Assembly (NCBI RefSeq): GCF_028737205.1
Contig: NZ_JAQZAL010000018.1
Location: forward strand, 62,001-126,000
Source of the DNA: Actinomycetospora lutea
Lineage (GTDB): Bacteria > Actinomycetota > Actinomycetes > Mycobacteriales > Pseudonocardiaceae
Direction: 5' to 3'
DNA length: 64,000 bases
The translations under genes and the position numbers were made by a program. Positions 1 to 64,000 of the stretch are shown in pieces. Positions within the stretch are counted from its first letter, which is position 1. Every line of letters starts with the position of its first letter. Under the pieces are notes generated by a model. It was not told where the DNA came from. It made no database searches and was given only the letters and a program-made list of their open reading frames with translations.

Positions 1-657
1 CCCGCCGGAGGCCGGGACCGTGGCGGCCGGTCCGGTACCGGACCCACCGAGGGGGCCGGCACCGGCGGGCGGGGCGACCGGGCGCACGTCCGGGGACGGG
101 AGACGCGAGAACGCGGACAGCTCCCCCGCGAGCTCGCGCACGGCCACCGCGGCGTCGCCGAGGAGCGTCTCGGCCCGGACGACGGCGGCGCGCGCGGCGG
201 CGGTCGGCTCGGCCAGGGCGCGGGCGACGTGGTGGTCGGCGAACGGGGCCCGCGCGGGGTCGGCAAGAGCCTCCGCCCGCGCACGCCGGGACGCGTCGAG
301 CGCCCGGGACACGTGGCCGTCGACCTCGCGCCGCATGCCCGCGAGCTCCTGGCCGGCGCGGTCGATGCGCGCCCGGATGCGGCCGGTCGCGTCGAGGGTC
401 CGCACCCCGGCGGCGCCGACGTCGCCGAGGTAGCCGGCCAGCGCGTCGGCACCTCGCCCTTGCCAGGCGGCGCGGATGTCGTCGCCGTGGCGGCCGAGCG
501 TGCGCAGCGAGTCGTCGACGCCCTCGGCCATCGCCGCGAGCCCGCGTCCCATCTCGAGCAGGCCCTCCGGGTCCACCCGCTGGGCACGGGCGACCAGCGC
601 GCTGAGCTCCTGCCCGCCCGGCTGCGCGGCGAGCTCGCCGACGGCGTCGAACGCCAT
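1..657 (-). CDS. WXG100/PPE-like type VII secretion substrate (3' end outside window)
   Basis: The frame opens at an ATG whose complement lies at 655-657 and stays open for 219 codons to the left edge, so the C-terminus is missing. The first 100 residues are alpha-helical with a W65-Q-G67 turn (AAWQGRGADAL), the hallmark of WXG100-type helical hairpins exported by ESX/type VII systems. A second long helical region follows (about residues 85-185), then a Pro/Gly/Ala-rich tail. The length suggests an EspB- or PPE-like secreted protein rather than a 100-residue EsxA. It starts 4 bp after the stop of the small helical gene upstream, so the two are probably one operon. The WxG motif and helices are visible; export is inferred from the family. 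Confidence 0.6.
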   Translation of the reverse strand, partial: MAFDAVGELAAQPGGQELSALVARAQRVDPEGLLEMGRGLAAMAEGVDDSLRTLGRHGDDIRAAWQGRGADALAGYLGDVGAAGVRTLDATGRIRARIDRAGQELAGMRREVDGHVSRALDASRRARAEALADPARAPFADHHVARALAEPTAAARAAVVRAETLLGDAAVAVRELAGELSAFSRLPSPDVRPVAPPAGAGPLGGSGTGPAATVPASGG

Positions 658-661
658 GCCC

Positions 662-958
662 TCAGGCCGCGGCCAGCGACGACGCCGCGTCGCGGTCGGC
701 CGACGACACCGCCGTCAGGGCCGCGTCGAGGGCGCGGTCGACACCGTCGAGACGCGACCCCGCCGCCCCGAGCTCGGCGTCGAGCGCCCGCACGACCTCG
801 TCCAGCGCGCCGACCATCGCCCCGGCCGCGGTCAGGTCGCCGAGTCCGGCGCGCGGCACCGTGACCCGGTCGATCATCGCCGGGAGGCGTCGCGCCTCCG
901 CGGAGACGCCGGCGCGCGCCTGCTCGACGGCCGCCGGGCGCAGGACGAGGTCGGGCAT
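662..958 (-). CDS. Small helical protein, EspC-like type VII secretion-associated
   Basis: The product is 98 aa, starting at MPDLVLRPAAVEQA. It is almost entirely helical and Ala-rich, with no membrane segment or cysteine. Size, composition and position directly before a WXG protein resemble the EspC/DUF2580 family of ESX-associated secreted proteins; sequence similarity beyond this cannot be verified here. The start at 958 is preferred over an upstream in-frame ATG at 1030 because a TACTCT -10 motif lies 6 nt before it, as in a leaderless transcript, and because family members are about 100 aa long. The earlier start would add an unlikely Arg/Pro-rich leader. Confidence 0.5.
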   Translation of the reverse strand: MPDLVLRPAAVEQARAGVSAEARRLPAMIDRVTVPRAGLGDLTAAGAMVGALDEVVRALDAELGAAGSRLDGVDRALDAALTAVSSADRDAASSLAAA

Positions 959-964
959 GCGCGG

Positions 965-970
965 AGAGTA
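965..970 (-). promoter_or_regulatory. -10 element (TACTCT) of a leaderless-type promoter
   Basis: TACTCT on the minus strand lies 6 nt upstream of the ATG at 958. This spacing puts the transcription start at or next to the start codon and supports the chosen start. Confidence 0.35.
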
Positions 971-1007
971 GGTCGACGCCCCGCGCCGATGGGGCGCTTT
1001 CGGAGAA

Positions 1008-2276
1008 TCAGGCGCGCACCGGCATGGCAACCCGTCCGGCGGCGGCGTCGCGGGCGATGTCGGTGCGGTGGTGGCCGCCGGGAAGGTGCACGGCGGCGAG
1101 GCGCTCGTAGGCGTCGGCGCGGGCGGCGTCGAGGTCGGCGCCGGTCCCGACGACCGACAGGACCCGCCCGCCGCTCGAGACCACGGCGCCGTCGTCGCGG
1201 CGCCGGGTGCCCGCGTGCAGGACGTTCGGGTCGTCGGCGCCGCGGATCACGTCGCCGGTCCGCACCGTGCCGGGGTAGCCCTCGGCGGCGACGACGACGG
1301 TGACGGCGGCGCCGTCCGACCAGGTCGGGGCGGGTTCGTCGGCGAGGCGCCCGTGCGCGGCCGCGGCGAGCAGCGAGGCCGCCGAGCTGCGCAGCAGGGC
1401 CAGCACGACCTGCGTCTCGGGGTCGCCGAAGCGGCAGTTGAACTCGATCACCTGCGGGCCGGACGACGTGAGGGCGAGCCCCGCGTAGAGCAGGCCCGAG
1501 AACGGCGCGCCACGGGCGGCGAGCTCGGTGACGACCGGGACGACGATCCGCTCGACCACCTCGTCCACGAGTCCCGCGGACGCCCAGGGCAGCGGCGCGT
1601 AGGCGCCCATCCCGCCCGTGTTCGGGCCGGCGTCGTCGTCACCGAGGCGCTTGAAGTCCTGGGCCGGCAGCAGCGGGACCACGGTCGTGCCGTCGACGAC
1701 GCAGAACAATGACGCCTCGGGCCCGTCGAGGAACGACTCGAGCAGCACCGGGTGGCCGGCCTCGAGCACGGACGCGGCGTGGCGTCGGGCGGCCTCGAGG
1801 TCCTCGGTCACGAGCACGCCCTTGCCGGCGGCGAGCCCGTCGTCCTTGACCACCCACGGCGCCTCGAAGCGGGCGAGGGCGGCGTCGAGGCCGCCGGGGT
1901 TGTCGACCGACTCGCTGCGCGCGGTGGGCACTCCGGCGGCGGCCATGACGTCCTTCGCGAACGCCTTGGAGCCCTCGATGCGCGCCGCGGCCGCGGTCGG
2001 GCCGAAGCAGGGCACGCCGGCCACGCGCAGCGCGTCGCCGACGCCGGCGACCAGCGGGGCCTCGGGGCCGACGACGACGAGATCGGCGCGCCACCGCCGC
2101 GCGAGCGCGACGACCTGCTCGGGGTCGGTCGGGTCCGCGAGGCCGGGGTGCTCGGCCAGCGCCGCGGTGCCGGCGTTGCCGGGGGCGGCCGCGAGCGCCG
2201 TCACCCGCGGATCGCCGGCGAGGGCGTGCAGGAGGGCGTGTTCGCGGGCTCCGGAACCGATGACCAGGACGCGCAC
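1008..2276 (-). CDS. purD: Phosphoribosylamine--glycine ligase
   Basis: GARS catalyses ATP-dependent joining of glycine to 5-phosphoribosylamine, the second step of cytosolic de novo purine synthesis. The product is 422 aa, the usual length. It begins [19 protein letters not shown] (N-domain nucleotide fold). The ATP-grasp domain covers about residues 105-300, with [10 protein letters not shown] and the metal/ATP motif [10 protein letters not shown] near residue 290; the C-terminal domain follows. The open frame runs upstream to 2642, but the GTG at 2276 matches the family N-terminus exactly and has TAGCGT 7 nt upstream, suggesting a leaderless start. purA, another purine gene, lies 1.8 kb away in the same orientation but is separated by unrelated genes. 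Confidence 0.97.
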
Positions 2277-2283
2277 GGGCGAC

Positions 2284-2289
2284 ACGCTA
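2284..2289 (-). promoter_or_regulatory. -10 element (TAGCGT) of purD
   Basis: TAGCGT on the minus strand, 7 nt before the purD GTG, fits the leaderless promoter pattern seen at several genes in this window. Confidence 0.35.
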
Positions 2290-2316
2290 CGGGCACCCCC
2301 TGAGGCGCGAGCTGGC

Positions 2317-2383
2317 GGCGTGTCGCACGACGAGGATGTGGCGATCCTGGCGTCAGACGCCAGCGATGCCGCATCGCTCGCAC
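2317..2383 (+). repeat. Palindromic dispersed repeat, copy 1
   Basis: This block of about 67 bp lies in the purD/phosphodiesterase intergenic gap. Its core is a hairpin, CTGGCGT-CAG-ACGCCAG, flanked by imperfectly matching outer arms (GATGTGGC and GCCGCATC). A nearly identical block occurs in inverted orientation at 56719-56786, differing by about seven substitutions and one indel. It looks like a REP/MITE-like intergenic element. Confidence 0.7.
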
Positions 2384-2460
2384 AGACCGGCTCGCCCTGA
2401 CGCCCCGCGTTCACCGGGGGCGGGTGGCGGGGTCGCGCGGGCCCCGGAACACTGCGCCCG

Positions 2461-3663
2461 ATGACGATGCCGGGGCCCGCGTTCACCCGTCGCTCCGCGC
2501 TGTGGGGCGGGCTCGCCGCCGCCGGGGCGCTCGCCGCCGGGTGCGCCGACACGCCGGTCGCCGCCGGCCCCGCGGCACCCGCGCCGACCGGCGCCCCGCC
2601 CCCGAGCACGACGCCGTCCCCGTCCCCCGGCGGCACCGGCACCGCGCCCGGCGGACCCGACCGGATCCTGGTGGTCGGCCACCGCGGCGCCTCGGGCTAC
2701 CGGCCGGAGCACACGCTCGCCGCCTACGAGCTCGCGATCCGCATGGGCGCCGACGCCGTCGACGTCGACCTCGTGCCCACCCGCGACGGGGTGCTCGTCG
2801 CGCGCCACGAGCCCGAGATCGGCGGCACGACGAACGTCGCGACCCGGCCCGAGTTCGCCGCGCGCCGCACCACGAAGGAGATCGACGGCACCACGGCGAC
2901 CGGCTGGTTCACCACCGACTTCACGCTCGCCGAGATCCGCACGCTGCGGGCGGTGGAGCGCATCCCCGAGACCCGCCCGCACAACACGCTCTACGACGGC
3001 CGCTTCCCCGTCGTCACGTTCGACGAGGTCCTCGACCTGCTCGACCGCCTCGCCGCCGAGCTGCGCCGCCCCGTGGGCGTGCTGCCCGAGGTCAAGCACT
3101 CGACCTACTTCGCGAGCCTCGGCCTGCCCGTCGAGCCCGCGCTCGTCGACACCCTGCGCCGGCGCGGTCGGGACCGCGCGGACTCCGGAGTGATCATCCA
3201 GTCGTTCGAGACCGCGAACCTGCGGGCGCTCAAGGGGCAGGTCGGGTGCCCGCTGCTCCAGCTCGTGGACTCGGCGGGCACGCGCCCGGCCGACGTCGTC
3301 GCCGCGAACGACCCGCGGACCTCCGACGCGCTGCTCACCCCGCAGGGCCTGCGCGACGTCGCCACGTACGCGACCTGGCTCGGCCCGAGCAAGGAGTGGA
3401 TCGTCCCGCTGGGACCGGACGACGCCGCCGGCGCCCCGACCGGGCTGGTCCAGGACGCCCACGCCGCGAGCCTGCGGGTCATGCCCTACACGTTCCGCAA
3501 CGAGAACGAGTTCCTGCCCCTGCAGCGCCGCCGCGGCGGAGCGGGCGCGCCGAAGGACACCTACGGCGACGCGTTCGGCGAGTACGAGCAGTTCGTCGCC
3601 GTCGGCGTCGACGCCGTGTTCAGCGACGACCCGGACACCGCGCTGACCGCCGTCAGCCCCTGA
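2461..3663 (+). CDS. glpQ: Glycerophosphodiester phosphodiesterase, Tat-exported lipoprotein
   Basis: The enzyme hydrolyses glycerophosphodiesters to an alcohol and glycerol-3-phosphate outside the membrane. The product is 400 aa. The N-terminus has a twin-arginine signal ([14 protein letters not shown]) running into a lipobox (ALAAGC, Cys28), then a Pro/Thr linker to about residue 65. The catalytic domain follows: VGHRGASG with EHT, the acidic metal ligands in [13 protein letters not shown], and the second catalytic His in ARHEPEI. The downstream EVKHSTYF strand and the IIQSF motif are also typical of GDPDs. It is a single-gene unit on the plus strand. The symbol is by analogy with periplasmic GlpQ; the substrate is not proven. 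Confidence 0.9.
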
Positions 3664-3963
3664 TCAGGGCGCCAGACGCCGGTCGACGTAGCACCAGCGC
3701 CACGTCTCGTCCGGCTCGTGCGAGCGCATCACCGGGTGGCCGGTGTCCTCGTGGTGCTTGGACGCGTGCCGGTACGGGCTGGAGTCGCAGCAGGCGACGT
3801 GCCCGCACTCGACGCACTTGCGCAGGTGGGCCCACGCGGTGGAGCCCTCGGCCCGGCAGTCGGGGCAGATCAGCGTCTCGCCGTCGCGGGCGACCGCGTC
3901 GGGCGCCGGGTCGGCGGCCGGACCGTCGGTGCCGATGGTCAGGAGGTGTTCGCAGGCGCCCAC
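3664..3963 (-). CDS. UBP-type zinc finger protein
   Basis: The product is 99 aa, made almost wholly of a UBP-type zinc finger. The ligands are in ACEHL, CPDC, the CVECGHVACCDSSPY core, and several downstream His residues (RHASKHHEDTGHPV). In eukaryotes this fold reads the ubiquitin C-terminus. In actinobacteria stand-alone copies are common and their function is unknown. The start is GTG at 3963, with TAGGAT 7 nt before it (leaderless type). Its stop lies directly after the plus-strand phosphodiesterase stop, so the two genes converge with no gap and no room for a separate terminator. Confidence 0.85.
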   Translation of the reverse strand: MGACEHLLTIGTDGPAADPAPDAVARDGETLICPDCRAEGSTAWAHLRKCVECGHVACCDSSPYRHASKHHEDTGHPVMRSHEPDETWRWCYVDRRLAP

Positions 3964-3970
3964 CCGACCG

Positions 3971-3976
3971 ATCCTA
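3971..3976 (-). promoter_or_regulatory. -10 element (TAGGAT) of the UBP zinc finger gene
   Basis: TAGGAT on the minus strand, 7 nt before the GTG start at 3963; leaderless-type spacing. Confidence 0.35.
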
Positions 3977-4045
3977 GGCGACGGGAACGCCAGGACGGTG
4001 CGACGACGGAGCGCTGCCGGGCCGTCGCCTCGTCGCCGCGACGAC

Positions 4046-6092
<2,047 letters not shown>

Positions 6093-6110
6093 CGGATGCG
6101 CCCGGTGACC

Positions 6111-6161
6111 GGGCGGCCTGGGACGTCCGGCGGGATCCTCCCGCCGGACGGTGGGCCGCCC
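6111..6161 (+). terminator. Large hairpin terminator downstream of the Rv0358-like gene
   Basis: A perfect 11-bp stem (GTCCGGCGGGA, 6125-6135, with its complement at 6139-6149) has a 3-nt loop. It is enclosed by a second perfect 8-bp stem (GGGCGGCC, 6111-6118, with 6154-6161). It sits 20 bp after the stop codon. There is no T-tract, as is usual in actinobacteria. Confidence 0.65.
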
Positions 6162-6248
6162 GAGTGCGCTGGGCAACCGCTCAGCCACCGTCCGTGCCCA
6201 CCTGCCGATGACGTGCATGCCCCCACGGGGGCGGGGTATGACATCACC

Positions 6249-6524
6249 ATGCTGGTGGTGGTCGTGCTCCTCCCGATCGTGATCATGGTTGTCACCTGCC
6301 TGCTCGAGCGGTTCGAGGCCCACGCCGTCACGGAGAAGCCGACGCCGCGCGTCCGCCGCCCCCTGCCGGCCGCCTCACCCGCCGAGCCGGCCGAGCCGGC
6401 CGAGCCCGCTGCCCCCGCGCTCGCGCTCGTCCCGGGGGCCGACGCGGGCGCGGGCGAGGACCGCCCCGAGACCGTCACCCCGCAGGCCGCGCCCGCCCCG
6501 GGCGCCCTCCGCCGGGCGTCCTGA
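6249..6524 (+). CDS. Small single-pass membrane protein with acidic/proline tail
   Basis: The product is 91 aa. Residues 1-19 (MLVVVVLLPIVIMVVTCLL) form one membrane helix. A charged cytosolic stretch follows, then a low-complexity AEP repeat (three AEP units near residue 45) and a Pro/Ala/Asp-rich tail. The frame opens earlier (6096), but the ATG at 6249 begins exactly at the hydrophobic helix and follows TATGAC by 6 nt. No family is recognised. It lies between two strong hairpins, so it is transcribed alone. Confidence 0.55.
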   Translation: MLVVVVLLPIVIMVVTCLLERFEAHAVTEKPTPRVRRPLPAASPAEPAEPAEPAAPALALVPGADAGAGEDRPETVTPQAAPAPGALRRAS

Positions 6525-6529
6525 CCACC

Positions 6530-6552
6530 ACCCGTGTCCCGGGGACACGGGT
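6530..6552. terminator. Bidirectional hairpin terminator
   Basis: ACCCGTGTCC (6530-6539) and GGACACGGGT (6543-6552) form a perfect 10-bp stem with a 3-nt loop. It lies exactly between two convergent genes and can end transcription from both. Confidence 0.75.
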
Positions 6553-6561
6553 CGGGCCGGG

Positions 6562-7656
6562 TCACGACGGTGTCGGGCCGTCGTCCCCGAGCCGGGTGCT
6601 CGTCGTGGCGGCGACCGCCTCGTCGCGGTCCATCCCGGCCGCGGTCAGGAGGTCGACGAGCATCGAGCGGATCTGCGCGATGACCACGTCCGCCGAGTAG
6701 CCCCCGCCGCGCGCCGGCACCGCGCCGACCGTGTCCAGCAGCGCGCTGCGCGCGCCGTCGGTCGACTCGCCGGTGGTCAGCTCGCGGCGCAGCGTCGCGG
6801 TGTCCTCGGCCAGGGTGCGCAGGACGGCCACGACGTCGGCGCCGGTCTCCTCGCCGTCGCGGATCGCGGCGTGCCCGCGCCGCGCGAGCACGCGGGCGTT
6901 GCGCAGCGCGAGATCGACCGCGCGCACGGCCACGCGCAGGCGCGCGAGCTCCCCGCGGTGGCGGCGGCGCAGCGGCGCGATCGCCGTGATCTCGAAGCCG
7001 GCGTCGACCGCGTCCGCGAGGGCGTCGACCCGCCCCTGCGTGGCCCGCGCCCGCTCGAGGACCGCCGCCGCGGCCTCCGGGTCCGCGGTCCGCAGTGCGT
7101 CGGCGGTGCCGATCAGCACCTCCTCGAGCTCGGTGAGCAGCGCCGCGAGGCCGCGCCGGGCCCGGGTGAGCGGGTGCGAGGGCAGGGTCGCCGCGGTCGC
7201 CAGCCCGATCGCCGCACCGATGAGCGTGTCGATCCAGCGCGTGAACGCCCCGGTCGTCCCCGGCGGCTGCAGCGTCGCCACCAGCACCGCCGACACCGCC
7301 GCCTGGTTGAGCAGCAGGGCGCCGACGTCGAAGAGCAGGGCGGCGAGGAGCGCGAGTCCCACGACGACGCTGATCTGCCACCAGCCGGGGCCGATGAGCA
7401 CGACGATGAGGTCGCCGACGGCCACCCCCACGCTGACCCCGAGGGCGAGCTCCACCGAGCGGCGCAGCCGGTTGGTCAGCGAGACCCCGAGGACCAGCAC
7501 GCACGCGATCGGCGCGAAGAACGGCACCGGGTGCCCGACGACGTCGCGCGCCACGAGGTACGCGAGCCCGGCCGCCAGCGCGCACTGCAGCACCGGCAGC
7601 CCGGAGTCGCGCAGCCGTCGGGCCCGGCTGCGCGCCAGCCGTTCCAGGCGGTCCAC
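6562..7656 (-). CDS. FUSC-family membrane protein (aromatic acid exporter-like)
   Basis: The product is 364 aa. The N-terminal half carries about five to six membrane helices (residues about 20-160: LPVLQCALAAGLAYLVAR, FFAPIACVLVLGV, ELALGVSVGVAVGDLIVVLIG, ISVVVGLALLAALLF, LIGAAIGLATAATLP). The C-terminal half is a long cytosolic helical domain. This is the half-size FUSC/ArAE architecture linked to export of aromatic acids. Substrate specificity cannot be read from the sequence. It starts 11 bp downstream of the DUF3151 gene and probably belongs to the same transcript. Confidence 0.8.
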   Translation of the reverse strand: MDRLERLARSRARRLRDSGLPVLQCALAAGLAYLVARDVVGHPVPFFAPIACVLVLGVSLTNRLRRSVELALGVSVGVAVGDLIVVLIGPGWWQISVVVGLALLAALLFDVGALLLNQAAVSAVLVATLQPPGTTGAFTRWIDTLIGAAIGLATAATLPSHPLTRARRGLAALLTELEEVLIGTADALRTADPEAAAAVLERARATQGRVDALADAVDAGFEITAIAPLRRRHRGELARLRVAVRAVDLALRNARVLARRGHAAIRDGEETGADVVAVLRTLAEDTATLRRELTTGESTDGARSALLDTVGAVPARGGGYSADVVIAQIRSMLVDLLTAAGMDRDEAVAATTSTRLGDDGPTPS

Positions 7657-7667
7657 GGTCCGGCTCC

Positions 7668-8108
7668 TCAGGCGAGGCCGAGCGCGTCCACGGCCTCCGG
7701 GTCGCAGTCGTCGAGGAGCTGCAGGCAGCGCTCGACCTCGTCGGTCTCACCGATCGCCCGCGCCGCCTTGGCCAGCGCCGCGACCGAGCGCAGGAAGCCC
7801 TGGTTGGGCTCGTGGCTCCACGGCACCGGGCCGAAGCCCTTCCAGCCGTTGCGGCGCAGCTGGTCCAGCCCGCGGTGGTAACCGGTGCGGGCGTAGGCGT
7901 ACGCGGCGACGTGCTCGCCGGCGGCCTCGGCGCGCTCGGCGAGCGTCGCCCACCCGGCCGAGTAGGTCGGGTGGTCGGCGACGACCGCGGCCGGGTCCTC
8001 GCCGCGCTCCAGCCGCGCCGCCGGCTCCGGCGTCTCGGGGAGGTAGGTGGGCTGGGGACCGAGCAGGTTGTGCCCGTGCCCCGCGCCGGGGCCGGTCGGG
8101 ATGGTCAT
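7668..8108 (-). CDS. DUF3151 family protein (Rv0360c-like)
   Basis: The product is 146 aa, cytosolic and helical. The family signature is visible: N-terminal HNLLGPQPTYLPETPEP, then DHPTYSAGWATLAERA, YAYARTGYHRGLDQLRRNGWKG and PWSHEPNQGFLRSVAALAKAA. This is a tetratricopeptide-like conserved actinobacterial family of unknown function. It lies 30 bp downstream of fba on the same strand, and its association with fba appears conserved across actinobacteria, so cotranscription is likely. Confidence 0.9.
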   Translation of the reverse strand: MTIPTGPGAGHGHNLLGPQPTYLPETPEPAARLERGEDPAAVVADHPTYSAGWATLAERAEAAGEHVAAYAYARTGYHRGLDQLRRNGWKGFGPVPWSHEPNQGFLRSVAALAKAARAIGETDEVERCLQLLDDCDPEAVDALGLA

Positions 8109-8138
8109 GGCCCCATCATCCGCCCGGCCCCGAGCCGG

Positions 8139-9173
8139 TCAGCGACCCAGGGTCTGCCCCGTCGAGCGCAGGTTCTCGCAGGCCGTGGTGACCCGCTCGG
8201 CCATGGCGACCTCGGCCTTCTTGTTGTAGCTGCGCGGGTCGTAGGCCTTCTTGTCGCCGACCTCGCCGTCGACCTTCAGGACGCCGTCGTAGTTCGAGAA
8301 CATGTGCGCGGCGATCGGGCGCGTGTAGGCGTACTGCGTGTCGGTGTCGACGTTCATCTTGACCACGCCGTAGTCGAGCGCCTCGTGGATCTCCTCGAGC
8401 AGCGAGCCCGAGCCACCGTGGAACACCAGGTCGAAGGGCTTCGAGCCGTCGGCGAGGCCGAGCTTGCGCGCCGCGACCTCCTGGCCCTCCTTGAGCACCG
8501 AGGGGCGCAGCTTGACGTTGCCCGGCTTGTAGACGCCGTGCACGTTGCCGAACGTCGCGGCCAGCAGGTAGCGGCCCTTCTCGCCGCCGCCGAGCGCGTC
8601 GACGGTGTGCTCGTAGTCGCCCGCGGCGGTGTAGAGCTTCTCGTTGATGTCGTTGGCGACGCCGTCCTCCTCGCCGCCGACGACGCCGATCTCCACCTCG
8701 AGGATGATCTTCGCCTTGGCGGCCTTCTCCAGCAGCTCCTGGGCGATCTCGAGGTTCTCGTGCAGCTCGACCGCCGAGCCGTCCCACATGTGCGACTGGA
8801 ACAGCGGGTTCCGGCCGGCGTCGACGCGCTCCTGGCTGATCGCGAGCAGCGGGCGAACGAACCCGTCGAGCTTGTCCTTGGGGCAGTGGTCGGTGTGCAG
8901 CGCGACGTTGATCGAGTACTTCTCGGCCACGACGTGCGCGAACTCGGCCAGCGCGCTCGCGCCGGTGACCATGTCCTTCACCGACTGGCCGGAGCCGAAC
9001 TCGGCGCCGCCGGTGGAGAACTGGATGATCCCGTCGCTCTCCGCCTCGGCGAAGCCGCGCAGGGCCGCGTTGATCGTCTCCGACGAGGTGCAGTTGATCG
9101 CCGGGAAGGCGAACGCGTTCGCCTTCGCCCGGTCGAGCATCTCGTTGTAGACCTCGGGGGTCGCGATGGGCAT
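8139..9173 (-). CDS. fba: Class II fructose-bisphosphate aldolase
   Basis: This zinc enzyme catalyses the reversible cleavage of fructose-1,6-bisphosphate in glycolysis and gluconeogenesis. The product is 344 aa, normal for the actinobacterial class IIA form. Visible features are the Zn/catalytic segment ALHTDHCPK, the phosphate-binding GNVHGVYKPG and FHGGSGS, and NVDTDTQYAY. The frame continues upstream, but the ATG at 9173 has a GGGAGG ribosome site 8 nt away and gives the family N-terminus MPIATPEVYNEML. It is divergent from the sigma factor gene across a gap of about 220 bp. Confidence 0.98.
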   Translation of the reverse strand: MPIATPEVYNEMLDRAKANAFAFPAINCTSSETINAALRGFAEAESDGIIQFSTGGAEFGSGQSVKDMVTGASALAEFAHVVAEKYSINVALHTDHCPKDKLDGFVRPLLAISQERVDAGRNPLFQSHMWDGSAVELHENLEIAQELLEKAAKAKIILEVEIGVVGGEEDGVANDINEKLYTAAGDYEHTVDALGGGEKGRYLLAATFGNVHGVYKPGNVKLRPSVLKEGQEVAARKLGLADGSKPFDLVFHGGSGSLLEEIHEALDYGVVKMNVDTDTQYAYTRPIAAHMFSNYDGVLKVDGEVGDKKAYDPRSYNKKAEVAMAERVTTACENLRSTGQTLGR

Positions 9174-9379
9174 CGTCGTGCCTCCCAGGGGCGTCGACAG
9201 GGGCCGGGCACCGGAGCGGACACTCCTCCGGCCGGACGTCGGCGCAGTATGACGCAGCCCGCCCGATCCGGCGCTGCGTCGTGCGGTGTGACCCGTTTCC
9301 CGTTGCGTGGCCGCCTGCGCCACGCGGGTGATCCACGGACCGACCCTCGTCCCCACCGGGACCACAGCTGGTGAGCGGC

Positions 9380-9385
9380 TATCGT
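9380..9385 (+). promoter_or_regulatory. -10 element (TATCGT) of the sigma factor gene
   Basis: TATCGT lies 7 nt upstream of the GTG at 9393, leaderless-type spacing. The remainder of the 219-bp gap to fba (9174-9392) shows no gene. Confidence 0.4.
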
Positions 9386-9392
9386 CGGTGAC

Positions 9393-10064
9393 GTGGCCCA
9401 TCCCGGGGAGAGCGCGGTCGAGCGCACGCTGGGCAGCCTGCGGGCCATCGACGCGGTGGCCCCCGCGGACGCCTCGGTGGTCCATCCGTCGGCGCGGCCC
9501 GCGTCGCCGCCCCCGCCGGTGGGGCCGGGCGGCCGACCCGGGCCGGCGCCCGCGAGCGGTCCCGTCGCCACCCAGGACCAGGCCCCGCGCACCCTCGAGG
9601 ACCTCTACCGCGAGCACCGGATGCGGTTCGTGCGCCTGGCCGTGCTGCTCGTGGACGACCCGGCGACCGCCGAGGACGTCGTCCAGGAGGCGTTCACCGG
9701 GCTGCACCGCCACTGGGGCCGGCTGCGCGACGAGCACGCCGCGCTGGGCTACCTGCGCACGGCGGTGGTCAACGGGTCGCGGTCGGTGCTGCGGCGCCGG
9801 CGCACCGCCCGCGAGTACACCCCGCCCCACACGGCCGACGCCCGCTCGGCCGAGTCGCTGGCGATGCTCTCCGCCGAGCACCAGGCCGTGGTGTCCGCCC
9901 TGGGCAAGCTGCCCCGCCGCCAGCGCGAGGTGCTGGTGCTGCGCTACTACGGCGGGCTCTCCGAGGCCGAGATCGCCGAGGCCACGGGCATCAGCAAGGG
10001 CACCGTCAAGTCCACGGCGAGCCGGGGCCTCGAGGCCATCGGCAAGCTCGTCGAGGGCGGCTGA
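9393..10064 (+). CDS. RNA polymerase sigma factor, SigE/ECF-type
   Basis: The product is 223 aa. After a disordered Pro/Gly-rich N-terminal extension of about 65 residues comes sigma region 2 (LYREHRMRFVRLAVLLVDDPATAEDVVQEAF, about 70-100). Region 4 has its helix-turn-helix at about 165-220 (LPRRQREVLVLRYYGGLSEAEIAEATGISKGTVKS). Region 3 is missing, which defines the ECF class; the SxGTVKS spacing resembles the actinobacterial SigE family. A companion gene for a short-N-terminus membrane protein starts 53 bp later, the usual place for an anti-sigma factor, though no zinc motif is present there. Its own promoter is leaderless-type. Confidence 0.85.
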   Translation: MAHPGESAVERTLGSLRAIDAVAPADASVVHPSARPASPPPPVGPGGRPGPAPASGPVATQDQAPRTLEDLYREHRMRFVRLAVLLVDDPATAEDVVQEAFTGLHRHWGRLRDEHAALGYLRTAVVNGSRSVLRRRRTAREYTPPHTADARSAESLAMLSAEHQAVVSALGKLPRRQREVLVLRYYGGLSEAEIAEATGISKGTVKSTASRGLEAIGKLVEGG

Positions 10065-10102
10065 CCCCCGCACGGCCCCTGGGGGTCGCCGGGGCTCGCC
10101 GC

Positions 10103-10108
10103 TAGCAT
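10103..10108 (+). promoter_or_regulatory. -10 element (TAGCAT) of the proline-rich membrane protein gene
   Basis: TAGCAT lies 8 nt upstream of the ATG at 10117, leaderless-type spacing. Confidence 0.4.
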
Positions 10109-10116
10109 CGGCCGGG

Positions 10117-10743
10117 ATGGACGACGAACGGCTGCTGTCCGAGGCCCTGCGCGCGCACGCCGCGGGCGGTGTGTCCTCCCCGGGCGGCACCCCGGACGCG
10201 GCACCGGACGGCACCCCCGCCCCGGCGTCCTCCGATGAGCCGGCCGGCTCGAGCGGCTCCCGGCTGCGCGACCGGTTCCGGCCCCTCGCGCGTCGCCGCG
10301 ACACCCCCGACGCCGCGCCCGAGACCGTCGCCCACCCCACGCCCGCGCCGCCCACCCCGCCCGCTCCGCCCACCCCGCCCGCCGGCTCCACCGGGCCCTA
10401 CCCGGCGCCGCCCCGCAACGGACCGCCGATGGCCCGCCCCGCCGCCCGTCCCCCGCGCGGGACGATGGACCGGCCCTGGCCCCAGGCGCCCCCGGGCGGG
10501 CCGCCGCCGGCGGGCCGGCCCGCGCCCCCGCTGCCGACGGGCCCCGTCCGCCCGCCCGGGCCCGGTGTGCCTCACCAGCGGCCCGCGCCGGGCGCCGCCC
10601 CGCCGCCCCCGGTGCCGACCGACGACGCCGGTCCGACGGCCTGGACGCCGGCCCGGATCGCCTGGTGGTCGGGCGTGGCGCTGCTCGCCGGCGCGATCGC
10701 GGGCGCGCTCGCGGCCGTCGGCACGCTGGGCCTGCCGGGCTGA
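10117..10743 (+). CDS. Proline-rich protein with one C-terminal membrane helix
   Basis: The product is 208 aa. A short acidic start (MDDERLLSEALRAHAAGG) is followed by about 150 residues dominated by Pro, Ala and Gly, including near-perfect APPTPP repeats. It ends in a single membrane helix (ARIAWWSGVALLAGAIAGALAAV), giving a cytosolic N-terminus and a tail anchor. Its position behind an ECF sigma gene makes it a candidate for controlling that sigma factor, but it has no ZAS or other anti-sigma motif. No function is claimed. Confidence 0.6.
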   Translation: MDDERLLSEALRAHAAGGVSSPGGTPDAAPDGTPAPASSDEPAGSSGSRLRDRFRPLARRRDTPDAAPETVAHPTPAPPTPPAPPTPPAGSTGPYPAPPRNGPPMARPAARPPRGTMDRPWPQAPPGGPPPAGRPAPPLPTGPVRPPGPGVPHQRPAPGAAPPPPVPTDDAGPTAWTPARIAWWSGVALLAGAIAGALAAVGTLGLPG

Positions 10744-10847
10744 CCCGGAGCTGATACGGGGCTGACCCGGCGCCCACACGGGCTTCACACGAGCCTCCCC
10801 GCCGGCGTTTCGGGGTGACCCGGAGGCCCGCGCCCAGGTCCGCCGCG

Positions 10848-10853
10848 TACGGT
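10848..10853 (+). promoter_or_regulatory. -10 element (TACGGT) of the DedA gene
   Basis: TACGGT lies 8 nt upstream of the GTG at 10862, leaderless-type spacing. Confidence 0.4.
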
Positions 10854-10861
10854 TCACAGAC

Positions 10862-11605
10862 GTGTCGCCCACACTCGCCGCCGCCACGACCACGGTGCAG
10901 GCCCTCGGCCCGGAGTGGCTCGACCCGCAGTACATCATCGAGTCGCTGGGCCCGTGGGCCCTCGTCGGTGTGTGCCTGATCATCTTCGCCGAGTGCGGCC
11001 TGCTGGTCGGGTTCTTCCTGCCCGGCGACTCGCTGCTGTTCATCACGGGTCTCGCCGTCGTCACCGGCCTGATCAGCACCCCGCTGTGGCTGGTGTGCGT
11101 CCTGCTGGTGGTATGCGCGTTCCTCGGCAACGCGCTGGGCTACTACATCGGCCTCAAGGCCGGACCCGCGATCTTCGACAAGCCCGACTCGAAGCTCTTC
11201 AAGAAGGAGAACGTCGAGCGGACGCAGAAGTTCTTCGACAAGTACGGCAACCGGGCGATCGTGCTCGGCCGCTTCGTGCCGATCGTGCGCACGTTCATCA
11301 CGGTCATGGCCGGCGTGGGGCGCATGGACGCCCGCCGCTACCTGACGTTCTCGCTGATCGGCGGCGTCGCCTGGGCGGCCGGCGTGACGCTGCTCGGCGC
11401 CGCCCTCGGCCAGTTCGAGTTCGTGAAGAACAACATCGAGATGATGCTGATCCTGGTGGTGGCGCTGTCGCTGGTGCCGATCGCCATCGAGATGATCAAG
11501 GCGCGGCGCGAGAGGAAGCTCGGGGCGCAGGGGCTGGCCGAGGACGTGCTCGACGGCGCCAACGACGAGCCGACCCAGGTCATCGACACACGGCGCGAGC
11601 CCTAG
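10862..11605 (+). CDS. DedA family membrane protein
   Basis: The product is 247 aa, corresponding by position to M. tuberculosis Rv0364. DedA (VTT/SNARE-associated) proteins are polytopic and are linked to lipid scrambling or recycling of lipid carriers and to membrane energetics. Visible features are LIIFAECGLLVGFFLPGDSLL (the family's E and FxPGD motifs, about residues 40-60), the GNALGYYIGLKAG helix-turn, and the reentrant-loop motif FGNRAIVLGRFVPIVRTF-type sequence with conserved R and P (about 135-150), then GGVAWAAGV. The C-terminus is charged and cytosolic. It converges with and overlaps the RNA methyltransferase gene by 4 bp. Confidence 0.93.
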   Translation: MSPTLAAATTTVQALGPEWLDPQYIIESLGPWALVGVCLIIFAECGLLVGFFLPGDSLLFITGLAVVTGLISTPLWLVCVLLVVCAFLGNALGYYIGLKAGPAIFDKPDSKLFKKENVERTQKFFDKYGNRAIVLGRFVPIVRTFITVMAGVGRMDARRYLTFSLIGGVAWAAGVTLLGAALGQFEFVKNNIEMMLILVVALSLVPIAIEMIKARRERKLGAQGLAEDVLDGANDEPTQVIDTRREP

Positions 11606-12276
11606 ACGTCCGCGTGCGCGCGGATCCACGCGTGCATGGCGATCCCGGCGGCGACGCCGGCGTTGATCGACCGGGTCGAACCGAACTGGGCGATGGCGAG
11701 CACCGTGTCCGCGCCCGCCACGGCCTCGGACGTGAGCCCCACGCCCTCCTGACCGAACAGCAGCACGCAGCGGCGCGGCAGCACCGCGGTCTCCAGCGGC
11801 GCCGCCCCGGGGGCGTTGTCGACCGCGACCACGGCGAGGTCCTCCCCGCGCGCCCACGCGAGCAGGGCCGCGACGTCGGGGTGGTGGTGCACGTGCTGGT
11901 AGCGGTCGGTGACCATCGCGCCCCGCCGGTTCCAGCGCCGCCGCCCCACGACGTGCACGGCAGCCGCCGCGAAGGCGTTGGCGGTGCGCACGATCGTGCC
12001 GATGTTGGCGTCGTGGTGCAGGTTCTCGATCGCGACGTGGAACGGGTGGCGCCGGGCGTCGAGGTCGGCGACCACCGCCTCGCGGCGCCAGTACCGGTAG
12101 CGGTCGACGACGTTGCGCCGGTCGCCCGCCGCGAGGAGCTCGGGGTCGTAGCGGGGGTCGTCGGGCCACGTCTCCGGACCGCCGGGCCAGGGCCCGACGC
12201 CGACCGGGTCCGGGCCGGTGCGCCACTCGGTGGGACCGGGCCCGTCCTCGTCGGCGGGCTCGTCGGGGCCGGTCAC
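11602..12276 (-). CDS. SpoU/TrmH-family RNA 2'-O-methyltransferase
   Basis: The product is 224 aa. SPOUT-fold enzymes transfer a methyl group from SAM to a ribose 2'-OH in rRNA or tRNA. After a variable N-terminus come motif 1 (IENLHHDANIGTIVRTANAF, about 90-110), motif 2 (LLFGQEGVGLTSEA) and motif 3 (IAQFGSTRSINAGVAAGIAM), which together form the knotted SAM site. The RNA target cannot be told from sequence. The chosen GTG at 12276 shares the GTGA with the pyrE stop, so translation is coupled. As I recall, Rv0380c/pyrE (Rv0382c) have a similar arrangement. Confidence 0.9.
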   Translation of the reverse strand: MTGPDEPADEDGPGPTEWRTGPDPVGVGPWPGGPETWPDDPRYDPELLAAGDRRNVVDRYRYWRREAVVADLDARRHPFHVAIENLHHDANIGTIVRTANAFAAAAVHVVGRRRWNRRGAMVTDRYQHVHHHPDVAALLAWARGEDLAVVAVDNAPGAAPLETAVLPRRCVLLFGQEGVGLTSEAVAGADTVLAIAQFGSTRSINAGVAAGIAMHAWIRAHADV

Positions 12277-12821
12277 AGCCCCAGGTCGGCCAGCCCGAGC
12301 AGCGACCGGCACTCGAGCCCGCGGGCCTCGACGGCCTCCGTCGCACCGGTCGCGCGGTCGACGACGGTGACGACGCCGACGACCTGCGCGCCGGCCTCGA
12401 CCAGCGCGTCGACGGCGGTGAGCACGCTGCCGCCGGTCGTCGAGGTGTCCTCGACCGCGAGCACGCGGCGCCCGGCCACGTCCGGGCCCTCGATGCGCCG
12501 CTGCATGCCGTGGGTCTTGGCCGCCGCCCGCACCACGCACGCGTCGACGGGGCGCCCGGGCGCGTGCATCACCGCGAGCGCGACCGGGTCGGCGCCCATG
12601 GTCAGCCCGCCCGCGGCGTCGTAGTCCCAGTCGGCGGTGGCCTCGCGCACGAGTCGCCCGATGAGCGGGCCCGCCTCGTGGTGCAGGGTCGCGCGGCGCA
12701 GGTCGACGTAGTAGTCGGCCTCCTGGCCCGACGACAGCGTCACCTTCCCGCGGACGACCGCCAGCTCCGCGACCAGCGCGGCGAGCCGGGCGCGGGCGTG
12801 GGTATCGACGGCCGGTCTCAC
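12273..12821 (-). CDS. pyrE: Orotate phosphoribosyltransferase
   Basis: PyrE converts orotate and PRPP to OMP in pyrimidine synthesis. The product is 182 aa, the usual length. Visible are the substrate strand GKVTLSSGQEADYYVDLRRA, GGLTMGADPVA, RAAAKTHG, and the PRPP-binding loop VLAVEDTSTTGGSVLTAVDALVEAG (about residues 118-142). In the loop, the usual acidic pair V-x-D-D/V-E-D is present as EDT. The start is GTG at 12821. It couples to the RNA methyltransferase by a GTGA overlap. The double-SDR gene on the same strand ends 55 bp upstream of the pyrE start. Confidence 0.96.
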   Translation of the reverse strand: MRPAVDTHARARLAALVAELAVVRGKVTLSSGQEADYYVDLRRATLHHEAGPLIGRLVREATADWDYDAAGGLTMGADPVALAVMHAPGRPVDACVVRAAAKTHGMQRRIEGPDVAGRRVLAVEDTSTTGGSVLTAVDALVEAGAQVVGVVTVVDRATGATEAVEARGLECRSLLGLADLGL

Positions 12822-12876
12822 GGGGCGAGCTCCCCTGTCGGCGTGCTCACCCGGATGCTCCGTCTCCGGGGGACGT

Positions 12877-14472
12877 TCATCCGCGCCCCGTCGCCGTCCG
12901 CGACGCCAGGGCCCGCAGGACCGCGCGCGGCACGACCCGCGTGACGCCGACGATCGCCTTGTACACCGCTCCCGGCACGGACACCGCCTTTCCCGCCTCG
13001 AGGTCGTCCAGGCCCTCGGTGACCACCGTGCCCGCGTCCAGCCACAGCCAGTCGGGGCCCGGGCGGTCCTGCCCGAGACGCGCGTGAAACTCGGTGCGCG
13101 TGAACCCGGGGCAGAGTGCCATGACCCGCACGCCCGTGCCGCCCAGGGACAGGGCGAGGTTCTGCGAGAGCGCCGTGACGTAGGTCTTGCCCGCGCTGTA
13201 GACCGAGCCGCGACCGGGCAGGAAGCCGGCCACGCTCGACACGTTGATCACGTCGCCGCGCCCGCGCGCCACCATGACGGGCAGGACGGCCGCGGTCAGC
13301 TCGAGCACCGCGGCCATGTTGACCTCGTAGTTCGCGCGCAGGGCGCCGGGGTCGGTGTCGACGAACTCGCCGGCGGTCGCGTAGCCCGCGTTGTTGACCA
13401 GGAGCGCCACCGGGGTCTCGCCGAGGGTCAGGCGCTCGACCACCCGGCGGCGCCCGGACGCGGCGGCGAGGTCGGCCACCAGCACCTCGACGCCGACGCC
13501 GTGGCGGGCCCGCAGGCGCTCGGCGAGGCTCTCGAGACGCGCGGCGTCGCGGGCGACGAGGACGAGGTCGTGCCCGGCGACGGCGAGGTGCTCGGCGAAC
13601 GCGGCCCCGATCCCGGAGCTGGCGCCGGTGACGAGCGCGGTGCCCTCCCGGGCGCCGCGGGGTCCGCGCCGGGCCGCGAGCGCGCCGGCGAACGTCGTGC
13701 GGCGCATCCCGGACGACACGCGCAGCGCCGCGAACGGGACGAGCCGCGAGGTCCCGACCAGCGCCTTCATCCCCACGCCGGGCGTCGAGACGGCGCGTCC
13801 GGCGGCGTGGTCGGCGAGGGCGGCGCCCGCGACGGTGTCCACGTCGGGCGGGGCGACGCGCAGGGGGACGGCCTGCTTCGTCCGCGGGCCCCCGCCGACG
13901 CCGGGCGGGGTCGGGCAGACGACGGTGAGCGTGAGCCCGTCGGCGTGGTGCCGCTGCGCCAGCGACTCGGTCAGCATCGCGACGTAGGCCTGCGCGGCGC
14001 CGTCGAGCCCGGCCGCGCCGGGCAGCGGCAGGTAGGCGCCGGGGCCGGCGGTCGTGATGACCCCGCCCGGGCCGGGGTGCCGGCGCGCGATCATCCCGGG
14101 CAGCGCGGCCCGGACGAGGACCAGCGCGGCGGCAGCGGTGCGGTCGAGCGCGGCGCGCACCCGCGCCGGGTCGGCCTCGGGCAGGCCCTCGGTGCTCGGG
14201 GGCGTCGGCCCGACGACGAGCAGGTCGATGGGGCGGGTCGAGGTCTCGAGACGGCGGGCGACGAGGTCGACGTCGTCGGCGTCCGCGAGGTCCCCGGGCA
14301 GGATCTCCGGCCGGGTGCCGCCGAGCTCGTCGGCGAGCGCCTCGAGGGCGCCGCGCTCCCCACCGGCGAGGACGAGCTCGTCGCCCGCCGCGTGCAGGCG
14401 CCGGACGAACGCGCGGCCGAGGTCGGTGTCGGCCGACGTGACCAGGGTCCGGCGCGGTACGGGCCCGCTCAC
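12877..14472 (-). CDS. Two-domain short-chain dehydrogenase/reductase fusion
   Basis: The product is 531 aa with two tandem SDR folds. The C-terminal domain (about 275-531) is a complete classical [21 protein letters not shown] cofactor loop, [14 protein letters not shown] with the catalytic Ser, and YSAGKTYV with the Tyr/Lys pair. The N-terminal domain (1-270) keeps the fold but has lost the glycine loop ([12 protein letters not shown]) and the YxxxK pair (YVAML), so it is predicted inactive. Both halves end in a similar hydrophobic [15 protein letters not shown] / [15 protein letters not shown] motif, pointing to an internal duplication. The start GTG at 14472 overlaps the stop of the upstream gene (GTGA). 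The substrate is unknown. Confidence 0.85.
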
Positions 14473-15284
14473 CGCCCCGAGGACGAACTGCTGCGGGCGC
14501 CCGGCCCGAACTCGTCGTCCTCGACGTCGTAGGGGATGTCGGCGGGGCGGTCGCGGTGGGTCGGGCGGGGCTCGTCGGCGGGCACGTCGGCCTCCGCGTC
14601 GTGGTCGGCAGCGGCCGGGGTGGGCTCGGGGCCGTCGCCGTCGCCGTCGCCCCCGCCCGCGGCGTCCTCGAGCGCGACCGACAGCTCCACGAGCGCCTGC
14701 AGGAGACCCTGGACGCGGTCGGGGTCGGCGCCCGGGTCGGTGGTGGCGAGCACCCAGGTGTCCTCGGCCCAGACCAGCGGCACGTCGTCGCCGACCAGGT
14801 CGGCGGCGCGCGCGACGTCGCCGGTGATCAGCGGGCGGGCCTGGGCCACCGAGGTGACGAAGGCGTAGCGCTCGCCGACCTGGCCGAGCGAGTCGAGGCC
14901 CGCGTCGTCGGGCAGCGGGGCCGAGGGCAGGCGCAGCTCGATGGCCACCGGCAGCGTCGCGACGCCGCGCACGGCGGCGACGATGCCCGTGATCTGGCCG
15001 GCCTGCTCGTGGTCGAAGACGTGGGCGAGCCGACGGCCGCCCGGGCCCGGGACCGCGCCGGTGGCGAGGTCGAGCGCGCGGCCGTGGCCACCCTGGTGCA
15101 CGGCGCCGTAGCGCCAGCGGCTCGGCAGGACGGGATCGACGTCGACGAACTCCCAGCTCTTCTGCTCGGCCCACTTGCGCCGGTCGCGACGGTGCCCGCC
15201 GGTGCGGGCGCGGTCGGAGAGCAGCAGCAGCGCCCCGCCGCCCGCGGCGAGCGCCGCGATGACGAACCAGACCCAGGCAGGCAC
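14469..15284 (-). CDS. Membrane-anchored hypothetical protein
   Basis: The product is 271 aa. One N-terminal membrane helix ([18 protein letters not shown]) is followed by a basic stretch and a globular domain of about 180 residues ([23 protein letters not shown] onward). The C-terminal 60 residues are Asp/Gly/Pro-rich and disordered, ending in a Ser run. No known domain is recognised. The GTG at 15284 is preferred because it gives the helix at the N-terminus and lies 6 nt after a TACCCT -10 motif. It is translationally coupled to the double-SDR gene. Confidence 0.65.
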
Positions 15285-15290
15285 GCACGC

Positions 15291-15296
15291 AGGGTA
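15291..15296 (-). promoter_or_regulatory. -10 element (TACCCT) of the membrane-anchored protein gene
   Basis: TACCCT on the minus strand lies 6 nt upstream of the GTG at 15284; leaderless-type spacing. Confidence 0.35.
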
Positions 15297-15347
15297 CGAC
15301 GCCCGCGTCCCCCCATCGTGCAGGGCGCCCTCGGCGCGCCGGACCAC

Positions 15348-15387
15348 GTGAGCGAAATTCGGGGCTATCGCACCGAACTCCGCTCAC
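15348..15387. repeat. 40-bp imperfect inverted repeat (GTGAGCG...CGCTCAC)
   Basis: The arms GTGAGCGaaaTTCG and CGAActcCGCTCAC face each other around a GC-rich centre, in the divergent gap between the membrane-anchored protein and the ABC-F gene. Because both neighbours point away, it is not a terminator. It is either an operator shared by the two promoters or an intergenic palindromic repeat. Confidence 0.55.
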
Positions 15388-15420
15388 ATGGGACGTCCGA
15401 AACGGGTGGTGCGGCGCGGT

Positions 15421-15426
15421 TAGGCT
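15421..15426 (+). promoter_or_regulatory. -10 element (TAGGCT) of the ABC-F gene
   Basis: TAGGCT lies 8 nt before the GTG at 15435. This favours 15435 over the in-frame GTG at 15429, which would lie only 2 nt from the motif. Confidence 0.4.
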
Positions 15427-15434
15427 CGGTGATC

Positions 15435-17084
15435 GTGAGCGCCACGCTGGTCGCGCGGGACCTCGCCGCCGCGCACGGCGCCCGGGTGCTGTTCTCCGGA
15501 CTCGACCTCGTCGTCGCCCCCGGCGACGTCATCGGGCTGGTCGGGGTGAACGGCGCCGGGAAGTCGACCCTGTTGCGGCTGCTCGCCGGCCTCGCCGCGC
15601 CCGACCAGGGCTCGGTCGCGCTCTCGCCCGCGTCGGCGACCGTCGGGCACCTGCCCCAGGAGACCGCGCGGGTGCCGGGCGAGACCGTCCGCGGCTTCGT
15701 GGGCCGGCGCACCGGCGTCACCGCGGCCGCCGCCACCCTCGACACGGCGACCACCGCGCTGTCGCAGGGCGCCCCCGGCGGCGACGAGGCCTACGCCGCG
15801 GCCCTGGAGCGCTGGCTCGACCTCGGCGGCGCCGACCTCGAGGAGCGCACCGCCGAGGTCGCCGACGACCTGGGCCTCGACGCCGCCCTGCTCGACGCCC
15901 CCGTGACCGCGCTCTCCGGCGGCCAGGCCGCCCGCGCCAACCTCGCCTCGCTGCTGCTGGCCCGCTTCGACGTCTTCCTGCTCGACGAGCCCACCAACGA
16001 CCTCGACCTCGCCGGCCTGGAGCGCCTCGAGCGCTGGGTGCGCGACCTACGGGCCGGCACGGTGCTCGTCAGCCACGACCGCGAGTTCCTGGCCCGCACG
16101 GTGACCTCGGTGCTCGAGCTCGACCTCGCCCAGCAGCAGGTCACCCAGTACGGCGGCGGCTACGAGGCCTACCTCGCCGAGCGCGCGACGGCCCGCCGGC
16201 ACGCCCGCGAGGCCTACGAGGAGTACGCCGAGAAACGCTCCGAGCTCACCGCGCGGATGCAGACACAGAAGCAGTGGGTGGACAAGGGCGTGCGCAACGC
16301 CCGCAAGAAGGCCACCGACAAGGACAAGTTCATCAAGCACCACAACGCGCAGACCTCCGAGAAGCAGGCCTCGAAGATCGCGCAGACCGAGCGCCGGCTC
16401 GAGCGCATGGAGGTCGTCGAGGAGCCGCGCAAGGAGTGGGATCTGCGGATGACGATCGCCGCGGCGCCGCGCTCGGGCACGGTCGTCGCGACGCTGGACG
16501 GGGCCGTCGTCCGCCGGGGCGCCTTCACCCTCGGCCCCGTCACCCTCCAGCTCGACCGGTCCGACCGGGTCGCGATCACCGGGGCCAACGGCGCCGGCAA
16601 GTCGACGCTGCTCGCGCTGCTGCTCGGGCGCCTCGCGCCCGACGAGGGGCGCGCCGCGCTGGGGTCGGGCGTCGTCGTCGGGGAGGTCGACCAGGCCCGT
16701 GGCCTGCTGACCGGGTCGACGGCCCTGCTCGACGTCTTCTCGCGCGAGCCCGAGCTCGACCGCTGGCCCACGGCCGAGGTCCGCACGCTGCTCGCGAAGT
16801 TCGGGCTCGGCGCCGAGCACGTGCACCGCGGCGCCGACACCCTCTCGCCCGGCGAGCGCACCCGCGCCGCGCTGGCCCTGCTGCAGGCGCGCGGGGTGAA
16901 CCTGCTCGTGCTCGACGAGCCCACCAACCACCTCGACCTCGCCGCCATCGAGCAGCTCGAGTCCGCGCTCGCCTCGTTCGGGGGCACCCTGCTGCTCGTC
17001 TCGCACGACCGGCGCCTGCTCGCGGGCGTGGCGACCACCCGGCACTGGCACGTCGACGCGGGACGGGTCACCGAGATCGACTAG
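15435..17084 (+). CDS. ABC-F family ATPase
   Basis: The product is 549 aa with two ATP-binding cassettes and no membrane domain, the ABC-F plan. These soluble ATPases act on the ribosome, in translation control or antibiotic protection. Cassette 1 has Walker [10 protein letters not shown], signature [19 protein letters not shown] and Walker [13 protein letters not shown]. Cassette 2 has [23 protein letters not shown] and [12 protein letters not shown]. The linker (about residues 240-330) is strongly charged and coiled-coil-like ([23 protein letters not shown]), as in the P-site tRNA interaction motif. Whether it confers resistance cannot be decided from sequence. Confidence 0.93.
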
Positions 17085-17136
17085 CCGGGTCACGGGTCGA
17101 GCTCCGCTTCGCTCCGTCTCCGGGAACCGGACGAAC

Positions 17137-17154
17137 GATGAGAACGTTCTCATC
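17137..17154. promoter_or_regulatory. Perfect 18-bp palindrome upstream of the lipoprotein/two-component operon
   Basis: GATGAGAACGTTCTCATC is a perfect palindrome centred 53 bp before the lipoprotein start at 17198. It is a good candidate operator for this operon. A half-site, TTCTCAT, occurs at 25318-25324 upstream of the second acidic lipoprotein gene. Confidence 0.5.
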
Positions 17155-17197
17155 CCGGCGTCACCGGCGGCTCACCCGCGACGACGAGGGTGGCCGC

Positions 17198-17440
17198 ATG
17201 ACTCGTTCGACCATCGCTGCCGCGCTCGTGCTCGCCGGGCTCGCGGTCGGCGCGACCGCGTGCGACACGTCCACCGAGTCGCCGCTGCCGGCGCCGGTGT
17301 CGGTGCCGTCGGTGCCGGGCGGGGCGCCCGCCCCGGCCCCGGAGCAGGACGACGACGGGACCGTGGCGCCGCCGCCGGCCGGGCAGGAGGACGGGGATGA
17401 CGGCGGGGACGCCGGCGACGACGACGGTGGCGACGGCTGA
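17198..17440 (+). CDS. Small acidic lipoprotein
   Basis: The product is 80 aa. The signal peptide MTRSTIAAALVLAGLAVGATAC ends in a lipobox Cys, followed by a Pro/Val-rich linker and a C-terminal Asp/Gly-rich tail (GDDGGDAGDDDGGDG). The mature part has no fold signature; the acidic tail could bind divalent cations. It overlaps the start of the histidine kinase gene by 44 bp. A paralogue-like acidic lipoprotein lies beyond the response regulator (24918-25226), so the pair flank the two-component genes. Confidence 0.75.
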   Translation: MTRSTIAAALVLAGLAVGATACDTSTESPLPAPVSVPSVPGGAPAPAPEQDDDGTVAPPPAGQEDGDDGGDAGDDDGGDG

Positions 17441-18385
17441 TCACCCCGTCGCCCACCCCGTCGGCTACCTGCGCGCCCGCGGCGCCCGTGTCCGGATCGT
17501 CGCCTGGGTGCTGCTGCTCGTGCTCGGGAGCATGGCCGTCGTCACCGTCGTCACCTGGCAGCTCCTGATCCGCGCCACCGACGCCCGCATGGACACCGCG
17601 CTGCGCACCGAGATCGAGGAGTTCACGGCGCTCACCGCATCGGGCCGCAGCCCCACCGACGGCGCGCCGTTCGCGTCGGTCGACCAGGTGCCCCAGACCG
17701 CGATCACCGACAACCTCGCGCGTCCCAACGAGAAGTTCCTCGGCTACCTCGACGGGGTCTTCCGCTACCAGAGCCGCCAGCAGAGCCCCGTGCTGCTCGC
17801 CGGCGACCCGGGGTTCGCCCGCCTCGCCGGGTCGGTGCCGGCGCCGGTGGAGGCCCGCTACGAGAGCGCGGCGGGCGAGGTCCGCTACATCGCCGTGCCC
17901 GTCACGCTGGCCGGCGACCCGGCGCGCGGTGTCATCGTCGTCGCCTACTTCGCCGACCAGGAGCGCTCGGCCGCCGACGACGCCGCCCTGCTCATGGTCG
18001 CCGCCGGCGCCGTCACCGCGGTGCTCGCCGCCGTCGCCGCCTGGCTGGTCGCGGGCCGCATCCTGCGCCCGGTGCGCGACGTCGCCGACACGGCGCGCGC
18101 GATCACCGAGACCGACCTGTCCGCGCGCATCACCGCCCGCGCCGACACCCGCGACGAGCTCGGCGCCCTGGTCCGGGCGGTCAACGCGATGCTCGACCGC
18201 GTCGAGGACGGCGCGCGGGCCCAGCGCCGCTTCGTCGACGACGCCGGCCACGAGCTGCGGACCCCGATCACGATCGTGCGCGGCCACCTCGAGGTGGTCG
18301 ACGTCGACGACCCCGCCGACGTGCGCGCCACCGTGGGGCTGGTCGACGACGAGCTCGAGCGGATGAACCGCATCGTGTCCGTGCT
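17397..18385 (+). pseudogene. Sensor histidine kinase, 5' part (interrupted by the island)
   Basis: The AGGAGG site and ATG at 17397 start a normal OmpR-partner kinase. It has a membrane helix (IVAWVLLLVLGSMAVVTVVTW), an extracytoplasmic sensor of about 140 aa, a second helix (LLMVAAGAVTAVLAAVAAWLVAG), HAMP (ILRPVRDVADTARAIT) and the H-box (RFVDDAGHELRTPITIVRGHLE, phospho-His about residue 285). Shortly after the second dimerisation helix (ELERMNRIVS) the similarity ends, near 18380-18390. The frame continues by chance for about 190 codons into foreign DNA. The missing ATPase domain is found 5.3 kb downstream at 23719-24234. Any product here would lack catalytic ATP binding. Confidence 0.9.
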
Positions 18386-18475
18386 CTTGCACCAGGACCG
18401 TCCGCACGGCGCAGGACACCTCTACAGACGTGGGCTTACGGCCCGCTGGGACGCCGTGTACGAGGCGGTCCGCTA

Positions 18476-18679
18476 CTACCCAGTCCAACCACCCCGGATC
18501 GGGGGCGGCTCACCGCACGGGCAAATCAGCCCCGGCACAGGTTCCGGGTGCTCGCCGGTCCAACACAACGGCTTTCCGCGCTTGGCTGCGCGCCTCCGCT
18601 TGACCAGCAAAGAATTGCAGGGCTGGCACTTGCCAGCCGTTTCCGGCCGCTCATGTAGACCTTTCTCGCACAGCGCCAT
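18476..18679 (-). CDS. Small cysteine-rich (zinc-ribbon-like) protein
   Basis: The product is 67 aa, MALCEKGLHERPETAGKCQPC at the start. Cysteines at 4, 18, 21 and 39 and a late CPC pair, with nearby His residues, suggest a zinc ribbon. It is basic in the middle (KRRRAAKRGK). The shape is typical of small actinophage or integrative-element proteins. Function unknown. Confidence 0.45.
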   Translation of the reverse strand: MALCEKGLHERPETAGKCQPCNSLLVKRRRAAKRGKPLCWTGEHPEPVPGLICPCGEPPPIRGGWTG

Positions 18680-18817
18680 GGATGATGGCTTCCGTTCTCG
18701 TGAATTGGGTAGGCGGTATCGCCCCGGTCTCCCTCCGGGCCGATCCCCTCTCCGTTCTCAAGGCATAAAGATGGCCCGGCAGGAATTCCCACCGGGCCGC
18801 GTGCTGATAACGGCCCG

Positions 18818-19015
18818 CTACTTGCGGGGATCAAACTCCACACGGCATCCAGGTTCGGTGCACCGGAAGAACGCGCGTCGCTGCCCGGTGCTCTTGTCCG
18901 TCGCCGTGACTATGCTGGGCGGCGAATCCACGTGCTCGCACCCGGCCGCGCGCCGTACTTGATCCACGCGGGTACGGTTCCCGCCGTCTCCCCCGTGCAT
19001 CGTGCTCGCGATCAT
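18818..19015 (-). CDS. Small zinc-ribbon-like protein
   Basis: The product is 65 aa, or 60 if it starts at the ATG at 19000. The C-terminal half has a candidate zinc site: CEHVD and then FRCTEPGCRVEF. It ends in a basic tail. It lies 139 bp upstream of the other small cysteine-rich gene on the same strand. No family is recognised. Confidence 0.4.
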   Translation of the reverse strand: MIASTMHGGDGGNRTRVDQVRRAAGCEHVDSPPSIVTATDKSTGQRRAFFRCTEPGCRVEFDPRK

Positions 19016-19326
19016 TCTCTGAACCTTCGTCTTAATCGATCACTTGCGGCTGACGGCGCAGACGCTACGTGACACTTAACAGTCAAGGCAAGCCGAGCCC
19101 CCGACCGGCTACGTCACAGATCCAATCAAGCCCTAGACCAGCCAATACGGCGACGCACCTATACGCGTTGGACCCATTATGTGCGCCATTAGTAGGTGCG
19201 TGACAGCGAAGCCGGACGGGTAGATAGCATAATGGTTGGTACACGTCCCAACTGACCGCAGAGAGTGACGTCTCGAGCTGCGGAGAGTGAGAGGCCCGCG
19301 GGGACGGCCAGGCGGATAATGGGGGC
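19016..19326. other. 311-bp gap inside the island, no gene seen
   Basis: This AT-richer intergenic stretch separates the minus-strand gene starting at 19015 from the plus-strand gene at 19327, so it must carry two divergent promoters. No coding frame with a ribosome site was found. Short overlapping frames here have no recognisable product. Confidence 0.4.
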
Positions 19327-19578
19327 ATGAGTGGCGCCCCGGAGCTAATCGAGACTCCCCCGGAATCGTGCTCGCGCGGGCACGCGCTAGGGCCGGGGAG
19401 AATGCTTGTCGGGTGGTCGCACTGCGAGTGCTCCGGGACGAGGATGGGACAGCGCGGGCGCAGGACGTGGCGGTCCCGGGAGTGCTCTGAGCTGATCTAC
19501 CGGGGGCACCACGTGCCACGGCCGTCTGAGCGGCTGCTCGTCGAGGCGTACGGGCGGACCCACGTCCGGGACACGTAG
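19327..19578 (+). CDS. Cysteine/histidine-rich small protein, copy A
   Basis: The product is 83 aa. It contains CSRGHALGPGRMLVGWSHCEC, then a TWRSREC element and a conserved-looking tail (LIYRGHHVPRPSERLLVEAYGR). I recall an actinobacterial pattern of GHxLGPGR-VGW-CxC-TWxC-PPH zinc-ribbon proteins, of unknown function, which this resembles. The tail has a second, diverged copy at about 19985-20071, showing that it is a real coding sequence. Confidence 0.55.
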   Translation: MSGAPELIETPPESCSRGHALGPGRMLVGWSHCECSGTRMGQRGRRTWRSRECSELIYRGHHVPRPSERLLVEAYGRTHVRDT

Positions 19579-19640
19579 CGCCGGACCGTGGCGAACGACA
19601 CAACCGCGCGCACGCGACCTGCTCACGTATCCCTAACACT

Positions 19641-19662
19641 GTTCATGCTCTACAGCATGAAC
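19641..19662. promoter_or_regulatory. Perfect inverted repeat, candidate operator
   Basis: GTTCATGCT and AGCATGAAC face each other across CTAC. The 11-mer ATGCTCTACAG inside it recurs at 19693-19703, 48 bp on. Paired sites of this kind are typical of a phage- or plasmid-type repressor operator. A TTGACA at 19743-19748 could be the controlled -35. Confidence 0.45.
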
Positions 19663-19984
19663 GCGTTTAGATGCCGCGCCCGCACTCTCGCTATGCTCTA
19701 CAGTTTCGCTTTTCGCGGGCGAACCGAGTAGGACTTGAATCGTTGACAGCAACGAGAGTCCCCGGAGGTCCGCGTGATCCAGAACCTTGCTCATTCCCAC
19801 GATGCGCTTGTGGTCCTGTTGTACGGTTCCGTGTGTTCTGGCCTGTGGGCCACGATGGACGGACTCACCATGCTTGCGTGGGGAGGGACGCTCGTCGATG
19901 CGCGAGCGGCCGTCCGGCATCGGCTCTACGGGAACCAAGAGCCGCGAGAACCATTCTCCGGGCATAGGTCGCGTCTGGGACGAG

Positions 19985-20071
19985 GTTCTCTTTAGAGGGC
20001 GCCATGACCCCCGCCCTAATGAGGTGGTTGTGGTGGAGCGCTACGGACGGACGTACGTTCAAGAGTGTTGA
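19985..20071 (+). pseudogene. Diverged second copy (C-terminal part) of the 19327 gene
   Basis: The frame ending at 20071 reads VLFRGRHDPRPNEVVVVER, YGRTYVQEC. Aligned with the 83-aa protein tail it is identical at about 14 of 28 positions. The upstream part of this frame (from about 19787) does not resemble copy A's zinc-binding half, and no single frame in the region does, so the copy looks truncated or frameshifted. The whole interval 19579-20151 contains no other convincing gene. Confidence 0.45.
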
Positions 20072-20151
20072 ACGCGCGTCAGCGCTACTTGACTTATCGG
20101 TAGTGGCTGTCCGGCTAAGGTCATCAGCACGAGCACGTTCAGGAGGGCTTC

Positions 20152-21155
20152 ATGGTCGCGAGGCGCACACGCAAGTGGCCTCATCCGAGCCAGGCATGGA
20201 CGTTCGGAGCGGCGCTCTGGTTCCTGTTTGTGCCCGGCGCGATAATAGGTCAAATGGCCTGTATCTCGACCTAGAGGATAATTGGGGCTCGCTGAGCTTG
20301 CTGACGAACATGCTGGCCGGAGTTGCCTCCGCTTGCTTTGGCGTCCCTATCGCCTACAACCTGCTGCAAGCACTTTTCCGCCGACAGGAGGCAGGCCGGG
20401 AGAGGCAGATACTTCTAGCGGATGTGCTGGCGCACGTGGCGGAGATGCGCATAATGAGCGACTTGATCCTTGACAACGAGACGTGCGTCGACCTCACGTT
20501 GAGCTGTTTCCATTCACAGGCGCTGTTAGAGCGTATCGCAAATGAGGTCAGAGAGCTTTCGGCGGGTGAGTACCTTGCGCAGGAGGTTATAGTTGAGGTC
20601 TCTGAAACTCTTGCGGCTAATGACGCTCTGGCGATGGCGCTCTGGGACCGTTTTCGAGTACGGCGAATGTGGTACGTGTGCCAGGCAAGGTGGCGGAGGC
20701 TGTCCGAGGAGCTGCTACCTCGCGCGCGGACCGAGGGGCTTGGTCTCGACTACCTCGCGGAAGCAAGCCTTGCGGAGTTTTTCATGCAAGATCACCCGCT
20801 GGAACAATTTGGGAAGATGGTCGACGAGCATCAATTCCGCTTTGTAAGCTTCCGCAAGTTCTTGAGGACCCCGTCGATCGGTCTTGGAGCAGACGGAGAG
20901 GTCCATGATCCCCGGCAGGCGAGTGAGGAGTTGCTAAAACTCGCCCAGAATCATCTAAAGATGATGGATTGGGTTGCTGCTGCCGGGGCTGCTCTCGCCT
21001 CGCTTGGGCTTCTCGCTGAGAACGCCTTGAAACTTGCGCCATCGCACTCGCCACTACGCGCAACAGTGGAAGTCGAGCCGAGTTCGGGGCAGGAACTGAG
21101 AGAAGGCGACTGGCGCGAGAGGCTTCTCCGTGGAGAGCAACTAGCTACTGGGTGA
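20152..21155 (+). pseudogene. Two-helix membrane protein gene with apparent frameshift
   Basis: An ideal AGGAGG (20141-20146), 5 nt before the ATG, starts MVARRTRKWPHPS and a membrane helix (WTFGAALWFLFVPGAIIGQ). That frame hits TAG at 20272-20274 after 40 codons. The adjacent frame, open across this point, supplies YLDLEDNWGS, a second helix (LLTNMLAGVASACFGVPIAY) and a long cytosolic helical domain of about 280 residues to 21155. One missing base near 20255-20265 would join them into a protein of about 335 aa. The gene may be broken, may use frameshifting, or the base may be a sequencing error. The downstream frame has no equally good start of its own. Function unknown. Confidence 0.6.
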
Positions 21156-21390
21156 TCGGATGGAAGCGGTAGTTCACGCTGTCGCCGGGCACGGTGGAGT
21201 TGTTCCGGTGCCGCATGCGGTCGTACTCCTCCATGCTGTGCTCTGGACGGAACAGCCGAACGTCGCCGTCGTCATAGAACGTGACACGGGTGCCGTTGGG
21301 ATGGGTCACCACGTAGCCGCCACGGTTGCGCCCGTTCCGGGACGGCGCAAAGGCGCGGACCGTGAATCCCTCCGGAGTACTGTGCGTCAT
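21145..21390 (-). CDS. Hypothetical small protein of the island
   Basis: The product is 81 aa, soluble and Asn/Arg-rich with beta-type segments (GGYVVTHPNGTRVTFYDDGDVRLF). Its ATG at 21390 overlaps the stop of the DUF4190 gene (ATGA), so translation is coupled. Its 3' end overlaps the convergent membrane gene by 11 bp. No family is recognised. Confidence 0.5.
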   Translation of the reverse strand: MTHSTPEGFTVRAFAPSRNGRNRGGYVVTHPNGTRVTFYDDGDVRLFRPEHSMEEYDRMRHRNNSTVPGDSVNYRFHPITQ

Positions 21391-21731
21391 TGTGTCGCGC
21401 CGTTGAATACGGCCACGATTAACAGCACCGCGACAGCTATCTGCAAATACCCGAAGATTAGACCAGTGAGGGCGAGACCATTGCCGCGCGCGGTCCTTAG
21501 ATCTCTTGTCGCGTTATACGCGATGTGCCCGCAGACAATTGCTACTAGCGACCCGATCCAGAAGAACCAACACAGTGCCGCGATGAACGACACGATAGCG
21601 AGGCCGTTCCACGGGGCATAGTTCTGGGCGTACACATAGTGCCGCTGCGGCGGATAATTCGGCGGAGGCGAGTACTTGGGCGGTGGCTGCTGCGGTCGTG
21701 ATTGCCAACCACCGTCAAATCTCCGGTCCAC
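21387..21731 (-). CDS. DUF4190-type membrane protein
   Basis: The product is 114 aa. After a Pro/Tyr/Gln-rich N-terminus (PPPKYSPPPNYPPQRHY) come two membrane helices flanking the DUF4190 pattern: NGLAIVSFIAALCWFFWIGSL, HIAYNATRDLRTARGNGLALTGLIFGYLQIAVAVLLIVAVF. The family is common in actinobacteria and of unknown role. GTG 21731 is chosen because a GGAGAGG site precedes it by 8 nt; an in-frame TTG at 21737 lies too close to that site. It is coupled to the 81-aa gene. Confidence 0.7.
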   Translation of the reverse strand: MDRRFDGGWQSRPQQPPPKYSPPPNYPPQRHYVYAQNYAPWNGLAIVSFIAALCWFFWIGSLVAIVCGHIAYNATRDLRTARGNGLALTGLIFGYLQIAVAVLLIVAVFNGATQ

Positions 21732-21818
21732 CGGCAAGCCCTCTCCACTTGGATTGCAGCGCTATCTGCTCCCAGTCGTGATCGCTCCGAAGGGCCGGTT
21801 CGTTACGGCGGGCACTCC

Positions 21819-22886
21819 CTACAGGTAGCCCGTGGAGGGTGGCTGTTCAGCCTTCTCAGCAGGCTGAGGTGACGGCGGCTGCGGAGGCTCACTGTCCGCC
21901 TGCTTCTTTCTTCTCCGTCGCAGGAAAGCCCACACGCCGCCGATGCCCCCCAAGATCACGGGCACGCTGAGACCCGTCGCCGTCCAGGCCGGTGAGCCGA
22001 GAAGATTGGTGAGGGTGTAGCCCCAATCCCGATCCACTTGGATCGACTGATTGATATACCGCACGGCTACAGCTTCATTACTTCCGTAATAGGATCTCAC
22101 AGTGAGCGTTAACACTTTAAAGCCGGGCTTGGTGGCTTTCACGTCCCACTGCCATTCCGCAACATCGCCCGGAGCAGTCGGGCGGTCGGCGGTCCCTCCA
22201 ATTGCAACTGGCTCGAATCCGTCGCCGCCGAGTTCGGCGGTCAGGCTCAGGCCCACAGGTATGGGCTCCTCGTATGGAGCTGGCCGGTCATTCGGGAATT
22301 GGCCGAGTGCCACGCTCCGTTCTGCAATGTCAGACGCCCTCACAATAATCCGCTGCGTCTGCCCTTGTAGCATTGGATTTGCCACCCCGAAGAAGATCGT
22401 GCCATTGCGTAAAGCAGCTCGCCTCTGCTCTGCTAGTTGACGAGCGCGGGCGACCTCAGGGTTTTCCGTCGGCGGAGCCGCTTGGGGCTCGTTTAGGAGT
22501 TCGTCGTCGGTGGGCTCGTCCGGAGGCTCTTGGGTAGTAGGTCTGGCGGGAAGGGTGCGTGAGCTGCGGGACCCGCCACCGCCGCTACCGCCGCTACCGC
22601 CGCCACCGGCGCTGTCCGGCGCAGCACGGTTGGGCGGACGCGTGAACTCGAAAGAAGCTGTCGACGGAGTGGGGGCGTAAGTGGAGTAAGGGGTGTAAGT
22701 GGGGGTGTACTGGCGGGTATTAGGGGGGATGTTTGTGGAGGCTGTGCCCGTGGTAGGAGGACGTCGACCCTCTGCGGTGACGAGGGCACCCAGAACCAGG
22801 ACAGCGATGACAGAGATCAACGCCGCCGCAAGCGCGAAGAACCGCTTCCGCTCAGGTTTCGCTCGTGATCCCTGGCCCTCCCCCAT
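21819..22886 (-). CDS. Membrane protein with extracellular Ser/Pro stalk and beta domain
   Basis: The product is 355 aa. An N-terminal helix (FFALAAALISVIAVLVLGALV) leads to a Thr/Pro/Tyr-rich and Gly/Ser-rich extracellular stalk (about 40-150). A beta-rich domain of about 130 residues follows (FFGVANPMLQGQTQRIIVRAS ... GFKVLTLTVRSYYG), which looks Ig-like. A C-terminal helix (GLSVPVILGGIGGVWAFL) and an RRRRKK stop-transfer end it. Both termini are cytosolic. Position in the island suggests an accessory surface or defence role, but nothing identifies it. Confidence 0.6.
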   Translation of the reverse strand: MGEGQGSRAKPERKRFFALAAALISVIAVLVLGALVTAEGRRPPTTGTASTNIPPNTRQYTPTYTPYSTYAPTPSTASFEFTRPPNRAAPDSAGGGGSGGSGGGGSRSSRTLPARPTTQEPPDEPTDDELLNEPQAAPPTENPEVARARQLAEQRRAALRNGTIFFGVANPMLQGQTQRIIVRASDIAERSVALGQFPNDRPAPYEEPIPVGLSLTAELGGDGFEPVAIGGTADRPTAPGDVAEWQWDVKATKPGFKVLTLTVRSYYGSNEAVAVRYINQSIQVDRDWGYTLTNLLGSPAWTATGLSVPVILGGIGGVWAFLRRRRKKQADSEPPQPPSPQPAEKAEQPPSTGYL

Positions 22887-23012
22887 AGTGTCAGTGTCGC
22901 GCGGCCGATAACGATCAAATAGGACCAGCCGGGTTAACTCATCGGAGTCCCTCAGTCCGCGCCTTCGCGATCATGCAACACGGATGAATCTAACGGTCGT
23001 ACCGATCGGGCC

Positions 23013-23282
23013 CTACTCAGCAGGCTGCTGGTCTTCTTGGGGCCACGTCGCGTCCGATTCCTGTGGACGCCACGTCTCGATCAGCCGGTACCGCTCGTGC
23101 GGAGGCACGTCATGACCGTGACGGTGGGCGAACAACCAAACCGTGAAGCCACGGGCCGACAGCTCCTCGGCCAGGTGCCTCAGACGGTCCTGAGACTCAC
23201 ACTCGGATGTCTGTAGTTCGTCTCTGTCCGGCTGGGCTAGCGACCCGGTCAGTAGTCGCGCATGAAGGTGATACCGAGCCAT
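23013..23282 (-). CDS. Hypothetical small protein of the island
   Basis: The product is 89 aa, soluble: MARYHLHARLLTGSLAQPDRDEL at the start, then a helix (DRLRHLAEELSARGFTVWLFAH) and a Glu/Gln-rich end. It resembles small uncharacterised proteins seen in actinophage and integrative-element gene sets. No family is recognised. Confidence 0.45.
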   Translation of the reverse strand: MARYHLHARLLTGSLAQPDRDELQTSECESQDRLRHLAEELSARGFTVWLFAHRHGHDVPPHERYRLIETWRPQESDATWPQEDQQPAE

Positions 23283-23337
23283 GGAGAGCAGTGTGCACTA
23301 GCTAGGTGCATATGACTCTTCGAGGTGCCCTTGCCTT

Positions 23338-23628
23338 GTGTCCGTGCAGGTGACCCGGCTACTAGCCCGTGCAAGGGTGCCGGGCGTGGCGAACGCGGAC
23401 CGGAAGGCAGCCGCGCTAGGCCGGGTCGACGTTGCCAAGCGCAAGCGCGACGAGGCGAAGGCGGCCGCCGATAAGGCGGAGTCTGACCTGAGAGCTGCGA
23501 TCTTCGCGGCTGACCGCGCCCGCGTGCCGCACACGGAGATTGCCGATCACGCCGGGATGCACCGGAACACGGTGCGCCGGATCGTTGAGGCAGCGCTTGA
23601 CGAGGAGGACGAGACCAGGCAGGGGTGA
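23338..23628 (+). CDS. Small helix-turn-helix protein
   Basis: The product is 96 aa if the GTG at 23338 is used; GTG codons at 23346 and further in are alternatives. Residues about 25-55 form a highly charged coiled coil (VAKRKRDEAKAAADKAESDLRAAI). Residues 60-85 form a helix-turn-helix (VPHTEIADHAGMHRNTVRRIVEAAL) like those that choose DNA by a sigma-4-type recognition helix. It is probably a DNA-binding protein of the island. It is the last gene before the right junction. Confidence 0.6.
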   Translation: MSVQVTRLLARARVPGVANADRKAAALGRVDVAKRKRDEAKAAADKAESDLRAAIFAADRARVPHTEIADHAGMHRNTVRRIVEAALDEEDETRQG

Positions 23629-23718
23629 TGCCGGCGGGGACAACGCCCGTACGTTTTGATCTTTGCTGGCTGGGTTTACGCAGCTCGGCGGCCCTCTCGA
23701 GCGTCGTGCGTGTAATCC

Positions 23719-24234
23719 ATGTCGGGCCAGCCCGAGTTCGTGCGCCCGGCGCCGACCGACGTGCCCGCGCTGCTCGAGGAGACCCTGAGCAAGGCCTCGG
23801 GGCTCGCCGACCGGAAGTGGGCGCTCGTGGGGACGCCGCAGGCCCTGCTCGCCGACCTCGACGCCCAGCGGGTGACGCAGGCGCTGCTCGTGCTCGCCGA
23901 CAACGCCGCCCACCACACCGCACCGGGCGACCGCATCGTGCTCGGCGCCGGGGCCGACGCGGCCACGCTGCGCCTGCGGGTCGCCGACACCGGGACCGGC
24001 GTCGCCCTGGCCGACCGCGGGCGCATCTTCGCCCGCTTCGCCCGCGGCAACGGGTCCGCGCGGCGCTCCGACGGCGCGGGACTCGGGCTCGCCATCGCGA
24101 GCGCCATCGCCGGCGCGCACGGCGGCCACGTCGAGGTCTCCGACGGCGTCGGCACCGGCCTGCCCGGCCAGAGCGGGCCCGGCGCCACGTTCACCCTGGT
24201 CCTGCCCCTGCGTGCCGAATCGGAGGTGCGGTGA
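23719..24234 (+). pseudogene. Sensor histidine kinase, 3' part (ATPase domain)
   Basis: This fragment of 171 codons is the missing catalytic end of the kinase that begins at 17397. It begins SGQPEFVRPAPTDVPALLEETL, the usual linker after the dimerisation domain. The N-box (LVLADNAAHHT), G1 (VADTGTGVA), F-box (IFARFARG) and G2 (DGAGLGLAIASAIAGAHGG) follow. No ribosome site precedes its first ATG. It ends in a GTGA overlap with the response regulator. Confidence 0.9.
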
Positions 24235-24887
24235 GCAGCATCCTCATCGCCGAGGACGAACCGCGGATCGCCTCGTTCGTGGAGAAGGGCCTGCGCTCGG
24301 CCGGGTTCGCGACGACCGTGGTCGACGACGGCCTCGCCGCCCGCGACCAGGCCCTGGGCGGTCACCACGACCTGCTGGTGCTCGACATCGGGCTGCCCGG
24401 GCTCGACGGCTTCGCGGTGCTGGCCGAGCTGCGCGCGTCGGGCTCGCGGCTGCCGGTCGTCGTGCTGACCGCGCGGGACAGCGTCGCCGACACCGTCGCC
24501 GGGCTCGAGGGCGGCGCCGACGACTACATGGCCAAGCCCTTCCGGTTCGAGGAGCTGCTCGCGCGCGTGCGCCGCCGGCTGGCCGACGCCGGACCGGGCG
24601 AGGTGACCGTGCTGCGCCACGGCACCCTGTCGCTGGACCTGCGGACCCGGCAGGCGACGGTCGACGGCGCGACGGTCGACCTGTCCGCGCGCGAGTTCGT
24701 GCTCGCCGAGACGTTCCTGCGCCACCCCGGCCAGGTCCTCTCGCGCGAGCAGCTGCTCTCCCGCGTCTGGGGCTACGACTTCGACCCCGGCTCCAACGTG
24801 GTCGACGTCTACGTCCGCTACCTGCGCCGCAAGCTCGGCGCCGACCGGATGACGACGGTGCGCGGCATGGGGTACCGGCTGGGCTGA
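24231..24887 (+). CDS. OmpR/PhoB-family response regulator
   Basis: The product is 218 aa. The receiver domain (1-120) has the acidic pocket (AEDEPR), phospho-acceptor Asp52 (LLVLDIGLPGLDG), the T/S (VVLTARD) and Lys (DYMAKPF). A winged-helix DNA-binding domain follows (about 125-218: LDLRTRQATVDG ... VWGYDFDPGSNVVDVYVRYLRRKLG ... VRGMGYRL). It is intact, while its partner kinase is split, so it is now an orphan dependent on cross-talk or on unphosphorylated activity. The GTG start overlaps the kinase stop. Likely targets are the two flanking lipoprotein genes (inference). Confidence 0.95.
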   Translation: MSSILIAEDEPRIASFVEKGLRSAGFATTVVDDGLAARDQALGGHHDLLVLDIGLPGLDGFAVLAELRASGSRLPVVVLTARDSVADTVAGLEGGADDYMAKPFRFEELLARVRRRLADAGPGEVTVLRHGTLSLDLRTRQATVDGATVDLSAREFVLAETFLRHPGQVLSREQLLSRVWGYDFDPGSNVVDVYVRYLRRKLGADRMTTVRGMGYRLG

Positions 24888-24917
24888 GGCGCGGGGGCCG
24901 GTCACCGCGGCGGTTGG

Positions 24918-25226
24918 TCAGTCGTCCCGGTCGTCGTCCCGGTCGTCGTCCCGGTCGTCGTCCCGGTCATCGAGGTCGTCACCGCGGTCATCGGCGCCGT
25001 CGCGGTCGTCGGCGTCGTCGCGGTCGAGGACGCCGTCGTCGTCATCGTCGTCGTCCACGACCCCGGCGGGCGCGCCGGGGATCGGCACGGCGGGCCCGGA
25101 CGGCCCCGTGACGGCGGGCACGGACACGGCGACGGGCATCGGCGCATCGTCGGTGGCGGCGCATCCGGTGAGGGCCAGCGCGCCGCCGAGGGTGGCGAGG
25201 ACGAGCAGGGAGCGAGTGCGGGTCAT
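24918..25226 (-). CDS. Small Asp-rich lipoprotein
   Basis: The product is 102 aa. It has a signal peptide with lipobox (LALTGC, Cys22), a Val/Pro-rich linker (PVAVSVPAVTGPSGPAVPIPG), then an extremely acidic tail of about 45 residues with seven Asp in a row and a repeating DDRD unit at the C-terminus. The linker resembles that of the lipoprotein at 17198 (PAPVSVPSVPGG), so the two are likely paralogues. Metal (Ca/Mg) buffering or sensing at the surface is plausible but unproven. Confidence 0.75.
   Translation of the reverse strand: MTRTRSLLVLATLGGALALTGCAATDDAPMPVAVSVPAVTGPSGPAVPIPGAPAGVVDDDDDDDGVLDRDDADDRDGADDRGDDLDDRDDDRDDDRDDDRDD
24921..24968 (-). repeat. 12-bp tandem repeat in the lipoprotein gene (4 copies)
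   Basis: GTCGTCCCGGTC is repeated four times exactly in plus-strand orientation, coding the C-terminal DDRD units. It is in frame (12 bp), so copy-number change would alter only the acidic tail length. Confidence 0.85.
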
Positions 25227-25319
25227 GACGGCCTCCGGTGTCTCGCGCGGGCCTCGCCCGGCACGGACCAGCGTCGGCGGCGGCCGTGAGGCGCCCGGGA
25301 GACGCTGGTGAGGGCCTTC

Positions 25320-28193
25320 TCATGAATCCCGGAGTGCCTCCCGGGCCAGGTCGACGAGGCCGTCGTCGTCGCGGGCGGCGCCGCGGTGCTCGGCGCGGGC
25401 GAGGGCGTCGGCGCCGAGGCGGGCGGCCAGCGCGTCGCGCAGGACGGCGAGGCGCGCGGCGTCCGCCCCGAACAGCGGCCCGCCCGACCGGCGCGCCACC
25501 AGCCCGCCGAGCAGCTCCGCGGCGACCTCGTCCCGCCCGGCCTGGACCAGCAGCTCGACCACGGCCCGCAGCCCGACCCACTGGTGGGTGCGGTTGCCGG
25601 TGCCGCGCCAGTGCTCCAGCGACTCCGCGGCCGCCCGGGCGGCGGCGGGGACGTCGCCCTGGCGGGCGTGCAGCGAGGTGACGGTCACCAGCGCGACGCC
25701 GAGCACGTACTGCTCGCCCACCGCGCGGGCACGGCGCGCGGCGTCGACGACGAGGTCGAGCGCCGCGGCGGGATCGTGCTCCACGCGCACCTCGCCGCGG
25801 GTGTAGACGCTCCACGGGCGCATCAGGGGATCGCCGCCGTCGCGCACCGCGGCGTCCAGGGCGTCCGCGCCGGCGAGGGCCTCGTCCCGGTCCCCGTCGT
25901 AGGCGACGGCGAGGACGCGGCAGCAGCAGGCGAGGGCCCACACGCGGTGGTCGCCGGCGGCCGCGGCCAGGCGCTCGGCGTCCGCCGCCGCGGACGCCGA
26001 CTCCGCGGACCGCCCGGCGAACCCCGCCACCTCGGAGTGCAGGAAGGCCAGGACGGCGGCGGCCCCGTCGTCCCCGTCGGCGAGGGCCCGCCGCCCCTCG
26101 GCCACGTGCCGCTCGGCGCGGTCGAGGTCGCCGGCGAACCGCGCGCCCTCGGCCGCCACCGCGTGCACCGCCGCCCGCGCGGCACCGAGATCGCCACCGC
26201 CGGCCAGCAGCGCCTCGGCCCACGCGAACAGCTCCGGTGTCATCCGCACCTCGCCGACGTCGACCAGGGCGGCGACGAGATCCGCGGCCAGCGCCGGATC
26301 GTGCGCGGACGCCCAGGCCACCGCGGCCCGCAGCTCGTCCCACTCGGCGAGGACGGCGGCCAGGCGACGGTCGGCGTCCGGCCCCGCGAGGCGCCCGGTG
26401 CGGCGCAGGAACCCGCGCGCCTCCTCGGCGTGACGCCGGTGCAGCGCGGCGGTCTCCCCGGCCTCCTCGAGGCGCTCGCGGGCGTACGCGCGGACCGTCT
26501 CGAGCAGGGCGTAGCGCGAGGGTCCGTGGCGGGCGTGGTCGACCGACGCGGTGACCAGCGACTTGTCCACGAGGTCGGCGAGCACGCCGTCGAGGTCGGG
26601 GTCGTCGGCGACGGCCCGCGCGGCGGCGAGGGTGAAGCTGCCGGCGAACACGCCGAGCCGGGCGAGCACCGTCTGCTCGCGGGGGTCGAGCAGGCGGTAG
26701 GACCAGTCGACGACGGCGTGCAGCGTCCGGTGACGCAGGTCGGCGCCGCGGTGGGGGCTGCGCAGGAAGCGCCGGTGCAGGGGCAGGTCGGCGGCGAGCT
26801 CGGCGGGCGAGAGCACGCGCATCCGGGCGGCGGCCAGCTCGAGGGCCAGCGGGAGCCGGTCGAGGCGCCGGCAGATCTCGGTGACCGCCTCGCGGTTGGC
26901 GTCGGAGAGCGCGAAGGCGGGGTCGGCGGCGGCCGCGCGCTCGGCGAACAGCGCGACCGCGGCGTCCTCGGCGAGCGGCGGGACCGGCCGCACGCGCTCG
27001 CCGGTCACGCCGAGCGGCTCGCGGCTGGTGGCGAGCACGGCGACCGTCGGGCAGGCGGCGGCGAGGCCCGTGACCAGCGCGGCGACGGCGTCGACGACGT
27101 GCTCGGCGTTGTCGAGCACCAGCAGCAGGCGCCGGCCGCGCAGGACGGCGGGGACGCGGTCGCGGGGGTCGGTGCCCGACGCGCCGGGTGCGCCGACCGC
27201 GGCCACGACCGCCGGGGCGACCTCGGCGCCCGTGGCGACGGTGGCGAGCTCGGCGACGACGACCCCGTCCGCGAACGACGCGCCCACCGCCGCGGCGACG
27301 TGCCGGGCGAGCGTCGTCTTCCCGACCCCGCCGGGACCCACCAGGGTCACCGGCCCGTCCCCGATCGCCGCCGCGATCCCCGCGAGCGCGGTGTCGCGCC
27401 CGCGCAGCGCCGGCCCCGGGGGAGCAGCGAACGACGCCCTCGCTGCCTCGGGAGCAGCGGAGGTGACATTCGCTGCCAGCACCTCGGGCGCGGCCGGCGG
27501 CGACCCCGCCAGCACGAGGGCTTCGAGGCGGCGCATCTCCGGGCCCGGGTCGAGGCCCAGCTCGTCGGCGAGCAGGCGGCGGTGGGCCGCGACCGCGGCG
27601 AGCGCGTCACCCGCCCGCCCGGCGCGGTGCAGCGCCTCGACCAGCAGTTCGCGGCGCCGCTCGCGGAACGGGGCCGCGGCCACGAGCTCCTCGAGGCGGG
27701 CGACCGCGTCGGCGGGGCGCCCGAGGTCGAGGTCGGCGCGCGCCCGCGCGTCCTCGAGGTCCGCGCGCAGCTCGCCGAGGCGCGCCGCGACCGGCCGGAA
27801 CGGCTCCTCGTCGGCGAACTCGGCGAACGCCGGGCCGCGCCACAGCGCCAGCGCCTCGTCGAGCAGGTCGGCGGCCCCCGCCCCCGCGCGGGCCCGGTCC
27901 CGCAGGGCGACGACCGCGGTCGCGTCGAGCGCGTCGGTCGGCAGGTCGAGCACGTAGCCGGGCGGTTCGGTGCGCAGCACCCCGTCCCCGAGCACCCGCC
28001 GGGCCCGCGCCACCAGGCTGTGCAGGGCCGCCTCGCCGTGCTCCGGCGGGTCGTCGGGCCACACGTGCGCGACCAGCCGGTCGACGGCCACCACCCGTCC
28101 GGGCTCGAGGGCGAGGACGGCGAGCAGGCGGCGCACGCGCGCCGAGCGGACCGGGGCGTCGTCGACCGCGATCGCTCCCAGGACCCGCACCAT
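25320..28193 (-). CDS. AfsR/SARP-type transcriptional regulator (SARP 1)
   Basis: The product is 957 aa. An N-terminal OmpR-type winged helix (VRSARVRRLLAVLALEPGRVVAVDRLVAHVW, about 10-90) is followed by a bacterial transcriptional activator domain (about 95-240). An NB-ARC/STAND ATPase comes next (Walker A VGPGGVGKTTLARHV near 283; Walker B LLLVLDNAEHV; ATSREPLGV sensor). The C-terminal 450 residues are helical and TPR-like. These proteins activate nearby promoters at direct repeats, often of specialised-metabolism genes. The start ATG 28193 gives the family N-terminus. It is divergent from the MarR gene. No clear 11-bp repeats were seen in its own promoter, unlike SARPs 2 and 3. Confidence 0.9.
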   Translation of the reverse strand: MVRVLGAIAVDDAPVRSARVRRLLAVLALEPGRVVAVDRLVAHVWPDDPPEHGEAALHSLVARARRVLGDGVLRTEPPGYVLDLPTDALDATAVVALRDRARAGAGAADLLDEALALWRGPAFAEFADEEPFRPVAARLGELRADLEDARARADLDLGRPADAVARLEELVAAAPFRERRRELLVEALHRAGRAGDALAAVAAHRRLLADELGLDPGPEMRRLEALVLAGSPPAAPEVLAANVTSAAPEAARASFAAPPGPALRGRDTALAGIAAAIGDGPVTLVGPGGVGKTTLARHVAAAVGASFADGVVVAELATVATGAEVAPAVVAAVGAPGASGTDPRDRVPAVLRGRRLLLVLDNAEHVVDAVAALVTGLAAACPTVAVLATSREPLGVTGERVRPVPPLAEDAAVALFAERAAAADPAFALSDANREAVTEICRRLDRLPLALELAAARMRVLSPAELAADLPLHRRFLRSPHRGADLRHRTLHAVVDWSYRLLDPREQTVLARLGVFAGSFTLAAARAVADDPDLDGVLADLVDKSLVTASVDHARHGPSRYALLETVRAYARERLEEAGETAALHRRHAEEARGFLRRTGRLAGPDADRRLAAVLAEWDELRAAVAWASAHDPALAADLVAALVDVGEVRMTPELFAWAEALLAGGGDLGAARAAVHAVAAEGARFAGDLDRAERHVAEGRRALADGDDGAAAVLAFLHSEVAGFAGRSAESASAAADAERLAAAAGDHRVWALACCCRVLAVAYDGDRDEALAGADALDAAVRDGGDPLMRPWSVYTRGEVRVEHDPAAALDLVVDAARRARAVGEQYVLGVALVTVTSLHARQGDVPAAARAAAESLEHWRGTGNRTHQWVGLRAVVELLVQAGRDEVAAELLGGLVARRSGGPLFGADAARLAVLRDALAARLGADALARAEHRGAARDDDGLVDLAREALRDS

Positions 28194-28237
28194 GCCCACC
28201 ACGGCCCCCTTCACCCGCGGCGGGAGCGTAGCGCCGC

Positions 28238-28291
28238 TTGACACCCCCTCGACCCGATGTTTGCATGACTGCACACATTGCAGGATTGCAA
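28238..28291 (+). promoter_or_regulatory. MarR promoter with double palindromic operator
   Basis: A consensus -35 TTGACA (28238-28243) has a 17-bp spacer to 28261. Two palindromes follow: TTGCA-TGAC-TGCAC (28261-28274) and the perfect TTGCA-GGAT-TGCAA (28278-28291), 17 bp apart centre to centre, ending 8 bp before the MarR ATG. This is a classic autoregulatory MarR operator placed over the -10 region. Confidence 0.7.
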
Positions 28292-28299
28292 GGATCAGC

Positions 28300-28752
28300 A
28301 TGGACGAACGCGAGCGCCTAGCGGCCGGCTTCGGCGACATGCGGCGCGCGATGATCCCGGCGTTCCTGCTCGACCTGCTCAGCGCCGTGGACGGCGGCGA
28401 CGAGCTGTCGCTGACGCAGCTCGCCACGCTCTACGTCCTCGACGTCCGCGAGCCGGTGTCCCTCGGGGGCCTCGCGGAGCGGGTCGGGCGCTCGCACTCC
28501 GCGACCAGCCGCCTCGTCGACGCCCTCGTGCGCCGCGGGCTCGTCGAGCGCCAGGAGCACCCCACCGACCGGCGGGTCCGCCGGGTCGCGATCAGCAAGG
28601 ACGGTGACGCGCTGCTCCGCCGCCTCGAGCGCACCCGGGCCGACGCCCAGCTCGAGATCATGAACCGCCTCGACCCCGCGGACCGGGCCCTGGTGGGACG
28701 CGCGATGGCCCTGCTCGGCGACGCCGCCCGGCAGGAGAGGAGGACCCCGTGA
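28300..28752 (+). CDS. MarR-family transcriptional repressor
   Basis: The product is 150 aa. The winged helix-turn-helix is clear: LTQLATLYVLDVREPVSLGGLAERVGRSHSATSRLVDALVRRGLVER, then the DRRVRRVAISKDG wing (about 40-105). N- and C-terminal helices form the dimer interface. It overlaps the start of the PEP-synthase-like enzyme (GTGA), so both are one transcript. It probably represses this operon through the paired TTGCA palindromes just upstream and is released by a small aromatic or drug ligand (family knowledge). Confidence 0.92.
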   Translation: MDERERLAAGFGDMRRAMIPAFLLDLLSAVDGGDELSLTQLATLYVLDVREPVSLGGLAERVGRSHSATSRLVDALVRRGLVERQEHPTDRRVRRVAISKDGDALLRRLERTRADAQLEIMNRLDPADRALVGRAMALLGDAARQERRTP

Positions 28753-31316
28753 CCACGACGACCGGCCTGGTGCTGGCCCTGGAGGCGATCGACCCCGCCG
28801 ACCCCGCGACGCTCGGACGTGTCGGTGGCAAGGCGACCAACCTCGCGGCCCTCGTGCGCGCCGGCCTCCCGGTGCCCGGCGGCGTCTGCGTCACCACGGC
28901 CGCCTACCGGCGGGCGGTCGGCACGGCGCTCGACGGGCTGCTCTCCGACCCCGGCGACACCGGCGTCCTCGCCGAGAAGGCCCGCGCGGCCGTCCTCGCC
29001 GTGCCGGTGCCCGACGACGTCGCCGACGCCGTGCGCGCCGCGTGCCCCGACGGGCCGGTGGCGGTGCGCTCGTCGGCGACCGCCGAGGACCTCCCCGACG
29101 CCAGCTTCGCCGGTCAGCAGGACACCGAGCTCAACGTGGTCGGCCCCGACGCGGTGCTCGAGGCGGTGCGCCGCTGCTGGGCCTCGCTGTGGACCGACCG
29201 CGCCGTGGCCTACCGCGGCGCCCAGGGCATCGACCACGCCGCGGTCGCCCTCGCCGTCGTCATCCAGCGGATGGTCGACGCCCGGTGGGCCGGCGTGCTG
29301 TTCACCGCGAACCCGGTCACCGGGCGGCGCGGGCAGTCGGTGATCGAGGCGGCGCCCGGGCTCGGCGAGTCGGTGGTCTCCGGGTCGGTCGATCCCGAGC
29401 ACCTGGTGGTCGACCCCGACGGGACCGTCGCCCAGCGGCGGGCCGGCGCGGGCGGGGCGGTCGTGCTCGCCCGGGCCGGCGGGGGCACCGAGACGGTCGC
29501 CCGCACCGACGCCGCGTCCCTCGCCGCCGAGCACGTCCACGCCCTCACCGCCCTCGGCGGGCGCGCCGAGGCGCTGTTCGGCGCCCCCCAGGACACCGAG
29601 TGGGCGATCGACGGCGACGGCCGGGCCTGGCTGACCCAGTCGCGGCCGATCACCACGCTCTACCCGCTCGTCCCGGGGCGCCCGGGCCGGCGCGTGTACT
29701 TCTCGGCGAACGTCGCGCAGGGCGTGTTCCGCCCGTTCACCCCGGTCGGGCTCTCGGCCGCCCGCCACCTCGCGACGGGCGCCGCGCGCCTGTTCGGTAC
29801 GCCGGTCGACGACCCCGAGCAGGGCCCGCCGATGCTGTCCGTGGCCGGCGAGCGCGTGTTCGTCGACATCACCGACGTGCTGCGCAGCCGGGTCGGCCGC
29901 GCCGGGGCCCTCGGCGTGCTCGGGGTGATGGAGCGGCGCTCGGCCGAGGTCATCGCCACGCGACTCGACGACCCGGAGCTGGCGGTGACGCGCCGCTCGC
30001 CGCTGCCCGCCCTGCGCCGGGTCGGTCGGATCGCCGTCCGCTACCGCGTCCCGGTCCACGTCGTGGGCGCCTGGCTCCGCCCCGCGCGAGCCCGCGCGCG
30101 GGCCGAGGACCGGATCCGGAGCGGCGAGCGCATCCTGCCGTCACCCGCGGGCGCGACCCGCGAGGAGCGCCTCGACCGGGTGCGCTGGATGCTCACCGAC
30201 GGCTTCGCCCCGATGGCGCCGCGGATCGCGCCGGCGCCGGTCGCCGGGTTCCTCGCGCTCGGCCTCGCCGCGGAGCTCCTCGGCGAGCGCGCCCGCCCGG
30301 GCGAGCTGGGCACCGTGCTGCGCGGGCTGCCGCACAACGTCACCACGCAGATGGACCTGGCGCTGTGGGACCTCGCGGTCCACCTGCGCGACGACCCCGC
30401 GGCCGTCGCCGACCTGACCGCGGGCGCGCGGCCGGACGGGCTCGACGCCTTCCTCGCCGTCCACGGCCGGCGCGCGGTCGCCGAGATCGACCTGGGCCTG
30501 CCGCGATGGTCCGACGACCCGGCGCACCTGCTCGGCGTGCTCGCCAACTACGTCCGCCTCGACGACCCCGCCCGCGCCCCGGACGCGGTGTTCGCCCGCG
30601 GTGCCGCCGAGGCCGAGGCCACGGTCCGCACCCTCGCCGCGCGCGCCGGCGGCCTGCGCGGGCGGGTCGTGGCGTTCGCCCTGCACCGCGCCCGCGCGCT
30701 CGTCGGGCTGCGCGAGCTGCCGAAGTACTGGCTGGTCACGGTGCTCGCGGCGGCCCGGGCGGAGCTCGCCGTGGTGGGCGCCGAGCTGGCCGCCGCCGGG
30801 CACCTGGAGCACGCCGAGGACGTCTTCTTCCTCACCCTGTCCGAGGCCCGCGAGGACGTCGACCGGCGCCCCCTGGTGGCGCAGCGGAGGGCCACCTACG
30901 AGCGGGAGCTGCGCCGCCGCCACGTCCCGCGGATCGTGCTCTCCGACGGGACCGAGCCCGAGGCGCTCGCCGACCCGGAGCCCGCCGAGGGCGGCGCCCT
31001 GACCGGCGTCCCGGCGTCGGCGGGCACGGTGACCGGCCGGGTGCGGGTCATCACCGACCCGCACGGCGCCCACCTCGAGCCCGGCGACGTGCTGGTCTGC
31101 CCGTCGACCGACCCGGGGTGGACGCCCCTGTTCCTCACCGCCGGCGGGCTGGTGATGGAGATGGGCGGGTCGAACTCCCACGGAGCCGTCGTCGCCCGCG
31201 AGTACGGGCTGCCCGCCGTCGTGGGCGTCCGCGACGCCGTCGCCCGCCTCGCCGACGTGTCGTGGGTGCGCGTCGACGGGACGAGCGGGCGGGTCGAGCC
31301 TCAGCCCAACCGGTAG
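28749..31316 (+). CDS. PEP synthase-like dikinase, rifampicin phosphotransferase-like
   Basis: The product is 855 aa, close to the size of rifampicin phosphotransferase (RPH). These three-domain enzymes use ATP to phosphorylate a catalytic His, then move the phosphate to the substrate. ATP-grasp domain (1-310): GRVGGKATNLAALVRAGLPVP, RSSATAEDLPDASFAGQQDT, FTANPVTGRRGQ, QSRPITTLY. Middle helical substrate domain about 320-740. Swivelling domain 750-855 with GGSNSHGAVVAREYGLPAVVG holding the catalytic His. Fusion order and length fit RPH better than PEP synthase, which has a C-terminal PEP barrel that is absent here. Coupling to a MarR repressor supports a drug-inactivation role. No rifamycin-associated (RAE) element was seen upstream. 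The substrate is an inference. Confidence 0.8.
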   Translation: MTTTTGLVLALEAIDPADPATLGRVGGKATNLAALVRAGLPVPGGVCVTTAAYRRAVGTALDGLLSDPGDTGVLAEKARAAVLAVPVPDDVADAVRAACPDGPVAVRSSATAEDLPDASFAGQQDTELNVVGPDAVLEAVRRCWASLWTDRAVAYRGAQGIDHAAVALAVVIQRMVDARWAGVLFTANPVTGRRGQSVIEAAPGLGESVVSGSVDPEHLVVDPDGTVAQRRAGAGGAVVLARAGGGTETVARTDAASLAAEHVHALTALGGRAEALFGAPQDTEWAIDGDGRAWLTQSRPITTLYPLVPGRPGRRVYFSANVAQGVFRPFTPVGLSAARHLATGAARLFGTPVDDPEQGPPMLSVAGERVFVDITDVLRSRVGRAGALGVLGVMERRSAEVIATRLDDPELAVTRRSPLPALRRVGRIAVRYRVPVHVVGAWLRPARARARAEDRIRSGERILPSPAGATREERLDRVRWMLTDGFAPMAPRIAPAPVAGFLALGLAAELLGERARPGELGTVLRGLPHNVTTQMDLALWDLAVHLRDDPAAVADLTAGARPDGLDAFLAVHGRRAVAEIDLGLPRWSDDPAHLLGVLANYVRLDDPARAPDAVFARGAAEAEATVRTLAARAGGLRGRVVAFALHRARALVGLRELPKYWLVTVLAAARAELAVVGAELAAAGHLEHAEDVFFLTLSEAREDVDRRPLVAQRRATYERELRRRHVPRIVLSDGTEPEALADPEPAEGGALTGVPASAGTVTGRVRVITDPHGAHLEPGDVLVCPSTDPGWTPLFLTAGGLVMEMGGSNSHGAVVAREYGLPAVVGVRDAVARLADVSWVRVDGTSGRVEPQPNR

Positions 31317-32386
31317 AAGCGGAAGATCTCGTGGTCGAGCTCGTCGAGGACCTCGACCGTCGTGAACCCCGCCTCCCGCGCGTACGCCTCGAGCGTCCCG
31401 CGGCGCATCACGGTGCCGGTGCCGACCGAGCCCGGTGTGGACATCCCGTCGGGCAGGCAGCACATCAGCGAGAAGCCGTAGAACAGCCGCTCGATCTCGT
31501 CGCCGTCGGGCGCGAAGGCGTCGGCGACCTTCTCGTCCATGATCAGGACGGTGCCGCCCGGAGCGACGGCCCGGCGCATCGCCGCGAGCACGCCGACCGG
31601 GTCGGGCATGTCGTGCAGGCACTCGAAGGCGCAGACGAGGTCGTACGCGCCGGCCTCCGCCGTCTCGATCCCGGCGCGGTGCACGGTGACGCGGTCGGCG
31701 ACGCCGTCGTCCGCGGCGTGCCGGCGCGCGGCGTCGACCGAGGCGGCGTCGACGTCGAACCCGTCGACCGTGGCGGTCGGGTAGGCGCGGGCGATGCCGA
31801 TCGCCGACCAGCCCTCGCCGAGACCGACATCGGCCACCCGCCCGCCCGCGCGCAGGGCCGCGTCGACGTCGCCGAGCAGCGGCAGGTGGTCGCGGCACAG
31901 CGCGTCGCGCAGCAGCGGGCGGTTCTGGGCGGCCTGGCCCTCCCGCGCGTCGTCCCCGAAGGTCTCCCAGCTGACCCCGCCGCCGGTGCGGTAGGCCTCG
32001 AGGAGGTCGTCGATCCGGCGCAGGGTCGCCACGAGGATGCGCGCGAACGGCGTCAGGACGGCCTCGCTGTCGAGGTCGGCGAGCACCGGGACGTGCGCGT
32101 CCGGGATCGCGAAGCGCCGCGCGTCGGGCGCGGCGGCGGGGTCGTCGACGGTGAGCATGCCGCTCACCGCCTGGTGCTCCAGCCACTCCCGCGCGTAGCG
32201 CGACGCGGTCCCGGTCCGCGCGGCGAGCTCCGGCGCCGTCGCCGGGCCCTCCTCGGCGAGCGACCGGTACCACCCGAGCCGGTCGCCGAGGTAGAGCGCC
32301 GCGGTCTGTTCCATCCCGAGGATCCAGCCGAAGACGGTCTCGCCGCAGGCCTCGGTGGTGCGGGTACTGCTCTCGATCGTCGTCAT
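31301..32386 (-). CDS. SAM-dependent methyltransferase with N-terminal winged helix (MT1)
   Basis: The product is 361 aa. Residues 20-110 form a winged-helix region (LYLGDRLGWYRSLAEEGPATAPELAARTGTASRYAREWLEH), as in Rv2258c-type methyltransferases. The class I domain has SAM motif VADVGLGEGWSAIGIAR (about 190) with a following acidic strand end (DGFDVD) and CLHDMPDP. It shares its plan with the next gene (MT2), so the two are paralogues. Likely small-molecule methylation in this cluster. Its 3' end overlaps the dikinase gene by 16 bp (convergent). Three 11-bp CTG(T/C)C repeats lie just upstream of its start. Confidence 0.85.
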   Translation of the reverse strand: MTTIESSTRTTEACGETVFGWILGMEQTAALYLGDRLGWYRSLAEEGPATAPELAARTGTASRYAREWLEHQAVSGMLTVDDPAAAPDARRFAIPDAHVPVLADLDSEAVLTPFARILVATLRRIDDLLEAYRTGGGVSWETFGDDAREGQAAQNRPLLRDALCRDHLPLLGDVDAALRAGGRVADVGLGEGWSAIGIARAYPTATVDGFDVDAASVDAARRHAADDGVADRVTVHRAGIETAEAGAYDLVCAFECLHDMPDPVGVLAAMRRAVAPGGTVLIMDEKVADAFAPDGDEIERLFYGFSLMCCLPDGMSTPGSVGTGTVMRRGTLEAYAREAGFTTVEVLDELDHEIFRFYRLG

Positions 32387-32409
32387 GGGATCGACCGTGA
32401 CGACACCAC

Positions 32410-32442
32410 CTGTCGGTCCGCTGCCGTTCCCCTGTCAGCTAG
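32410..32442. promoter_or_regulatory. SARP-type direct repeats, site A
   Basis: CTGTC, CTGCC and CTGTC begin at 32410, 32421 and 32432, exactly 11 bp apart, with the last unit reading CTGTCAGC. They lie 24-56 bp upstream of MT1 and run into the MT2 stop codon. Eleven-bp phasing is the signature of SARP binding sites. Confidence 0.6.
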
Positions 32443-33485
32443 GGACGGACCTCGTAGACGAGGTTGAACGCGGTCTGCGCGGCGCGGCGGAAGCGCGTGA
32501 ACCCGGCGGTGGTGACGACGTCGCGGATCGCGGACTCGCCGGCCTGCGCCCCGAGCGCGTAGCCGCCGGGCTGCGAGAGCCCGTTCGGCACGCACAGGAA
32601 CGTCGACGCCGCGTAGTAGAGCCGGCCGACGGGGTTGAGGGTCTCCTCGACGGTGTCCCCGGCGTAGGGCTCGACCAGCAGCCAGGTGCCGTCCGGGGCC
32701 AGCGCCTCCCGCACCCGGCGGGCCGCGCCGACGGGGTCGCCCATGTCGTGCAGGCAGTCGAACATCGTCACGAGGTCGTAGCCGGTGCCGGTGAACCCCT
32801 GCGCCGACGCCACCTCGAACGTCACCCGGTCGCCCACCCCGGCGTCCGCCGCCTTCTTGCGGGCCAGCGCGATGGACTCGTCGTGGTAGTCCGAGCCGGT
32901 GACCGTGCTGCGCGGGAAGGCCTCGGCCATCAGCACCGAGGTCGTGCCCAGCCCGCAGCCCACGTCGGCGACCCGGGCGCCGTCGCGCAGTCTCGCCTCG
33001 ACCCCGTCGAGCGCCGGGATCCAGTGCGGCACCAGCTCGGCCACGTAGCCCGGCCGGAAGAATGCGTCGCACCCGATGAACACGTCCTCGTCGTGGTCGC
33101 TCCACGGCATCCCCTCCCCGGTGCGGAAGGCCTCCGCGATCCGCGGCTCGGCGCGCAGGTAGCCCAGCCCGATCCGGAAGATCGCCGACACGTTCGGGCC
33201 CTCCGGATCGGCCAGGCAGAACGCCTGCTCCTCGGTCAGCGAGAACGCGCCGCTCGTCGCGTCGTACGCGACGTAACCGCCGGCGGCCTGTCCCCGCAGC
33301 CACTCGGTGAGGTACCGCGCGTCGCAGCCGGTCCGCTCGGCGAGCACCTCCGGGGTGGCCGCTCCCCGCGCCAGCGCGCGGTACAGCCCGAGCCGGCCGC
33401 CGAGCACCACCTGCCCCGCGGCGCCGGTCGCCCCCATGTCCGTGACGACCTGCCCGAGGAACTCCATCACCTTGTCCTGGTCCAT
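32439..33485 (-). CDS. SAM-dependent methyltransferase with N-terminal winged helix (MT2)
   Basis: The product is 348 aa, and starts MDQDKVMEFLGQVVTDMGATGAAGQ with an AGGAGG site. N-terminal winged helix LGLYRALARGAATPEVLAERTGCDARYLTEWLRG (about 30-80); class I fold with VADVGCGLGTTSVLMAEAFP, then TGSDYHDES and DCLHDMGDPVGAARRV. It is a paralogue of MT1 and cotranscribed with it, 52 bp upstream, with repeat site A in the gap. It is divergent from SARP 2. The substrate is unknown. Confidence 0.87.
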   Translation of the reverse strand: MDQDKVMEFLGQVVTDMGATGAAGQVVLGGRLGLYRALARGAATPEVLAERTGCDARYLTEWLRGQAAGGYVAYDATSGAFSLTEEQAFCLADPEGPNVSAIFRIGLGYLRAEPRIAEAFRTGEGMPWSDHDEDVFIGCDAFFRPGYVAELVPHWIPALDGVEARLRDGARVADVGCGLGTTSVLMAEAFPRSTVTGSDYHDESIALARKKAADAGVGDRVTFEVASAQGFTGTGYDLVTMFDCLHDMGDPVGAARRVREALAPDGTWLLVEPYAGDTVEETLNPVGRLYYAASTFLCVPNGLSQPGGYALGAQAGESAIRDVVTTAGFTRFRRAAQTAFNLVYEVRP

Positions 33486-33545
33486 GCCGGCCTCCTGACC
33501 GTCGTGCCGGCTCCTCGCCGGCTGACGCGACGGTCGGCGCGCGCG

Positions 33546-33586
33546 CTGCCACGCCGCTGTCGGTGCGCTGCCAGCGGTCCTATGCT
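33546..33586 (+). promoter_or_regulatory. SARP-type direct repeats (site B) and -10 of the SARP 2 promoter
   Basis: CTGCC (33546), CTGTC (33557) and CTGCCAGC (33568) are spaced exactly 11 bp, followed by TATGCT (33581-33586) 13 bp after the last repeat begins. Repeats replacing the -35 at this distance are the textbook SARP-activated layout. The site also lies 61 bp upstream of MT2 on the other strand. Confidence 0.65.
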
Positions 33587-33608
33587 CGATGAGCCCGGGA
33601 TGCGAGGG

Positions 33609-36449
33609 ATGAGCGTGGACGTCGAGTTCGGCGTGCTCGGGCCCGTCGAGGTCCGGCACCGCGGAGACCGCGTCCCGCTCGGGGGCACCCGGCCACGCAC
33701 CGTGCTCGCCCTGTTGCTCTGCGCCGACGGCCACCCGGTGGGCGACGAGCGCCTCATCGACGCGCTATGGGGTGACGACCCCCCCGACCGGGCCCGCGCG
33801 CGGCTGCACACCACGGTCTCGCGCCTGCGCGCCGCGCTCGGCGACGTCGGCGCGCGGCTGCGTCGCGAGGCCGCCGGGTACCGGCTCCGGGTCGAGGCCG
33901 GCGAGCTCGACCTGCACCGCGCCGAGCGGCTCCTGCGCCGTGCCCGGGCCGCACCCGGCCCGCCCGAGGCGACCGGACTGCTGCGCGACGCCCTCGCGTG
34001 CTGGCGCGGACCCGCGCTGGCCGACCTCGCCGACCTCCCCGGCATCGAGGCGGGCGGTCTCGCCGCCGACCGTGTCCGCTTCGACGCCCTGCGCCACACG
34101 GTGCGCGCCGAGCTCCTCGACGCCGAGCTCGCCGCGGGCCACCACCACGAGGTGCTCCCCGACGCGGAGCGCGCCGCGGCCGCCGACCCGCTGCGCGAGC
34201 GCCCGCACCGCCAGCTGGCCACCGCGCTCCACCGCGCGGGGCGCAGCGTCGACGCCCTCGCCGTCCTGCGCGGCTACCGGGCGCGCCTGGCCGACGAGGC
34301 CGGGCTGGACCCGAGCACGGAGCTCGGCGCCCTGGAGGCGGCGGTGCTCGCGCAGCAGGAGACGGTGGCGGTCGTCCCGGCGCCCCGCGCGCCGCCGCCC
34401 CGCAGCACGGCGGCGTCCCTGCACGGCCGCGACGCCGAGCTCGCCGAGGTCGCGCGCCTGCTCGCCGTCGCCCGGGTCGTGACGGTGATCGGGGTCGGCG
34501 GGGTGGGCAAGACGCGGGTGGCCCGCGCCGCCGCGGCCGCCGAGACCGGGCGGGCCGTCGCGCTGTGCGAGCTCGACGGCGTCACCGAGACCGGCGCGGT
34601 GGGCTGCGCGATCGCCGACGCGCTGGGCTTCCCGTCGCTGGAGGCGGCCGGCCAGGCGCTCGGGAGCGCGGAACGGCTGCTCCTGCTCGACGACTGCGAG
34701 CACGTCCTCGACACCGTCGCGCCCGCCGTGACCGGGCTGCTGGCGCGCTGCCCCGGCGTCACCGTGCTCGCCACCAGCCGGGAGCCGCTGGGCCTGCCCG
34801 AGGAGCACGTCCTCGCGCTGGGCACCCTCGCGCTCCCCGCCCGCGACGACCCCGCCGCGGTGCGCGAGAGCCCCGCCGCCCGGCTGCTGACCGACCGCGC
34901 GGCGGCCTGCGGGGCGCGCGTCGACACGGAGGCGGACGCCGCCGCCGTGGCCGCCCTGTGCCGGCGCCTCGACGGGCTCCCGCTGGCCCTCGAGCTGGCC
35001 GCGGTGCGGCTGCGCAGCCTCACGCCCGAGGAGGTGCTCGAGCACCTCGACCGGCGGCTGGACCTGCTGCGGCGCACGGGCAGCTCCGGGCCCGCGCGGC
35101 ACCGCAGCCTCGACGCGACCGTGGCCTGGTCGTACGACCGGCTCCCCGGGCCGACACGGCGCTTCTTCGCCCGCCTCGGCGTGTTCGCCGGGCGCTTCAC
35201 CGCCGACCACGCCCACGCGGTGGCGGGCGAGGACGACCTCCTCGACACCGTCGACCACCTCGACCGCCTGGTCGCGGCGTCGATGCTCACCGTGCAGCAG
35301 CGGGCGGGCCGCACCTGGTACGCGCTGCTGGCCACGATGCGCCGCTTCGCCCGCGACCGCCTCGAGGAACGCGGCGAGCAGCAGGCCGTCCGCGACCGCT
35401 GGGTCGACTCGGTGCTCGCCGCCGCCGTCGACGCCCGCGACCTCATGGTGCACGCCTGGCCCGCGCACCTGCTGGTCACGCTGCAGAACCTGCACACCGA
35501 CGTCGCGGACGCGCTGCGCTGGTGCGTCGCCCACGACGACGGGCCCGATCGCGCGCTCCCGCTGTTCGTCCCCATGTGCAGCGTGCTCAAGAACCGCAGC
35601 GCGATGCCGGTCGCCGACCTCGGCGACGCCGTGCTGCGGCGCTGGCCGGACTCCTCCGGGCGCGCCCGGAGCGAGGCGGCGGCCGCGGCGGCCGTCGCCC
35701 ACGTGCTGCGCGGCTCGGCGGAGCGGGGCGCGACGCTGGCGCGCGAGGCGCTGTCCGGGTCGTCCCCGCTCGCCGCGGTGAACGCCCGGCGCGCGCTGTT
35801 CTTCCGGGCGCGCACGACCGGCCGGGACGACGACGCCCTGCGCTGGGCCGAGGAGGCCCTCGAGGTCGCCGCCGCCCACGCCATGACGCCCTGGCACAAC
35901 GAGCTGCTCACCTTCCGCGCCATCGCCCTGGCCGCGACGGGACGCCTCGGCGAGGCCCTCGAGCAGGTCGAGGCGGCCCACCGGGCCGCGCCGGCGATCG
36001 GCAGCCCGGCGCTGGTCGCGTGGGCGGGCGTGGTCCGCGGGTGCCTGGTCGCGGCGGAGGATCCGCGGGCGGGACGCGCGTCGTCCGACGGCGCGACGCG
36101 GGCCTGCGAGGAGATCGACTACCCGATCGGGTCGGGCGTCGGCCGCCGGACGCTGGGCGCGCTGGCGCTGCGCGACGGCGCGCTGGACGAGGCCCGCGAG
36201 CACCTCCGCCGCGCCCTCGACGCGTACTCGGGGCTCGGGTACGCCGCCGAGGTGGCGCTGAGCCTGCGCTGGCTCGCCCGCCTCGCCCACGCGTCCGACC
36301 GGCCGGGCGACGCCGACGTCCTGCTGCGCGCCGGCGGCACCGCCCGCGGCGACGTCGTCGAGGACGTGCTGCGGCCCGGCGCGCTGGAGCGGCGGCCGGG
36401 CCCGCCGCCCCCGCTCACCGAGGCGCTGGTGCTGGCGCGCTCGCTGTGA
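33609..36449 (+). CDS. AfsR/SARP-type transcriptional regulator (SARP 2)
   Basis: The product is 946 aa (949 if the ATG at 33600 is used). Winged helix (VEFGVLGPVEVRHRGDRVPLGG, then RTVLALLLCADGHPVGDERLIDALWGDD) about 1-95; activator domain 100-250; NB-ARC ATPase with Walker A GVGGVGKTRVARAA near 296, LLLLDDCEHVLD and ATSREPLGLPEEHV; C-terminal helical repeats to the end. It is divergent from MT2. Three 11-bp repeats and TATGCT lie in its promoter, so it probably activates itself and MT2. It overlaps the convergent MFS gene by 35 bp. Confidence 0.92.
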   Translation: MSVDVEFGVLGPVEVRHRGDRVPLGGTRPRTVLALLLCADGHPVGDERLIDALWGDDPPDRARARLHTTVSRLRAALGDVGARLRREAAGYRLRVEAGELDLHRAERLLRRARAAPGPPEATGLLRDALACWRGPALADLADLPGIEAGGLAADRVRFDALRHTVRAELLDAELAAGHHHEVLPDAERAAAADPLRERPHRQLATALHRAGRSVDALAVLRGYRARLADEAGLDPSTELGALEAAVLAQQETVAVVPAPRAPPPRSTAASLHGRDAELAEVARLLAVARVVTVIGVGGVGKTRVARAAAAAETGRAVALCELDGVTETGAVGCAIADALGFPSLEAAGQALGSAERLLLLDDCEHVLDTVAPAVTGLLARCPGVTVLATSREPLGLPEEHVLALGTLALPARDDPAAVRESPAARLLTDRAAACGARVDTEADAAAVAALCRRLDGLPLALELAAVRLRSLTPEEVLEHLDRRLDLLRRTGSSGPARHRSLDATVAWSYDRLPGPTRRFFARLGVFAGRFTADHAHAVAGEDDLLDTVDHLDRLVAASMLTVQQRAGRTWYALLATMRRFARDRLEERGEQQAVRDRWVDSVLAAAVDARDLMVHAWPAHLLVTLQNLHTDVADALRWCVAHDDGPDRALPLFVPMCSVLKNRSAMPVADLGDAVLRRWPDSSGRARSEAAAAAAVAHVLRGSAERGATLAREALSGSSPLAAVNARRALFFRARTTGRDDDALRWAEEALEVAAAHAMTPWHNELLTFRAIALAATGRLGEALEQVEAAHRAAPAIGSPALVAWAGVVRGCLVAAEDPRAGRASSDGATRACEEIDYPIGSGVGRRTLGALALRDGALDEAREHLRRALDAYSGLGYAAEVALSLRWLARLAHASDRPGDADVLLRAGGTARGDVVEDVLRPGALERRPGPPPPLTEALVLARSL

Positions 36450-37596
36450 CGCCGGCGCGGAGGAACACCGCGCACCCCGCCGCGCCGCAGGCCACCGCCA
36501 CCGCGATCCCCGCCGCCGGGCTGCCCGCGGCGTCGGCGACGAGACCCGCCACCGCCGGGCCGAGCAGACCCCCGGCCGCGGCCGCGAGGTGCATGACCCC
36601 GAGGCGCAGCCCGAAGCCGGCCACGCCGAAGAGCTGGGCGGCGGCCGCGCCGCTCACCCCGACGTAGGCGCCGTGGGCACACCCGAACACGACGGCGAAC
36701 GCGAGGAGACCCGCGAGCCGGCCGTCCGCGAGCAGCCACCCCGCGACGCTCACGGGCAGCGCGACCGCGCCGGCCCGGCACACCGGCCAGGCACCCCACC
36801 GGGCCACCGCCGGCACGGCCACGAGGCGGGCGAGCAGGCTCGCCGATCCCGCCACGGCGACCAGGAGGGCGCCGATCGCGAGGCCGGCGCCGCGCAGCGT
36901 CGCGAACGACGCGAGGTGCACGAACGGCACGAACATCGCTGCGCACAGCCCGACGGCCCCGAGCACGAAGCGCCGGAAGGCCGGGTCCGCCAGGACCGTG
37001 CGCAGGCCCGCGGCGCTCGTCGTCGCGTCGCGGCGCCCGGTCGGGGCCGCCGGCGCGCACGCCCCGACGACGACCGCGGCGACCACCGCGAGCACCACGG
37101 CCGCGCCGCGGACCCCGAGCGCGCCGACGAGAGCGACCGTCGCCGGCGGGGTGACGACGGTGGCGAGCCCGGCGCCCGCGGACGCGACCACCAGCGCCGC
37201 GTCCCGGCGCCGCTCGATCACCGCGGCGACCGCGGTCTGCAGCGGCACGAACAGGCATCCCGCCCCGCCGCCGACCCCGAGGGCGAACCCCGCGGCCGCC
37301 ACCGGGAACGACCCGGCGCCGGCGAGCACGAGCAGGCCCGCGGGGATCGCCACGGCGCCGAGGACGACGAGCGGCCGCGCGCCGTGGCGCTGGCTCCACG
37401 GGCCGGTGATGACGCCGAGCCCGAGCGTGACGGCCAGGGTGGCCGCCAGCATCACGGCGACGGCGCCGCGCGCGACCCCGAACTCCGCGGCAACCGGCCC
37501 CACGAGCGGCCCGGTGCCGGTGGCGAGACCGAGGCCCACGCTGGTCGCGGCCACGGTCGCGACCAGCAGCCGGCCCCCGTGCGGACGGGTCGTCAC
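36415..37596 (-). CDS. Major facilitator superfamily transporter
   Basis: The product is 393 aa with about twelve membrane helices (for example LLVATVAATSVGLGLATGTG, GAVAVMLAATLAVTLGLGVI, PLVVLGAVAIPAGLLVLAG). The A-motif loop between helices 2 and 3 is present in altered form (GPWSQRHGARP). This matches the MFS permeases of the YbjJ/monocarboxylate type. GTG 37596 shares GTGA with the stop of the PIG-L gene, so it is translated from the same message. In this cluster it is the likely exporter of the methylated product (inference). Confidence 0.85.
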   Translation of the reverse strand: MTTRPHGGRLLVATVAATSVGLGLATGTGPLVGPVAAEFGVARGAVAVMLAATLAVTLGLGVITGPWSQRHGARPLVVLGAVAIPAGLLVLAGAGSFPVAAAGFALGVGGGAGCLFVPLQTAVAAVIERRRDAALVVASAGAGLATVVTPPATVALVGALGVRGAAVVLAVVAAVVVGACAPAAPTGRRDATTSAAGLRTVLADPAFRRFVLGAVGLCAAMFVPFVHLASFATLRGAGLAIGALLVAVAGSASLLARLVAVPAVARWGAWPVCRAGAVALPVSVAGWLLADGRLAGLLAFAVVFGCAHGAYVGVSGAAAAQLFGVAGFGLRLGVMHLAAAAGGLLGPAVAGLVADAAGSPAAGIAVAVACGAAGCAVFLRAGVTASAPAPAPR

Positions 37597-38393
37597 GACG
37601 CGCTCGCCGGACGGAAGTACTCCCCGGCGACCGAGTCCACGTAGCGCGTCGAGCCGAGCGCCGCCTCGAGCGAGGCGGTCTGGGTCGTCTGCGCGCGCAA
37701 CGCGGCGACCTTGCGTGCGAGCACACCGCCGTCGAGCTCGAGGTCGACCGCGAGGTGCTCGGCCGGGAACGGCGCGAAGGCGTCGCCGGTGTCGTCCATC
37801 GGCTCGACGAACTCGCCGAAGCGCTCGACCCAGCGCGCCGTGACGCAGGCGTGCAGCAGGCGCGGCGCGGCGCCGGCGAGCTGGCGCACCGCGCGGCCGG
37901 TCCACGCCGACACCGCGCGGTGGTCGCCGTGGCCGGTGATCCCGTCGGGGCCGAACGTCAGGACGGTGTCGGGCGCGACGTCGGCGATGACGGCCGCGAG
38001 CTCGTCGACGGTGTCCTCGCCGGGGTCGCCGCGCAGGGAGCCGTCGAGGTGACAGCGGCCGCGGGCGTCGCCGAGGAAGCGGTGCTCGATGGTGTCGTGC
38101 AGCGCGTCGAGGCTGGCGACGATCTCCTCGCCGCGCCGGGCCGCGAGCCGGGCGGGCGGCCAGAGGCCCGGGTCGTCGGTGCCGTGCTCGCCGCGGGTCG
38201 CGGTGACGACGACGACCCGCTGGCCGCGGGCCGCCGCGGCGGCCATGAGCCCGCCCGACAGGTAGACCTCGTCGTCGGGGTGGGCCCAGACGCCGACGAT
38301 CGTGCCGAGCCGGTGGACGGCGTCGACGCTGCGGACGACGGGGGCGGTGTGGGTGCTGGTCGTGAGGGTCACGGCGGTCTCCTCGCTCGGCAT
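37593..38393 (-). CDS. PIG-L family zinc deacetylase
   Basis: The product is 266 aa. Family members remove N-acetyl groups from sugars (GlcNAc-PI, mycothiol precursor, antibiotic pseudo-disaccharides). The Zn/catalytic motif is WAHPDDEVYLSGG (about 36-48), with VVTATRGEHG and the second ligand region GHGDHRAVSAWTG. The start at 38393 places the family strand near the N-terminus. An upstream in-frame ATG at 38456 is less likely because it would overlap the SARP 3 coding end and its repeats. It is followed by the coupled MFS gene. Confidence 0.88.
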   Translation of the reverse strand: MPSEETAVTLTTSTHTAPVVRSVDAVHRLGTIVGVWAHPDDEVYLSGGLMAAAAARGQRVVVVTATRGEHGTDDPGLWPPARLAARRGEEIVASLDALHDTIEHRFLGDARGRCHLDGSLRGDPGEDTVDELAAVIADVAPDTVLTFGPDGITGHGDHRAVSAWTGRAVRQLAGAAPRLLHACVTARWVERFGEFVEPMDDTGDAFAPFPAEHLAVDLELDGGVLARKVAALRAQTTQTASLEAALGSTRYVDSVAGEYFRPASAS

Positions 38394-38405
38394 CGGTCGG
38401 TGACG

Positions 38406-38435
38406 CGGTCGAGGGTCCGTCGGGGGCCTGTCAGC
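38406..38435. promoter_or_regulatory. SARP-type direct repeats, site C
   Basis: CGGTC (38406), CCGTC (38417) and CTGTCAGC (38428) are spaced 11 bp and end over the SARP 3 stop codon. They lie 13-42 bp upstream of the PIG-L start. The first two units match the motif only in GTC, so this site is weaker than A and B. Confidence 0.45.
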
Positions 38436-41283
38436 GGGCGTGCACGTCGCTGTCACGACCCTCGAGGTGGCGGGCGACGGCGTCCCGGGCGAGCGCGAGC
38501 GCGCGGTCGCGGTCCGGCGCGGCGGGGTCCGGGGCGCCGCGCCCGCCCGGCGGGTCCGGGGCGTCGGGAGCGCGGTCGGCGGCGGCGTCGAGGAGGTCGG
38601 CGGTGGCGTGGTCGTCGAGGGTCCGCAGCAGCACGGCCAGGTTGCGCAGGGTCACCCACTGGTGGCCCCAGTTGCCGCCCTCGGCCCAGTGGTCGATCAC
38701 CTCGCGGTAGCCGCGCAGGGCCGCGCCGAGGTGACCGACCCGCGAGCGCAGCGACGCGAGGCCGACCGCGGCGATGGCCTCGAGGAAGGTCGACCCGACC
38801 GCGCGGGCGTGCGCGATCGCGGTGGTGTAGCCGTCCTCGGCGGCGTCGACCCGGTCCTCGACGCTGTCGATCTCCGCGGTCACGTAGGCGGCGAGCCCGA
38901 GCAGGGTCGGCACGTCGCCGGCCGGCAGGCGGGCGACCAGCTCCCGCGCCCGGGCCGGGTCACCGGCGTACAGGGCGCCCAGCGCGCCCACCCCGGGCTG
39001 CGGCACCGGCCCGGTGGCCAGCTCGCGCGCCGCGACGTCGTGGGCCACGGCGGCCTCCCAGTCGCCGAGCGTGAGCGCGACCTGCGCGAGCACCGACCGG
39101 TTGAACCGCCGGCCCTCGACGCCGCTGGGCCGCTCCAGGCCGGCGTGCGCGAGCCGGTCGGCACGGGGCGCGTCGGCCCGCATGTAGGCGTCCTGGGCGG
39201 CCGCCGCCCACACCTGGCCCTCCTCCGGGTGCCCGACCAGGGCCGGGTCGTCGAGCAGCTCGGTCGCCCAGCCGCGGATCTCCTCCAGGTCGCGCCAGGT
39301 GGCCGCCTCCACGAGCAGGACGATCACGGCCACGGCCGCGTCGAGGTCGCCGCGGCCGCGGGCCAGGCGCCAGGCCGCGCGCAGGTTGCCCTGCTCCCGG
39401 CGCAGCGCCCGGTCGACGGCCGCCTCGTCGGCGGTCCGTGAGGTCCGCTGCGCCCACCGCGCGAGCTCCACCGCCCAGGTCACCAGCAGCGCGTCGGCGG
39501 CGGCGTCCTCGCCGGCGGCCACGAGCTCGTCGCGGCCGAAGGCGCGCAGCGTCTCCAGGATGCGGTAGCGGGTGCGGCCGGCCGGGTCGGGGACCGCCTC
39601 GACCATCGAGGCGTCGACCAGGCGCGCGAGCAGGTCGCCGGCGTCGCCGCGCAGTCCGAGCGCCGCCACCGTGGACTCCACCGCGGTGAGGTCGACGCCG
39701 TCGGCGAACACCGCCAGGGTCCGGAAGAGGCGCTGCTCGTCGGCGCTGAGCAGGTCGTAGGACCAGGCCACGGTCGCGCGCAGGGTCCGGTGCCGCTCGT
39801 GCAGGGCGCGGCTGCCGAGCAGGTCCAGCGACCGGTCGAGGCGGGCCGCGAGCGCAGCGGGCGCGAAGGTCGGCAGCCGGCCCGCGGCCAGCTCGATGGC
39901 CAGGGGCAGGCCCTCGAGCCGGCGCACGATCTCGGCGACGTCGCCCAGCTCGTCGGGCCCGAACGCGAGGTCCGGGCGCACCCGGCGGGCCCGGTCGAGG
40001 AAGACGGCGACGGCCGCGACCCCCGGCAGCTCCTCCGGCGGCGACGCCGCCCCGGGCGTCGCCAGCGGCGCGAGGCGGACGACGGCCTCCTCGGCGAGCC
40101 CGAGCGGCTCGCGGCTGGTGGCGAGCAGCGTGGTCCCGGGGCAGTGCTCCAGGAGCGCGGCGGCGAGCCCGCGGACCGCGTCGAGCAGGTGCTCGCAGTT
40201 GTCGAGCACCACGAGCCGCGGGGACCCGGCCAGCACGTCGAGACACGCGCCGAGGACGTCGCCGGTGCCGGTGTGCAGGCGCAGCGCGCCGGCGAGCGCG
40301 TGCGGGACGCCGGCCGGGTCGGTGACCGGCGCGAGCAGGAGCGTGGTGGTGCCGGGGGCGCGGCGGGCGAGCTCGTGCGCCAGCCGCGTCTTCCCGACGC
40401 CGCCGGCCCCGACCACGGTGACCAGCCGCTCGGTCGCGAGCAGCTGCTCGGCGGCGGCCAGCTCGACGTCCCGCCCGTGGAGACCGGGGCGGGCCTCCTG
40501 GGGCGCGCGCGGCGCCGGCACCGGCACGAGCTCGCCCGCCGCGACCTCGCTCTCCAGCGCGGCCAGGGCCGGCGACGGGTCCAGCCCCGTCTCCTCGGCC
40601 AGCCGCGCCCGGAACCCGCGGGCGGTCCGCAGGGCGCGCGGCGCCTGGCCGGTGGCGGCCTGCGCCCGCACGAGCAGCAGGACCGCGGGCTCGCGCAGCG
40701 GGTCGTCCGCGACAGCGTCGGCGGCGGGCTCCAGCGCCTGCTCGGCGGCCCCGGCGGCGATCAGGGCGGCGACGAGGCGGTCGGTGACGTCGCGCCAGAG
40801 CTCGTGCGCCGCCTGGGCGACCGCGCGCAGCGGGGGCACGTCGGCGAGGTCGACGAGCGCCGTGCCCCGCCACGCGGCCCGGGCGTCGCGCAGCAGCCCC
40901 ACGGCTGTCGCCGGGTCGTCGGTGGCGCGGGCGAGGTCCCGCAGCGCGCGCACGCGCCTCAGGTCGAGGCCGCCCTCGGCGAGACGGAGGCGGTAGCCGC
41001 CGTCCGCGGTGGTCAGGCAGCGGCCCCCCGCCGGGCCGAGGTCGGCGCGCAGCCGGGAGACGTGGCTGTGCACGGTGGCGCGCGCGGACTCCGGCGGGTC
41101 GTCGGGCCACAGGGCGTCCACCAGCTGCTCGACGGTGACGGGGCGCCCCTCGGCCAGCGCCAGCATCGCCAGCACCGCGCGACGCTTGGGACCGCGCACG
41201 TCCACCGCGGCGCCGTCGACGGTGAGCCGCAACGGCCCGAGCACGTCGACACCCACGTCCGCGCTTCGCCCGTCGTTCTCCAC
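38431..41283 (-). CDS. AfsR/SARP-type transcriptional regulator (SARP 3)
   Basis: The product is 950 aa. Winged helix (VLGPLRLTVDGAAVDVRG, KRRAVLAMLALAEGRPVTVEQLVDALWPDD) about 12-95; activator domain to 245; NB-ARC with VVGAGGVGKTRLAHEL near 291, RLVVLDNCEHLLD and ATSREPLGLAEE; C-terminal TPR-like helices. It is upstream of PIG-L/MFS on the same strand, 37 bp apart. Its promoter gap holds repeat site D. With SARP 2 it makes a pair of large regulators in one 12-kb cluster, suggesting a cascade. Confidence 0.92.
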   Translation of the reverse strand: MENDGRSADVGVDVLGPLRLTVDGAAVDVRGPKRRAVLAMLALAEGRPVTVEQLVDALWPDDPPESARATVHSHVSRLRADLGPAGGRCLTTADGGYRLRLAEGGLDLRRVRALRDLARATDDPATAVGLLRDARAAWRGTALVDLADVPPLRAVAQAAHELWRDVTDRLVAALIAAGAAEQALEPAADAVADDPLREPAVLLLVRAQAATGQAPRALRTARGFRARLAEETGLDPSPALAALESEVAAGELVPVPAPRAPQEARPGLHGRDVELAAAEQLLATERLVTVVGAGGVGKTRLAHELARRAPGTTTLLLAPVTDPAGVPHALAGALRLHTGTGDVLGACLDVLAGSPRLVVLDNCEHLLDAVRGLAAALLEHCPGTTLLATSREPLGLAEEAVVRLAPLATPGAASPPEELPGVAAVAVFLDRARRVRPDLAFGPDELGDVAEIVRRLEGLPLAIELAAGRLPTFAPAALAARLDRSLDLLGSRALHERHRTLRATVAWSYDLLSADEQRLFRTLAVFADGVDLTAVESTVAALGLRGDAGDLLARLVDASMVEAVPDPAGRTRYRILETLRAFGRDELVAAGEDAAADALLVTWAVELARWAQRTSRTADEAAVDRALRREQGNLRAAWRLARGRGDLDAAVAVIVLLVEAATWRDLEEIRGWATELLDDPALVGHPEEGQVWAAAAQDAYMRADAPRADRLAHAGLERPSGVEGRRFNRSVLAQVALTLGDWEAAVAHDVAARELATGPVPQPGVGALGALYAGDPARARELVARLPAGDVPTLLGLAAYVTAEIDSVEDRVDAAEDGYTTAIAHARAVGSTFLEAIAAVGLASLRSRVGHLGAALRGYREVIDHWAEGGNWGHQWVTLRNLAVLLRTLDDHATADLLDAAADRAPDAPDPPGGRGAPDPAAPDRDRALALARDAVARHLEGRDSDVHAR

Positions 41284-41315
41284 CCGTCACCACTCCCCGT
41301 GACGAGCATGCCGTC

Positions 41316-41342
41316 CTGTCAGCGACGTGCAAGGGGCGTGCC
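41316..41342. promoter_or_regulatory. SARP-type direct repeats, site D
   Basis: CTGTCAGC (41316), GTGCA (41327) and GTGCC (41338) are 11 bp apart in the divergent gap between SARP 3 (start 41283) and the YdhR-like gene (start 41413). CTGTCAGC is identical to the unit at sites A and C. Confidence 0.45.
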
Positions 41343-41412
41343 AGCCGATCGGCCCAGGGTGGTCGTCACCGGACAGCCCGTTCGCACGCACCGCCACGAT
41401 CGGAGGGCCGCC

Positions 41413-41703
41413 ATGCATGCCCTGCACATCACGTTCACCTCGTCCGCATCGGCCGACCAGACCCGGGACGGCGCCATCGCCTTCGCCGAGGCGCTGCGCA
41501 CGGTCCCCGGCTTCGTCGCCAAGACCTGGCTGCTCGACGGGGCCCACCACGGCGGCTTCTACGTCTTCACCGACCGCGCCGCCGCCGAGGCCTACCGCGA
41601 CGGACCGCTCGTCGCCGGCCTGCGCGAGCACCCGGCGTTCGCCGACTTCGAGATCCGCGGCTGGGACGTCGACGAGGACCTCGGCGCCCTGACCCACGCC
41701 TGA
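41413..41703 (+). CDS. YdhR-like monooxygenase-fold small protein
   Basis: The product is 96 aa with a ferredoxin-like alpha/beta pattern of the dimeric YdhR/ABM group: MHALHITFTSSASADQT, then VPGFVAKTWLLDGAHHGGFYVFTDRAAAEAYRDG, ending AFADFEIRGWDV. Members include quinone-forming monooxygenases, but many are uncharacterised. A GGAGGG site supports the start. It lies 26 bp upstream of a flavoprotein oxidoreductase, so the pair is likely a two-gene operon controlled from repeat site D. Confidence 0.75.
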   Translation: MHALHITFTSSASADQTRDGAIAFAEALRTVPGFVAKTWLLDGAHHGGFYVFTDRAAAEAYRDGPLVAGLREHPAFADFEIRGWDVDEDLGALTHA

Positions 41704-41729
41704 CCGATCACCACCTCCGGAGGAGCACC

Positions 41730-43112
41730 ATGACCATCACCCAGGACCGGACCCTCGTCGCCGCGCTGCGCGCGAGCCTCACCGGCGACGTCATCGACCG
41801 CACCGACCACCGCTACGACGAGGCCCGCCGGGTCTGGAACGGCCTCATCGACCGCCATCCCCTGGTCATCGCCCGGTGCCGCGACGTCGCCGACGTCGTC
41901 GCGGCGCTCGACGTGGCCCGCCGCTACCGGCCGGTCGTCAGCATCCGCGGGGGCGGGCACCAGGTGGCGGGCAGCGCCGTCTGCGACGACGGGCTCGTGA
42001 TCGACCTGTCGGCGATGACCACCGTGACCGTCGACGCGCAGGCCCGCACCGCGCGGGTCGGCGCCGGCGCGCGCTGGGCCGACGTCAACGCCGCCACCCA
42101 GCGCCACGGGCTCGTCGTCCAGGGCGGCGAGGTGTCCGAGACCGGCGTCGCGGGCCTGACCCTCGGCGGGGGGATGGGCGCCCTGCAGCGGGCGTACGGC
42201 CTGAGCTGCGACGCCCTGCGCTCGGTGGAGATCGTCACCGCCGACGGGGTCGTGCGCACCGCGAGCGCCACCGAGCACGCGGACCTCTTCTGGGCCGTGC
42301 GCGGCGGCGGGCGCGGCATCGGCGTCGTGACGACGATGGAGTTCGCGCTGCGGCCGCTGGGCCCGCAGGTGGCGAGCGCGCTCGTGCTCTACCCCGCCGA
42401 GCAGGCGGGCACGGTCCTCGACGCCTGGCGCGACCTCGTGCCGCGGATGCCGGACACGGTGTCGCCGGAGTACGCGATCTGGAGCGTGCCCCCGGACCCG
42501 GCGATCCCCGCCGAGATGCACGGGATGCCGGTCATCGCCGTGGCCGGGCTCTACGCGGGCCCGGCCGAGGAGGGGCTCGAGGTGCTCGCGCCCCTGGCCC
42601 GCCTCGGCACATCGCTGATGGACGCCACCGCGATCACCGACTACTCGGCGAGCCAGTCCGCCCTCGACCCGCTCTTCCCGGCCGGGAACCGCTACTTCTT
42701 CAAGTCGCACTTCCTCGAGGAGCTCACCGACGCGGCGGCCGAGGCCGTCGTCGCGTGCGGCGAGGGTCGCCCGACCCCGCAGTGCATCGCGGTCGTCCGC
42801 ACGCTGGGCGGGGCGGTCGCCGCGGTCGGCGACGACGAGACGGCGTTCGCCCACCGCCGCGCCCGGTTCAACGTCAGCATCGACGCCGGCTGGACCGACC
42901 CGGCCGACGACGACGCGGCGATCGGCTGGGCCCGGCGGGCGTGGGACGGGCTCACGCCGTCCGCGACCGGCGGCGTGTACGTCAACTTCGCGGGCCTCGA
43001 CGAGGACGCCGACCGCGACGCGGTGTTCGGCGCACACACGGCGCGTCTCGACGCGATCGCCGCGACGTACGACCCGGACGGCGTCCTCACCGCGGCCGCG
43101 ACCCGGCACTGA
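41730..43112 (+). CDS. FAD-linked oxidoreductase, berberine-bridge-enzyme type
   Basis: The product is 460 aa. The p-cresol/VAO FAD domain is clear: VSIRGGGHQVAGS (covalent-FAD His77), VGAGARWADVNAATQRHGL, then GGEVSETGVAGLTLGGGMG. The Cys that gives a second flavin bond in bicovalent enzymes (GGxC) is absent; Val and Ser occupy that region, so a single covalent link is predicted. The C-terminal substrate cap ends with the BBE motif (GVYVNFAG ... DPDGVL). These enzymes oxidise alcohols, sugars or C-C bonds in natural products. It likely acts with the upstream YdhR-like protein. Confidence 0.9.
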   Translation: MTITQDRTLVAALRASLTGDVIDRTDHRYDEARRVWNGLIDRHPLVIARCRDVADVVAALDVARRYRPVVSIRGGGHQVAGSAVCDDGLVIDLSAMTTVTVDAQARTARVGAGARWADVNAATQRHGLVVQGGEVSETGVAGLTLGGGMGALQRAYGLSCDALRSVEIVTADGVVRTASATEHADLFWAVRGGGRGIGVVTTMEFALRPLGPQVASALVLYPAEQAGTVLDAWRDLVPRMPDTVSPEYAIWSVPPDPAIPAEMHGMPVIAVAGLYAGPAEEGLEVLAPLARLGTSLMDATAITDYSASQSALDPLFPAGNRYFFKSHFLEELTDAAAEAVVACGEGRPTPQCIAVVRTLGGAVAAVGDDETAFAHRRARFNVSIDAGWTDPADDDAAIGWARRAWDGLTPSATGGVYVNFAGLDEDADRDAVFGAHTARLDAIAATYDPDGVLTAAATRH

Positions 43113-43158
43113 GCGCGCCCGGTTCGGGGGTGCGCCCGGTCCCGGTTTGGGTTCCGCC

Positions 43159-43203
43159 CGAAGGGCCCCTTCGGTCGAACTCGTCGACCGGAGGGGCCCT
43201 TCG
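43159..43203. terminator. Strong bidirectional terminator hairpin
   Basis: A 20-bp stem (43159-43178 with 43184-43203, one mismatch) has the loop ACTCG. It lies between the convergent oxidoreductase and clpB genes, 46 bp and 26 bp from their stops. Confidence 0.85.
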
Positions 43204-43228
43204 CCCAGTACCTACGGCTCGGAACGCG

Positions 43229-45817
<2,589 letters not shown>

Positions 45818-45883
45818 GCGGGTTCCTCCTGCGCTGGCAACGGGTGCGGGACGGGCGGCCCACCAGCCACCCGGTCCCTGACA

Positions 45884-45902
45884 TTGAGTCTACTCGGCTC
45901 AA
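45884..45902. promoter_or_regulatory. HAIR operator (HspR site) of clpB
   Basis: TTGAGT, a 7-bp spacer and GCTCAA fit the HAIR consensus CTTGAGT-N7-ACTCAAG with one mismatch in the right arm. Confidence 0.75.
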
Positions 45903-45940
45903 CTCTGTGGGAGCACGGTTTCTTCCTCCCGACTCGTCTC

Positions 45941-45954
45941 GGTGACCGGTCACC
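45941..45954. promoter_or_regulatory. Perfect 14-bp palindrome upstream of the globin-reductase gene
   Basis: GGTGACCGGTCACC is perfectly self-complementary. It sits in the 339-bp divergent gap between clpB and the globin-reductase gene (start 46157). It is a candidate operator. The rest of the gap shows no coding frame of its own. Confidence 0.4.
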
Positions 45955-46156
45955 CAGTGCAACGACGGCGAACCGCGCCGTCCCGGGCCGTCGTCGCTGC
46001 TCAGCGGGCGTCCACCCACCGTCCGGCGCACGCGGCGAGCCGGACGACGAGCCCCGGACGGGGACCCTGCGTGACGATCGCTGACGCCCTGTCATAGTGG
46101 TGCGGTCGCGCGGGTACGTGGTCTGTGCGCCGGGGGGCCGAGGAGGAACGTCGTCC

Positions 46157-47518
46157 ATGTCCGCGGAGCCGCTGTCGCCGGACGGCCCGGCCGGCCCGGG
46201 CCCGACCTCCCCGGGTCGCGCGGGCCGCGCCCCGCGGCGCCTCGCCCCGGTCCGCGCCGTCCCGCCGCCGCCCACGACGCCGATCGTGCGGTCCGGACGC
46301 CACGCCGCGCCGGACGACACCCCGGGGGAGCCGGCGAACGAGGCGCCTGCCCCCGCCCCGACGCCGAGACCCCGGCCGACACCCGCGCCCACGACCCACG
46401 CCGAGACCGCCGAGCAGCACGCCGCCCGCCGCGTCCGGCAGACGTGGACCGAGGTCGAGCCGCACGCCGACGAGCACGCCGACTGGTTCGCGGCGCTGCT
46501 GTTCAGCCTCGCGCCCGAGGTGCGCGCGCTGTTCCCCGCGCGCGTCACCGAGCCGGCGCGCCGGCTGCTGCGCTCGCTCGTGCTGCCGATGAGCACCGTC
46601 GACCGCCCCGGGGAGCTGCGCCCCATGCTCGAGCCGCTCGTGCACGAGCACCGCGCGCTGGGCCTGCGCGCCGAGCAGTACGAGGTGCTCGGCGTGGCGC
46701 TGATCGGAGCGATGCGCCGCTTCGCGCGCTCCTGGGACGACGCGACCGAGCACGCCTGGGTGCGCGCGTTCTCGCTGGCCGCGGGCCCGATGGAGCAGGC
46801 GGTCCGGGCCGCGGCCGCCCCGGCGGTCGCCGAGGGCACGGTGGTGGGCCACCGGCGCCTGAGCTGGGACCTCGCCGTGCTGCACGTCGCGCCCGACGCC
46901 CCGGTGCCCCACCGCGCCGGGCAGTACCTCACCGTCGAGATCCCGCAGCGCCCGCGGATGTGGCGCCCGCTGAGCCCCGCCACGGCACCCCGGCCCGACG
47001 GGCTGCTGGAGTTCCACGTCCGCGCGGTGGAGGGCGGCTGGGTGAGCCGCGCGATGGTCGCGCACGCGGCGCCGGGCGACCGGTGGCGCCTGGGCCCGCC
47101 GGCCGGGCGCCTCGGGCTCGACCCCCGCAGCACCCGCGAGGTGCTGATGGTCGCGGGCGGCACCGGCGGCGCGCCCGTGCTCGCGCTCTGCGAGGACATG
47201 GCCCGCTGGGCCCGGCCGCGCCCGTGCACGGTGTTCGTGGGCGGGCGCGTGCCCGAGGACCTCACGGTGCTCGACCGCCTGCAGGAACTCGCCGAGCAGC
47301 ACCCGTGGCTCGGGGTCGCCGCGGTGTGCGAGGACGACCCGCTCGACGAGCGGAGCCAGCCCGGGACGCTGCCCGACGCCGTCGTGCGCGGCGGGGACTG
47401 GTCCCGGCACGACGTGTTGCTCTCGGGCTCACCCGGCATGATCCGCGCGACTGCGTCGGCGCTGCTCGTCGACGGGGTCTCGCTCGACCGCATCACCTAC
47501 GACCCGTTCACGGACTAG
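46157..47518 (+). CDS. Flavohaemoglobin-like globin/reductase (Rv0385-like)
   Basis: The product is 453 aa. After a Pro/Arg-rich N-terminal tail (about 1-90) comes a globin domain (about 95-220: HADWFAALLFSLAPEVRALFP, then HEHRALGLRAEQYEVLGVALIGAM, whose His is the likely haem ligand). A ferredoxin-NADP reductase-like module follows: HRAGQYLTVEIP and RMWRPLSPA (FAD), LMVAGGTGGAPVLALCEDM (NAD binding), and a C-terminal DPF-type motif (ITYDPFTD). Such proteins oxidise NO to nitrate or act as oxygen reductases. The globin is divergent compared with classic Hmp, so haem binding should be tested. Confidence 0.85.
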   Translation: MSAEPLSPDGPAGPGPTSPGRAGRAPRRLAPVRAVPPPPTTPIVRSGRHAAPDDTPGEPANEAPAPAPTPRPRPTPAPTTHAETAEQHAARRVRQTWTEVEPHADEHADWFAALLFSLAPEVRALFPARVTEPARRLLRSLVLPMSTVDRPGELRPMLEPLVHEHRALGLRAEQYEVLGVALIGAMRRFARSWDDATEHAWVRAFSLAAGPMEQAVRAAAAPAVAEGTVVGHRRLSWDLAVLHVAPDAPVPHRAGQYLTVEIPQRPRMWRPLSPATAPRPDGLLEFHVRAVEGGWVSRAMVAHAAPGDRWRLGPPAGRLGLDPRSTREVLMVAGGTGGAPVLALCEDMARWARPRPCTVFVGGRVPEDLTVLDRLQELAEQHPWLGVAAVCEDDPLDERSQPGTLPDAVVRGGDWSRHDVLLSGSPGMIRATASALLVDGVSLDRITYDPFTD

Positions 47519-47524
47519 TCGCCG

Positions 47525-48013
47525 TCAGTCTCGGCGGCGCGGGCCGGGCTGCCAGACGACCACCGACTGGGTGCGGCGGGCGGGCAGACGGTCGGACGAG
47601 CCGCCGTCGGCGGCGTTGCGCGCCGCCTGCTCCGCGGCGGCGCGCCACCCGGCGAGCTCCTCGGTGACCTCCGCGAGCCGGTCGGTCAGCGCGCCGACCT
47701 CGCGCTCGAGCTCGATGATGCGCTTGATGCCGGCGAGGTTGACGCCGTCCTCCTGCGAGAGGCGCTGGACCTCGCGCAGCACGGCGATGTCGCGCACCGA
47801 GTAGCGCCGCCCGCCGCCGCTGGCGCGGCCCGGCGTGACGAGCCCGATGCGGTCGTAGGAGCGCAGGGTCTGGGCGTGCATGCCCGCGATCTGGGCGGCC
47901 ACCGAGATCACGAAGACCGGGGTGTCCTCATCGGCCCAGGCGGGCAGCGGCGGCACGGAGGAGGCGGCGCCGAGCGGGGACGGCCAGGGGCCCCGCTCGC
48001 CGCGCCCGCTCAT
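47525..48013 (-). CDS. hspR: Heat-shock repressor HspR (MerR family)
   Basis: The product is 162 aa. The MerR helix-turn-helix is clear (VISVAAQIAGMHAQTLRSYDRIGLVTPGR, about 33-62) with the wing SGGGRRYSVRDI, then a dimerisation helix (LAGIKRIIELEREVGALTDRL). The C-terminal tail is longer than minimal. HspR needs DnaK as corepressor and binds HAIR sites to switch off the dnaK operon and clpB. Its ATG overlaps the dnaJ stop (ATGA). It is the last gene of its own target operon, giving a feedback loop. Confidence 0.96.
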   Translation of the reverse strand: MSGRGERGPWPSPLGAASSVPPLPAWADEDTPVFVISVAAQIAGMHAQTLRSYDRIGLVTPGRASGGGRRYSVRDIAVLREVQRLSQEDGVNLAGIKRIIELEREVGALTDRLAEVTEELAGWRAAAEQAARNAADGGSSDRLPARRTQSVVVWQPGPRRRD

Positions 48014-49266
48014 GACGCCGTCTCCCTCCGTGCGGCGGCCTCGGCGCGCCGGGTGAGCTCGGCGCGGGGGTCGTGGTCGGCGGTCGCCTTGGCGTAGGCG
48101 TCGAGCGCCTCGCGGGCCTCGGAGGACAGGCGCTGCGGGACCGAGAGCTCGACGGTGACGAGCAGGTCGCCGGTGCGCCCGTCCTTGCGGTGCACGCCGC
48201 GGCCGCGCACGCGCAGCGTGCGCCCGCTCTGGCTGCCCGCGGGCACCTTGAGCGAGACCTTGCCGTCCATCGTCGGCACGGTGATCGTCGTGCCGTCGAC
48301 GAGCTCGGGGAACGTCACCGGCACGGTGAGCGTCAAGTCGTCGGCGTTGCGCTCCGAGCGCCCGAACAGATCGTCGGCGTTGACGTGCACGACCACGAAC
48401 AGGTCGCCCGCGGGGCCGCCGCGGCTGCCGGGCTGGCCCTGGCCGGCGAGGCGGATCCGCTGGCCGTCATCGACGCCGGCCGGGATGCGCACCGTGAGGG
48501 TGCGCGACCGGGTGCTGACGCCGTCGCCCCCGCACTCGGGGCACGGGTCGTCGACGATCGAGCCGGTGCCCGCGCAGTCACGGCACGGCTCGCTGAACGC
48601 GAACGCGCCCTGGCTGCGCGAGACGACACCGGCGCCGCCGCAGGTCAGGCAGGTGCGGGGGCTGGTGCCGGGCTTGGCGCCGTTGCCACCGCAGGTGTTG
48701 CAGCGCGTCGGCGACGCCAGGCGCAGCGGCAGGGTCGTGCCGCCGACCGCCTCGGAGAAGTCGATGCGCACGTCGGTCTCGACGTCCGCGCCGCGCTGCT
48801 CGCGCGGGCGGGTGGCGCCCATGCCCGGGGTGGGACCGCCGGTCGGGGCGCCCGCCCCGCCGCCGAACAGGCCGCCGAGCAGGTCGCCGAGCCCCCCGGC
48901 CCCGGGCTGGGCGCCACCGCGCCCGCCGAACAGGTCGCCGACGTCGAAGCCGCCGGAGAAGCCCGTACCCCCGGCCCCGGCACCCGCGCCGGCCCCCCGG
49001 CCGCCGCCGAAGCCGCCGAAGCGGCCGCCGGCGAACAGCGTGCGGGCCTCGTCGTACTGCTGGCGCTTCTCGGGATCGGAGAGCACCCCGTACGCCTCGC
49101 CGGCGGCCTTGAACCGGGCCTCGGCCTTCGCGTCACCGGGCTTGGCGTCGGGGTGGTTCTCGCGGGCGATCTTGCGATACGCCTTCTTGATGTCGTCCAC
49201 GGAGGCGTCCTTGGCCACGCCCAGTTCGCGGTAGTAGTCCTTCTCGACCCAGTCACGGGCGCTCAT
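48010..49266 (-). CDS. dnaJ: Co-chaperone DnaJ
   Basis: DnaJ delivers substrates to DnaK and stimulates its ATPase. The product is 418 aa. J-domain (about 10-75: YYRELGVAKDASVDDIKKAYRKIARENHPDAKPG with the HPD loop); a long Gly/Phe-rich linker (75-160); the zinc region with four CxxCxGxG repeats (CNTCGGNG, CLTCGGAG, CRDCAGTG, CPECGGDG); and C-terminal peptide-binding domains. The N-terminus MSARDWVEKDYYREL matches the actinobacterial DnaJ1 type encoded in dnaK operons. It is coupled to hspR and downstream of grpE. Confidence 0.97.
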   Translation of the reverse strand: MSARDWVEKDYYRELGVAKDASVDDIKKAYRKIARENHPDAKPGDAKAEARFKAAGEAYGVLSDPEKRQQYDEARTLFAGGRFGGFGGGRGAGAGAGAGGTGFSGGFDVGDLFGGRGGAQPGAGGLGDLLGGLFGGGAGAPTGGPTPGMGATRPREQRGADVETDVRIDFSEAVGGTTLPLRLASPTRCNTCGGNGAKPGTSPRTCLTCGGAGVVSRSQGAFAFSEPCRDCAGTGSIVDDPCPECGGDGVSTRSRTLTVRIPAGVDDGQRIRLAGQGQPGSRGGPAGDLFVVVHVNADDLFGRSERNADDLTLTVPVTFPELVDGTTITVPTMDGKVSLKVPAGSQSGRTLRVRGRGVHRKDGRTGDLLVTVELSVPQRLSSEAREALDAYAKATADHDPRAELTRRAEAAARRETAS

Positions 49267-49317
49267 GTCGGGACTGCTCCTTCCGCGGTGTGGGGGGTGT
49301 GGTGGTCAGGGTCGCTC

Positions 49318-50070
49318 TCAGGAGGTGGTGCCGGCGTCGGCGGGCTCGGACGGCGCCGCCGAGGACGCGGCCGGCGAGGACGGGGCCGAACCGTCGGAGT
49401 CGGTGACGCCGACCATGGCCGCCCGCAGCACGCGGTCGCCGAAGCGGTAGCCGCGACGCATCACCGTGGTGACGGTCGGGCCGGAGACCTCGGACGAGGT
49501 CTCGTGGGCGACGGCCTCGTGGACCGACGGGTCGAACGCGTCGCCCTCGGCCCCGAAGGCCTCGAGGCCGGCGCGCTGCAGCGTCTCGCTGAGCCGGTCG
49601 GCGACGACCTTGAACGGCCCGGTGAGGTCGCCGTGGTTCCGGGCGCGCTCGAGGTCGTCGAGCACGGTGAGCAGCTCGCCCGCCACGGCCGCCTTGGCGC
49701 CCGCGACGGTCGACTCGCGCTCCCGCTCGGTGCGGCGGCGGTAGTTGGTGAACTCGGCGGACACCCGCTGCAGGTCGGCGGTGCGCTCCGCGAGCTCGGC
49801 GCGGACGCGCTCCAGCTCGGGGTCGGCCGCACCCCCGGCGGCACCCTCCGCGGCCGCACCGTTCGCGGCCGATGCCGCGGCGGCGGACTCGGCCGCGCGG
49901 GCCTCGCCGGCGATGGTCTGGGCGCCGTCCGGCGCGGCGGTCTCGCCGCCGTCGGTGGCCCCGTCCGGCTGGGCGGTGCCGCCGGGAGCGGCCTGCCCGG
50001 AGGTGGGCACCCCGCCGACGCTGGAGTCGGTGGCGTCGGCAGCCTCGTGGCCGACGACCGGATCCTGCAC
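49318..50070 (-). CDS. grpE: Nucleotide exchange factor GrpE
   Basis: GrpE opens DnaK to release ADP. The product is 250 aa. A disordered Ala/Asp/Glu-rich N-terminus (1-85) is followed by the dimerising coiled coil (ELERVRAELAERTADLQRVSAEFTNYRRRTERERE) and the GrpE core (LLTVLDDLERARNHGD ... FDPSVHEAVAHE ... VTTVMRRGYRFGDRVLRAAMVGV). The GTG start at 50070 has a GAGGAGG site 5 nt upstream. The tail is Ser/Ala-rich. It lies 118 bp downstream of dnaK. Confidence 0.97.
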   Translation of the reverse strand: MQDPVVGHEAADATDSSVGGVPTSGQAAPGGTAQPDGATDGGETAAPDGAQTIAGEARAAESAAAASAANGAAAEGAAGGAADPELERVRAELAERTADLQRVSAEFTNYRRRTERERESTVAGAKAAVAGELLTVLDDLERARNHGDLTGPFKVVADRLSETLQRAGLEAFGAEGDAFDPSVHEAVAHETSSEVSGPTVTTVMRRGYRFGDRVLRAAMVGVTDSDGSAPSSPAASSAAPSEPADAGTTS

Positions 50071-50188
50071 TGTGACCTCCTCGAGAGGCTGGGCCCGGCA
50101 GCGCCGGGACCGGGGACGTGTGGTCGAGCTGGGGGACGGGACGTCCCGGACCGGCGGGGCCGCGTCGCGCGCGGCCCCGCCGACCAGG

Positions 50189-52042
<1,854 letters not shown>

Positions 52043-52072
52043 GCTCGTGTCTCCTCTCGAGACCGTGTGTCG

Positions 52073-52092
52073 TTGAGTGCTCTGCGCTCAAG
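52073..52092. promoter_or_regulatory. HAIR operator 1 of the dnaK operon
   Basis: TTGAGT, 7-bp spacer, GCTCAAG. Near-consensus HspR site, 31-50 bp upstream of the dnaK ATG. Confidence 0.8.
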
Positions 52093-52127
52093 TATCTGCC
52101 CTGCGAGACCATCCTCGCAAACGCAAC

Positions 52128-52147
52128 CTGAGTCTGCTTCGCTCAAG
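52128..52147. promoter_or_regulatory. HAIR operator 2 of the dnaK operon
   Basis: CTGAGT, 7-bp spacer, GCTCAAG. A second HspR site 55 bp from the first, about five helical turns, so two HspR dimers could bind the same face. Confidence 0.75.
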
Positions 52148-52211
52148 TGTGTCACACCGACCAACGGAGCATCTCACCGACTTGTTCCCGGCGGGCTCAA
52201 CTTCGCCGAAA

Positions 52212-53117
52212 TCAGCGCGCGAGATCGTCGACGGCGCTGGTCAGCCGCGGATGCCGGAAGCGGAACCCCAGGTCGAGCGCACGCCGCGGCACCATGCGCT
52301 GGCTCGTGACGATCATCTCGGCGGCGGGGCCCAGCCGCGCGTGGACGGCGTCGGCGGGCTCGGTCCCCCGGCACGGGGTGCCGGCCGACGCCGCGAGCGC
52401 CGCGGCCAGCTCGCGGTGACGGACGGGCTCCGGGGCGACGACGTTGACGACCTCCCGGAGCCGCTCGTCCTCCAGGCCGGCGACCAGCAGGCCCACGACG
52501 TCGTCGACGTGGACCCACGGCACCCACTGCTCGCCGGACCCCAGGACGGCCCCGCGGCCCTCGAGGAACGGGCGCCGGAAGAAGTCGAAGGCGCCGTGGT
52601 CGGACCCGAGCACGACCCCGATCCGCGCGACGACGACCCGCACCGACGGCGGCGCCGCGAGGGCCGCGTCCTCCCAGTCGGCGTAGACGTCGCCGAGGAC
52701 GAGCTCGCGGGACGCCGGCGCGTCGTCGGCCAGCTCGGTGTCCCCCGCGTCGCCGCAGACGGTGAAGCCGCTGGCGCTGACGAGCACGCCCGGCGCGTCG
52801 CGGCCGGCCAGCGCGTGCACGACGCGGCGCGTGACGTCGACGCGGCTGCGCCGCATGACCTCGACGTACTCGGGGGTCCAGCGCTGCTCGAACACGTTGC
52901 GCCCGGCGAGGTTGACGACCGCACCCGCCGCGGCGACGGCCTCCTCGAGCTCGTCGCCCGTCCCGATCCACTCCCACGCCGGCCCGCGGGCGCGCGCCGC
53001 GGCGGGGTCGCGGGACACGGCGACGACCTGGTGCCCGCGCTCGTGGAGGGCGGCGGCGACCCGGCCGCCGATCCACCCGTTCGCCCCCGTGACGACGACC
53101 GGGGTGCCAGCAGTCAT
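52212..53117 (-). CDS. TIGR01777-type NAD(P)-binding epimerase
   Basis: The product is 301 aa. It has an atypical SDR fold with VVVTGANGWIGGRVAAALHERGHQVVAVSRDP (cofactor loop, 5-40), VVNLAGRNVFEQRWTPEYVEVMRRSRVDVTRRVV, VSASGFTVCGD (Tyr of the classical triad replaced), ARIGVVLG and WVHVDDVVGLL. The C-terminal helical segment MVPRRALDLGFRFRHPRLTSAVDDL is the DUF1731-type signature of this family. It is soluble and conserved; the reaction is unknown. A 35-bp gap separates it from the wall-hydrolase gene upstream. Confidence 0.9.
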   Translation of the reverse strand: MTAGTPVVVTGANGWIGGRVAAALHERGHQVVAVSRDPAAARARGPAWEWIGTGDELEEAVAAAGAVVNLAGRNVFEQRWTPEYVEVMRRSRVDVTRRVVHALAGRDAPGVLVSASGFTVCGDAGDTELADDAPASRELVLGDVYADWEDAALAAPPSVRVVVARIGVVLGSDHGAFDFFRRPFLEGRGAVLGSGEQWVPWVHVDDVVGLLVAGLEDERLREVVNVVAPEPVRHRELAAALAASAGTPCRGTEPADAVHARLGPAAEMIVTSQRMVPRRALDLGFRFRHPRLTSAVDDLAR

Positions 53118-53152
53118 GCCACCGCAGCCTAGGAGCGCCCGGCGCCCGGAGG

Positions 53153-54226
53153 TCAGGCCCGGTCGGACCCCGTTCCCGGGCGCGTCGCCAGCGGCAGCAG
53201 CTCGCCCTCGCCCCACGTCACCGTGCGGGTGCCCAGCGGCACGCCGGTCTGCTGGGCCTCCATCATCTGCCCGTTGCCGAGGTACAGGGCGACGTGGTGG
53301 ATGGTGTCCGGGTCGGACTCGTCGTAGGCCCAGAACAGCAGGTCACCGGGCTGCGCCTGCTCGACCGGGACGTGGGCGCCCGCGTGGTACTGGTCGCGGG
53401 AGACGCGCGGCAGCACGATCCCGGCGCGCTGGTAGGCGCGCAGCATCAGCCCGGAGCAGTCGTAGCTGCTCGGTCCGGTGGCGCCCCAGACGTAGGGCTT
53501 GCCGGTCTCGGCGGTGGCGAACTCGATGGCCGTGCGCGCGACGCCGGGCGGGAGGGCGGCCGCGGGGCCCGGACCGGCCTCGGTGGCGGGGACGCACTCC
53601 TGGATCGCCCCGGCGACGCCCGCGAGGTCGGTGACGAGGCTGTTGGCCAGCGACTCCCACTTCGCGTACGCGTTGGGGAACGCCGAGCGCTGCACGATCT
53701 GGGCGGCCTGCGTGACCGGCATGGTGTCCCAGCCGGGGACGAGGAGCAGGCGCTCGAGGAACGTCCGCGTGGCGTACACGGGGTCGCGGACCTGCGCGGG
53801 CGAGCCCCAGCCCTGGCTCGGGCGCTGCTGGAACACGCCGAGCGAGTCGTGGTCGACCGCCACGTCCATGCCGACCGTGCCCATCTGGGACTCCTGCATG
53901 GCGGTGGCGAGGGCGACCACCCAGCCCCGCGGCGGCACGGCCATGCCCTTGGCGACGCCGATGATCGTGGCGGCCGTCTGGCGCTGCACCTCGTTGAGCT
54001 CGGCGGAGGTCTGCGGCGCGCCGGCTGTCGTGCCCCCGCCCACCCCGGTGCCCGTGCCGGCCTCGCAGGTGCCGCTCTCCGCGCCCTCGTCGCCGCCGGG
54101 CACGAACTGGGTCGCCACGAGCAGGCCACCGGCCAGCACGATCACTATGAACGCGGCGAGCCCGGCCACCGGCAGCAGCAGGCGCAGGATCCTCAGACCG
54201 GGCGGCAGCCGGGGCGGGGTGATCAC
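53153..54226 (-). CDS. Cell-wall hydrolase: lysozyme-like plus NlpC/P60 domains
   Basis: The product is 357 aa. Membrane anchor at 12-40 (ILRLLLPVAGLAAFIVIVLAGG); a lysozyme-like helical domain with a candidate catalytic Glu (ALATAMQESQMG, then SLGVFQQRPSQGWG, about 95-175); and a C-terminal NlpC/P60 peptidase (about 225-350) with catalytic Cys in YDCSGLMLRAYQRAG and His in IHHVALYLGNGQM. Bifunctional wall hydrolases of this kind are the peptidoglycan-opening component of Gram-positive type IV secretion systems (as in Tn916/pCW3-type conjugation). It is the last gene of the T4SS-like operon. The start is GTG at 54226. Confidence 0.88.
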   Translation of the reverse strand: MITPPRLPPGLRILRLLLPVAGLAAFIVIVLAGGLLVATQFVPGGDEGAESGTCEAGTGTGVGGGTTAGAPQTSAELNEVQRQTAATIIGVAKGMAVPPRGWVVALATAMQESQMGTVGMDVAVDHDSLGVFQQRPSQGWGSPAQVRDPVYATRTFLERLLLVPGWDTMPVTQAAQIVQRSAFPNAYAKWESLANSLVTDLAGVAGAIQECVPATEAGPGPAAALPPGVARTAIEFATAETGKPYVWGATGPSSYDCSGLMLRAYQRAGIVLPRVSRDQYHAGAHVPVEQAQPGDLLFWAYDESDPDTIHHVALYLGNGQMMEAQQTGVPLGTRTVTWGEGELLPLATRPGTGSDRA

Positions 54227-54229
54227 GGG

Positions 54230-54811
54230 TCAGGACGCCCGGTCGTAACCGGAGACGCGCCAGTCGCCCGGGCCCACCTGCACCAGCAGGAGCTCGAGGC
54301 GCACGGCGTCCGTCGGCACCTGCACGCGCACCGCCTCCGGGCGCACGTCGACCGCCTGGGGCGGGCCGGTGACGCGCGAGCCCGGCACGTTGGCGGGGTC
54401 GACCGACGACAGCACCGCCAGGTACTCGTCGGTGGTGTAGGGCGCGAGACCGGCGCTCCACTGCGCGGGCGTCGTCCCCGGCGGGTGCGTGGCCCAGGCC
54501 TGCGTCCAGCGCTGCGCGACGGCGAGCGCGACCGGCGGGGCGGCGCTGAGCGGGAGGCTCTGCGGGCGCAGCTCGGTGATCGTCGGCCGGCCCGGCGCCG
54601 CGGTGGCGGTGTCGGGCGCGGACGTCGACGGGCCCAGTGCGCGCCCCGATCCGGCGCCGGGACCGTCGCCAGCGCCGCCGAGGTAGGACAGGCCCACGGC
54701 GATCGCGATGACCACGACCACCACGAGGAACAGGCGCGCCGGGGAGTGCAGGGGCCACTCCCACACCGCGCGGTAGGCCGCGGCGCGCCCGCGCCTAGTC
54801 CGGATCGGCAC
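54230..54811 (-). CDS. VirB8/TcpC-like T4SS membrane protein
   Basis: The product is 193 aa. One membrane helix (LFLVVVVVIAIAVGLSYLGG, about 25-45), a short disordered linker, and an extracytoplasmic alpha/beta domain (VAQRWTQAWATHPPGTTPAQWSAGLAPYTTDEYLAVL ... VRLELLLVQVGPGDWRVSGYDRA). This plan and the closing strands fit the NTF2-like fold of VirB8/TcpC. The GTG at 54811 overlaps the VirB6-like gene end by 17 bp, and it ends 4 bp before the wall-hydrolase gene. Confidence 0.7.
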   Translation of the reverse strand: MPIRTRRGRAAAYRAVWEWPLHSPARLFLVVVVVIAIAVGLSYLGGAGDGPGAGSGRALGPSTSAPDTATAAPGRPTITELRPQSLPLSAAPPVALAVAQRWTQAWATHPPGTTPAQWSAGLAPYTTDEYLAVLSSVDPANVPGSRVTGPPQAVDVRPEAVRVQVPTDAVRLELLLVQVGPGDWRVSGYDRAS

Positions 54812-56711
54812 CGGCGCCTCCCTCGCGGGCGGTGCGCGGGGCGGGCGTCGACCGCGAGGAGCGGCCCGACGACCCGGCGCCGATCGGGCGGCTGGGTCGG
54901 TAGATCCGGTAGACCGGCGCGCCGTCGACCAGCTCGGCCTGCACCGGACGGCGCGGACCGCCCTGGCCGCCGGCCTCGCCGGTCCGCGCGGCGACGCTGC
55001 GGTAGAGGCTGCGGTCGGCGTCGCTGATCTGGGCGCGGGCAGGTGTCGCGTCGCGGTCGCCGCGCGGGGCGGCGCCGGGGACCGCGCCGCTCCCGCGGGG
55101 CAGGGCGCGGGCGGCGGTGCGGGCGGCCAGGGCGGCGGCGGGGTCGGCGTCGTGCCCGGGGCTGCCCGCGCGCGCACCCACCCGCTCGCTGTCGACGCGC
55201 ACCGGGCCGGCCGGGTCGGCGAGCCCCGCGGCCGCCACCGTCGGGTCGGTCCGCGACGGGGTGCTGCCCTCGGGGCGCCAGCCCTCGCCGGTGCCCGCGG
55301 CCTCGCGCCGTTCGGTCCACCAGTCGTCCTGGCGGGCGGGCGAGCGCGGCAGGAAGCGGGAGAACACGCCCCCGCCGGCGGGCGGCAGCACGCCGCTCAT
55401 CTGGTCGCGGGTCAGCGAGACCATCGCCGCGAGCCGCCGGAACGGTCGCGCCAGCGCCCAGAGCACGATCGTCACGACCCCGGTGACCAGCAGCGCGAGC
55501 CACGTGTCCACCCCGGCCCCGGGCCGGAACAGCGCGATGACCATGAGCGAGTGCAGGCCCGCCATCGCGCCCACGAGCAACGTGTTGACCAGGGCGGCGC
55601 CGCCGACGCGCAGGGTCGCGGGCAGCACCTCGGGCTTGAGCAGGGCGATCACGGCGAGCGCGGGCGCGATCATCACCAGCAACCGGATGATCAGCATCGA
55701 GACGAGGATGAGCAGCTTGCTCATCAGCTGGAACAGCCCGATGCACACGGCCTGGATCAGCGCGAGCATCCCGGCGCCGGTACGCGAGCCCTGCCGGCCC
55801 TGGAAGTAGCTGTACCGGTCGCCCGCGCGGTCCGCGACGGCCGTGTAGTGCTGCTTCTTGGCGTCCGCCGTGGCCTGGTTGTCCTGGCCGTCCGCGATCT
55901 CCTGCTTGGTGAACGTCTGCGCCCGCAGCAGCTCCCGGCCCATGTCACGGGCCTGGGGCACGTCGGCGGACCCGAACTCCCCCCGCAGCCAGTTGTTGTA
56001 GACGATCTGGTCGGTGAGCACGGTCGGCAGCGTGTTCGCGTCACCCACCCCGACCTGCGAGAGGAACCCGCGCTGCATCGCGGTGACGCCGTCGAGCAGG
56101 ACCCCGTCGAGCATGCTCGACCAGCGCACGGGCGCCGCGTAGGCCGCGGCCGCGATGGCCAGCGCGATCACCGCGATCCCGGCGCGCTGGGCCTGGCGGG
56201 AGAGGTCGCCGCGCATCGCGAGCACCAGCAGGATCGCGGCGAGCACGATGAGCGCGACCCCGATCCAGGTCGTGAACACCGCCTCGTACATCGCCGCCGT
56301 GCCGGCCTGGACGATCCCGTCGAGCGGCTGGAGCAGCCCGGAGCCGCGCTCGATGAGGTAGTGCGCCCAGTTCACGCCGCCGACGACCAGCTTGGCGAGG
56401 TTGAAGAACTGGTTGCCGAGCCACGTGTCGGTGGCCGCGGCGGGGTCGCGGGCGGCGCCGGGGCCGCAGCCGAGGTCGTAGGTCCACCAGATCTGCCCGG
56501 CGTAGCCGACCTCGTGGTACACGCTGCCCGGGGCGCCGACCCCGAGCGGAGCGGGGTCGAGCGAGCCGACGAGCCCGGTGCCGGGGCGGTCGGGGTCGGG
56601 CGGGGCCTTGCAGTCCAGCGGCGCCGCCGACGCGGGCAGGGCGACCAGCACCAGTCCGGTCAGCGTGGTGACCACGACGGTCGCGGCGCGCCGCCGGCCC
56701 GTGCTGCGCAC
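54795..56711 (-). CDS. Polytopic VirB6-like T4SS membrane protein
   Basis: The product is 638 aa from GTG 56711. A signal peptide (RRRAATVVVTTLTGLVLVALPASAAPLDC) leads to an extracellular domain of about 110 residues, then about six to seven membrane helices (for example ALIVLAAILLVLAMRG, VIALAIAAAAYAAPV, LLILVSMLIIRLLVMIAPALAVIALL, LALLVTGVVTIVLWALA). A cytosolic tail of about 200 disordered residues ends it. The frame stays open to 59804, but upstream sequence is antisense to VirB4. A second candidate start is GTG 56867, overlapping the VirB4 stop (GTGA) and giving a short helix, but that reading passes through the palindromic repeat. The 56711 start is preferred for its clean signal peptide. 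Confidence 0.75.
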   Translation of the reverse strand: MRSTGRRRAATVVVTTLTGLVLVALPASAAPLDCKAPPDPDRPGTGLVGSLDPAPLGVGAPGSVYHEVGYAGQIWWTYDLGCGPGAARDPAAATDTWLGNQFFNLAKLVVGGVNWAHYLIERGSGLLQPLDGIVQAGTAAMYEAVFTTWIGVALIVLAAILLVLAMRGDLSRQAQRAGIAVIALAIAAAAYAAPVRWSSMLDGVLLDGVTAMQRGFLSQVGVGDANTLPTVLTDQIVYNNWLRGEFGSADVPQARDMGRELLRAQTFTKQEIADGQDNQATADAKKQHYTAVADRAGDRYSYFQGRQGSRTGAGMLALIQAVCIGLFQLMSKLLILVSMLIIRLLVMIAPALAVIALLKPEVLPATLRVGGAALVNTLLVGAMAGLHSLMVIALFRPGAGVDTWLALLVTGVVTIVLWALARPFRRLAAMVSLTRDQMSGVLPPAGGGVFSRFLPRSPARQDDWWTERREAAGTGEGWRPEGSTPSRTDPTVAAAGLADPAGPVRVDSERVGARAGSPGHDADPAAALAARTAARALPRGSGAVPGAAPRGDRDATPARAQISDADRSLYRSVAARTGEAGGQGGPRRPVQAELVDGAPVYRIYRPSRPIGAGSSGRSSRSTPAPRTAREGGAGADPD

Positions 56712-56718
56712 CCGGGGG

Positions 56719-56786
56719 GTGCGAGCGATGCGGCTTTGCTGGCGTCCAGCGCCAGGATCGCCACATCCTCGCTGCGGCGACACGCC
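56719..56786 (-). repeat. Palindromic dispersed repeat, copy 2
   Basis: The complement of this 68-bp block matches copy 1 (2317-2383) with about seven differences and a 1-bp indel, including the CTGGCG...CGCCAG hairpin core. It lies between the VirB4 stop and the VirB6-like start, inside a frame that is open across it. Confidence 0.7.
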
Positions 56787-56863
56787 GATGACGTTGTCAG
56801 GCGCGCGCCGGGACCGCCGCCACCCCACGACGAGGGCGGCGACGAGGATCGCGACGGCGAGCG

Positions 56864-59800
56864 TCACCCGGGGGTCCCCGGTGCGCGGCGGCCGGCGCCC
56901 ACCCACCGACCGGGGTCCTGCACCTCGCTGCCCTCGCGCCAGCCCGGGTTGCGGTCGGCGGGCGTCGTGACGGTCGCGTCGTCGGCCAGCTCGCCGACCG
57001 CGTCGCCCGTGGCCGCGTCCTCGCCCGTGCCCTCGTCCATGACCCAGGCCTCGGCCCACTCGTCGTCGCCGACGACCGCGGGGTCGGCCGCGGGTGCGGG
57101 GTCGGGTGCACCGCCGAGGTCGTCGTCGAGATCGGGCGCCAGATCGTCGAGGCGGGCGTCGAGGTCGGGGCCCGCGGTGATCGCCTCGGCGTCGGCGCGC
57201 TCGTCCAGGACCGTGCCCTCGACGACGGTGCGCTCGACGAGCGGGTCGCGCGACGGCGTCACCGGTGACACGCGCGCGGTGCCGGGTGGCGGGGCCGCGG
57301 GGCGGCGCGGGGGCGCCGGGCGGGCGGCGCCCTGCGGGGCACCGGGGGCGGTGGGCAGCGGCCCACCGGGCGGTCCCGCCGGCGGCACGATCGGCACCGG
57401 CCCGGTGCGCTCGGCGTCGGTCTCGGGCGGAACGGCGTGCGAGCCCGACCCCGGTGACGCGGGCGGCAGCGGGCGCACCCGGCGCGCGTCGGGGTTGGTG
57501 TCGAGCGTCTCGCGCAGGTGCTCGAGGTGCGGACCCTCGAGATCGATCCGGATCTTCTCGACGCCGCCGTGCCCGTCGGCGAACACGAACTGGCGCGGCG
57601 TGTCGTCGGGCCGGTCGTCGTGGCGGGGGCGCGGCGAGAGCGTGCCGAGCATCTCCTCGTAGCCGACCTCGGTGGGCACCCGCAGCAGGCGCAGCGCCTC
57701 GGCCTGCGCCTCCTCGTCGTCGGTGCGGCCGACGAACACCGCGTTCACCAGCGAGGCGAACCCCGGCACGCGCAGCAGGTCGCCCGCGAGCTGGGAGGCG
57801 AACAGCGCGCGGACGTTGAACTTGCGCGAGTCGCGGGCGAGCCGGTCGATGAGCACCTTGCCGGTGGGGATCTGCGACAAGAAGTGGGTCTCGTCGAGCG
57901 CGACGCCCTTCCGCAGGTTCCGGTCGGCGGTGTAGATCGTGCGCTGGGTCAGCCAGGACGCGAGATTGAGCAGCTCGACCGCGAGGGACTCGCCGTCGGT
58001 CCACTCCTCGCGCGGGCTGCCCGGGCGCGGCAGGGACATGCCCTGCATGGTCAGCACGGTGAGGCGGTAGTTCTCCTCGCCCTGCCAGGGGTCCTCGCGC
58101 GGGTCGGCGTTCCGGTCGGGGAACAGCAGCGCGGCCTGGGGCAGCTCGCGGCGCTCCTCGAGGAAGTCGGCGACGACGTCGGCGTGCTCCTCGCCCTCCC
58201 GCGCGTGGCGGCGCAGCACGGCGATGACCTGGCCGGGGTCGCGGTCCGGCGCGCCGCCGACCTCGCGGACCGCGCGCAGCAGCACGATCCGGGTGTGGGG
58301 CAGGCGGGCCACGTCGAAGGGCAGCAGGCCGGTGAGCACGTCGAGCACCAGGCGCCGGCGGGTCGCGGCGGCCAGCGAGCGCTCGCGGCGCCACGCCTTG
58401 TCCGGGTCGTCCTCGTCGAGGAAGTGGTCGCGGCGCGGCTCGGCCACCACGCGGTAGGGGTTGAGGATGCCGGGGTCGGCGCCCAGCAGGTGGATGTGCC
58501 GCGAGAAGGGGGCCAGCTCCGGCAGCTTGGTCAGCTCGGCGAGCGGGCCCGACGGGTCGAGCACCGTCCAGCGAGCCCCGGCGCGCAGCGTCTTGTAGAC
58601 GAGCAGTCCGGTGAGAAACGACTTGCCGGAGCCGAGGCCGCCCACGACGGCGGTGAGGCCCGACGCCCGCCGGACCTCCTGCGCCATCCACGGGTCCCAC
58701 GCCACGGGGCGGCGGGTGGCCGTGCAGGTCTCGCCGATCATGATCCCGCGCCGGTCGCCCACCGACGCCGAGGCGGCGGGCACGCCCGCGGCCACCCAGG
58801 TCACCGAGCCGCGGCGCCGGTAGGCCGTGGACGCCAGCGGCTCGCCGGGGATGAACTCGCGCGCGTAGGCGTACTGCGCCTCCGGGTGCTCCATCGCGAC
58901 CCGGGGCCGGTAGAGGTCGAGCACCTGCTGCGCGCGGGTCAGCGCCTCGCCCTCGTCGCGCCCGGACACCGCGACGCGCCACCACCCGTAGACCCGCGTG
59001 TTGAGCTGGGTCAGCCCGCCCGAGAGCTCGTCCTCGATCTGCAGCACCCGGTCGGCCTGGCGCGACAGCGACATCGGGGGGTCGAGGTCGTGGTCGTGGG
59101 TGTAGTGCCGGATCTGGCTGCGCACCTTGCCCATCTGGCGCTGCAGCTCGCCGGCGACCTCCTCGGGCTTGCGCACGTAGATCCGCGCCGACCACTCCAC
59201 GGGGAAGGGCAGGCGGTCGCTGCGCTGCATCCACGGGTCGTCGGCCTCGGGGATGCGCAGCGAGTCCATGAGGCCCACCGACAGCACCGCGACGTGCCGC
59301 TGCACCGGCTGGGTGCCGAAGCGCCCGAGCACCTGCACGGTCGGCGCGTAGGGCTCCTGCTGCAGGGCGACGCCGTCGGTGAACGCGGCGAGGTCCTCGG
59401 CCTCCCAGTGCTCCCCCGACGCCGGCGCCACCGTGCGCGGCGCGGGCAGGCCCAGCGAGCACGAGCGGTGCATCAGCCAGGCCATGTCCTCCGCGGTCGC
59501 CGGCACCGCGTCGAGGCCGGCCCGCGAGACGAGCGCCTCGACGTGCGCGATCTCGGACTCGAGCGCGGCCAGCTCCGCCGTCGCCGCCGACGGGACCAGG
59601 CGGCCCAGGACCGGCGCGGCGCCCTCGAGCCAGCGGTCGACCACCGAGCGCCCGGAGACCTCGACGCCGAGGAAGACCTCCTTGTCGGACATCGACAGGC
59701 CCATGAGGTGGCGCTGCTCGCCCTCGAGGAAGCTCTCCCAGCTCAGCGCGCCGGCGACGTCCGGGAGCCGCCCGGGCGCGTTGTGGTCGAACGTCTCGGC

Positions 59801-60187
59801 CCACAGCGCCACGGGGTAGGGCCGCGACGTGACGCGGATGTGCAGCCAGCGGCCCTGCAGCTCGCCGAGCTGGGTCGCGATCTGGCGGATGAGCGTCTCG
59901 CGCTGGGTGTCGCTGCGGAAGCTCCAGGGCTGCGGGGCCAGGCGGTACCAGGCGGTGACGGCCGACGCGGTGCGCGCGAGGTTGCCGTCGATGGCGCGCA
60001 GCGAGATCGCGGGCCGGTAGCCCGCCGCGGGCGACTCGCCGACCAGCGAGCGGCCGCGTCGTCCGCCCCGCGCCGGACCGTTCCCGGTGGTGGTCCGGGC
60101 GGGACGGAGACCGCTCGCGCTGCTGCCGGCCTCGATCGCCTCGGGTGGGGAGTCCAGAGCGCGCCGGGACCTACCGCGGCGCAGCAC
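56864..60187 (-). CDS. VirB4-like T4SS ATPase
   Basis: The product is 1107 aa. The N-terminal 490 residues are the CagE/TrbE/VirB-like region (RAIDGNLARTASAVTAWYRLAP ... QRQMGKVRSQIRHYTHDHDLDPP ... LTQLNTRVYGWWRVAV). The motor domain holds Walker A VGGLGSGKSFLTGLL (about 518), WTVLDPSGPLAELTKL, Walker B KGVALDETHFL (about 760) and SRKFNVRALFASQLAG. The last 280 residues are Pro/Asp-rich and disordered. VirB4 ATPases energise assembly and transport of type IV secretion machines. I recall a similar chromosomal cluster in Streptomyces (cmdA-F, SCO4126-4131) linked to chromosome segregation and sporulation; homology is not verified. GTG 60187 overlaps the preceding gene by 17 bp. Confidence 0.85.
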   Translation of the reverse strand: MLRRGRSRRALDSPPEAIEAGSSASGLRPARTTTGNGPARGGRRGRSLVGESPAAGYRPAISLRAIDGNLARTASAVTAWYRLAPQPWSFRSDTQRETLIRQIATQLGELQGRWLHIRVTSRPYPVALWAETFDHNAPGRLPDVAGALSWESFLEGEQRHLMGLSMSDKEVFLGVEVSGRSVVDRWLEGAAPVLGRLVPSAATAELAALESEIAHVEALVSRAGLDAVPATAEDMAWLMHRSCSLGLPAPRTVAPASGEHWEAEDLAAFTDGVALQQEPYAPTVQVLGRFGTQPVQRHVAVLSVGLMDSLRIPEADDPWMQRSDRLPFPVEWSARIYVRKPEEVAGELQRQMGKVRSQIRHYTHDHDLDPPMSLSRQADRVLQIEDELSGGLTQLNTRVYGWWRVAVSGRDEGEALTRAQQVLDLYRPRVAMEHPEAQYAYAREFIPGEPLASTAYRRRGSVTWVAAGVPAASASVGDRRGIMIGETCTATRRPVAWDPWMAQEVRRASGLTAVVGGLGSGKSFLTGLLVYKTLRAGARWTVLDPSGPLAELTKLPELAPFSRHIHLLGADPGILNPYRVVAEPRRDHFLDEDDPDKAWRRERSLAAATRRRLVLDVLTGLLPFDVARLPHTRIVLLRAVREVGGAPDRDPGQVIAVLRRHAREGEEHADVVADFLEERRELPQAALLFPDRNADPREDPWQGEENYRLTVLTMQGMSLPRPGSPREEWTDGESLAVELLNLASWLTQRTIYTADRNLRKGVALDETHFLSQIPTGKVLIDRLARDSRKFNVRALFASQLAGDLLRVPGFASLVNAVFVGRTDDEEAQAEALRLLRVPTEVGYEEMLGTLSPRPRHDDRPDDTPRQFVFADGHGGVEKIRIDLEGPHLEHLRETLDTNPDARRVRPLPPASPGSGSHAVPPETDAERTGPVPIVPPAGPPGGPLPTAPGAPQGAARPAPPRRPAAPPPGTARVSPVTPSRDPLVERTVVEGTVLDERADAEAITAGPDLDARLDDLAPDLDDDLGGAPDPAPAADPAVVGDDEWAEAWVMDEGTGEDAATGDAVGELADDATVTTPADRNPGWREGSEVQDPGRWVGAGRRAPGTPG

Positions 60188-61346
60188 CGGGATCTCCTCG
60201 TCGGTCGGCCTCGCGCGACCGCGAGCCCGGCCCGAACGGGGCGGCCGCGCCGCCGGTGCCGCCCGCACCGGACGGGCCCGCGGGCTCGTTGGACATCGGC
60301 CAGCCCGCGCGACGCCGGGGACGCACGGCACGCCGCTGGGTGCGGTCGGGATCGGGGTCGGGGTCGGGCACGGCCTTGCGGACGGCGGAGTCACGTCGGC
60401 GGGCCGGCACGGCCTCGCGCCGTGCGGAGCGGGCCCCGGTCCAGGCGGCCATGGTGGCGTCGCCCGGATGCGGGTCGGGCACGGGCGGCAGCGCCGCAGG
60501 CCCGTCGGCGGCCTCGTCGGCGCCGGGACGGGACACCGGCTCGCCGACGTCCGCGCTCGCCGGCGGCCCGAAGTCCGCCTCCGCCGCGGCGCGGGCCCGC
60601 CGCTCCGCGCGGGCACGCCGGCGGGCCACGGTGGCCTCGCTCGGGACCCCGGTGCGGCGGGCCGCCCGCGCGTGCGAGGGACCGGCCTTCGGGACGCCGG
60701 GGGTGACGTGGTCGGCGGGCTCCGCGGCCGGCGTGTCGGCCGGTTCCTCGGCGGGCGTCGCGGCGGGCGTCTCGGCGGCGGTCTCGGCGGAGGTCTCGGG
60801 GGCGGCATGCCCGGGCGTGACCGGCACCACCGGCGCCTCGTCCTCGCGTGGTGGCGGGCCCCAGGCGGCGTCGTCGGCGGGGTCGACCGCGACCGGGCGG
60901 GCGGGCCTGCCCCCGGCCCCGGCCGTGCCGCTGCTGCCGCGGGGCAGGGCGATCGCGGTGGGCGCGCCGGTGAGCTTCGGGCGGTCGCGACGCACGGTCA
61001 CGTGGCCGGTGGTCAGCGCCCCGCCGGTGACGCGGTGGCGCTCCCGTGGTCCGCGGAGCTCGTGGACGAAGAGCGTCAGCCACTCCAGCAGCGGGCGCTC
61101 GTCGTTGATGCGACGGGACACGAAGCGCGTGACGGCCACGGTGATCAGCAGCGCCCAGGCCACCGAGAAGAAGCCGAGGTCGATGCCGAGGCGGCGCTGC
61201 ACGAACATCACGACGAGCATGACGACGAGCCCCACCCCGTAGGCGGAGTAGCGGGCGCGCCAGGGGAAGGTCGCGCGCGGCGGACCCAACCAGACGGCGT
61301 CGACGCGGTAGACCTCGTCGTCGGTGCGGATGTGCACCCGCGTCAC
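60171..61346 (-). CDS. Two-helix T4SS-like membrane protein with disordered tail
   Basis: The product is 391 aa. After a short beta segment (HIRTDDEVYRVDAVWLGPP) are two membrane helices (YSAYGVGLVVMLVVMFVQ and FFSVAWALLITVAVTRFV) and a small cytosolic region. Then comes a disordered tail of about 260 residues rich in Ala, Pro, Arg and Glu. Two close N-terminal helices just before VirB4 are the position and shape of PrgI/VirB3-like proteins. The GTG at 61346 overlaps the 88-aa gene stop (GTGA). The C-terminus overlaps VirB4 by 17 bp. Confidence 0.6.
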   Translation of the reverse strand: MTRVHIRTDDEVYRVDAVWLGPPRATFPWRARYSAYGVGLVVMLVVMFVQRRLGIDLGFFSVAWALLITVAVTRFVSRRINDERPLLEWLTLFVHELRGPRERHRVTGGALTTGHVTVRRDRPKLTGAPTAIALPRGSSGTAGAGGRPARPVAVDPADDAAWGPPPREDEAPVVPVTPGHAAPETSAETAAETPAATPAEEPADTPAAEPADHVTPGVPKAGPSHARAARRTGVPSEATVARRRARAERRARAAAEADFGPPASADVGEPVSRPGADEAADGPAALPPVPDPHPGDATMAAWTGARSARREAVPARRRDSAVRKAVPDPDPDPDRTQRRAVRPRRRAGWPMSNEPAGPSGAGGTGGAAAPFGPGSRSREADRRGDPGAAPR

Positions 61347-61609
61347 CCGGTGATGAGCTGGGCGAAGAACGCACCGACACGCGCACCCGCACCGGGCGTC
61401 AGCGCGATGCCGAGGGCGATCAGACCGATGATCAGACCGATGCTGCGGCGGGCGACGCCGGCGTTGTCGCCGCGCCCGCCGATCCACAGCATGATGATCG
61501 CGATGCCCAGGAGGATCAGCGGAACGATGTTGTCCTGAATCCAGCCCTGCAGCCCGCCGGTCCCCGGGGCCTGCGCGACCAGGTCGGCGCCGAGGAACGT
61601 GACGGTCAT
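61343..61609 (-). CDS. Small two-helix protein, VirB2/TrbC-like candidate
   Basis: The product is 88 aa. Short N-terminus, then two membrane helices (NIVPLILLGIAIIMLWIGG and SIGLIIGLIALGIALTPG) joined by a GRGDNAGVARR loop. This matches pilin-type VirB2/TrbC subunits or small T4SS membrane proteins. A GGGAGG site precedes the ATG. It is the first gene of the six-gene T4SS-like operon. Confidence 0.6.
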   Translation of the reverse strand: MTVTFLGADLVAQAPGTGGLQGWIQDNIVPLILLGIAIIMLWIGGRGDNAGVARRSIGLIIGLIALGIALTPGAGARVGAFFAQLITG

Positions 61610-62096
61610 AGCGGTCCTCCCGCAACAGTGCTGGTCGATGTGCCGGAAACCGTTCTCGACCGGTCGAGTAAACACGGCGCCCTCAGCGAATCCAACACCT
61701 CCGGTAACGGCCCCATCACACCCGCCGACGGCCGTTGAGCACCCGCTCTCCACGCCCTCCCCCACAGGCGTGCTCGCATCGTCGACCCTCCGCGACCGGC
61801 GGGTGGTGTGGACCCGCTCTCCTGGTCCGGATGAGCCTATCGTGATCCACACGCCACGAGCCGTCATCACACTCCGGCGTGGCGCGACCGCGTTCGCGAT
61901 CGCAAAGCATCGCTCGTCCGTGTCGTGTCACGGGGTCGGGCGTGTCGCGGTGCGGGCGGGCGCTGCGGTTACCGGTGAGTAGCATCGGTCACCTCTCACA
62001 GCGCCGAGGTCCCTACCGGCCGTTACAGTGCCGCCGAAGCAGTCGTTGTCTCACCGGGTCCTCCACCACGGACCCGGCCCACGGGGAGGTCCCGTC
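61610..62096. other. 487-bp divergent intergenic region, no gene seen
   Basis: It separates the T4SS-like operon (minus) from the Fe-S reductase (plus), so it must hold both promoters. TAGCAT at 61980-61985 is a possible plus-strand -10, giving a leader of about 105 nt. Short frames across it show no conserved product. Confidence 0.45.
62054..62077 (+). promoter_or_regulatory. Hairpin in the leader of the Fe-S reductase gene
   Basis: CCGGGTCC (62054-62061) and GGACCCGG (62070-62077) form a perfect 8-bp stem with an 8-nt loop, ending 5 nt before the GGGGAGG ribosome site (62083-62089). It may modulate translation start or be a protein site; the role is unproven. Confidence 0.35.
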
Positions 62097-64000
62097 GTGA
62101 TCGTCCGTTTGGTCCTGGGGCTTGCCCTGACCCTCGTCGTGGTCGTCGTGGCCGCGCGTCGGGCCTGGTGGCTCTACACCCTGATCGCCTCCGGCCAGCC
62201 CGACGCGAAGCGTGCCGACGGTCTCGGCGCGCGCGTGCGGGCCCAGTTCGTGGAGGTGTTCGGGCAGCGCAAGCTGCTGCGCTGGTCGATCCCCGGCCTC
62301 GCCCACCTCTTCACGATGTGGGGCTTCATCATCCTGCTGACGGTCTACATCGAGGCCTACGGCGCCCTGTTCGTCGAGGACTTCCACATCCCGCTGATCG
62401 GGCGCTGGGCGGTCCTGGGCTTCCTGCAGGACTTCATCGCGATCATGGTGCTGATCTCGATCATCGCCTTCGCGATCATGCGCGTGCAGCAGGCCCCGGA
62501 ACGCCGGGCCCGGACCTCCCGCTTCTACGGCAGCCACACCGGCGGTGCCTGGCTGATCCTGTTCCTGATCTTCAACGTCGTCTGGACGCTGTTCGCCTTC
62601 CGCGGCGCCTCCTCGGCGCTGGGCTACTTCCCGTACGACTCGGGCGCCTGGGCCTCGATCGGGGTCGGCGCACTGTTCTCCGGCATCCCGGTCGGCGTCC
62701 TCGAGGTCCTCGAGTCGGTCTTCCTGCTGCTGCACATCGGCGTCGCGCTGGGCTTCCTCATCGTGGTGCTCTACTCGAAGCACCTCCACATCTTCATCGC
62801 GCCGATCAACGTCTCGGCCAAGCGCCTGCCCAAGGCACTGGGCCCCGTGCCGCCGATCGAGCACGAGGGCAAGCCGATCGACTTCGAGGACCCGCCCGAG
62901 GAGGCGTCCTTCGGCCGCGGCAAGATCGAGGACTTCACCTGGAAGGGCATGCTCGACTTCGCGACCTGCACCGAGTGCGGTCGCTGCCAGAGCCAGTGCC
63001 CGGCGTGGAACACCGGCAAGCCGCTCTCGCCCAAGCTCCTGATCATGGACCTGCGCGACCACATGTTCGCGAAGGCGCCGTACATGCTCGGCAGCAAGGA
63101 GGTCGACGAGGGCGCGGCCACCCAGGACGGCACCACCAACGCGGGCGGGGCCGAGGTCGGCCACGGCCACGGCGTGCCCGAGTCGGGCTACGAGCGCCAC
63201 CGCGGCACCGACGTCCTGCAGGCCACACGCCCGCTGGTCGGCGACGCGGAGTCCCTCGGCGTCATCGACCCGGACGTCCTGTGGTCGTGCACCACGTGCG
63301 GCGCCTGCGTCGAGCAGTGCCCCGTCGACATCGAGCACGTCGACCACATCATCGACATGCGCCGCAACCAGGTCATGATCGAGTCGGAGTTCCCGGCCGA
63401 GCTCGGGGTGCTGTTCCGCAACCTCGAGAACAAGGGCAACCCCTGGGGCCAGAACAACTCCAGCCGCATGGACTGGGCGAAGGACCTGCCCTTCGAGGTG
63501 CCCGAGTTCGACGGCGAGCTGCGCCCCGAGACCGAGTACCTGTTCTTCATCGGCTGCGCCGGCGCGTTCGACGACAACGCCAAGAAGACGGTGCGCGCCA
63601 CCGCCGAGCTGCTGCACATCGCGGGCGTCGACTACGTCGTGCTCGGCAAGGAGGAGAGCTGCACCGGCGACCCGGCGCGGCGCTCGGGCAACGAGTTCCT
63701 CTTCCAGATGATGGCCATGCAGACCAAGGAGATGCTCGACGCCGTCTTCGAGGGCCGCGAGCCGGGGACGCGCAAGATCGTCACCACCTGCCCGCACTGC
63801 ATGAACACCCTGGGTCGCGAGTACCCGCAGCTCGAGGGGCACTACGAGGTCGTCCACCACACGCAGCTGCTCAACCAGCTCGTGCGCGAGAAGAAACTGG
63901 TGCCGGTGGCGCCGGAGTCCTCGCCGGTGCCGGCCGCGAAGAAGATCGACATCAACCCGGCGACCGGCCTGCAGTACCACGGTCCCCACTCCGACGGCAC
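62097..64000 (+). CDS. Membrane Fe-S heterodisulfide reductase-like protein (Rv0338c-like), 3' end outside window
   Basis: 634 codons are seen and the gene runs off the right edge. About five or six N-terminal membrane helices (1-240, for example LLRWSIPGLAHLFTMWGFIILLTVYIEA) resemble a haem-b transfer subunit. The soluble part has two 4Fe-4S sites (CTECGRCQSQCP about 292 and CTTCGACVEQCPVD about 399) and CCG-type domains (FFIGCAGAFDDNAKK about 486, TTCPHCMNTLGREYP about 566), which in HdrD-like proteins hold the non-cubane cluster. It probably moves electrons between a soluble donor and the quinone pool. The GTG 62097 has GGGGAGG 7 nt upstream. Confidence 0.93.
   Translation, partial: MIVRLVLGLALTLVVVVVAARRAWWLYTLIASGQPDAKRADGLGARVRAQFVEVFGQRKLLRWSIPGLAHLFTMWGFIILLTVYIEAYGALFVEDFHIPLIGRWAVLGFLQDFIAIMVLISIIAFAIMRVQQAPERRARTSRFYGSHTGGAWLILFLIFNVVWTLFAFRGASSALGYFPYDSGAWASIGVGALFSGIPVGVLEVLESVFLLLHIGVALGFLIVVLYSKHLHIFIAPINVSAKRLPKALGPVPPIEHEGKPIDFEDPPEEASFGRGKIEDFTWKGMLDFATCTECGRCQSQCPAWNTGKPLSPKLLIMDLRDHMFAKAPYMLGSKEVDEGAATQDGTTNAGGAEVGHGHGVPESGYERHRGTDVLQATRPLVGDAESLGVIDPDVLWSCTTCGACVEQCPVDIEHVDHIIDMRRNQVMIESEFPAELGVLFRNLENKGNPWGQNNSSRMDWAKDLPFEVPEFDGELRPETEYLFFIGCAGAFDDNAKKTVRATAELLHIAGVDYVVLGKEESCTGDPARRSGNEFLFQMMAMQTKEMLDAVFEGREPGTRKIVTTCPHCMNTLGREYPQLEGHYEVVHHTQLLNQLVREKKLVPVAPESSPVPAAKKIDINPATGLQYHGPHSDG

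Follow-up and report, generated by a model that had tools for sequence, protein, structure and literature searches.

The kinase locus and its genes

The window, a 64,000-nucleotide stretch of contig NZ_JAQZAL010000018.1 of Actinomycetospora lutea, contains a histidine kinase gene with the order sensor, HAMP and HisKA followed by HATPase_c, which is cut before HATPase_c by about 5.34 kb of lower-GC DNA (Table 1). Domain searches recover HAMP (5.7e-13) and HisKA (2.2e-9) from 17397-18385, the HisKA match reaching profile position 55 of 66, and HATPase_c (3.4e-20) from 23719-24234. HisKA, which stops short of its end, and HATPase_c occupy two reading frames 5.3 kb apart and do not form the single chain of a functional histidine kinase. 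Judged from the sequence, the kinase is cut at the end of DHp helix 2. The left half had been taken to end at 18385 in a preliminary description of this DNA, but its frame passes that position, enters the island and ends at 18962 (521 aa). The earliest in-frame ATG of the C part, at 23719, lies within edge DNA directly 3' of a stop codon, and no Shine-Dalgarno sequence was seen by eye before it.

The response regulator is intact and conserved. Residues 4-217 of its 218 align to PrrA of M. tuberculosis (1ys6, 3.7e-49), covering both receiver and DNA-binding domains, and the flanking lipoprotein genes have complete ORFs, in agreement with the earlier view that these three genes were left whole. 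Since the GTG start of the regulator overlaps the TGA stop of the kinase (GTGA), the insert is probably polar on the regulator, the expression of which is probably affected.

Table 1. Features at the interrupted kinase locus, numbered from the first nucleotide of the window
Feature	Position	Strand	Basis
Asp-rich predicted lipoprotein, left neighbour, intact	17198..17440	+	ORF list; within block aligned to congener G016
Kinase N part: sensor, HAMP, most of HisKA	17397..18381	+	ORF, domain scan, G016 comparison
Insert of lower-GC DNA (about 5.34 kb), with left edge between 18382 and 18391	18382..23727	.	GC, G016 comparison
67-aa ORF, Cys pairs (read by eye), no family	18476..18679	-	ORF list, family scan
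65-aa ORF, no family	18818..19015	-	ORF list, family scan
83-aa ORF, phage family phrog_12017 (function unknown)	19327..19578	+	Family search, 4.8e-7
94-aa ORF, possibly not a gene, overlaps next ORF	19787..20071	+	ORF list
383-aa protein, no known family	20004..21155	+	Family scan
81-aa ORF, no family	21145..21390	-	ORF list, family scan
116-aa DUF4190 protein	21387..21737	-	PF13828, 4.4e-14
355-aa protein with Pro-rich linker and, by eye, two membrane segments	21819..22886	-	56% identical in A. cinnamomea
89-aa HLHARL-type protein	23013..23282	-	Matches solely in genus Actinomycetospora among 249 family genomes
96-aa HTH protein, divergent partner of 89-aa gene	23338..23628	+	Family scan, congener comparison
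Kinase C part: HATPase_c	23728..24234	+	Domain scan, G016 comparison
OmpR/PrrA-type response regulator, intact	24231..24887	+	ORF, structure-family alignment
Asp-rich predicted lipoprotein, right neighbour, intact	24918..25226	-	ORF list

Uninterrupted relatives and the edges of the insertion

The kinase gene was called present by DNA search (E 1e-60) in 4 of 17 congeners compared. At all four orthologous loci it is one continuous reading frame, and the nearest congener, G016 (91%), is collinear with the window for more than 7 kb on either side of the island, so the gene in A. lutea is interrupted by an insertion at a place where its orthologues are whole. Two separate genes in relatives, named beforehand as the outcome that would speak against a split, were not seen. 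Over 10633-34000 the two are collinear, a 0.1-kb difference near 31300 being the one departure besides the island, and the block 16845-18390 aligns at 88.5%.

Alignment with relatives moves the boundaries from the 18385 and 23718 first proposed to 18381-18390 and 23728. Strict DNA identity with G016 stops at 18381, BLAST reaches 18390 through a gap, and identity resumes at 23728; the host origin of 23719-23727 is not clear. At the insertion 26 host bases, or 14 by BLAST, are missing (codons DLLVLAKAE), and comparison with G016 reveals no target duplication at the island edges. The two halves are indeed parts of what is one gene in the four relatives, but with 14-26 host bases missing they are imperfectly complementary.

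Compared with G016, the two halves have dN/dS values of 0.15 and 0.24, against 0.18 and 0.25 for the intact pair G016 and G003, and neither half contains a stop codon; either the interruption is recent or the halves are still constrained. When changes in the C half are polarised by G003, seven fall on the window branch versus three on that of G016, which points, if anything, towards relaxation.

Composition and gene content of the island

GC content per 1 kb is 0.58-0.63 over 19001-23000 and 0.675-0.826 in segments wholly outside the island, which bears out the description of about 5.3 kb of lower-GC DNA between the halves. The island lies inside a contig of 153 kb and is present in a single copy in the genome. 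The homologue of its 83-aa gene in G003 adjoins a serine recombinase, and the 94-aa ORF repeats part of the 83-aa sequence (37% over 19919-20065). Weak homologues of the 383-aa protein occur in G003, G009, G218 and G005. A profile scan of genome contigs with the 355-aa alignment led to one locus, in A. cinnamomea; besides the 355-aa gene, that contig matches the 89-aa gene over 48 bases, but no boundary is visible. The 96-aa HTH gene points towards the ATPase half and the regulator.

Outside the family, searches for the 355-aa protein in plasmids, the HTH protein in phages, and the HTH and 67-aa proteins in viral contigs gave no match. Assignment of the 355-aa protein to PD-T4-6 (PADLOC 1.6e-5, residues 6-145) was rejected as composition-driven, the match lying on a low-complexity part, and tblastx matches, except those in the 355-aa and 89-aa regions, were judged GC-driven noise. 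A tRNA attachment site, suggested by a tRNA-like phrase in the 65-aa ORF, was likewise set aside, as neither ARAGORN (whole window) nor Rfam (14000-28000) gave a hit.

Mobility functions and element ends

Consistent with the preliminary description, family searches found no integrase among the island ORFs scanned. Neither did they match a serine recombinase, by which such an element would be recognised, and tblastn with three congener serine recombinases revealed no remnant of one in the island (best E 0.73). No transposase family exceeded the cut-off; the similarity of the 96-aa HTH to that of IS21/IS630 transposases scores far short of it. With no terminal inverted repeat among the 25 longest of 33 repeats and no target duplication, the island lacks the marks of a transposon or insertion sequence. 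The longest sequence common to both edges is 5 bases, and 1201 of 2000 shuffles gave at least 6, so that no shared core is visible at the edges, where host bases are also missing. In the strain genome, PF07508 (a serine-recombinase domain) has a single match, at C63:5018-5161, over profile positions 4-48 of 102.

Related elements in congeners

Some island genes have counterparts of low identity in elements of other Actinomycetospora species, which bear a serine recombinase and the 89-aa gene at opposite ends; this recurrence, as read from protein comparisons, is new here. In G003, a MerR-like HTH gene and the 89-aa gene stand at one end, followed by a 383-type gene and then the 83-aa gene beside the serine recombinase. 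The element of G005 has the recombinase at one end, two genes weakly similar to the 383-aa type, and the 89-aa/HTH pair with a MerR-like HTH gene at the other end, while in G006 the 89-aa/HTH pair is near one end and the recombinase at the other. The genes in common with the island are the 89-aa, 83-aa and 383-type genes in G003, the 89-aa/HTH pair and weakly the 383-type gene in G005, and the pair only in G006. All are distant (24-62% identity), and the HTH and 383 alignments often cover only 25-55 residues. G003 is without the 96-aa-type HTH partner, its 83-aa gene lies on the opposite relative strand, and its region holds a tyrosine integrase as well as the serine recombinase and may be nested. 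Moreover, five congeners have the 89-aa/HTH pair at a normal chromosomal locus of high GC, so the pair alone does not mark mobile DNA.

In G005 the element interrupts eccC exactly in its Walker A codons, leaving GATGSG on one side and KSELLR on the other; a 10-base sequence occurs at each edge, and every eccC codon is retained. The G006 element has no clear split gene or core, only two 9-base matches. Given the layout in the congeners, a recombinase would be expected at the left edge of the island, which has the 89-aa/HTH pair at its right edge and the 83-aa gene near its left.

Origin of the island and fate of the two-component system

It is probable, though well short of certain, that the island is an irreversible relic, without an integrase, of serine-recombinase elements like those of the congeners, and that its arrival recently put out of action the kinase of a two-component system confined to one clade. 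The four uninterrupted loci, the shared genes, the recombinase-bearing elements of congeners, the phage-family 83-aa gene and the split eccC of G005 argue for this origin; the lack of a recombinase remnant and attachment core, the distance of the shared genes, the strand of the 83-aa gene and the tyrosine integrase of G003 argue against it. The 5.3-kb accessory island interrupts the kinase at the end of DHp helix 2, and a left-end deletion may have removed the gene for the recombinase together with the left attachment site and a few codons of the kinase, losses that would make the insertion irreversible. Signalling through the kinase would then be lost. The regulator may now rely on other phosphodonors and on other transcription, perhaps from the rightward HTH gene of the island. 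A terminator-like site at 23634-23650, just 3' of that gene, counts against read-through into the regulator. Scans gave eight terminator sites (shuffles 3.9, sd 1.8) and two promoter sites (shuffles 0.7, sd 0.8), neither of the latter near the regulator.

Alternatively, a double-strand break in the kinase gene could have been end-joined with a foreign fragment, with loss of 14-26 host bases and no recombinase ever involved. This is possible but rather unlikely. The small host deletion without target duplication, the edges without a shared core and the two Ku genes of the genome fit such a capture, although Ku indicates capacity only and the gene content and order of the island seem partly to resemble those of the congener elements. 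Two published proposals also fit: illegitimate recombination for numerous variable segments not attributable to a mobile element (PMC2884548) and a hypothesised effect of end-joining genes on DNA acquisition in Streptomyces (PMC5124664).

An extension of the relic reading is more speculative and rather improbable. Actinomycetospora serine-recombinase elements might insert in conserved catalytic or signalling genes, such as eccC and this sensor kinase, as reversible switches, operated by the recombinase and perhaps a MerR-like partner, and the window would then hold a recombinase-less terminal state with signalling locked off and the regulator under element control. The eccC gene in G005, split without loss, makes the idea of reversible gene switches testable in the genus.

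The preliminary description had left two origins open. A decayed remnant is favoured by the congener elements with common genes and a serine recombinase, whereas insertion of a complete integrase-less element through the trans action of a recombinase from another locus is very unlikely: the genome offers its single PF07508 match, but the edges have no attachment core and host bases are missing. Slightly less probable still is a split kinase that works, with both parts made and cooperating in trans. Separated domains of EnvZ do cooperate in trans, and both halves have an open frame and no more replacements than are seen in the intact relatives. However, the absence of decay would follow equally from a recent insertion, the end of DHp helix 2 is gone, the ATPase half begins in edge DNA with no ribosome-binding site to be seen, and its branch changes (7 versus 3) lean, if anything, towards relaxation. 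That the split is an artefact of assembly, or that the two genes were always separate, is scarcely credible even for a draft genome of 106 contigs, since all four orthologous loci have a single gene, the island is single-copy and contig-internal, and an artefact needs two independent misjoins inside one gene.

Comparison with known systems

The locus offers a clean natural example of a two-component system that has been deprived of its kinase by inserted DNA but has kept its regulator. Relatives with the whole gene allow comparison, and the origin of orphan response regulators can be studied here. The event is of a known kind. Serine-recombinase integrative elements disrupt genes, and a census of them is built on target-gene disruption (PMC10083194). 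The island resembles them as a foreign lower-GC segment in a coding gene and seems to share some genes and their arrangement with the recombinase-bearing congener elements, but differs in having no recombinase, no recognisable core and missing host bases. As an accessory segment without integration or transfer genes it also recalls actinobacterial integrative-element remnants, a figure legend naming 'AICE remnants' (PMC3218068); no AICE replication or transfer gene was seen in the island, however. Among PrrA/OmpR two-component systems, the regulator aligns to PrrA and the kinase of the relatives has the sensor-HAMP-HisKA-HATPase order, whereas in this strain the kinase is split.

An interrupted histidine kinase gene

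In the four relatives found to have the orthologous locus, the histidine kinase is encoded by one unbroken reading frame followed by the regulator gene. This supports the preliminary description, in which the sensor-HAMP-HisKA part (N half) and the ATPase part (C half) were taken as parts of one gene separated by lower-GC DNA. GC content between the halves is indeed 0.58-0.63 per kb (19001-23000), versus 0.675-0.826 in 1-kb windows lying fully outside the island. The relatives were identified with the ATPase half and regulator as a DNA query against the genome carrying the window (a 6.53-Mb draft of 106 contigs; window at C16:62001-126000) and 17 congeners of the genus Actinomycetospora. At a threshold of E 1e-60, 5 of the 18 genomes matched: the genome itself and congeners G016 (91%), G003 (87%), G017 (82%) and G008 (81%). 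The other 13 of the 17 congeners had no match at E 1e-60 and are uninformative on the split. Alignment with island-free relatives, as had been proposed, located the island edges and showed G016 to be collinear on either side (10633-34000), the exceptions being the island itself and, near 31300, a 0.1-kb difference. Reads aside, the interruption of the kinase gene is secure.

Coordinates of features at the split kinase locus (positions in the window)
Feature	Position	Strand	Remark
Asp-rich predicted lipoprotein	17198-17440		strand opposite to the second lipoprotein
Kinase N half	17397-18385		HAMP and HisKA domain matches
Island	about 18382-23727		~5.34 kb
355-aa gene	21819-22886		
89-aa gene	23013-23282	-	divergent from HTH gene
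HTH gene (96 aa)	23338-23628	+	
Terminator-like site	23634-23650		between HTH gene and ATPase half
Kinase C half	23719-24234		HATPase_c domain match
Regulator	24231-24887	+	
Asp-rich predicted lipoprotein	24918-25226		strand opposite to the first lipoprotein

Edges of the island and consequences for the two-component pair

Identity with G016 stops at 18381 and restarts at 23728, so that 26 host bases, which code for DLLVLAKAE at the end of DHp helix 2, are lacking. By way of a gap, BLAST pushes the left edge to 18390, and 14 host bases are then missing. The halves had been called complementary, which holds in that they correspond to the same gene in relatives but not to the base, given the 14-26 bases absent between them. 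Comparison with G016 revealed no target duplication at the edges, and the longest stretch common to both edges, with 60 bases of each compared, is 5 bases (shuffling the right edge 2000 times yielded a longest match of at most 5 bases in 799 cases and of at least 6 in 1201). The cores of serine-integrase sites are short and difficult to predict (PMC10654092), so an invisible core is weak evidence.

The left kinase frame reads on into the island to 18962. The ATPase half has a possible start (ATG 23719) 3' of an in-frame stop, and no Shine-Dalgarno sequence was seen by eye before it. The H-box is kept along with most of HisKA; with the end of the helix missing and the ATPase detached, domain anatomy makes autophosphorylation of the split kinase unlikely. 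The regulator, described previously as intact, is full-length and PrrA-like. Its GTG start codon (24231) overlaps the stop codon of the kinase, and the island would therefore be expected to be polar on the regulator. The rightward HTH gene, whose end is 90 bases 5' of the ATPase-half ATG, may drive expression, but a terminator-like site separates this gene from the ATG. The Asp-rich predicted lipoproteins on either side may be targets or partners of the two-component pair.

Neither kinase half contains a stop codon. Values of dN/dS for the N half, C half, regulator and neighbouring ABC-F gene are 0.15, 0.24, 0.06 and 0.17 for the window versus G016, and 0.18, 0.25, 0.08 and 0.18 for the intact pair G016/G003. 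Amino-acid changes polarised with G003 number, in the same order, 5, 7, 3 and 16 on the window branch and 4, 3, 4 and 15 on the G016 branch. Across the 297, 161, 215 and 542 codons that align in every one of the five genomes, 4, 2, 1 and 6 changes are unique to the window at positions on which the four relatives agree with one another, and 1, 1, 1 and 4 are unique to G016. These changes are too few to demonstrate decay of the kinase halves; either the insertion is recent or the halves remain under constraint.

Content of the island

The island has ten ORFs, and those of 94 and 383 aa overlap, so not all need be genes. No recombinase, transposase, replication or transfer gene was detected among the ten with Pfam and PHROGs; NCBIfam and PADLOC covered eight, all except the 83- and 94-aa ORFs. 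Three serine recombinases and one tyrosine recombinase used as queries gave no recombinase remnant (best E 0.73), in keeping with the earlier view that no integrase lies inside. The HTH protein has weak, below-cut-off likeness to many HTH families, including IS21 and IS630 transposases, and the 83-aa protein matches phrog_12017 (4.8e-7), a phage family of unknown function.

The island DNA is single-copy in its own genome. One of 17 congeners (G004) has a DNA match at E 1e-5, which covers a portion of the 355-aa gene and 47 bases within the 89-aa gene. The 355-aa homologue is on G004 contig 34 and likewise on A. cinnamomea DSM 45771 record NZ_QEKW01000034. Pro-rich proteins that have apparent membrane segments and no known domain make up the scattered family to which the 355-aa protein belongs; at the inspected loci (L039, L040, L041, L044, L045) they sit among unrelated neighbours. 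Near the homologue on A. cinnamomea contig 34 is a 1956-aa reading frame (L017 9998-15868), helicase- and nuclease-like by eye and possibly a defence gene.

Among 249 family genomes, homologues of the 89-aa protein occur in 15, all of the same genus (its own and 14 of the 15 congeners listed), of the HTH protein in 16, of the 83-aa protein in 11, of the 383-aa protein in 4, and of the 355-aa core in 12. Direct comparison gave two weak 383-aa copies in congener G005 (E 2e-5 and 2e-4 over 44-48 residues). The HTH match divergently adjoins an 89-aa match in six of the seven congeners that have one, with 79-100 bases between matched edges. This pair forms a common high-GC chromosomal locus in five of these congeners (G002, G005, G008, G013, G017), and low-GC DNA holds the G006 copy and another one in G005. 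The pair is thus a native possession of the genus, with paralogues in low-GC elements. Apart from the window copy at 23013-23628, these copies of the divergent pair, an HLHARL-type 89-aa protein and a small HTH protein, are those at loci L089 and L108-L113.

Probable origin of the island and partly similar elements in congeners

Neither a recombinase nor a core, the defining features of an integrative element, was found, and the island is for this reason filed as a probable relic and not as a member of that class. The island is best explained as an integrase-less relic, a reasonably probable reading. Loss of the recombinase, of the left attachment site and of some kinase codons in a single deletion would account at once for the missing recombinase gene, core and host bases. 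Capture of foreign DNA by end joining explains the edges equally well, and the genome has two Ku genes, but it leaves the gene order partly shared with congener elements unexplained; it seems rather unlikely. Literature on island-disrupted histidine kinase genes, and on serine integrases that target histidine kinase or conserved genes, included no described case of the locus among the matches listed.

The G005 element (~12.25 kb, C1 3899.92-3912.17 kb, from L115 ~13,420 to L111 ~6,670; 1-kb GC 0.53-0.66) has a serine recombinase at one end (Resolvase 2.7e-27, Recombinase 6.5e-14), the 89-aa/HTH pair and a MerR-like HTH gene at the opposite end, and also an AAA_25 ATPase and two weak 383-type genes. 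It splits eccC, encoding a type VII secretion ATPase, exactly at the Walker A codons with no codons lost; the first part (EccC match 4nh0, 7.9e-64) has GATGSG up to the edge and the second (EccC match 1.2e-257) restarts at GKSELLR. The 10-base TTGCCCGAAC is at both edges. One further 10-mer is common to the stretches of 401 and 601 bases that were set against each other; only TTGCCCGAAC is at both split points. The split of eccC is possibly reversible.

In G003, a MerR-like HTH and 89-aa gene are followed by a 383-type gene and then the 83-aa gene, which immediately adjoins a serine recombinase. A tyrosine integrase just outside this region and the adjoining element are possibly nested. On G003 C55 (~153.8-166.4 kb; L048, L086) the tyrosine integrase end is fused to a GntR-type HTH match (PF00392). 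In G006, the pair lies towards one end of the element and a serine recombinase at the opposite end; major head and primase-like proteins are encoded between them, and the element resembles a phage satellite that encodes a capsid, or else a reduced prophage. It spans 9 kb (C12 ~419.2-428.4 kb; L089, L116), the head protein matching phrog_10 (3.5e-27) and the other being primase/polymerase-like. Compared with these congener elements, the island carries the pair at its right edge; its 83-aa gene lies near the left edge, where a recombinase would be expected.
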